From positions 1 to 23,311 of the IMG/VR virus record IMGVR_UViG_3300034279_000230: a DNA stretch of 23,311 nucleotides. The stretch is one strand, 5' to 3'. Positions 1-23,311 of the stretch are shown in pieces (position 1 is the stretch's first letter; the number at the start of each line of letters is the position of its first letter). Both the position numbers and the translations under genes were made by a program. The notes under the pieces are model-generated. The model was not told the DNA's origin and did no database searches. It was given only the letters and a program-made list of their open reading frames with translations. This DNA comes from a virus.

Positions 1-1950
1 CAAGGCCAGACAATCAACGCGCGGCCCTGCCTGACCATCAACAAGCTGCCGCAACACGTCCGGCAGGTGACGAACGAGCAGCGGCAGAACCGGCCAGCGG
101 GCAAGGTGATCCCCGCCGACGACCGCGCCGACGTCAAGATGGCTGAAATATTCGACGGCATGGTGCGGCACATCGAGTACATCTCGGACGCCGACGTGGC
201 CTACGACACGGCCTGCGATAATCAGGTGACGTACGGGGAAGGTTACATTCGTATCCTGACCGAATACACCCGCGACGACAGCTTCGATCAGGACATCAAG
301 ATCGGGCGCATCCGCAACTCGTTCTCGGTCTACATGGACCCGACGATCCAAGACCCATGTGGTTCCGACGCCCAGTGGTGCTTCATCACTGAGGACATCA
401 CCAAGGACGAGTACGAGCGCCAGTTCCCCGACGCCATGCCGATCTCATCCATCCAGACGCAGGGCGTGGGCGACGCCTCGCTGGCGCAGTGGCTGGCCGA
501 GGACACGGTGCGGATCGCGGAGTATTTCTACTACGAGTACAAGCCGACCACGCTGAACCTGTATCCGGGCAACATCACGGCGTTCGCAAAGACGCCGCAG
601 GACGCCGCCATGCAGCAGTTGTTCGGCAAGCCGCTGCGCAGCCGGCAGGCCGACCGCCGGATCGTCAAGTGGGTCAAGACCAACGGCTACGAGGCTCTGG
701 AGGACCGCGACTGGGCGGGCAAGTACATCCCGGTCGTGCGCGTCGTGGGCAACGAGTGGGAGGTGGACGGCCAACTGTACGTCTCCGGGCTCGTCCGCAA
801 CGCCAAGGACGCCCAGCGCATGTACAACTATTGGGTGAGCCAGGAGGCCGAGATGCTGGCCTTGGCCCCCAAGGCCCCCTTCATTGGCTACGGCGGCCAG
901 TTTGAAGGCTACGAGATGCAATGGAAGACGGCCAACACGAACAACTGGCCGTATCTGGAGGTCAACCCGGACGTTGCTGACGGCGCGGGGCGGCCCATGC
1001 CGCTGCCGCAGCGCGCGGCGCCGCCGCTGGCCCAGACGGGGCTCATTCAAGCCAAGATGGGGGCGTCGGATGACATTAAAGCCACCACTGGTCAATACGA
1101 CTCTAGTCTTGGCGCGCAGTCGAACGAACGCTCCGGTCGAGCTATTCTGGCTCGTGAAAAGCAGGGAGACACGGGCACTTATCATTACGTCGACAATCTC
1201 GCCCGCGCAGTTCGACATGTCACGCGTCAGCTCGTTGATCTCATCCCTAAAATCTACGACACCGAACGGGTAGCGCGGATTGTTGGCCTCGACGGCAACG
1301 TCGATATGGTTAAGATCAACCCGCAGCAGGCCGAGCCGGTCAAGGAAATCAAGGACCAGAACGGCTTCACCATCGAAAAAATCTACAACCCGTCCGTGGG
1401 CGTCTACGACGTCATGGTCACGACCGGGCCGGGCTACATGACCAAGCGCCAGGAGGCGCTGGACGCCATGTCGATGCTGCTCCAGTCCAACCCGGAGCTG
1501 TGGAAGGTGGCGGGCGACCTGTTCATCAAGAACATGGACTGGCCGGGCGCGCAGGAGATGGCCGCACGGTTCGCCAAGATCATCGACCCCAAGATCATGG
1601 AAGGCGAGGACGAGTCGCCCGAGATGCAGGCGGCCAAGATGCAGATGGACGTGATGACGCAGGAACTGAACCGCGTCGTCGGGATGCTGGAGAAGGTCGA
1701 GCAGTCGATGGAAGCGCAGGAGCTTCAGATCAAGGCTTACGACGCCGAAACCAAGCGCATCTCAGCCGTGCAGGCGGGCATGACGCCAGAGCAAATCCAA
1801 GAAATCGTGATGGGCACCATCGCCGCCGCCATCGACACGGGCGATCTGGTGCCCGGCGGATCGGGGCCAATGCGTGAAGAGATGCCGATGATGGCCGAGC
1901 AACCCATGATGGCTGAACAACCGCCGATGGTCGAAGGGATGCCGCAATGA
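1..1950 (+). CDS. P22-like portal protein (5' end outside window)
   Basis: The frame is open from base 1, so the gene starts upstream; 649 residues are visible before TGA, against about 725 for P22 gp1. The portal is the dodecameric ring at the special capsid vertex through which DNA is packaged and ejected. The first visible residues contain the block VTNEQRQNRP, which I know from P22-type portals; the GTG at 67 lies inside this conserved block and is not a likely true start. The core has the long alpha/beta clip and stem region, and the stretch from KATTGQYDSSLGAQSNERSG to about IPKIYD is the best conserved part. The C-terminal 120 residues are helical and Met/Gln-rich, ending in a short MMAEQP tandem repeat, as expected for a barrel/tail extension. 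The stop overlaps the next start (ATGA). Codon use changes sharply between about 1070 and 1300. Confidence 0.93.
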   Translation, partial: QGQTINARPCLTINKLPQHVRQVTNEQRQNRPAGKVIPADDRADVKMAEIFDGMVRHIEYISDADVAYDTACDNQVTYGEGYIRILTEYTRDDSFDQDIKIGRIRNSFSVYMDPTIQDPCGSDAQWCFITEDITKDEYERQFPDAMPISSIQTQGVGDASLAQWLAEDTVRIAEYFYYEYKPTTLNLYPGNITAFAKTPQDAAMQQLFGKPLRSRQADRRIVKWVKTNGYEALEDRDWAGKYIPVVRVVGNEWEVDGQLYVSGLVRNAKDAQRMYNYWVSQEAEMLALAPKAPFIGYGGQFEGYEMQWKTANTNNWPYLEVNPDVADGAGRPMPLPQRAAPPLAQTGLIQAKMGASDDIKATTGQYDSSLGAQSNERSGRAILAREKQGDTGTYHYVDNLARAVRHVTRQLVDLIPKIYDTERVARIVGLDGNVDMVKINPQQAEPVKEIKDQNGFTIEKIYNPSVGVYDVMVTTGPGYMTKRQEALDAMSMLLQSNPELWKVAGDLFIKNMDWPGAQEMAARFAKIIDPKIMEGEDESPEMQAAKMQMDVMTQELNRVVGMLEKVEQSMEAQELQIKAYDAETKRISAVQAGMTPEQIQEIVMGTIAAAIDTGDLVPGGSGPMREEMPMMAEQPMMAEQPPMVEGMPQ

Positions 1951-2309
1951 GTTGCGAAAAGTTTATCGGCACGCTGTTTCTGGCCCGCGACGTGACGCAC
2001 AGCGTCCACCTGAACACGCGGTCGTTTGCCAAGCACAAGGCGCTAGGTAAGTTTTACCCAAAAATCATCGATCTTGCGGACAATTTTGCTGAAGCATACC
2101 AAGGCAAGTACGGCTTGATTGGCCCAATTGCGTTGATGTCGGCTAAAAAGACAAACAACGTAGTTGATTTCCTTGAAGACCAAGCCGAGGAAATCATGAA
2201 AATGCGATACGACGTCGTCGATAAGGAGTGCACACCGCTCCAGAACATCATCGACGAAATCCTCGCACTGTACTACTCTACGCTCTACAAACTCAAATTC
2301 CTCGCGTGA
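1947..2309 (+). CDS. DUF5856-like small phage protein
   Basis: A 120-residue, mostly helical protein that starts on the ATGA overlap with the portal stop, so it is translationally coupled. The sequence (start MSCEKFIGTLFLARD, middle KALGKFYPKIIDLADNFAEA, then AYQGKYGLIGP) resembles a family I remember as DUF5856, found in many phages and with no known function. The spaced His/Asp/Glu residues in long helices recall ferritin-like bundles, but I cannot show a metal site. The second half has more A/T-ending codons than the portal gene, suggesting it arrived as a cassette. It sits between portal and scaffold, where P22 has no such gene, so it is accessory rather than part of the core head set. 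Confidence 0.8.
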   Translation: MSCEKFIGTLFLARDVTHSVHLNTRSFAKHKALGKFYPKIIDLADNFAEAYQGKYGLIGPIALMSAKKTNNVVDFLEDQAEEIMKMRYDVVDKECTPLQNIIDEILALYYSTLYKLKFLA

Positions 2310-2318
2310 GGCACTGAC

Positions 2319-2624
2319 ATGGAACTTCTGAACCCCCTCTACGGCGACCAGTTCCCGGCGCGCTCGGTCGCTTACACCGGCACGGCGGGCTCAACGGGCA
2401 CATGGCCCGCAGGGCCGCAGGGCGTGGTCGTGTGGTCCGACCAAGCGTGCTACATCATCGTCGGTGAGGGCGTCACAGCCACCACGTCGAACGGCGTGCC
2501 GCTGCCAGCCAACACGCCTGTGCCCTTCACGGTGCCGGGCGGCACGGGCGCCCCGTGGCGCGTCAGCGCCATCCAGGTGAGCGCGGGCGGCACTGTCTAC
2601 GCAAAGCCGATCAACATCCGATGA
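2319..2624 (+). CDS. small beta-rich virion-type protein
   Basis: A 101-residue Gly/Thr/Val-rich protein with no signal peptide or membrane segment. It begins MELLNPLYGDQFPARSVAYT and ends in a beta-like run, VSAIQVSAGGTVYAKPINIR. The composition and the lack of charged helices suggest a small beta-sandwich. I recall similar short proteins near head genes of P22-like phages, but know no assigned function; a head decoration or minor structural protein is an inference from position. It starts 9 bp after the previous stop and its TGA overlaps the next ATG (ATGA), so it belongs to the same translationally linked series. Confidence 0.75.
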   Translation: MELLNPLYGDQFPARSVAYTGTAGSTGTWPAGPQGVVVWSDQACYIIVGEGVTATTSNGVPLPANTPVPFTVPGGTGAPWRVSAIQVSAGGTVYAKPINIR

Positions 2625-4267
2625 GCTTTGGCATCCCCGTCCGCAATGGCCTAGGGCTGGGCCTTCTAGCGTCCACGTCGTTGGCGACGGGGAATGTCGG
2701 CGGCCCCGCCCTCTACCTGCCGTTTGCCCTGACCGGCACGCTCGACCCGCGCATTACGTTCTCGCGCCCGTCGCTGGCCACGATGTACGACAGCACGGGC
2801 AAGCTGACGTATGCGCCGAATAATTTGCTGACGTACAGCAACACGTTTAGCGACGCCACTTGGAACAAAGGCACTTCTACGGTTACGACTGGCGTCTCTG
2901 ACCCGTTGGGCGGCACCACAGCATCAACCCTGACTGCCAATGCTGGTAATAGCAATCTTTTCAAAACCGCCAGCTTTGTCGGAAAGATGGTTGGCAGCAT
3001 ATGGCTGCGCCGTCGTACAGGTAGCGGAACTGTCTCGCTATACAACGCCGACGTTTCCACAACCGTAGTAACGATTACGACATCGTGGGCGAGGTACTCT
3101 ACCGCGTCAACATCGACGGGCACGGCATATTTCGGTGTCCTACTGGCGACAAGTGGCGATCAAGTTGATGTTGCGTTCTCACAACTCGAAGCCGTCACCT
3201 ACGAAACCACGCCCCGCACCTTCAACGCGACAACCTCCGCCGCCTACTACGGCCCGCGCTTTGATTACAACCCGGCCACGCTCGTCGCGCGCGGATTGCT
3301 GATCGAAGAGGCGCGGACGAATACTATTACCTCGTCCGAAAATTTTTCCGGCACCGGATGGTTCGTTGACGGGGCAGCGTTGACGCCGAACGCTGGCGTG
3401 GCCCCTAATGGAACCAATACCGCGACAAGTATTGTTGCAGGGACGGGAAACAATCGAGTTTATCAGTTTGATAACTCAGGTATTACCGGTAATAAAGTAG
3501 CCAGCTTCTACGTAAAATCCAACGCTGGCTCTAGCATATCAATTGGAGCAACTGGGGCCATGTCACCGCCCGGACCTGCCGTGGTCAATAGCGCGACAGG
3601 CACTGTGACTGGCTTTAGCGGCGCGTCGGTAGTTCCCGTCAGAGATGGTTGGTTTCGCGTATTCCTGCCTGTGAACGTTACTACTGCAAGTGGTAACTCT
3701 ACATATTGGGTTATTTCTGGACCTGCTTCGTCCGTCTTGATCTGGGGCTGGCAACTCGAAGCCGGAGCCTTCGCCACCAGCTACATTCCCACCGCCGCAT
3801 CCTCTGTGGCGCGCTCGGCTGACAGCGCGACGATGACGGGGACGAACTTCTCGTCTTGGTATAACCCGACGCAGGGGACGTTTGTTGTTTCTGGCAGTCA
3901 GGTTCTAACTGTATTCGGTCAAATTCTGTCTTGGTATTTAGGGGGCCAAGCAATAGTTGGTCGAAATGCTGGATCGACAACGGAAATTTATAGCCAGTTT
4001 GGAAACGTCACGCTGATTACAGCGACACTTGGCGGTGGAGGTCTCATCACCTCTCCGTACAAAGTAGCTGTTGCAATTAGCTCCTCTGATCGGGCCGTGG
4101 TTGGTAACAACGGTGCTGTTGTCACAGGCGCTGCCCCAACTGCTCCTGTCACTGAGCTTGGTATTGGATCGCGTGTGGATGGTTATTCCATCAACGGCCA
4201 CATCGCCGCCATCACCTACTACAACACGCGCCTCCCCAACGCCACGCTGCAGAGCCTGACAACATGA
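2621..4267 (+). CDS. head-spike / fibre-type protein with carbohydrate-binding-like modules
   Basis: 548 residues. I place the start at the ATG overlapping the previous TGA, because the 22 residues upstream in frame (from 2555) overlap the preceding gene and look non-coding. Two modules of the 'phage head spike fibre' kind are visible. The first starts at NLLTYSNTFSDATWNK and closes with SQLEAVTYETTPRTFN. The second starts near NTITSSENFSGTGWF and closes with WGWQLEAGAFATSYIPT. The C-terminal third (GTFVVSGSQVLTVFGQ to HIAAITYYNTRLPNA) looks like a concanavalin/LamG-type jelly roll. Such modules usually bind surface sugars, so a decoration or adsorption role on the virion is likely. AT-rich and GC-rich blocks alternate along the gene, which suggests domain shuffling. 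Confidence 0.8.
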   Translation: MSFGIPVRNGLGLGLLASTSLATGNVGGPALYLPFALTGTLDPRITFSRPSLATMYDSTGKLTYAPNNLLTYSNTFSDATWNKGTSTVTTGVSDPLGGTTASTLTANAGNSNLFKTASFVGKMVGSIWLRRRTGSGTVSLYNADVSTTVVTITTSWARYSTASTSTGTAYFGVLLATSGDQVDVAFSQLEAVTYETTPRTFNATTSAAYYGPRFDYNPATLVARGLLIEEARTNTITSSENFSGTGWFVDGAALTPNAGVAPNGTNTATSIVAGTGNNRVYQFDNSGITGNKVASFYVKSNAGSSISIGATGAMSPPGPAVVNSATGTVTGFSGASVVPVRDGWFRVFLPVNVTTASGNSTYWVISGPASSVLIWGWQLEAGAFATSYIPTAASSVARSADSATMTGTNFSSWYNPTQGTFVVSGSQVLTVFGQILSWYLGGQAIVGRNAGSTTEIYSQFGNVTLITATLGGGGLITSPYKVAVAISSSDRAVVGNNGAVVTGAAPTAPVTELGIGSRVDGYSINGHIAAITYYNTRLPNATLQSLTT

Positions 4268-4614
4268 CTGATTATGCACTGAGCGCACCCGATCAGGCGA
4301 CCATGTACGCGGCCTTCACGGCCACAGGCATCATGGACAAGGACGGCAACATCAAGACGCAGGGTCTGTTTGACGACGGGACCGACTGGTGCCTTCTCGA
4401 CTGGGGCGCGCGATCATGGAGCGTCCAGACGGGCGTTGACCCCAAGACCGGGATGCCGATTTTTGTCACCGAGACGGACGGCCTCTACTGGTGCCCACTG
4501 CGTTGGAACGGCGACCACCCGCTGCCTGCGGAACAGCCGGGCGTCACGGTTGAGTGGGCGTCAAACGTTGAAGACCCCGACCCGTACCCGGAAGGTCTGC
4601 CGAGATTTGCCTGA
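4264..4614 (+). CDS. hypothetical phage protein following the spike gene
   Basis: 116 residues starting on the ATGA overlap with the spike gene. I do not recognise the family. The protein is acidic and rich in Trp and aromatic residues (DWCLLDWGARSW, GLYWCPLRWNGDH), with no membrane segment or signal peptide, and has a Pro/Asp-rich C-terminus. The tight coupling to the spike gene suggests a partner, such as a small assembly chaperone or cap of the spike, but nothing in the sequence proves it. It is the last gene before the strong promoter at 4618-4645, so it closes the accessory module. Confidence 0.72.
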   Translation: MTDYALSAPDQATMYAAFTATGIMDKDGNIKTQGLFDDGTDWCLLDWGARSWSVQTGVDPKTGMPIFVTETDGLYWCPLRWNGDHPLPAEQPGVTVEWASNVEDPDPYPEGLPRFA

Positions 4615-4617
4615 TAT

Positions 4618-4645
4618 TTGACAACAACCCGTTGTCTTATATAGT
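4618..4645 (+). promoter_or_regulatory. sigma70-like promoter for the scaffold-coat block
   Basis: TTGACA (4618-4623), a 16-bp spacer and TATAGT (4640-4645) form a near-consensus vegetative promoter in the 79-bp gap before the scaffold gene. A transcription start near 4652 would give a leader of about 40 nt with AAGGA (4683-4687) ahead of the ATG at 4694. No comparable promoter was seen elsewhere in the late block. It would give scaffold and coat their own strong transcription, in line with their high copy need. Confidence 0.6.
4620..4636. repeat. perfect inverted repeat inside the promoter spacer
   Basis: GACAAC, five bases AACCC, then GTTGTC form a perfect 6-bp dyad that starts within the -35 box and fills the spacer. 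It has no following T-run, so a terminator is unlikely. A dimeric repressor or activator bound here would cover RNA polymerase contacts, so an operator is the simplest reading. Confidence 0.5.
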
Positions 4646-4693
4646 GTTGCATAACCGTACTGGCGCGGCGCACCAGGTCCGAAAGGAACACCT

Positions 4694-5455
4694 ATGAACG
4701 ACGATACTTTAGCGGCCTCGACCGCGCCGGAACCGGACGCCACGGCAGCCCCCGTTCCTGAGACGACCACGCCGGAAGGACAAACGACTGACAAGACCTT
4801 CTCCCAAGAAGAGCTTGACGCCATAGTCGGAAAGCGCCTTGCCCGAGAACAGCGTAAGTGGGAACGAGAACAAGCCCAGCGATTGGCAGAAACGCAGGCA
4901 AGAGCGCCTGTAGCACCGCCGGCAGCAGACGATTTTGAGAGCGCCTCAGCCTACGCAGATGCGTTGGCCGACCAGCGGGCTCAAGAGCTTCTGAACAAGC
5001 GGGAAGCAGCCAAAGCGCAAGCTGAATTGCTTGACGCCTACCACGACCGGGAAGAGGAAGCCCGCAGCAAGTACGACGACTTTGAACAGGTCGCGTACAA
5101 TCCCAAGCTCCCTGTAACCGACGCGATGGCGCAGACAATTCAGGCATCCGAGATTGGCCCCGACGTCATCTATTGGCTCGGCTCCAACCCCAAGGAAGCC
5201 GCTCGCATATCCGCTCTCCCTGGCCTCCTGCAAGCGCGAGAGATCGGTAAGATTGAAGCTAAGTTGGCGACCAATCCTCCGGTCAAACGAACATCAACCG
5301 CTCCGGCTCCTATTGCTCCGGTCGCGGCCCGTGCGAGTGGATCGCCTGCTTACGACACGACAGACCCCCGGTCTACCAAGACCATGTCAACGTCGGAGTG
5401 GATTGAAGCCGACCGGCTACGACAGATCAAGAAGCTGGAGTCCCTCAGACGCTAA
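4694..5455 (+). CDS. P22-like scaffolding protein
   Basis: 253 residues (P22 gp8 is about 303). The protein directs coat subunits into a procapsid and leaves before maturation. The N-terminus (residues 1-35) is a disordered Ala/Thr/Pro-rich acidic tail. Residues 35-70 and 85-130 are charged helices of coiled-coil type (SQEELDAIVGKRLAREQRKW, then QAELLDAYHDREEEARSKYD). The C-terminus is basic and helical (WIEADRLRQIKKLESLRR), matching the basic helix-turn-helix with which P22 scaffold binds coat. Position between portal and coat is the canonical one. SD AAGGA precedes the ATG. The last 39 bp are overlapped on the opposite strand by an HNH gene. Confidence 0.85.
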   Translation: MNDDTLAASTAPEPDATAAPVPETTTPEGQTTDKTFSQEELDAIVGKRLAREQRKWEREQAQRLAETQARAPVAPPAADDFESASAYADALADQRAQELLNKREAAKAQAELLDAYHDREEEARSKYDDFEQVAYNPKLPVTDAMAQTIQASEIGPDVIYWLGSNPKEAARISALPGLLQAREIGKIEAKLATNPPVKRTSTAPAPIAPVAARASGSPAYDTTDPRSTKTMSTSEWIEADRLRQIKKLESLRR

Positions 5456-6004
5456 GTCTAAGCTGTACTCGGGAAAATTTTTCGACGCACACCTAAGACG
5501 AAACGTTGCAACAGGAATTCCTGCGGCCCTAGCAGCGGCAGACACAGAAGGATAGGTAACCCCTTGAAAACGGCATTCCCGGCGCGGGTAAACTTCAGCA
5601 AGGATAGCGGTCTTCTTAGCCCGCGTTTCTGCGCTGTCTTTTTTTCCGCTTCGGTACTGGCGCAGTTTTTCGCGGGCCTCTGCCGACACTGTGTGTTTGC
5701 CAATAGTTTCCGCGTGCCGATGACCAAGATGAGTTTTTGGGCTAAGGCACTCAAGGTTTTCAGCTCTGTTGTCCGTTTTGTTTCCGTTAATGTGGTGGAC
5801 GTGTTTATCCGGCGTAAATTCCGGGTTCCAACATGCTGCCACAACACGGTGCATAAGCCGTTGCCGCCCAAGAACAAGATAGCCTTGTGGGTGGTTTGTC
5901 GGTCTGTAAGGTTGCATTTGCCGAATAACTTTTCCGCACCGAGAAACTGCGTAAAGGTGGTCAAACACACGGTATTCAATGCCGTCCATCGTAAAGCAGA
6001 TCAC
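5417..6004 (-). CDS. HNH homing endonuclease, antisense between scaffold and coat
   Basis: 195 residues. The GTG start is chosen because AAGGAG lies 6 nt upstream; an internal ATG at 5989 is the alternative. Residues 10-30 (EYRVFDHLYAVSRCGKVIRQ) look like a NUMOD4-type segment. The HNH_3 core is at about 52-95: MHRVVAACWN, then HVHHINGNKTDNRAENLECL with the catalytic-type His70/His71 and Asn79. The C-terminus (148-171, VTYPSVSAAARAAGIPVATF) is a NUMOD/helix-turn-helix type DNA-binding tail. The gene is intact. It runs against all its neighbours, and its 3' end overlaps the last 39 bp of the scaffold gene. Late transcription through the region would give antisense RNA over it. A weak own promoter may exist (TTGACT at 6065-6060, N17, TAACGT). 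Confidence 0.87.
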   Translation of the reverse strand: MICFTMDGIEYRVFDHLYAVSRCGKVIRQMQPYRPTNHPQGYLVLGRQRLMHRVVAACWNPEFTPDKHVHHINGNKTDNRAENLECLSPKTHLGHRHAETIGKHTVSAEAREKLRQYRSGKKDSAETRAKKTAILAEVYPRRECRFQGVTYPSVSAAARAAGIPVATFRLRCASKNFPEYSLDLASEGLQLLDLS

Positions 6005-6065
6005 GGACGTCTCCTTGTGAGCGGGCTACAGGATAGACGTTACATCTAACATACGGAGAAGTCAA

Positions 6066-7277
6066 ATGGGTAATAGCCTGCTTACAATCGACATGATTAC
6101 ACGCAAGGCTCTCGAAATTCTTGAGAACAACCTTGTGCTGACCCGCACTGTGAACCGTCAGTACGACGACTCCTTTGCGGTTGAGGGCGCCAAGATCGGC
6201 TCCACACTCCGCATCCGCCTCCCCGACCGCGCTCTGGTCACGGACGGCGCTGCCCTTCAGGTTCAGGACGACAACGAGCAGTTCACCACGCTCTCCGTCT
6301 CCAGCCAGAAGCACATCGGCGTCAACTTCACGTCCGCCGAACTCACCATGCAGCTCGACGACTTCGCTGAACGTGTTCTCAAGCCGCGTATCTCGCAGCT
6401 TGCCTCGTCCATCGACGCGGACGTCGCCAACTCGTTCAAGTCGGTCTACAACTCGGTCGGCACGCCCGGCACGACACCCGCAACTTCGCTGGTGTTGCTC
6501 CAAGCGCAGCAGAAGCTGAACGAAAACGCTGCCGTCATGTCGCCCCGCTACGCCACCGTCAACCCCGCCGCTAACGCCGGGCTTGTCGAGGGCCTGAAGG
6601 GCCTCTTCAACCCCACCGACGTTGTCAGCCGCCAGTTCAAGAACGGACTGATGGGCACTGGCGTGCTGGGCTACGAAGAGATCAGCATGTCGCAGTCGAT
6701 CAAGCAGTTCTCGACGGGCACGTTCTCGCGTACCGCTTCGACGACTGTCGGCACGACCATCTCGGCTCAGGGCGCGACGACTGTCGTTCTGTCTCAGGGT
6801 TCCGCGACGACCACGCTCAAGGTCGGTGACGTGTTCACCATCGGCAGCGTGTTCTCCGTTAACCCGCAGACCCGCGAGTCGACCGGCGCCCTCCAGCAGT
6901 TCGTCGTTACCGAAGACACCGCTGGCGTTGCCGGCACGTACACTGTCAAGGTCAGCCCGGCGATCTACACCGCCGCTAACGCCCTTGCCACTGTGGACAC
7001 GTTCCCGCAGTCCGGCGCGGTCGTCACGTTCCTCGGGTCTGCTTCGACGCAGTACCCGCAGAACCTTGTCTACCACAAGGACGCGATCACCTTCGCCACC
7101 GCCGACCTTCTGCTTCCGCAGGGTGTCGATATGGCCTCGCGTCAGGTCCACAACGGCATCTCGCTGCGTGTTGTGCGTCAGTACGACATCAACAACGATA
7201 GACTTCCATGTCGCATCGATGTATTGTACGGTTATGGCGTGATCCGCCCGCAAATGGCCGTTCGTATGTGGGGCTAA
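6066..7277 (+). CDS. P22-like major capsid (coat) protein
   Basis: 403 residues (P22 gp5 is 430). It forms the icosahedral shell with an HK97-type fold. The N-arm is MGNSLLTIDMITRKALEILE. Residues about 60-225 carry the E-loop/P-domain core. A Val/Thr-rich insert at about 225-320 (GATTVVLSQGSATTTLKVGD to GTYTVKVSPAIY) fits the P22 insertion domain. The C-terminus, RIDVLYGYGVIRPQMAVRMW, is the signature I associate with the P22 coat family. GGAG (6054-6057) precedes the ATG. The gene is flanked on both sides by HNH genes. Its last coding bases (about 7190-7245) use A/T-ending and rare codons unlike the rest of the gene. Confidence 0.93.
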   Translation: MGNSLLTIDMITRKALEILENNLVLTRTVNRQYDDSFAVEGAKIGSTLRIRLPDRALVTDGAALQVQDDNEQFTTLSVSSQKHIGVNFTSAELTMQLDDFAERVLKPRISQLASSIDADVANSFKSVYNSVGTPGTTPATSLVLLQAQQKLNENAAVMSPRYATVNPAANAGLVEGLKGLFNPTDVVSRQFKNGLMGTGVLGYEEISMSQSIKQFSTGTFSRTASTTVGTTISAQGATTVVLSQGSATTTLKVGDVFTIGSVFSVNPQTRESTGALQQFVVTEDTAGVAGTYTVKVSPAIYTAANALATVDTFPQSGAVVTFLGSASTQYPQNLVYHKDAITFATADLLLPQGVDMASRQVHNGISLRVVRQYDINNDRLPCRIDVLYGYGVIRPQMAVRMWG

Positions 7278-7284
7278 CTTGAAA
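7278..7284 (+). repeat. left copy of CTTGAAA direct repeat flanking the HNH gene
   Basis: CTTGAAA follows the coat stop (TAA) immediately. The same seven bases follow the HNH stop (TAG) at 7930-7936, so the HNH unit is bracketed by a short direct repeat of the old intergenic sequence. Confidence 0.55.
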
Positions 7285-7307
7285 ACTTGCGTAGTGCAGC
7301 ATTGACG

Positions 7308-7347
7308 TGTTACGCTACCCCATCACTTAAAATGGGGTAGCGTAATG
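7308..7347 (+). promoter_or_regulatory. RNA hairpin sequestering the HNH start codon
   Basis: The arms TTACGCTACCCCAT (7310-7323) and ATGGGGTAGCGTAA (7332-7345) are perfectly complementary over 14 bp with an 8-nt loop. Two G-U pairs (7309/7346, 7308/7347) extend the stem through the whole ATG start codon. The only SD-like element, GGGG at 7334-7337, is in the stem. There is no U-run, so a terminator role is secondary at best. In a read-through coat transcript the HNH start would be hidden, as known for some T4 homing endonuclease genes such as I-TevI. Confidence 0.7.
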
Positions 7348-7929
7348 ACCAAAATTTGCTGCATTAAAGAGTGCGACGCGCCAGTAATAGCTTTGGGGCT
7401 TTGCAACAAGCATTGGAGAAGGAACAAGAAATACGGTTCGCCAGTGGCAGTATCCTCCCACAGCGGCTTATTTCGAGGCCTTTCTGCCGAAGAGCGGTTT
7501 GCACGATCCGTAGTTAAATCTGACGGGTGTTGGGTTTGGAAGGCTAGCAAAGATAAAAACGGCTACGGTATTTTCAGAGGTGAGGTAGGCGGCGTTATGT
7601 TCACAAGGGCACACAGATTTTCATATGCAATGCATACTGGTGATCTGCTTCTGAACATGCAGGCGCTTCACACTTGCGATAACCCTAGCTGCGTAAATCC
7701 AGATCATTTGTTCTCGGGCACAAATGCCGATAATATGCGCGACAAAGTGCAAAAAGGTCGGACTCACATCGCCGCCGGAGAACGTAATGGCCACGCTATC
7801 CTCACAGAACGGCAAGTTCGGCGCATTCTTCGGGACCCTAGGCCCCACGCAGAAATCGCAACGCAGTACAACGTAGCAGCCTCTACGATTGGCAGCATAA
7901 AACAACGCTATTCGTGGAAACATCTTTAG
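7345..7929 (+). CDS. HNH endonuclease with N-terminal zinc-finger-like motif
   Basis: 194 residues. The N-terminus has a Cys/His cluster (Cys5, Cys6, Cys10, Cys20, His23), a zinc-finger-like module often fused to phage HNH proteins. The HNH core spans about 88-140: RAHRFSYAMHTGDL, then HTCDNPSCVNPDHLFSGTNA with His109, His121 and Asn127/Asn130, followed by DNMRDKVQKGR. The C-terminus (147-190) includes NGHAILTERQVRRIL and HAEIATQYNVAASTIGSI, a helix-turn-helix. It is not inside an intron and the coat gene before it is complete. The gene is clearly more AT-rich than its neighbours, a sign of transfer. Translation is probably restrained by the hairpin at 7308-7347. Confidence 0.9.
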   Translation: MTKICCIKECDAPVIALGLCNKHWRRNKKYGSPVAVSSHSGLFRGLSAEERFARSVVKSDGCWVWKASKDKNGYGIFRGEVGGVMFTRAHRFSYAMHTGDLLLNMQALHTCDNPSCVNPDHLFSGTNADNMRDKVQKGRTHIAAGERNGHAILTERQVRRILRDPRPHAEIATQYNVAASTIGSIKQRYSWKHL

Positions 7930-7936
7930 CTTGAAA
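7930..7936 (+). repeat. right copy of CTTGAAA direct repeat
   Basis: CTTGAAA directly after the HNH stop codon, identical to 7278-7284 after the coat stop. It runs into GGAT, giving AAAGGA, the SD of the gene at 7948, so this copy probably keeps the original intergenic context. Confidence 0.55.
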
Positions 7937-7947
7937 GGATCACAGAT

Positions 7948-8349
7948 ATGGCTCTTCCTTCCATCGGCGGCGGTCGTCAGTTCGGCGACGGCAACATCAA
8001 CGAACCCATCCTTGGCACGCAGGCTGCTCCTCCCGCTACGAAGGCTGCTGCGGCAACCCTCACGGCGGCTGAACTGGCCGGCGGCATCGTCACAACCACG
8101 CCTACCGGCGCGATTGACCTGACGCTGCCGACTGCGGCTCTTACCGACGCGCAGTTCAACAACGCTAAGGTCGATAGCTCGTTCGACTTCTATGTCATCA
8201 ACCTCACCGCCGCCACGTACGCGGCGACGCTGGTTGTTGGCACGGGCTGGACGATTGTCGGCACTGCGGCTGTCTCGGCCGCCACGTCGGCGCACTTCCG
8301 GGCGCGCAAGACGGGCGACAACGCCTACACCTGCTATCGCATCAGCTAA
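7948..8349 (+). CDS. putative small virion (decoration-like) protein
   Basis: 133 residues, Ala/Thr/Val-rich, no charged coiled coil and no membrane segment. After an N-terminal arm (ALPSIGGGRQFGDGNINEP) comes TLTAAELAGGIVTTT and then alternating beta strands (FDFYVINLTAATYAATLVVG, TGWTIVGTAAVSA) up to the end, DNAYTCYRIS. I recall similar short beta proteins directly after coat genes of P22-like phages; a capsid decoration or minor structural role is inferred from fold type and position. SD AAAGGA lies about 10 nt before the ATG. It may be distantly related to the next gene, since both have an (A)xLAGG block followed by a beta domain. Confidence 0.78.
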   Translation: MALPSIGGGRQFGDGNINEPILGTQAAPPATKAAAATLTAAELAGGIVTTTPTGAIDLTLPTAALTDAQFNNAKVDSSFDFYVINLTAATYAATLVVGTGWTIVGTAAVSAATSAHFRARKTGDNAYTCYRIS

Positions 8350-8354
8350 TCTGA

Positions 8355-8380
8355 TGGGCGGCTTTCGGGCCGCCCAGCTT
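8355..8380 (+). terminator. GC-rich hairpin, weak intrinsic terminator
   Basis: TGGGCGGC (8355-8362), loop of six bases, GCCGCCCA (8369-8376), then GCTTTAA. The stem is strong but the T-run is only three, so partial termination or RNA 3'-end protection is more likely than full termination. Confidence 0.5.
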
Positions 8381-8395
8381 TAACAGGAGGCGTAT

Positions 8396-8833
8396 ATGCC
8401 CAACACAAAACCTGTAGGCGTTGCCTACTCCGACCCCGAGCTTGTCCCGGGCACGACCATTACGGGCGCGGTTATTTCCGGCGGCCCGGTGTCCGGCACG
8501 ACCGTCACGGCGGCGGGCGACCTCTACGTAGCCTCGGCTACTGTGGCGGCTACCGGCAGCACGCAGGCTAACGCAGCGCAGTTGGCGGGCGGCTTCACGC
8601 TTGTCTCGGCAGCGGACGGCACAAAGGGCGTCAAACTCCCCGAGGCTGCGGCTGGCCGTGTGGTCATCCTGAAGAATGGCGCGGCTGCTATTCTGAAGGT
8701 ATGGCCGTCATCCGGTGACGCCATCAACGCCATCACCGCTGACAGCAACTACGTCCTTGCGTCCAACACGTCGTCCATCTTGGTCGCGTATGACAGCACG
8801 ACGTGGTATTCTGTGCCGCTTCTGGCTTCGTAA
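8396..8833 (+). CDS. putative small virion (decoration-like) protein
   Basis: 145 residues preceded by AGGAGG with ideal spacing, the strongest SD in this part of the window, so high expression is likely. An N-terminal arm (KPVGVAYSDPELVPGTTITG) leads to Gly/Thr/Val-rich beta segments, then NAAQLAGGFTLVSAADGTKG and VKLPEAAAGRVVILKN. The end is AYDSTTWYSVPLLAS. This latter part resembles a beta domain I have often seen in small phage virion proteins, but no function is known to me. Hairpins with near-identical stems lie on both sides of the gene, so its transcript may be processed or partly isolated. A decoration protein is the best guess. Confidence 0.78.
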   Translation: MPNTKPVGVAYSDPELVPGTTITGAVISGGPVSGTTVTAAGDLYVASATVAATGSTQANAAQLAGGFTLVSAADGTKGVKLPEAAAGRVVILKNGAAAILKVWPSSGDAINAITADSNYVLASNTSSILVAYDSTTWYSVPLLAS

Positions 8834-8836
8834 TCC

Positions 8837-8856
8837 GGGCGGCCTACGGGCCGCCC
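8837..8856 (+). terminator. GC-rich hairpin, weak intrinsic terminator
   Basis: GGGCGGCC (8837-8844), loop TACG, GGCCGCCC (8849-8856): an 8-bp perfect stem just after a stop codon. It is followed by CTCCTCTATT rather than a T-run. The stem core is the same GGGCGGC as in the hairpin at 8355. Confidence 0.5.
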
Positions 8857-8875
8857 CTCCTCTATTCGGTGACGC

Positions 8876-9079
8876 ATGATCTATCTCAGGCACCCTGACC
8901 ACGGCACCAAAGTCGCTACTATGGAAATGGAAGCGATTTATGATGAAGGGAATGGCTGGGTCCGCTATAATCCGGGCGAGCCGTGCGTTGAGCCGGCTGA
9001 ACCGACGAACGTCATGCAGCGCCGCAAGCGGCCAGCGCGTACACAGGTGACCGATGACGACAGCGGGCGAACAGATTAA
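8876..9079 (+). CDS. small conserved phage protein before the gp4-like gene
   Basis: 67 residues beginning MIYLRHPDHGTKVATMEMEA, followed by DEGNGWVRYNPGEP and a basic, Pro-rich tail (MQRRKRPARTQVTDDDSG). I remember such a short protein at this place in other P22-like phages, with no assigned role. The N-terminal half looks like a small beta hairpin module; the tail looks disordered. It overlaps the next gene by 26 bp in another frame, which supports coupling to the head-completion gene. The SD is weak (GGTGA close to the ATG). Confidence 0.68.
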   Translation: MIYLRHPDHGTKVATMEMEAIYDEGNGWVRYNPGEPCVEPAEPTNVMQRRKRPARTQVTDDDSGRTD

Positions 9080-9764
9080 CGGAGCTTTGCGGCTTCTGGG
9101 CGTGTTGGCGGAAGGCGAGACGCCGTCCGCTGAAACGTCTCAGGACGCCCTGTCTGCAATGAACCAGATGATCGACTCGTGGAATACCGAGCGGCTGGCG
9201 GTCTATTCGACTATCGACCAAGTGTTGACGTGGCCCGCAACGCAGCGGTCGCGTACGCTGGGGCCAACCGGCGACCTTGTCGGCGTGCGCCCGATCCTTG
9301 TCGAGGACAGCACGTATTTCCGCGACGCCTCGACCGGCATCTCGTACGGCATCAAGCTCATCAACCAGCAGCAGTACAACGGCATCGCGGTCAAGACCGT
9401 CACCAGCACCTACCCGCAGGTCATGTTTGTCAACATGACTTACCCGGACATCGAACTGTACGTCTATCCGGTCCCGTTCAAGGATTTGGAGTTTCACTTC
9501 ATCTCGGTCCAGCCGCTGACCGAGCCCGCCAATCTGGCGACGACGCTGGCGTTCCCGCCAGGCTACCTGCGCGCGTTTCGCTACAACTTGGCGTGCGAAA
9601 TGGCGCCAGAGTTCGGCGTTAACCCGTCGCCGCAGGTCCAGCGCATCGCAATGACGTCCAAGCGCAACATCAAGCGCATCAACAACCCCGACGACATCAT
9701 GGCGATCCCGTACTCGATCACCGGCACACGTCAGCGGTTTAATATTTTCGCGGGCAACTACTAA
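9054..9764 (+). CDS. P22 gp4-like head-to-tail adaptor (head completion protein)
   Basis: 236 residues, longer than P22 gp4 (166). In P22, gp4 binds below the portal after packaging, seals the head and forms the platform for gp10. The helical N-terminal half has the recognisable pattern TAGEQINGALRLLGVLAEGE, then QDALSAMNQMIDSWNTERLA. The middle has NMTYPDIELYVYPVPFKDLE, and the end has RAFRYNLACEMAPEFGVNPS, a typical closing block. The order gp4-like, gp10-like is that of P22. Its TAA overlaps the next ATG by one base. Confidence 0.87.
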   Translation: MTTAGEQINGALRLLGVLAEGETPSAETSQDALSAMNQMIDSWNTERLAVYSTIDQVLTWPATQRSRTLGPTGDLVGVRPILVEDSTYFRDASTGISYGIKLINQQQYNGIAVKTVTSTYPQVMFVNMTYPDIELYVYPVPFKDLEFHFISVQPLTEPANLATTLAFPPGYLRAFRYNLACEMAPEFGVNPSPQVQRIAMTSKRNIKRINNPDDIMAIPYSITGTRQRFNIFAGNY

Positions 9765-11197
9765 TGAAGAGCCCGATTTTAGGTTCCTTCAGCGCCGTCC
9801 GCAGCCCAAACGCGGCGGACAACCAGCTCATCAACCTGTTCCCGGAGATGATCCCGGAGGCGGGCAAGGAGCCCGCGTTCCTGCAACGCGCGCCCGGACT
9901 GCGCTTTCTGGCCTACGTCGGCAACGGACCCGTGCGCGGGCTGTGGACGTTTGGCGACTACGGATACGCCGTCTCGGGCGACAAGCTCTACCAGATCGAC
10001 AACATGTGGGTCGTCACCGAAAAGGGCACGGTTGCGGGGTCCGGCCCCGTGTCGATGGTGGACAACGGCACGCAGCTCTTCATTGCTGCGGGCGCCACCG
10101 GCTACATCTACAACGCTGGCACTGACGTGTTCGCGCAAATCACGGACCCGGACTTCCCCGGCGCGTCCACGGTCGGCTTCATCGACGGCTATTTCGTCTT
10201 CACCGAGCCCAACAGCCAAAAGTTCTGGGTGACCGAGCTGCTCGACGGCACGTCCGTCGATCCGCTGGACTTCGCCAGCGCGGAGGGCTCGCCCGACGAC
10301 CTTGTGTCGCTGATCGTCGATCACCGCGAAGTCTGGCTGTTCGGCCAGACGTCCGTCGAGGTCTGGTACAACGCCGGGCTGCCCGACTTCCCGCTGTCGC
10401 GCATCCAAGGCGCGTTTAACGAGATCGGTTGCGCAGCGCGCGCCTCGGTCGCCAAGCTGGACAACGGCGTGTTCTGGCTGGGCGCGGACGCTCGCGGTCG
10501 CGGTATCGTTTACCGCTCGCAAGGCTACAACGGCCAGCGCATCTCCACGCACGCGGTCGAGTGGCAAATTCAACAGTACGCCGACATCTCGGACGCCACC
10601 GCCTACACCTACCAGCAGGACGGCCATTCGTTCTACGTGCTCAACTTCCCGTCCGCCGACATCACATGGGTCTACGACGTGGCGACGCTGTCGTGGCACC
10701 AGCGCGCCGGCTGGCTGAACAATCGCTACACCCGCCACCGGGGCGACTGCCAGATGGCCTACAACGCCGAGATCGTGGTGGGCGATTATCTCGCCGGGGC
10801 GATCTACGCCTACGATCCGACCGTCTACACGGAGGCGGGCACCGTCCAGAAGTGGTTGCGGTCGTGGCGGGCGCTGCCCACCGGAACCAACAACCTGTCG
10901 CGCACGACGCACCACGCCCTGCAACTCGACTGCGAGAGCGGCGTCGGGCTTGACGGCGAGCAGCAGGGCACCGACCCGCAGGTCATGCTGCGCTGGTCCG
11001 ACGACGGCGGTCATACGTGGTCGAACGAGCACTGGAAGTCGATGGGGCGCATCGGTGAGACGGGCGCCCGCGTCATCTGGCGGCGGCTCGGCATGACGAT
11101 GAAGCTGCGCGACCGCGTCTACGAAGTCTCGGGGACTGACCCGGTCAAGATTGCCATCATGGGTGCGGAGCTGATTATGGACCGTACCAATGCCTGA
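9764..11197 (+). CDS. P22 gp10-like packaged-DNA stabilization / tail hub protein
   Basis: 477 residues, nearly the same length as P22 gp10 (472). It attaches to the gp4-like ring and carries the tail fibres or spikes; without it packaged DNA leaks. The N-terminus SPILGSFSAVRSPNAADN, followed by LINLFPE and LQRAPGLRFLAYVGNGPVRG, is the hallmark of the Phage_stabilise family. The body consists of repeated beta strands of propeller type, with W and G at regular spacing (GYAVSGDKLYQIDNMWV, DHREVWLFGQTSVEVWYN, DNGVFWLGADARGRGIVY). It overlaps the next gene by 8 bp (ATGCCTGA). Confidence 0.9.
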   Translation: MKSPILGSFSAVRSPNAADNQLINLFPEMIPEAGKEPAFLQRAPGLRFLAYVGNGPVRGLWTFGDYGYAVSGDKLYQIDNMWVVTEKGTVAGSGPVSMVDNGTQLFIAAGATGYIYNAGTDVFAQITDPDFPGASTVGFIDGYFVFTEPNSQKFWVTELLDGTSVDPLDFASAEGSPDDLVSLIVDHREVWLFGQTSVEVWYNAGLPDFPLSRIQGAFNEIGCAARASVAKLDNGVFWLGADARGRGIVYRSQGYNGQRISTHAVEWQIQQYADISDATAYTYQQDGHSFYVLNFPSADITWVYDVATLSWHQRAGWLNNRYTRHRGDCQMAYNAEIVVGDYLAGAIYAYDPTVYTEAGTVQKWLRSWRALPTGTNNLSRTTHHALQLDCESGVGLDGEQQGTDPQVMLRWSDDGGHTWSNEHWKSMGRIGETGARVIWRRLGMTMKLRDRVYEVSGTDPVKIAIMGAELIMDRTNA

Positions 11198-11768
11198 GAA
11201 CATCACGCAAATCCCGGCGGCGCGCGTCACCATCGCGGAAGAGCCGACGCCGTACCCGTCGCGTCCGTGGTATCGGTACTTCTACAACCTCTTCGCCATT
11301 TTGGGCAGCGGGTCGCTGCGCAACGGCGCGTTTCACAGCGAGCAGACGCAGACGGCGGCGGCCATCAACACCGGCTACGCCATGACGTTCAACAAGACGG
11401 ACCTGACCCAAGGCGTCTACATCGGCACGCCTAACTCGCGCGTCTACGTGGACCGCCCCGGCGCGTACAACTTCCAGTTCTCGGCGCAGTTTCACAGCAC
11501 CAACGCCTCATCAAAGGACATCTACGTTTGGGCCGACATCAACGGCACGGCGGTCCCGCAGTCGGCTACCAAGCTCACGATGAAGGGTTCTGGCGAATCA
11601 TATTTGGCGGCGTGGAACTTCGTCCTGCGCATGAACACGGGCGACTATTTCCGGCTCATGTGGGCGACTACTAACACGAACGTCTCAATTCTGGCGGAAG
11701 CCGCCACGGCCTTTTCCCCGGCCATCCCTTCTGTTATCCTGACTGCCGCAGCAAACATAGGTGAATAA
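11190..11768 (+). CDS. jelly-roll-type tail-region protein
   Basis: 192 residues. A short N-terminal arm with an aromatic anchor (YPSRPWYRYFYNLFAILGSG) is followed by a C1q/TNF-like jelly roll: FHSEQTQTAAAINTGYAMTF, then PGAYNFQFSAQFHST, DIYVWADINGTAVPQSAT, AAWNFVLRMNTGDYFRLMW and NVSILA. I recall this beta fold as common between gp10-like and fibre genes in podoviruses. It may form a trimeric collar or fibre adaptor; that role is inferred. It is coupled to both neighbours (8-bp overlap upstream, 1-bp overlap downstream). Confidence 0.78.
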   Translation: MPENITQIPAARVTIAEEPTPYPSRPWYRYFYNLFAILGSGSLRNGAFHSEQTQTAAAINTGYAMTFNKTDLTQGVYIGTPNSRVYVDRPGAYNFQFSAQFHSTNASSKDIYVWADINGTAVPQSATKLTMKGSGESYLAAWNFVLRMNTGDYFRLMWATTNTNVSILAEAATAFSPAIPSVILTAAANIGE

Positions 11769-12970
11769 TGGCCGTTCTCACACCCTCACCTAAGATGCAG
11801 TTCGAAAGTGCGGCTGGCGTGCCGCTGTCGGGCGGCAAGGTGTACACCTACGCGGCGGGCACGACCACGCCGCAGGCGACCTTCACGGACTACACGGGCG
11901 CCACGCCCAACGCCAACCCGATCATCCTCGACTCGCGCGGCGAGGCGGCGATCTGGCTCGGCTCGGCGTCCTACAAGTTTAAACTAACCGACGCCAACGA
12001 CGTCGAAATCTGGACCGTCGATTACATCTCGGCTCCCACGTCCGGCGTCTCGCCGGTCCTGTCCGGCAACGTCGTCATCGACAGCGACACGCCCGGCGTG
12101 GCGCTCAAGATCACCCAGACCGGCACGGGCGCGGTCTTGCGCGTGCAGGACAGCGCCGACCCCGACGTCACACCGTTCATCATCGACAACGCTGGCAACG
12201 TCGGTATTGGCACTGCCACACCCGCCGCACCGCTGGATGTGACCGGCGCTGCGCGGCTTGGCTCTCTGACGTTGGTAACGACGCCGCTTGGCGTCGCCAG
12301 CGGCGGCACCGGGCTGGCCACACTGACGGCCAACAACGTCCTGCTTGGCAACGGCGCGTCCGCCCCTACCTTCGTGGCGCCGGGCACGGCCGGTAACTTG
12401 CTGACCAGCAACGGCACGACATGGCAATCGACCGCCGCAACGGTTGAGATACCTTCACAGACGGGCAACGCGGGCAAGGTGCTGGGGACCGATGGCACGA
12501 CTGTCTCGTGGGGCTTTAGCCTTGTCGCTGGTACGGCTCAGACGCCGACAACGACAAACGCCGATTTCACTGGTATTCCTTCATGGGTGCGGCGCGTCAC
12601 AGTAGCATTTTCAAATCTTTCTACAAACGCTTCTACGGCGGTCACGTTGCGCCTTGGGACGGGCGGCGTCTTTGCGACTTCCGGCTACCTTTGCGACATA
12701 TGGAATGGCGTCGCAGGTAACACTTCAACAACTGACTTTCTGCTGGATATTTCCGGTCAAACGGCTGCAACTGCGCGCAACGGGTCTGTCACGCTGCATA
12801 ACGTCTCAGGCAATACTTGGGTAGCGGTAGGATTCGCTTCTCGGCCGACTCAAGTCATCAACAGTTTGACAGGAACTGTCACTCTTGGAGGTGTGCTTGA
12901 CAGCGTTCGGTTGCTTTCGGGCGGCGGTAATTTGTTTGACGGCGGCACCGTCAACGTCTTCTGGGAGTAG
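11768..12970 (+). CDS. tail fibre protein
   Basis: 400 residues. The N-terminal 85 residues (LTPSPKMQFESAAGVPLSGG, KVYTYAAGTTTPQATF, SRGEAAIWLGSASYKFKL) are a widespread phage fibre head-binding domain that docks to the tail hub. The middle (about 140-235) has shaft-type repeats, GNVGIGTATPAAPLDVTGAA and GVASGGTGLATLTANNVLLG. The C-terminal 130 residues (PSWVRRVTVAFSNLSTNAS to DSVRLLSGGGNLFDGG) form a beta domain often seen at fibre tips, a likely receptor-binding part. There is no obvious depolymerase or chaperone domain, so it is a simple fibre rather than a P22-type tailspike. The distal part is less GC-rich, as expected for a host-range domain under exchange. Confidence 0.85.
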   Translation: MAVLTPSPKMQFESAAGVPLSGGKVYTYAAGTTTPQATFTDYTGATPNANPIILDSRGEAAIWLGSASYKFKLTDANDVEIWTVDYISAPTSGVSPVLSGNVVIDSDTPGVALKITQTGTGAVLRVQDSADPDVTPFIIDNAGNVGIGTATPAAPLDVTGAARLGSLTLVTTPLGVASGGTGLATLTANNVLLGNGASAPTFVAPGTAGNLLTSNGTTWQSTAATVEIPSQTGNAGKVLGTDGTTVSWGFSLVAGTAQTPTTTNADFTGIPSWVRRVTVAFSNLSTNASTAVTLRLGTGGVFATSGYLCDIWNGVAGNTSTTDFLLDISGQTAATARNGSVTLHNVSGNTWVAVGFASRPTQVINSLTGTVTLGGVLDSVRLLSGGGNLFDGGTVNVFWE

Positions 12971-12973
12971 CAG

Positions 12974-13780
12974 GTGACGCTTGCCGATCAGGTCGAAGCC
13001 GCCTTTCTGGAGCAGCCGCAGGCTGACTGCCCGGTCACGCACCGCTTTGGGCCGGGCATCTACATCCGCGAGGTGCTGCTGCCGCGCGGCGCGTACGTCG
13101 TCGGCCACGCCCACAAGACGGTGCACCTCAACATCATGCTGACCGGACGGCTGGGGCTGTTCGATGACGAGGGCAACGAGACGATCCTGTCCGCGCCGCA
13201 GACGTTCGTCGCGGGCATGGGCCGCAAGGTCGCCTACATCTACGAGGACGTCATCTGGCAGAATGTCCACGCGACCACTGAGACGGACGTGGAGACGCTG
13301 GAGGACACCTACCTCGACAAGAGCGCCATCTGGCTCGACCACGCCCGCCGTGCGTCGCTGGTGACCGAAAACTATTCTGAGGACAACGAGGACTTCGATG
13401 CGGCTCTGGCCGACCTGCGCCTCGACCCGCTGACTGTGCGCCTGGCTGCCGAACGGTCGGACGACGTGGCGCCATTTCCGCCGGGCGACTACAAGGTCAT
13501 GCCCGGCCCCTCTAAGATCAACGGCAAGGGCCTATTCGCCACGGGCGTCATCGACGTCAACGAGCTGATCGCCCCGGCCCGCCTCGACGGGCAGCGCACG
13601 CCAGCCGGGCGCTACATCAACCACAGCCGGACACCCAACGCTGACGCGGCGATGACCGAGACGGGCGACATCTATCTGTTCGCTCTGCGGCCAATCGCCG
13701 GGTGCCGTGGCGGGCAGCTTGGCGAAGAGATCACAATAGACTATCGTCGGTTTCTGAACCTGACGTGCAGGAGTAATTAA
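12974..13780 (+). CDS. cupin-SET fusion, putative protein-lysine methyltransferase
   Basis: 268 residues. The GTG start is supported by GGGAG 6 nt upstream. Residues 15-125 form a cupin-like barrel: DCPVTHRFGPGIYIREVLLP, then the metal-type motif GHAHKTVHLNIMLTG (His45, His47, His51) and a later VHATTETD (His99). This half resembles a cupin protein common in phages and of unknown role. Residues 172-260 carry the hallmarks of a SET domain: KINGKGLFAT, then RYINHSRTPNA (Asn216-His217, the SAM-binding NH motif) and GEEITIDYR (Tyr257, catalytic position). Pre- and post-SET parts are absent, so the domain is minimal. It sits between fibre and ejection genes, so a virion protein may be the substrate; a host target is equally possible. 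Activity is not shown. Confidence 0.8.
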   Translation: MTLADQVEAAFLEQPQADCPVTHRFGPGIYIREVLLPRGAYVVGHAHKTVHLNIMLTGRLGLFDDEGNETILSAPQTFVAGMGRKVAYIYEDVIWQNVHATTETDVETLEDTYLDKSAIWLDHARRASLVTENYSEDNEDFDAALADLRLDPLTVRLAAERSDDVAPFPPGDYKVMPGPSKINGKGLFATGVIDVNELIAPARLDGQRTPAGRYINHSRTPNADAAMTETGDIYLFALRPIAGCRGGQLGEEITIDYRRFLNLTCRSN

Positions 13781-13781
13781 C

Positions 13782-14570
13782 ATGGCGGGTATTGCAGCAG
13801 CAGCAGCCATCGGTGCGGGCGGGTCCATTCTCGGCGGCCTGCTCGGCGGCAGTTCGGCCAAGAAAGCCGCCAAGATACAGGCGGCTGCGGCCCGCGAAGG
13901 TATTGCAGCGCAGAAGGAGATGTTCGAGCGCCAAGTCGCACTGCAAGAGCCGTTCCGCCAAGCGGGCCTCACGTCGCAGAACCAGCTCATGACGCTGCTC
14001 GGCCTGAAGGGCGGCGACGAGGCGTCGGGCGAGTACGGCTCGGCGTCCAAGGCGTTCGGCATGGATCAGTTCAACGCCGACCCCGGCTACGCCTTCCGCT
14101 TGTCGGAGGGCATGAAGGCGCTGGAGCGGTCGGCTGCGGCGCGCGGCGGCCTGCTGTCGGGCCAGACCCTGAAGGGCATCAACCGCTACGGGCAGGACAT
14201 GGGCTCGCAAGAGTACCAGAACGCGTTCAACCGCTACCAAGTGGAGCGCAACGCGCGCCTGAACCCGCTCCAGAGCCTCATGGGCGCCGGCCAGACGGCC
14301 ACGAACCAGCTCAGCGGGGCGGCGGGGCAGCTCGGGACGGGGCTGGCGCAGGGCTACGGCAACTTGGGCCAAGCGCAGGCGTCGGGCTACGTCGGCATGG
14401 GGCAGGCGGCGATGGGCGCGACGCAGGGCATCAGCAACCAGGTGCAAGGCTACTACAACAACCAGTTCATGAACAACATGCTGCAGTCGCGTAACCGTCC
14501 TACGGGGACTTTTGACTCGGCTATGTTCCAAGCGGAATACACCCCCACGCCCAACTACAATTTCGGTTGA
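13782..14570 (+). CDS. ejection protein, P22 gp7-like (DNA transfer protein)
   Basis: 262 residues (P22 gp7 is 229). First of three ejection proteins that leave the head with the DNA and build a conduit through the cell envelope. The N-terminus has a Gly-zipper hydrophobic stretch (AAAAIGAGGSILGGLLGG), then a long Ala-rich helix (KAAKIQAAAAREGIAAQKEM). The block EPFRQAGLTSQNQLMTLLGL and the region FNADPGYAFRLSEGMKALER with SAAARGGLLSG are signatures I know from phage DNA transfer proteins. The C-terminal third is Gly/Gln-rich with regular ALGQ/NLGQ-type repeats and looks helical. SD AGGAG lies 8 nt before the ATG. Confidence 0.83.
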   Translation: MAGIAAAAAIGAGGSILGGLLGGSSAKKAAKIQAAAAREGIAAQKEMFERQVALQEPFRQAGLTSQNQLMTLLGLKGGDEASGEYGSASKAFGMDQFNADPGYAFRLSEGMKALERSAAARGGLLSGQTLKGINRYGQDMGSQEYQNAFNRYQVERNARLNPLQSLMGAGQTATNQLSGAAGQLGTGLAQGYGNLGQAQASGYVGMGQAAMGATQGISNQVQGYYNNQFMNNMLQSRNRPTGTFDSAMFQAEYTPTPNYNFG

Positions 14571-14595
14571 GCAACGTAAGATTGGGACTGTAACA

Positions 14596-16185
14596 ATGGC
14601 TGATTTCGGATTAGCGGCACAGATCGGACGCGGCAACGCCATGCCGGGCGCGCAGCAGCAAGACCCGCAGAACCGCATGATGCAGATGATGCAGCTCCAG
14701 CAGCTCCAGCAGAATATGATGCTGGCGCGCGACCAAGAGGCGCGGGCGGCGGGCCTGTACGGACTGCAACGCGGGAACCTAGAGAAAGAAGGCGCTGTAC
14801 TTGGCGCACGCGGTGACCTTACGACTGCTCAAGCTGACACGGCAAAACTAGCACTTGAGGAACAACGGCGGGTGCAACGCATCAATCGCGGGCTCATCAG
14901 CGTGATGGGCATGGTTGACGAGGGTAAACTGGACCTTTCGACGTCCGCTGGCTTTAACCAAATTCCAGATGTTGAGGTCCGCATGGCGGCCCGCAGGCAG
15001 GCGGCGGAAATTAAAGAGCAGAACGCTAAAGCTGAAAAGGCGGGCTATGAGGCAAATGACGTGCGCCGCGCGCAAGGGTATGTTTTTCTTGACCGCACAG
15101 TTCCATTTATCGACGGTCCAACCACGTATAACGCCGCGCTAAGAAAACTCTTGAGTGTAGACCCAGACGCGGCCGAATTTGTCCCCAACGTTTACAGCCC
15201 CCCTAACGCCCAGAGACTGCAAGAGTTTGTGAGCACCCGCCGGAAAAGCGTTCAGACAATCGGAGGCGTACCCACCCTGCTTAACGAAAACACAGGTGTG
15301 GCGAATGAACTCGGTATTCGTAATTTTAATGCGTCTACCTCCCCGGCAGGCCCTAACACAATCTCCCTTCCAGCGGGGGTCCAACCCCCGACGCGCGCGC
15401 AGATCGGTCAATTTACGCCAGCCGAGTATGGCGGCGTACTTGCAACCCCGCAGATGGGGATGGACCCTGCACGTATGGCGGCGGGCACGCCCGCCGACGT
15501 TGGGGCTATGCAGTCGGGTATGCCCGGCCAACGCCTGCCCGTGGCGGGCGACGCCAACTTCGCACCTGCCGCAACTCCGACGCAGGGCGGCCCGATACCC
15601 GCGTCGCAATTCGTCGCGGAACGCCAGGCGGCGCCTAAGCCGTTGACAGTTCCGCAACTCACTAAGTTGCGAAACGAAATTGCGAGCGATTTCAAATCGG
15701 TCATGTCCACCATAGACCAGATGAACGGAGTCGTTAGTGCGGCTAAAGAAGTCACTGATTTACCGGAAGATACTAAAAAGTGGATTTCAGGTTGGACCGG
15801 GTATTTGCCTAGCTATCAAGCTGAAACGCGTACGGGCGACGTCAAGCTTAAAAACCTTAAAGGTAAGGTTACGGAGTTGGGTCGTCAGACGGCGTCTCTT
15901 TCTGGCGCCATTGGCAGCATGGCGGTGCAGGAGTGGAAGATTGTCAGCGACATGATTGCCAACCTAGATGAGAAAGGCATGAACCCCGCCGATCTTGACC
16001 GTCAGGTGGCGCTCATAGAGGCGCAGGCCATAGGCACCGCGAACCGTATCCGCGACGCCTATCAGCGCCAATATGTCGAAGAGTTTGATCGTTTCGGAGA
16101 TCGGTTCAAGTTGCCTGAGACTAAGGCGCCTAGCGCGGCGGCCGGAAGAGACGGCGTAGACGCGTCTAACAAATGGTTGAGGTGA
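14596..16185 (+). CDS. second ejection protein, P22 gp20-like by position
   Basis: 529 residues (P22 gp20 is 471). I start it at the ATG at 14596, which follows the previous stop; the longer in-frame form from 14512 would overlap that gene by 59 bp. The N-terminus is Gln/Met-rich (MMQMMQLQQLQQNMML) and leads into a long charged helix (residues 50-160). The middle (about 240-360) is a disordered Pro/Gly/Ala-rich linker. The C-terminal 170 residues (LTVPQLTKLRNEIASDFKSV to QRQYVEEFDRFGDRFKLPE) are helical, a type I have seen in phage internal virion proteins. No enzyme motif is evident. Assignment rests on gene order and architecture. Confidence 0.72.
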   Translation: MADFGLAAQIGRGNAMPGAQQQDPQNRMMQMMQLQQLQQNMMLARDQEARAAGLYGLQRGNLEKEGAVLGARGDLTTAQADTAKLALEEQRRVQRINRGLISVMGMVDEGKLDLSTSAGFNQIPDVEVRMAARRQAAEIKEQNAKAEKAGYEANDVRRAQGYVFLDRTVPFIDGPTTYNAALRKLLSVDPDAAEFVPNVYSPPNAQRLQEFVSTRRKSVQTIGGVPTLLNENTGVANELGIRNFNASTSPAGPNTISLPAGVQPPTRAQIGQFTPAEYGGVLATPQMGMDPARMAAGTPADVGAMQSGMPGQRLPVAGDANFAPAATPTQGGPIPASQFVAERQAAPKPLTVPQLTKLRNEIASDFKSVMSTIDQMNGVVSAAKEVTDLPEDTKKWISGWTGYLPSYQAETRTGDVKLKNLKGKVTELGRQTASLSGAIGSMAVQEWKIVSDMIANLDEKGMNPADLDRQVALIEAQAIGTANRIRDAYQRQYVEEFDRFGDRFKLPETKAPSAAAGRDGVDASNKWLR

Positions 16186-16189
16186 GCCT

Positions 16190-18355
16190 ATGCCTAGTCC
16201 CGCCGAAATCCTTGAGAGCCCCGACTACCTTAACGCCAACGCGGCGACCAAACGCGCCATATTTGATAAGCACATCGCATCCGACCCAGACTTTGCTAAA
16301 GCCAACGCACCAACCAAGAAAGCTATTTTTGAACGGTTTGGGCTTAGTGCGCCCGCTGAACGCGAGACTACGACTGCTGAAGGCTTGGCGCGCGGTATGG
16401 CCCCCTATGTTGGCGGCGCGGGCGTCGGCGCAGTTGCGGGCGGCGTCATCGGCGGCCTTGTTGGTGGTCCTCCAGGCGCCGTAGCGGGCGCGACGCTTGG
16501 TGCGCGGGCGGTTCCTATTGCACTCGGCATTCAGGATTACGGAACCGGGCTGTACAACGTACTGGCGCAACGGTTCGGCGCACCGCAGGCCACGCCCCTT
16601 AGCGAAGGTCTTAAGAGCGCAGCGGAGTCGGTCGGCGTCGGTCGATCCGGCGCACCTATTGCCGAGGCCATAGGTTCAGGCGCAGCGGGCGCGGGGTCGC
16701 AAGCTTTGGCGTTATCTCGCGCTGCGCCAGCAGCTATGAACGCGTTTAATGTTGCTCGCGCCGCCCCCACTGTAGGTGAGGGCGTCCGAAACGTCATGGC
16801 GGCGCAACCCGGCACGCAAGCTTTGGCTGGCGGTTTGGCTGGCACGGTGTCTGGAACATTACAGGCGGGCGGCGAGACTGACCCACTAACCCTGACGCTT
16901 GCGAGTATGGCCGGCTCGTCGTTGACGCCTGCGGCTATTGTAGGGCTCCGTGCAGCCAACAGGGCGGTCACCGAACGCTTGCCTGCAATGCTTGACCCCT
17001 TGGCGACCAAACGCGCACAACTTGCGGGCGATAAAGGCCCGCAACTCGTTGAGGCGATGCGCGCGAGCCCCGTTTCTGAGACAGGTGCGCCGCTGATGAC
17101 GGCGCAGGCGTCGGCTGACGCTGGCGCTCCCAGCTACTCCGCCACTATGGACGCCGCCGCGCGGCAGCTTGCTGCGGACGAGCGGTTTGGGATGCTACAA
17201 ACGCAGAAGCAGTCGCGCGACACGGCGCTGATGCGCGCGCAGCCGCCCGCCAAGCCGGGTGCGCAGGTCACAAACCCACCTAAAGAAATCGCCGCCATGA
17301 CGGCCACGCGTGACCGCCGAGCGGACAGAGAGTTTGGTCGCATTCGTAACGATCTGGTTGAGGAAGATGCTGTCCTTACCGATCTGTTCAAGACCCCCGC
17401 CATGCGGGACGTGGTGCGTGTCGCGCGTGAGATCACCGCTAACCGGCAGGAACCTTTCCAGTTCGGGCAAACGCGCGCGGCATCGGTTGCGGAGTCGCCT
17501 ATTGTTGACGCTTCCGGCAACAAAATCCTCACCGAAACCCCCGCCGAATTTGCGAAGTTTCCTGTCGGAAATCTGTACACCATAAAAAAGGCGATGGATG
17601 ATCTGATTAAGAACCCCGCCGATTTTGGCATTGGTGCAGAACAAGCCAGAGCCATTGGCGGCGTTCGCGCTAAATTCATGGATTGGGTCGAGTCGCAAGT
17701 GCCTGCGGTTGCGGAAGCGCGGGGGAATTTTCGTGTGGCCAGCACACCCATCAACCAAAAGACAATGCTTGAGACGCTTCGCAACACGCTGTTGTCATCA
17801 ACGGGCGCGGGAGAGCGCGCGGCAGCCTACGCCAACGTGGTCAAGTCACTCACATCTTTCAAAGACGCGCCACAGGCTTTGAGGCGGCTTGTCTCGGGTG
17901 CGCCGCGATACGAAAAACTTGAAGACGCGTTGTCGCCCGCGCAGATAAAAACAGTCGATGATGTACGCATTGAACTCTCGCGCGACGCCAAGCTGCAAGA
18001 GCTAGTGCGCGCGGCGCGCGGCGCCGTCAGCGATGTCAATAAGATAGGGACGGAGATGACGGGCGAGAAAGGGCTGGTGAACCCGCTTGACCCGACCATC
18101 GCCATCGTCAACCGGCTCATCATGAGCGAACGAGGTAAACTAAATCGAAAGTTGGCGATGGAGCTGGCGCTTGAGTCGCTCAACCCTAAAGTTGCTGCCG
18201 ACGCTCTGGAACGCTCGTTAGCGCGCCAAGCAAAGTTTGACCGTTTTCGGTTGCCCGAGCCCGCGCCGCTTTCCGCCGGGTCTACGGCAGCAGCCGCGCT
18301 GCCGACCGCCGTGAACGCACTGTCGAGAGACAACCAAAACGCGATGGCGCGCTGA
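16190..18355 (+). CDS. third ejection protein, large, P22 gp16-like by position
   Basis: 721 residues (P22 gp16 is 609). The N-terminus has two tandem copies of a short helical unit: DYLNANAATKRAIFDKHIA (12-30) and DFAKANAPTKKAIFERFGL (34-52). I know this unit from the N-termini of several internal virion and tape-like proteins. Residues 68-115 are a Gly/Ala-zipper hydrophobic region (GGAGVGAVAGGVIGGLVGG) able to insert in a membrane. The remainder is long, helical and Ala/Arg-rich, with no catalytic motif that I can identify; no lytic transglycosylase signature was found. GAGG lies 7 nt before the ATG. Size rank and order (262, 529, 721 residues) mirror gp7, gp20 and gp16. Confidence 0.72.
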   Translation: MPSPAEILESPDYLNANAATKRAIFDKHIASDPDFAKANAPTKKAIFERFGLSAPAERETTTAEGLARGMAPYVGGAGVGAVAGGVIGGLVGGPPGAVAGATLGARAVPIALGIQDYGTGLYNVLAQRFGAPQATPLSEGLKSAAESVGVGRSGAPIAEAIGSGAAGAGSQALALSRAAPAAMNAFNVARAAPTVGEGVRNVMAAQPGTQALAGGLAGTVSGTLQAGGETDPLTLTLASMAGSSLTPAAIVGLRAANRAVTERLPAMLDPLATKRAQLAGDKGPQLVEAMRASPVSETGAPLMTAQASADAGAPSYSATMDAAARQLAADERFGMLQTQKQSRDTALMRAQPPAKPGAQVTNPPKEIAAMTATRDRRADREFGRIRNDLVEEDAVLTDLFKTPAMRDVVRVAREITANRQEPFQFGQTRAASVAESPIVDASGNKILTETPAEFAKFPVGNLYTIKKAMDDLIKNPADFGIGAEQARAIGGVRAKFMDWVESQVPAVAEARGNFRVASTPINQKTMLETLRNTLLSSTGAGERAAAYANVVKSLTSFKDAPQALRRLVSGAPRYEKLEDALSPAQIKTVDDVRIELSRDAKLQELVRAARGAVSDVNKIGTEMTGEKGLVNPLDPTIAIVNRLIMSERGKLNRKLAMELALESLNPKVAADALERSLARQAKFDRFRLPEPAPLSAGSTAAAALPTAVNALSRDNQNAMAR

Positions 18356-18356
18356 C

Positions 18357-18593
18357 ATGGATCATCAAACCATCGTGAACATCGGCGGCGGCCTCATCTT
18401 GGCGGGTATCGGCTGGTGGGCGCGCGTCATCTGGGACTCGGTGCAGCGTCTGAAGGAAGACCTGCATGAGATCGAGGTAGACCTGCCCAAGAGCTACGTC
18501 AGCAAGAGCGACCTCGACAAGCGCATGGAGCACATCGAGAGCATGTTCCAGCGCATCTACGACAAGCTGGACGGAAAGGCGGACAAATCGTGA
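18357..18593 (+). CDS. small membrane/coiled-coil protein of the lysis cassette
   Basis: 78 residues. A single hydrophobic segment at about 5-25 (TIVNIGGGLILAGIGWWARV) is followed by a charged coiled coil (SVQRLKEDLHEIEVDLP, then SDLDKRMEHIESMFQRIYDK). This layout recalls XhlA-type lysis accessory proteins with the order of parts reversed. I have seen close relatives next to phage endolysin genes. A role as holin partner or pinholin-like protein is inferred. Its TGA overlaps the endolysin ATG (TGATG). Confidence 0.7.
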   Translation: MDHQTIVNIGGGLILAGIGWWARVIWDSVQRLKEDLHEIEVDLPKSYVSKSDLDKRMEHIESMFQRIYDKLDGKADKS

Positions 18594-18955
18594 TGGACGC
18601 TCGCAGCGAACGTAACCTGATCGGCGTGCACCCCGACCTCGTCAAGGTGATCCGCCGTGCCGCCAAGGCGGGCGGCTTCATCGTCACAGAAGGCCTGCGC
18701 ACCAAGGCGCGGCAGGCGCAGCTCGTCAAGGCGGGCGCGTCCCGCACGATGAACAGCCGCCACATTACGGGGCACGCCATCGACGTTGCGGCAGTGGTCA
18801 ACGGCGAGGTCCGCTGGGACTGGCCGCTCTACGCCGCCATCGCTAGGACCGTGAAGGCTGCGGCGAAGGACTTGGGCGTGCCTATCATCTGGGGTGGAGA
18901 TTGGAAGTTCCGAGACGGGCCGCACTTCGAACTTGACAGGAAGGCGTACCCGTGA
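18593..18955 (+). CDS. M15-family endolysin (VanY / L-Ala-D-Glu peptidase type)
   Basis: 120 residues from the ATG that overlaps the previous stop; GTG at 18590 is an alternative one codon earlier. The enzyme cuts peptide stems of peptidoglycan with a catalytic zinc. The M15 motifs are complete: SRHITGHAIDV (His57 and Asp64 as zinc ligands) and GGDWKFRDGPHFEL (Asp108 region, His111 as third ligand). The N-terminal part includes GGFIVTEGLRTKARQ, also typical. The length fits small phage peptidases. There is no signal peptide or SAR segment, so export needs a holin. P22 itself uses a glycosidase lysozyme, so this is a module replacement. Confidence 0.9.
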   Translation: MDARSERNLIGVHPDLVKVIRRAAKAGGFIVTEGLRTKARQAQLVKAGASRTMNSRHITGHAIDVAAVVNGEVRWDWPLYAAIARTVKAAAKDLGVPIIWGGDWKFRDGPHFELDRKAYP

Positions 18956-19029
18956 GGCTAATCATCCTGCTGCTGCCGCTGGCGCTCGCCGGCTGCGGCG
19001 CGATCCGCGAACTGCCCCGATACTGGTAA
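18952..19029 (+). CDS. very short lipoprotein (11-residue mature lipopeptide)
   Basis: 25 codons from GTG, which overlaps the endolysin stop, to TAA. AGGAAGG lies 7 nt upstream, a strong SD. The product is MRLIILLLPLALAGCGAIRE plus LPRYW. Residues 1-14 form a signal peptide and LALAGC is a good lipobox, so cleavage would leave an 11-residue lipidated peptide with a basic/aromatic end. That is far too short to span the periplasm as an o-spanin. Colicin-type lysis lipoproteins and entericidins are small lipoproteins too, so a membrane-disturbing role is possible. I know no family for it; existence is supported by SD, lipobox and tight packing between lysis genes. Confidence 0.6.
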   Translation: MRLIILLLPLALAGCGAIRELPRYW

Positions 19030-19039
19030 GGAGAGCATC

Positions 19040-19210
19040 ATGGACCAAGACATGTTCGAACGCCTGTTCCGCACTGCGTTGCAGGTTGTCGGCGCAATCG
19101 TCGCCACCCGCTACGTTGGCGAGGAGAACTGGGCCGCCATCTCGGGCGCGCTGCTGACCATCGGCACGACCGGCTGGACGATCTACGCCTCGCGTAAGGC
19201 CGTGAAATGA
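19040..19210 (+). CDS. small putative holin (Pam3-gp28-like)
   Basis: 56 residues, ATG preceded by AAGGAGA with 6-nt spacing. It begins MDQDMFERLFRTALQVVGAI. There are two hydrophobic stretches: RTALQVVGAIVATRYV (about 11-26) and WAAISGALLTIGTTGWTIYA (about 31-50), with a basic C-terminus (SRKAVK). This resembles a short putative holin family I remember from cyanophage Pam3 (gp28). A holin forms the inner-membrane holes that release the endolysin. The gene is packed in the lysis cassette, with its stop overlapping the i-spanin start (ATGA). Confidence 0.75.
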   Translation: MDQDMFERLFRTALQVVGAIVATRYVGEENWAAISGALLTIGTTGWTIYASRKAVK

Positions 19211-19428
19211 TCGAGGCGCTCGCCATCGGCGGGGCCATCCTCGCCATCGTCGGCGTGTTCGCTGGCGTCATCTGGCTGGCGGAGCGCAAGGGTGCTGCCG
19301 AATTAAAAGCGGAGCTGGATCATGAAGCCATCGTACGCTTGCGCGCGTCTCTTGAAGCTGACGCTCGTGGGCGTGAGCGGATTGCTCGCGGCGAGTTGCT
19401 CCACGACGACGGTTTCAAACGAGACTAG
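19207..19428 (+). CDS. i-spanin (Rz-like inner-membrane subunit)
   Basis: 73 residues starting on the ATGA overlap with the holin gene. One N-terminal transmembrane segment (AIGGAILAIVGVFAGVIWLA, about 6-25) is followed by a charged helix (ERKGAAELKAELDHEAIVRL and on) that would lie in the periplasm. This type II layout with a coiled coil is that of Rz. The o-spanin gene starts inside it in the +1 frame, the usual nested arrangement. Together they would fuse inner and outer membranes in the last step of lysis. It is shorter than lambda Rz (153 residues). Confidence 0.72.
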   Translation: MIEALAIGGAILAIVGVFAGVIWLAERKGAAELKAELDHEAIVRLRASLEADARGRERIARGELLHDDGFKRD

Positions 19429-19537
19429 CTGTCTCGTCTGGACGCCGATCTCATGGTCGTCCAAGGACACGCCCCAGACCATCGAAGGCGTCAAGCTGAA
19501 CAATGCTCGACGCCAGGCGTGGTGCCGAGCTTCCTGA
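19322..19537 (+). CDS. o-spanin (Rz1-like outer-membrane lipoprotein)
   Basis: 71 residues, starting inside the i-spanin gene in the +1 frame, overlapping it by 107 bp and running past its end. GGAG is 7 nt before the ATG. A basic signal peptide (LLKLTLVGVSGLLAASC) ends in the lipobox LAAS-Cys26. The mature part has VSNETSCLVWTPISWSSKDT and QTIEGVKLNNARRQAWC. This Cys/Trp/Pro/Ile...Asp...Asn...Cys pattern is one I have seen in phage lipoproteins placed as Rz1. The two Cys (37, 68) could form a disulfide. Its 3' end overlaps the convergent gene at 19491-19703 by 47 bp. Confidence 0.75.
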   Translation: MKPSYACARLLKLTLVGVSGLLAASCSTTTVSNETSCLVWTPISWSSKDTPQTIEGVKLNNARRQAWCRAS

Positions 19538-19703
19538 GCATGTCGTCGCGCTCTCGGGTGCAGCGCACCATCGTGTAGCGTTGGTGGAGGCGCACCAGCA
19601 CGGTCGTGCGTCTGGCGCCCTCCAGCTCCGCGTCCATCAGGCCCAGCAGCTCCTGCTCGCTCATCTCGCTGATCTTTGAGTTCAGCTCCCGCCAGCTATA
19701 CAT
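19491..19703 (-). CDS. small helical phage protein, unknown function
   Basis: 70 residues, highly charged and helical: MYSWRELNSKISEMSEQELL, then EGARRTTVLVRLHQRYTMVR and CTRERDDMLRKL. I recall similar 60-70 residue proteins in phage early regions (start W-x-x-[IL]N, middle RRxTVLxRLHQRY), function unknown. It is the last gene of the leftward operon. It starts 8 bp inside the preceding gene, at the second copy of the SDIAxEELRN junction, which supplies its SD (GAGGAA). Its 3' end is antisense to the o-spanin end. Confidence 0.72.
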   Translation of the reverse strand: MYSWRELNSKISEMSEQELLGLMDAELEGARRTTVLVRLHQRYTMVRCTRERDDMLRKLGTTPGVEHCSA

Positions 19704-19962
19704 TCCGTAGTTCCTCGCTCGCTATATCTGAAATAATGCACTTGTTGTGGGTGGCGTCGTCTACCAAACCCTGAATACGGGGGGCGGCGATAAGTGATCG
19801 AAGTGCACTCGTAAGCGCAAGACGCCGCTCAAGAGAAGCAAAAGATACGCGTTGCGCCGTTGGCAAGTCTTGCCACGCGGGGGCGTCCTCGACCGCGTTC
19901 CGCCACTGGGCGTATAGTGTAGTGCCGGGGCGCCGCGTCCGCTGGCTCAATTCATCAGTCAT
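19696..19962 (-). CDS. hypothetical protein with a helicase-like C-terminal tail
   Basis: 88 residues; I do not recognise the family. The body is helical (TLYAQWRNAVEDAPAWQDLP, then SLERRLALTSALRSLIAAPR). The last residues, HNKCIISDIASEELRNV, closely match the end of the helicase encoded just upstream (HDKRTLSDIAIEELRND): 11 of 17 positions are identical. The same DNA carries the SD and start of the following gene in both places. So the C-terminal tail probably came with a duplicated gene junction rather than by selection for helicase function. It starts 8 bp inside the helicase gene, after GAGGAG. Confidence 0.65.
   Translation of the reverse strand: MTDELSQRTRRPGTTLYAQWRNAVEDAPAWQDLPTAQRVSFASLERRLALTSALRSLIAAPRIQGLVDDATHNKCIISDIASEELRNV
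19701..19750 (-). repeat. gene-junction repeat, copy 2
   Basis: About 50 bp encoding HNKCIISDIASEELRN and ending at the ATG of the 70-residue protein. The core TCAGATATAGCGA...GAGGAA...AATG matches 19960-20010 with scattered substitutions. It holds the SD for the following gene. Confidence 0.7.
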
Positions 19963-21340
19963 TTCTCAACTCCTCAATCGCTATGTCTGATAGGGTGCGC
20001 TTGTCGTGCAGCGCCTGCCACATCCGTTCGTCGATAGTTTTATTACAGATCAGGACATAACACCAGACGTCCTGTGTCTGGCCGCCGCGATGCAGCCGCC
20101 CGACCGTCTGCTCGTACAGCTCCAGCGACCACGGCAGCGACAGAAACACGATCTTGTTACCGTTCGGGTTACCTTGGAGATTGAGCCCGTGGCCGGCGGA
20201 CTTGGGGTGCAACAGCAGCAGACGCGTCTTGCCCGCGTTCCAGCGCGACACGGCGTCGGGCTCGTCGAGCGTCCGGGCGTGCGGGTAGCGGCGCTGCAAC
20301 TCCTCCAGCTCGGCATTGAAGTTGTAGATGACAATGGTGTCGGCGTGCTGGTTCTCCTCCAGCAGCTCGTCCAGCCGGTCAAACTTCTCGGACGACACCC
20401 AGAGCGTGTCTTGTTTCACGTGAAACCGCCCCGGCGCGGCGCTCGCGGTCGAGGTGCTGTCGTAGATGAACCCGGTCGCCAGTTGCTGGAGCTTCATCGA
20501 CACGGCGGCGGCGCTGGGCGCCGCGATCTCGGCCCCGGCCAGCTCCAGCACGAATTTGCGCTTCATGTCGTTGTAGGGCTTGGGGTCCACCAGATCGCAG
20601 CGCAGCTCGACCGTGTGCAACGGCGGCAGCTTGTCGGCGTACTCGCCCGGCTCCAGCACGAACGTGGCGGGCTTGATGGCCGCCATGACCTGCTCCAGCG
20701 CGCCGCGACGCGGCTGCCACTCGCCAAAGTCGCGGTTGACGCAGACGAAGTACTTCTGGAGGAACGCGCCCTTGGCGCGGCCCAGCAGGTTCTGGTCCAC
20801 GATCTTGCACTGGCCGAACACGTCCTCCAAACCGTTGGAGGTGAACGAGCCCGTCAGCCCCCACCGAATCGGCACGTCCTTGATGAGCGCCTCCAGCGCC
20901 TTGAAGCGTTTGCCCGCCGGGTTCTTGAGCCGCGTCAGCTCGTCGAAGACGACTACGTTAAAACCTATGTCGGCTAACGATTTGCCTTTCAGCTTACCCG
21001 CCAGCCACTGTATGCCGTCGTAATTCAGTACGACGACGTTCGCGCCGTTCTCGGCTGGCGGTCTGAAGGCTGCCGCCCGCTGTTTGGGTGACCCCACCGC
21101 TACGGCGACGCTGAGGTACTTGCCCCACTTATCAATTTCCTGTGACCAGACATCCGTGCAGACGCGCTTGGGGGCCAGCACCAGCGCGCGGTGCAGGTGT
21201 CCGTCCTCCCACAGCGCATCGAGCGCCGTTATGGTGATGGCCGTCTTGCCCGCGCCCACGGGCGCTAGGACGAGCGCGCGGTCGCGGGCGAAGATGAAGT
21301 CGGCGGCGTCGTCCTGGTACGGTCTAAGTTTCAGTGTCAA
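19955..21340 (-). CDS. SNF2-type DEAD/DEAH-box helicase
   Basis: 461 residues. The start is TTG, chosen because GGAG lies 6 nt upstream and homology to helicases begins at once (LKLRPYQDDAADFIF, the Q-like motif). Walker A is APVGAGKTAI (26-35), motif Ia VLAPKRVC, motif II VVFDELTRLKN (DELT at 133-136, in place of DEAH), motif III GLTGSF (161-166), motif V GHGLNLQG and motif VI QTVGRLHRGGQ (about 411-421, Arg fingers). This set is that of SNF2-like translocases in many phages, which act on dsDNA in replication or recombination. Context with a VRR-NUC nuclease fits that. It overlaps the end of the methyltransferase gene by 17 bp. Confidence 0.9.
   Translation of the reverse strand: MTLKLRPYQDDAADFIFARDRALVLAPVGAGKTAITITALDALWEDGHLHRALVLAPKRVCTDVWSQEIDKWGKYLSVAVAVGSPKQRAAAFRPPAENGANVVVLNYDGIQWLAGKLKGKSLADIGFNVVVFDELTRLKNPAGKRFKALEALIKDVPIRWGLTGSFTSNGLEDVFGQCKIVDQNLLGRAKGAFLQKYFVCVNRDFGEWQPRRGALEQVMAAIKPATFVLEPGEYADKLPPLHTVELRCDLVDPKPYNDMKRKFVLELAGAEIAAPSAAAVSMKLQQLATGFIYDSTSTASAAPGRFHVKQDTLWVSSEKFDRLDELLEENQHADTIVIYNFNAELEELQRRYPHARTLDEPDAVSRWNAGKTRLLLLHPKSAGHGLNLQGNPNGNKIVFLSLPWSLELYEQTVGRLHRGGQTQDVWCYVLICNKTIDERMWQALHDKRTLSDIAIEELRND
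19960..20010 (-). repeat. gene-junction repeat, copy 1
   Basis: About 50 bp encoding HDKRTLSDIAIEELRN at the end of the helicase and ending at the ATG of the 88-residue protein. Core TCAGACATAGCGA...GAGGAG...AATG. Direct repeat of 19701-19750. Confidence 0.7.
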
Positions 21341-22346
21341 GGAACGCTCCGATCACTTCTGCGGCCGCCTGCGGGACGATGGCATTGCCGTAGGCGCGCA
21401 GGCGTCCCACTCGGGCGGGAACCCCATGAGCCAGCAAACAAACTCCGGGTTTAACGCGCCGGGCTTTTCCGTCTGCTCCTGCAATCCAGTCACATTCTCC
21501 CCAAGCCCCAGCGCGTCGGTTGCTTCCGTCGTGAGAGATTTCTGCGAGCCCTTCGCATCCCCCATCCTGCGCTGGTAGCCAAGCCGCGCTTCGTGCGCCA
21601 TCGGCGTTGGCCACATTGCCAAAGACACTGTGTCGTTCAAATTCGACATCCCGTGGCCCTGCGCTTTCTTCGCAGCAATGTACTCCGGCGTGTGCGCCGG
21701 AAAGTGATCTCTCGCCGTTGGCGTCGGCCACATCGCCTTCGCTACCTGCGAAAGATCGACCTGTATCTTCTTGCCCTTGTGGTAAGGGGTATTGCCCCGC
21801 CACTCGTCCGCGTGCGCTATCGAACGCCCGCCGTTCGGCAGTGTTGGCGTCGGCCACAAACCAGAGGCGATCTCTTCGATGGGGCGCATCGACGGCACAA
21901 GCCGGAACAACGGCCGCCCCGCAGGCGTAGCCGACGCCTTCCAAGTCAGCACACACTCCGTCGAGCCAATCCTTTCCAACCGCTGCCGCAACCTGTTCTC
22001 CCATGAGGACAGGGGGCCGACAGGCGCGGATAAGCTCAAAGAAGACGGGCCAGAGGTGGCGCTCGTCTTCCTGCGCTTTACCTTTTCCGGCGACGGAGAA
22101 GGGCTGGCAGGGGGCGCTGCCCGTCCACAGAGGCCGTTCGTCGGGCCAGCCAGCAAGGCGGGCGGCGTAGGCCCAGCCGCCGATCCCGGCGAAGAAGTGG
22201 CACTGGGCGTACCCGCGCAAGTCCTCTGGAGCCACGTCGCAAATAGACCGTTCATCTACATCCCCCTCCGGTATCAGCCCCTTGGCTATCAGGTTGCGCA
22301 GCCATTGGGCTGCGTAGGCGTCGATTTCGTTATAGTACGCATCCAC
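21324..22346 (-). CDS. C5-cytosine DNA methyltransferase (Dcm type)
   Basis: 340 residues from GTG at 22346, chosen because GAGGGG lies 8 nt upstream and the family block VDAYYNEIDAYAAQWLRNLI starts there; ATG at 22376 would overlap the VRR-NUC gene by 88 bp. Motif I is CHFFAGIGGW (49-58), motif IV SAPCQPFS (77-84, catalytic Cys80), motif VI GEQV (116-119, usual ENV altered to EQV), motif VIII RRDRLWFVA (157-165) and motif X RLRAYGNAIVPQAAAEVI near the end. It would transfer a methyl group to cytosine C5, probably to protect phage DNA from restriction. Between motifs VIII and X (about 21400-21870) this frame has many A-ending codons, whereas the +1 frame there looks coding; see the next entry. 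Confidence 0.85.
   Translation of the reverse strand: MDAYYNEIDAYAAQWLRNLIAKGLIPEGDVDERSICDVAPEDLRGYAQCHFFAGIGGWAYAARLAGWPDERPLWTGSAPCQPFSVAGKGKAQEDERHLWPVFFELIRACRPPVLMGEQVAAAVGKDWLDGVCADLEGVGYACGAAVVPACAVDAPHRRDRLWFVADANTAERRAFDSARGRVAGQYPLPQGQEDTGRSFAGSEGDVADANGERSLSGAHAGVHCCEESAGPRDVEFERHSVFGNVANADGARSAAWLPAQDGGCEGLAEISHDGSNRRAGAWGECDWIAGADGKARRVKPGVCLLAHGVPARVGRLRAYGNAIVPQAAAEVIGAFLDTET
21353..22255 (-). CDS. overprinted 300-codon ORF inside the methyltransferase gene
   Basis: Same strand, +1 frame relative to the methyltransferase. ATG at 22255 has GGAGGGG 7 nt upstream. The product has ENRLRQRLERIGSTECVLTW, KASATPAGRPLFRLVPS, three spaced WPTP units (GLWPTPTLPN, AMWPTPTARD, AMWPTPMAHE) and a closing LNPEFVCWLMGFPPEWDACA. 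I remember this pattern from many phage and prophage proteins deposited as hypothetical or as cytosine methyltransferases, so it is not unique to this window. From about 22010 leftward its codons end mainly in G/C, like true genes here, while the methyltransferase frame does not. It could be a real overlapping gene, a frameshift product that supplies a target-recognition part, or a conserved shadow frame. The first 60 codons look less gene-like. Confidence 0.5.
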   Translation of the reverse strand: MNGLFATWLQRTCAGTPSATSSPGSAAGPTPPALLAGPTNGLCGRAAPPASPSPSPEKVKRRKTSATSGPSSLSLSAPVGPLSSWENRLRQRLERIGSTECVLTWKASATPAGRPLFRLVPSMRPIEEIASGLWPTPTLPNGGRSIAHADEWRGNTPYHKGKKIQVDLSQVAKAMWPTPTARDHFPAHTPEYIAAKKAQGHGMSNLNDTVSLAMWPTPMAHEARLGYQRRMGDAKGSQKSLTTEATDALGLGENVTGLQEQTEKPGALNPEFVCWLMGFPPEWDACAPTAMPSSRRRPQK

Positions 22347-22600
22347 TCGTCGATCCCCTCTGTTGTCCACAGACATGCGTAGTTCTGGTTCAGCCGCTCC
22401 ATCTCCCGCGCGAACAGGCGCTGGAGGTCGGACAGGCGGCCACCCTTGGTCTTCAGCTCTACAAACCACGTCGAGCCGTCCGGCAGGCAGGCGATTCGGT
22501 CGCTGACGCCGCGCTGGTTCGGGCTGTGGAACTTGAACGAGCGCCCGCCCATCCGTTCCACGGCCCAAACGAAATATCGTTCGATTTCGCTCTCACGCAT
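22289..22600 (-). CDS. VRR-NUC domain nuclease
   Basis: 103 residues, the whole protein being one VRR-NUC domain (PD-(D/E)XK fold). Visible motifs are ESEIERYFVWAVERMGG at the start, KFHSPNQRGVSDRIACLPDG (Gly31, Asp34), WFVELKTKGGRLSDLQ (Glu48, Lys50, Gln60), with the D...ExK...Q pattern complete. Such proteins cut branched or flapped DNA and often sit next to SNF2 helicases in phage genomes, as here. It starts 8 bp inside the Mom-like gene (ATGCGTGA) and its end overlaps the methyltransferase start by 58 bp. Confidence 0.9.
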   Translation of the reverse strand: MRESEIERYFVWAVERMGGRSFKFHSPNQRGVSDRIACLPDGSTWFVELKTKGGRLSDLQRLFAREMERLNQNYACLWTTEGIDEWMRTITKSTPTQPNGCAT

Positions 22601-23189
22601 GGGCGTTTACCGGCGGCGGGTTAGTTTTCCAGTTTAGTTTAGGCCAAGCGCATAATTTCTCTAGCTGTTTACGATCCCGCCGTGTTCCCGTTGTCGTCCA
22701 GTATTTCACTTTTGGCTTACGTCGAACCTTGTGGGTAAACCCGTTTCGGAAAGCGTCGCGCGAATGTTTGCCTGGGGCCACGTAATCAAAACGCGGCGTT
22801 TTGCGCTCCATATCGGTCCAGCCGCTATAGTGAAAGTTGGCGGCGCGGTAGACGTATCCGGCGTGGCCTTCTGCCGTGTCGGCGTAACTGAGAATGATGC
22901 GCGGCGGCAAGAGCGCCATGCAGCGAGACAGAAACCACGTCTCTGTGTTTCGTGGGGCGGCGTCATCGACCCACAGGCGGTTAAGCTCTAGGACTATTTG
23001 AGGGGCGGTGGGGCACGCGCCGATGACCATGTGGCGGCTGGCGGGCACACCAAAAGTCGCAACACCGCAAAGGTTGTCAGCGTGGAATAGTCCAAAGGCG
23101 AACGACATCGGCGGGCGGCGGCGCAGATAGTGGCGCTCCACAACAATACGGGCGGCGTCAATTTTTGATATGGGTTGGACGTGTCGCAT
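22593..23189 (-). CDS. Mom-like DNA adenine modification protein
   Basis: 198 residues. The sequence carries the blocks of the phage Mu Mom family (GNAT-like fold): VVERHYLRRRPP (16-27), CGVATFGVPASR (41-52), ELNRLWVDDAAPRNTETWFL (68-87) and SYADTAEGHAGYVYRAANFH (101-120), then SGW. Mu Mom converts adenine in DNA to a methylcarbamoyl form that blocks many restriction enzymes. The C-terminal 60 residues are strongly basic (GKHSRDAFRNGFTHKVRRKP), consistent with DNA binding. No com-like translational activator gene precedes it. It is first gene of the leftward operon; the SD is weak (AGAG) and the start is very close to a possible promoter. Confidence 0.88.
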   Translation of the reverse strand: MRHVQPISKIDAARIVVERHYLRRRPPMSFAFGLFHADNLCGVATFGVPASRHMVIGACPTAPQIVLELNRLWVDDAAPRNTETWFLSRCMALLPPRIILSYADTAEGHAGYVYRAANFHYSGWTDMERKTPRFDYVAPGKHSRDAFRNGFTHKVRRKPKVKYWTTTGTRRDRKQLEKLCAWPKLNWKTNPPPVNAHA

Positions 23190-23260
23190 AAAAAAATCTC
23201 TAGCATACCAAAATCTTTTGCGCTAGGGTCATTCTCGCAAATCAGGAAAGGGACAGGCGA
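23190..23260. promoter_or_regulatory. divergent promoter/leader region
   Basis: 71 bp between the leftward Mom-like gene and a rightward gene. On the - strand TGGTATGCT (23210-23202) is an extended -10 element (TGn-TATGCT) with no good -35 box; transcription would start about 6 nt before the Mom ATG. Short inverted arms CTAGC (23200-23204) and GCTAG (23222-23226) flank this element. On the + strand AGGAAAGGGACAGG serves the rightward gene. No clear rightward promoter was seen. Confidence 0.4.
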
Positions 23261-23311
23261 ATGGTGACGGACGCACAGTTAAAGGCTTTAGGACTAGACA
23301 CGAGAGGGGCG
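23261..23311 (+). CDS. 5' end of a rightward gene, cut off by the window
   Basis: ATG (or GTG at 23264) after an AGGAAAGGGACAGG-type SD, open for 17 codons to the window end: MVTDAQLKALGLDTRGA. Too short to assign. It diverges from the Mom operon, so it may open a rightward early or replication operon. Confidence 0.5.
   Translation, partial: MVTDAQLKALGLDTRGA

Follow-up and report, generated by a model that had tools for sequence, protein, structure and literature searches.

The window (the whole 23,311-base virus record analyzed here) opens with a gene for a P22-like portal protein that is cut at the window edge (1..1950, + strand; PF16510, E=1.6e-161), followed by genes for a scaffold (4694-5455; Pfam/PHROGs), a P22-like coat protein (6066..7277, +; PF11651, E=3e-39), a head-closure Hc3 or P22 gp10-like protein (9764..11197, +; phrog_578, E=1.2e-136) and, by reading, a fiber-like protein (11768..12970, +; phrog_26190, with no function given). 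Beyond these lies the gene studied here, an open reading frame at 12974..13780 (+) that starts with GTG and encodes a 268-aa cupin-SET protein of the phrog_34170 family (ORF, Pfam, PHROGs, AlphaFold2 and structural alignment). Its constant downstream neighbor encodes a gp7-like outer-membrane DNA-ejection protein (13782..14570, +; phrog_598, E=4.1e-40). The start codon is supported by two relatives (L006 and L008), which carry ATG at the same codon. A sequence-only reading had placed the gene between fiber and ejection genes; phrog_598 bears out the ejection side, and the fiber side is a reading of phrog_26190.

The protein comprises three parts: a cupin-fold domain (RmlC-type jelly-roll, ~residues 13-118, 13010..13327, +; PHROGs, AF2 and Foldseek) homologous to phrog_12032, a helical linker (~residues 119-167, 13328..13474, +; helices 118-128, 135-147 and 152-159 in AF2), and a minimal SET domain (~residues 168-262, 13475..13759, +) with GxG at 184-186, NHS at 216-218 and GEEITIDY at 250-257, little I-SET, and the family loop as GCRGG. 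The cupin motif spans G44-G58 (GHAHKTVHLNIMLTG), and the SET motifs are GKGLFAT (G184-T190), RYINHSRTPNA (R213-A223) and GEEITIDYR (G250-R258, with Y257 inside), so that the gene boundaries, length and motifs reported from the letters alone were all reproduced.

Profile searches assigned both halves to known groups. Pfam SET (PF00856) matched residues 211-257 (E=2.9e-7; 31.3 bits against a curated cut-off of 22.4), confined to the C-terminal portion of the model (positions 61-104 of 105), while phrog_34170, which has no function assigned in PHROGs, matched essentially the full length (residues 7-262, E=1.3e-68). The cupin half was matched by phrog_12032 (E=1.2e-30) and phrog_24280, named 'short tail fiber protein' and 'tail fiber adhesin'; as far as seen, these names are annotation only. 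No Pfam cupin family matched the N-terminal part, phmmer with the single window sequence against PDB returned chance matches only, and NCBIfam gave no match for the four family members queried. The PADLOC defense and anti-defense families had no match for the cupin-SET protein either, and membership in such a family was ruled out on this basis.

An AlphaFold2 model built on an alignment of 47 sequences had a mean pLDDT of 91.4 and a pTM of 0.87. Within it, residues 168-258 aligned with the MLL1 SET domain (7u5v_A; VIA-align, Z 12.3, rmsd 1.9, 80 aligned, 36% identity) and residues 172-257 with vSET (3kma_A; Z 11.2, rmsd 1.9, 80 aligned, 34% identity), and Foldseek placed the N-terminal part with solved cupins (3lag_B, TM (target) 0.69; 2fqp_A, 0.67; E about 4e-4). 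In BFVD, Foldseek matched phage proteins, among them one of Sphaerotilus phage vB_SnaP-R1 and one from an uncultured phage with the annotation 'SET domain containing protein'. Structure prediction and fold search thus recovered both folds, and the structural alignment implies a predicted SET pseudoknot and SAM pocket. Pfam, PHROGs and AF2 agree with the fusion in a phage structural module, with NH and Y intact, that the sequence-only reading had proposed; two refinements are that the cupin HxH is not a family-conserved metal site and that the SET domain lacks most of I-SET.

SET is the kind of domain by which animals and plants methylate lysines of proteins. Among known SET domains, those of MLL/KMT2 and EZH2 gave the strongest matches in both structure and profile (Z 12.3; E=4e-9), sharing S-x-I-x-G-x-GLF, R-x-x-NHS-x-PN and GEE-x-x-x-DY with the phage domain, but the latter lacks the I-SET region and in many phages has a GCxGG loop before GEEIT (8 of 10 compared sequences; absent from L013 and L021). 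A profile of 52 family members aligned with MLL1 as two separate blocks (188-215 of the profile on chain 16-43, and 225-278 on 88-138), between which ~44 MLL1 residues (chain 44-87) face ~10 phage positions, leaving some 35 residues of the I-SET insert missing. We take the absent MLL1 segment to be the I-SET region, which in known SET enzymes forms part of the substrate groove. The phage SET is a minimal variant without the canonical I-SET-bearing lysine methyltransferase architecture. A small viral SET has a precedent in vSET (PBCV-1 A612L, PDB 3kma/1n3j; profile match E=1.7e-6), a 119-aa single-domain H3K27 methyltransferase of an algal virus acting on histone H3, whereas the phage domain has fewer residues, forms a fusion with a cupin and comes from phages whose known hosts are bacteria.

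A tblastn search of the window protein against 50,697 phage records matched 56, of which 8 (5 different phages by reading of the list) covered at least 80% of the protein, namely zth2-2, two Manatee Spring genomes (one apparently deposited twice), Rhodoferax phage P26218 and Pseudoalteromonas phage PH1; the other 48 matched the cupin part. One phage record already names its cupin-SET copy after vSET. Scanning IMG/VR with an alignment of the fusion gave at least 554 confirmed among at least 599 pattern matches, and all 77 newly fetched loci among the 80 taken from the confirmed matches encoded cupin-SET. The protein belongs to an unnamed phage family (phrog_34170) present in hundreds of IMG/VR contigs and, among cultured phages, in P26218 and PH1. 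That viruses and uncultured phages can carry SET proteins is already known; within the literature searched, the cupin-SET family, the minimal form of its SET and the way it alternates with other proteins in a single pre-ejection slot appear to be new, and a search covering open-licence PMC papers found no paper on a phage cupin-SET protein.

The two domains also occur apart. Ten loci in GTDB genomes comprised seven fusions, one cupin only, one SET only and one pair of overlapping, unfused cupin and SET genes (L111). Seeds taken from cupin-only proteins yielded 80 loci (70 cupin only, 7 fused, 2 cupin with a separate SET, 1 cupin plus fusion), and seeds taken from stand-alone SET proteins yielded 75 newly fetched loci (72 fused, 1 split and 2 SET only, L336 and L337, the latter beginning at a contig edge), the split locus lying on the same contig as one from the cupin-seeded scan (L240/L287). 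On this contig and in L244 the cupin gene is followed by gp7-like and then by two small genes, after which comes a SET gene of its own, which in L240 encodes 142 aa and precedes a PF12236 head-tail connector gene and in L244 is cut by the contig end. Comparison of a fused locus (L324) with the unfused one of Shewanella phage X14 (L024), which have the cupin and a GDLC tail in common, showed SET as an in-frame insert of ~110 residues between the two. A cupin tree of 122 rows requires at least 12 changes of state (fused, split or none) by parsimony (shuffled mean ~35); 50 of its 119 inner branches are poorly supported, and the starred branches force three changes for fused and four for none. This pattern indicates that SET has been gained or lost repeatedly on the same cupin scaffold.

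At a further locus (L014:6001-6573) the first 88 bases are 93% identical to the window gene and then give way to a different cupin-only sequence, a recombination junction at which a cupin seems to have replaced cupin-SET. In the P22-like module of L336, a DUF6445-family gene (3243-4465; E=9.4e-11; phrog_1644 'minor coat protein') overlaps the SET-only gene and sits before it in the cupin's place, with an HxD...H pattern by eye like that of 2OG-Fe(II) oxygenases. Stand-alone SET proteins with a further C-terminal region were found in Rhodocyclales and Paraburkholderia (L110:7989-8546 and L111:7872-8594), at loci that also hold integrase-like ORFs by eye.

Conservation was counted over the letters present in 127 distinct SET-bearing proteins out of 177 ORFs. 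To avoid picking relatives by their SET motifs, the cupin part alone was used as a query, and SET was present in 77 of the 80 loci found in this way, the remaining three running off the contig end. The SET residues were essentially invariant (G184 and G186, 126/126 each; R208 and R213, 125/125 each; N216, 125/125; H217, 124/125; Y257, 123/123). Relatives that keep the cupin and lose NH and Y, the case named beforehand as fatal to a SET assignment, did not appear among the 127; one relative (L103) has NQ in place of NH. The cupin positions behaved differently. At positions 45, 47, 51 and 99, which we take to be the metal ligands of cupin motifs 1 and 2, His was mostly kept at H45 (117/125) and H51 (118/125), whereas position 47 was His in 57/125 (Q in 64, Y in 4) and position 99 was His in 11/125 and Y, F or N in 114/125 (Y in 92). 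Two of the four usual ligand positions are thus not kept in the family, and the reading of the cupin as an active metalloenzyme was rejected on this ground. Median dN/dS was 0.050 for the cupin and 0.072 for SET (up to 400 pairs, which are non-independent), a pattern that indicates purifying selection on both domains.

The position of the gene is also constant. Proteins encoded downstream of cupin-SET genes have a small/hydrophobic N-terminus like MSGVATAIVGSAVIGG in 157 of 160 distinct cases, and their start overlaps the upstream stop in 90/160 and lies within 30 nt of it in 69/160. Two loci (L074 and L075) have a 921- or 896-aa protein in place of gp7-like, with a similar, hydrophobic glycine-rich start and a tail-tip-like appearance by eye. 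The same position is held in P22 by gp14 (DUF2824, 'head morphogenesis'), directly before gp7, and in T7 by gp13 (PF11090, 'probable scaffold'), before gp14; neither has a sequence link to cupin-SET. The review PMC8954989 groups P22 gp7 and T7 gp14 as outer-membrane ejection proteins.

We further scanned from the gp7-like side, taking the 80 loci nearest to the gp7-like protein of P26218, and found directly upstream a cupin only (24), cupin-SET (11), another protein (39) or no ORF (6). Among the other proteins of at least 100 aa (n = 37), 24 matched the phrog_1249 acetyltransferase, 15 Acetyltransf_1, 5 Sulfotransfer_3 weakly (best E 2.8e-4, and below the Pfam curated cut-off in both checked) and 1 phrog_651, the P22 gp14 family. 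GNAT acetyltransferases of podophage ejection modules are likewise a group-transfer family in the slot of cupin-SET, with a different fold and chemistry and with an enzymatic role that is putative in both. In the cultured Pseudomonas phage PfAn1 a putative acetyltransferase lies directly before a protein annotated as controlling DNA ejection, but in Salmonella phage SE29, a counter-example, a related acetyltransferase lies away from the slot. An acetyltransferase-like (L366) and a sulfotransferase-like (L403) slot protein had no match in cultured phages, and two other acetyltransferase-like ones did. P22 gp14 aligned weakly with the slot acetyltransferase profile (hhalign probability 6%, P 0.006; T7 gp13 0.15%), as did two slot proteins (L366 and L409) with DUF2824 (E 0.2). 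Five sulfotransferase-like slot proteins of 355 aa (L378, L403, L412, L423 and L425) group with the acetyltransferase-like ones by BLAST, and may perhaps be two-enzyme fusions before the ejection protein.

Closely related phages differ within the gene itself. Against L027 (the same contig as L005) the window is mostly 90-100% alike up to 13373, 65-71% at 13374-13873, 81% to 13973 and 92-99% until ~14373. The block 13374-13973, with a boundary near 13374, covers the linker and SET and runs into the start of the gp7-like gene, and against both L027 and L006 it is 64-81% alike inside and mostly >90% outside, as in an allele exchange. It was not counted as SET-gp7 co-variation, and hence not as evidence on the substrate, because the alleles are few and these phages are mosaic elsewhere (fiber end, gp7 end).

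Three features together, namely invariant residues for SAM binding and catalysis, a cupin metal site that has been lost and a constant position in the gene order, favor an active methyltransferase that a non-enzymatic cupin scaffold holds at the ejection module. Since hundreds of related phages keep cupin-SET beside ejection genes, it probably modifies a protein of particle building or host entry. Our tentative reading, which we hold at a little below even probability, is that of a protein-lysine methyltransferase of minimal SET type, held by the cupin at the assembly and ejection module, that modifies a phage protein there. Under this reading the cupin-fold module would be part of the section for ejection proteins in P22-like podophages and in some T7-like ones, and cupin-SET would be made late, together with the structural genes. 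The cupin, by oligomerizing or binding a morphogenesis partner, would hold SET near the assembling ejection or tail proteins, and SET would then methylate at least one lysine in a phage protein that is produced or acts at that site. Such methylation could tune how the ejection machine assembles, how stable it is or how it passes the membrane, or shield it from host proteases or defenses. The split forms (L240/L287, L244 and L111), in which SET stays within the same module, were counted in favor of an ejection-module role, as was the presence of acetyltransferase-like proteins in this slot in other phages, and the missing I-SET counts against a methyltransferase. The earlier suggestion that the cupin serves as a positioning unit gained indirect support, as the cupin stands alone in the slot (70/80 loci) and SET is an in-frame insert.

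Neighboring structural genes do not prove a structural substrate, and the adjacent gp7-like protein, the obvious candidate, fails in some lineages. Four of 166 complete downstream proteins (L081, L085, L086 and L284) contain no lysine although SET is intact in these phages, and 14/160 have none in the first 60 residues; a gp7-like protein as universal lysine substrate was therefore ruled out, and the reading does not require it as a target. Likelier ones would be tail proteins or the larger proteins of the ejection set (gp20- or gp16-like). PMC13288928 reports methylated lysines and arginines on the structural proteins of phages of Cellulophaga, free virions included, which indicates that such marks do occur on phage structural proteins, and these phages are not known to encode methyltransferases. 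For marks reported there with no phage enzyme to explain them, cupin-SET is a widespread phage-encoded candidate. The question is directly testable, as two phages that carry cupin-SET are in culture with their hosts known (Rhodoferax sp. IMCC26218 for P26218 and Pseudoalteromonas marina mano4 for PH1); a text search for mass spectrometry in PMC9011153 (Shewanella X14) and PMC4657236 (P26218) found nothing. If cupin-SET does act on ejection proteins, chemical modification would join the building of the DNA-injection channel in short-tailed phages, and enzymology would gain a minimal SET scaffold.

Alternatively, a putatively packaged cupin-SET could enter the host with the DNA and methylate a host protein, such as a nucleoid protein, RNA polymerase or a defense protein. 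PBCV-1 offers a parallel, since according to the review PMC7019647 it packages vSET, which tri-methylates H3K27. The location among ejection genes, the block-wise swapping of SET alleles between near-identical phages and the repeated gain and loss expected of a host-directed function point the same way, but no ejection signal was identified and the cupin alone also fills the slot, and we regard delivery into the host as plausible but unlikely. The missing I-SET, together with a Pfam match confined to the end of the SET model, is also consistent with a non-catalytic SET, one that binds SAM or acts on the cupin simply as a module for structure or protein contacts. Against this, GxG, N, H and Y are essentially invariant in 127 distinct proteins, more than a purely structural role would call for, although one relative (L103) has NQ for NH, and we consider a loss of catalysis improbable.

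Cupin relatives carry the annotations 'short tail fiber protein' and 'tail fiber adhesin', which raises the further reading of a receptor-binding unit, with SET as a passenger acting on the fiber or the cell surface. The literature searched contained no experiment behind these names, the slot directly precedes the gp7-like gene, as P22 gp14 and T7 gp13 do, rather than lying with receptor-binding genes, and SAM would be scarce outside the cell, so that a role in adsorption seems quite improbable. That the cupin is a metal-dependent oxygenase removing or altering the mark set by SET, as H45, H47, H51 and H99 at the usual ligand places of the window protein might suggest, is scarcely credible, given that positions 47 and 99 are not kept even among SET carriers.

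The methyltransferase reading may also be placed in a wider and more doubtful setting, one that we think unlikely on present evidence. Podophages may keep a 'modifier slot' directly before the first (outer-membrane) ejection gene, occupied in some lineages by a cupin-SET methyltransferase, in others by a cupin scaffold alone or by a protein resembling acetyltransferases, at times joined to a sulfotransferase-like part, and the enzymes of this slot would modify DNA-ejection proteins before packaging; cupin-SET would be the methylating version, with a SET smaller than vSET. Methylation is not essential to the slot, since the fetched loci of most cupin-only relatives lack SET, a point that also counts against the methyltransferase reading. 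No description of a virion-maturation layer of slot enzymes was found in the literature searched.

Elsewhere in the window, a homing-endonuclease-like ORF (7345-7929, +; PADLOC HEase, E=5.6e-5) directly follows the coat gene, and the alignment to L027 skips from 7278 to 7934, as if that phage were without the insert. On the opposite strand, PADLOC matches point to a SNF2-type helicase-like protein at 19955-21340 (-) and to a protein like DNA cytosine methylases at 21324-22568 (-). The same strand encodes a Mom-like DNA modification protein (22593-23189, -; PF25680, E=5.7e-34; phrog_1384, E=9.1e-39), which suggests that the phage DNA may carry a modified base.

Follow-up and report, generated by a model that had tools for sequence, protein, structure and literature searches.

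Among Bacillus phages, multispecific C5-methyltransferases of the M.SPRI type hold several recognition modules on one chain that is read from one frame. A different arrangement is found in M.EcoHK31I, which is reported by Lee, Kam and Shaw (1995) to need two proteins for methylation in vitro, and the small ORF of which reportedly lies inside the large ORF in another frame. In this two-polypeptide C5-methyltransferase (YGGCCR), motif IX alone is located on the small chain and motifs I-VIII and X on the larger one, to which the predicted target-recognition domain (TRD) was assigned as well (PMC3404938). M.AquI also consists of two polypeptides, with a linear split that leaves motifs I-VIII and part of the variable region on one chain and the rest of that region with motifs IX-X on the other (PMC3404938). 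An out-of-frame ORF of another kind, the ShiLan domain, is an HNH endonuclease hidden in a mycobacteriophage methylase gene (PMC11855218).

The locus described here is part of the IMG/VR virus record IMGVR_UViG_3300034279_000230, which was analysed over its whole length of 23,311 bases (the window) and is probably a fragment. The plus strand harbors the genes for portal, scaffold, major head and head closure; on the minus strand there are, besides the methyltransferase locus, a Mom-like gene, a VRR_NUC gene and an SNF2-type helicase. The Mom-like DNA modification gene (22593-23189; PF25680, E=6e-34) is situated close upstream of the dual methyltransferase, with the VRR_NUC gene (22289-22600) between the two, and two kinds of DNA modification are found in one cluster. 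The head-closure gene (9764-11197) has a 484-codon ORF antisense to it (9779-11233, minus strand), which is probably a GC-rich shadow.

Two overlapping frames, denoted M and W, make up the methyltransferase locus, and all positions given for it refer to the minus strand. M (21324..22346, GTG start) is the C5-cytosine methyltransferase frame and encodes an alpha-like chain with motifs I-VIII and X; W (21353..22255, ATG start, 300 aa) is a +1 overlapping gene for a beta-like chain and is contained entirely within M. A preceding sequence-only reading had noted that both frames are open over about 900 bp, that GGAGGGG precedes the +1 ATG by 7 nt, and that the WPTP units of one frame and the VADAN units of the other are the same DNA repeats. 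All of this is seen here, with the ATG at 22255 and with TGGCCRACGCC at 21846-21856, 21720-21730 and 21603-21613. The shift in codon use between the frames that it described is likewise found, third-position GC over the recognition region (21849-21462) being 0.74 in W and 0.50 in M; over 22250-22013 the value for M is 0.80. Its placement of the methyltransferase motifs in the M frame holds for motifs I-VIII and X, to which has to be added that motif IX is absent from M and is found in W instead.

As in M.EcoHK31I, motif IX is thus located on a separate, smaller chain and motifs I-VIII and X on the larger one, and W is nested wholly in M in the +1 frame, a nesting that M.EcoHK31I reportedly shares. 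The two differ in the position of the TRD, the predicted one of M.EcoHK31I having been assigned to the large chain, which speaks against the parallel, while here selection and the cassette mosaic described below place it on the small chain. M.EcoHK31I was compared by its description, and the locus studied belongs to a large gene family found in phages and bacteria. Unlike M.AquI, the locus has one ORF inside the other, and after motif IX the order of motifs goes back to the first frame for motif X. In ShiLan gp70 and prophiGD91-2 gp27, the catalytic core, LLPTP repeats, LAPAFSEWMMGWPAGWVT and motif X are all found in one frame; these single-chain actinophage enzymes have the same motif order as the locus studied, and their motif IX (LAPAFSEWMMGWPAGWVT) is homologous to W, but they are read from a single frame. 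The M.SPRI type resembles the locus in having several modules per enzyme, the W cassettes being putative modules, and differs from it in using one frame and one chain. Taken by its sequence, the locus very probably encodes one C5-methyltransferase as two polypeptides from two overlapping frames, in the manner of M.EcoHK31I.

In order to compare the constraint on the two frames, dN/dS was determined for each of them from 30 independent pairs, in regions delimited by the methyltransferase motifs. Over motifs I-IV the ratio is 0.12 for M and 0.97 for W and over motif X 0.13 and 0.63, whereas the order is reversed in the recognition region (M 0.99, W 0.19) and in the 'LNPEFVCWLMGFP' segment of motif IX (M 0.39, W 0.17). 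Over motifs VI-VIII the ratios are 0.21 for M and 0.38 for W; here (21850..22012) both frames are constrained, M by its motifs and W by a helix and a beta-hairpin (LRQRLERIGSTECVLTWKASATPAGRPLFRLVPS). The bootstrap intervals of M and W do not overlap for motifs I-IV, the recognition region and motif X. The same picture is obtained with 127 pairs, and a phase-flip scan was also run. Since dN/dS alternates by region, motifs I-VIII and X belong to M, and the recognition region and the motif next to it belong to W. At the level of sequence these comparisons demonstrate a split of the domains between the frames, with motif IX in W.

M matches PF00145 with E=7e-17 (residues 75-171, 62 bits at a cut-off of 22) and phrog_363 with E=3e-78, and aligns to the catalytic core of the single-chain actinophage methyltransferases with E=1e-21. 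The segments PCQP, GEQV and PHxRxR are invariant in alignment A6, and the catalytic motifs of a C5-methyltransferase (IV, VI-VIII) are present; motif IV (PCQPFS) is located at 22095..22112, and its PCQP is invariant in alignment A1 as well. Motif X (RVGRLRAYGNAIVPQ..., 21339..21413) is assigned to M by invariant columns in A6 and by dN/dS. In PF00145 the chain with motifs I-VIII and X also has a TRD and a motif IX; these two are not found in M, where the corresponding region is neutral and predicted to be disordered. In the AlphaFold model of M, residues 1-171 and the C-terminal helix are confident and residues 172-280 are disordered (pLDDT <50), and this predicted disorder coincides exactly with the W-constrained stretch. 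A Foldseek search with the model matches M.HhaI (E=8e-8); by sequence, M matches solved C5-methyltransferases (M.HhaI) only over motifs IV-VIII.

W matches phrog_1008 with E=8e-32, and no match was obtained with Pfam families or with PDB sequences. By hhalign, a segment of W aligns to motif IX of the single-chain actinophage methyltransferases with E=4.9e-6, and motif IX (GALNPEFVCWLMGFPPEWDA) is accordingly placed at 21401..21460, in the stretch with the W dN/dS given above; the W repeats match the single-chain enzymes weakly (i-E 4.5e-5 to 2e-3). The target-recognition region is assigned to W at 21462..21849 by dN/dS, pLDDT and the cassette mosaic and comprises three WPTP cassettes, which read as VADAN repeats in M. 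Mostly two to four WPTP-like units are present per W. In a comparison of 138 loci, an identity of 70% or more was found for 307 unit pairs, of which 37 link loci with catalytic cores less than 60% identical; 22 of these 37 occupy different ordinal positions. In the W of the window, unit 1 is closest to L005 and L006 (39-40 of 42, with 40/42 in L006), unit 2 is closest to Rhodobacter phage RcMaeve (32/38) and also resembles one from a Sphingomonas plasmid (26/33), and unit 3 is closest to L003 (57/60). These sequence matches establish W as a mosaic of shuffled WPTP cassettes that are common to distant loci. Exchangeable recognition modules would be expected to give such a pattern, which suggests a role of the cassettes in specificity. 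The AlphaFold model of W alone is of low confidence (pLDDT 60, pTM 0.25), and the fold of W as a recognition domain is therefore putative; such a poor prediction would fit, without proving it, a chain that depends on an obligate partner.

With motif IX and the recognition cassettes carried by W, each of the two frames seems to provide one subunit of a single enzyme. W might instead be an overprinted protein with a separate function, e.g. anti-restriction or regulatory, and no methyltransferase subunit at all. Overprinted accessory proteins are common in viruses, which favors this reading, and W is without a Pfam match and has a novel-looking N-terminal part. However, W contains the motif IX that is missing from M, its constraint is strongest where that of M is absent, it accompanies M in 160 of 160 loci, and the single-chain relatives hold both W-like repeats and motif IX. 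We consider a separate function quite improbable.

In the two-subunit reading, M (frame 0) is the catalytic chain, with motifs I-VIII, a neutral stop-free linker and motif X. W (+1) starts at its own Shine-Dalgarno (SD) site and ATG inside M and comprises, in this order, a passive N-terminus, the helix and beta-hairpin, the WPTP-cassette recognition region and motif IX. From the sequences we infer that the two chains would assemble physically into an active, DNA-methylating enzyme, to which W would give its DNA sequence specificity by means of the cassettes. Protection of the phage DNA from host restriction would be the likeliest biological role.

The SD site of W (GGAGGGGG) is located within M codons at 22262..22269. 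In the DxRSI motif of M, the Arg codon is AGG in 26% as compared to 7% elsewhere in M, and an ATG is found just downstream in 33 of the 34 loci with AGG at this Arg; the Asp codon of the motif is GAT in 77% vs 37%. An ATG is present at one of two sites in 117/133 loci. A W start is preceded by an SD match of at least 4 in 125 of 153 loci, as compared to about 19 in shuffles; as shuffles in which the W frame is closed depress this null, the codon choice at the start is the cleaner evidence. Judged by these codons, the W start and its SD site are maintained by choices that are synonymous in M. Six loci have stops in the N-terminal part of W; in these there is an ATG downstream of the last one, mostly accompanied by an SD-like run of purines, and the N-terminus of W thus looks dispensable.

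A single complete chain could also arise by ribosomal frameshifting that swaps the recognition region, as the sequence-only reading had considered, with a shift from M to W after motif VIII and back before motif X. The product would contain motifs I-VIII, TRD, IX and X, i.e. a complete enzyme in the order that the single-chain actinophage relatives show in one frame. Contrary to this, the SD site and ATG of W are maintained at positions that are synonymous in M, and W has no stops ahead of any shift point. M is unbroken from motif I to motif X in 214 of 216 loci (loci cut by a contig end left out) and so runs through the recognition region in which it is neutral; this count was used because zero M stops in that region follow by construction from M having been taken as an open ORF and are not evidence. 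Furthermore, a -1 slippery heptamer in the W frame between motifs IX and X is found in only 14 of 151 loci, and a conserved -1 slippery site at this frame junction is thus not seen among them. Uninterrupted frames and a separate W start make frameshifting highly improbable, and that part of the earlier proposal is not supported.

The openness of W itself was assessed in loci gathered in three ways, by W, by M and by the M profile alone. When M of the window was shuffled synonymously 20,000 times, the probability of an open 300-codon +1 frame was P = 0.0021, with 4.1 stops on average. At 160/160 loci chosen by the M profile alone, a W profile match is found in the exact +1 phase. In 119 non-redundant loci chosen by M, W contains 3 stops vs 296.6 expected after synonymous shuffling of M, while the +2 control frame shows no depletion (966 stops vs 899 expected), and in each of the 119 the W profile scores above every synonymously shuffled null. 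Over motifs I-IV, 10 stops are observed in W vs 148 expected; as stops are avoided even where the amino acids of W are neutral, the whole W frame appears to be translated through. Purifying selection and stop avoidance are thus found in both frames, and by these sequence tests W is demonstrably selected and very probably translated. The suggestion of a widely spread, overprinted real gene is strongly supported by the stop depletion, by the per-frame dN/dS with its purifying selection on W in the recognition region, and by the M-synonymous preservation of start and SD site; the check for stops in the +1 frame of close relatives, which the sequence-only reading had proposed, did not refute W.

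GC-rich genes do carry long spurious ORFs, with several antisense examples elsewhere in the window, and W could accordingly be taken for a non-coding shadow of the constrained GC-rich methyltransferase frame; indeed, the W similarity over motifs I-IV is such a shadow, as its dN/dS of nearly one there indicates. However, synonymous shuffling of M yields about 100 times more W stops with the +2 frame undepleted, and in the recognition region purifying selection acts on W and not on M. Synonymous shuffling and per-frame dN/dS refute the shadow as an account of the whole W ORF, and we give it practically no credence. The ShiLan domain likewise lies out of frame within a phage methylase gene, but that W is a mobile insertion of such a kind is just as hard to credit and was rejected. 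The ShiLan domain is a patchily distributed homing element that has no identifiable SD and is no part of the enzyme (PMC11855218), whereas W occurs in all relatives examined and overlaps the conserved catalytic core and not an insertion, and no HNH or other nuclease family was found in W (no HNH match in 97 W members).

For the family as a whole, we think it likely that the widespread phage and bacterial methyltransferases of the phrog_363 type are obligate two-chain enzymes, the specificity of which would reside wholly in the +1 phrog_1008 WPTP cassettes, the annotated frame being a stop-free, meaningless linker in that region. If this is true, specificity predicted from the annotated protein has been read from the wrong frame, and the annotation of a common methyltransferase family is corrected. 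The annotated protein alone is predicted to be inactive or unspecific, and the specificity of orphan phage methyltransferases would become testable through the other frame. A same-strand overlap of about 900 bp is conserved in dsDNA phages and bacteria and would have a clear reason, namely two superimposed subunits, with neutrality in one frame wherever constraint acts on the other. The arrangement would also provide a naturally split methyltransferase as a platform, the recognition cassettes of which can apparently be swapped. In PHROGs the two frames form separate families, both labelled DNA methyltransferase; a few phage records, K1ind2 and Likha among them, list each frame as a gene of its own, while most records annotate one. 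A literature search found no paper that describes this wide family, and its breadth, the alternate-frame recognition region and the cassette structure look undescribed.

Several relatives deviate from the common arrangement. In Gordonia phage Baddon (L255:2309-3376), motifs IX and X are read from the M frame and a W profile match lies in another one; no LLPTP repeats were seen in this M frame, and the locus is perhaps an intermediate arrangement. In L039:2872-5238, L047:2959-5289, L051:2950-5277 and L060:2956-4437, W has no stop and continues in frame into the next gene, a DUF2800/PD-(D/E)XK nuclease in L039 and L047 and Dam in L060; the two genes may be fused, or the second may have a start codon at the junction. 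A Sphingomonas paeninsulae plasmid (L261:1867-2976) encodes a distant M/W pair with one cassette in common with the window, in which W extends beyond motif IX with a C-terminus of its own. In Virus SI2, recorded with Dunaliella (L263:2213-2686), a deletion remnant retains only the M start, the W motif IX and the M motif X. In a Bosea genome (L272), a further W-like match (G002:C391:18537-18812) is weaker than the first and lies close to it. In the K1 phages and PMG1 (L092:2243-3040, L264:2120-2881), W bears the annotation 'Mte8-like protein' or is likened to one.
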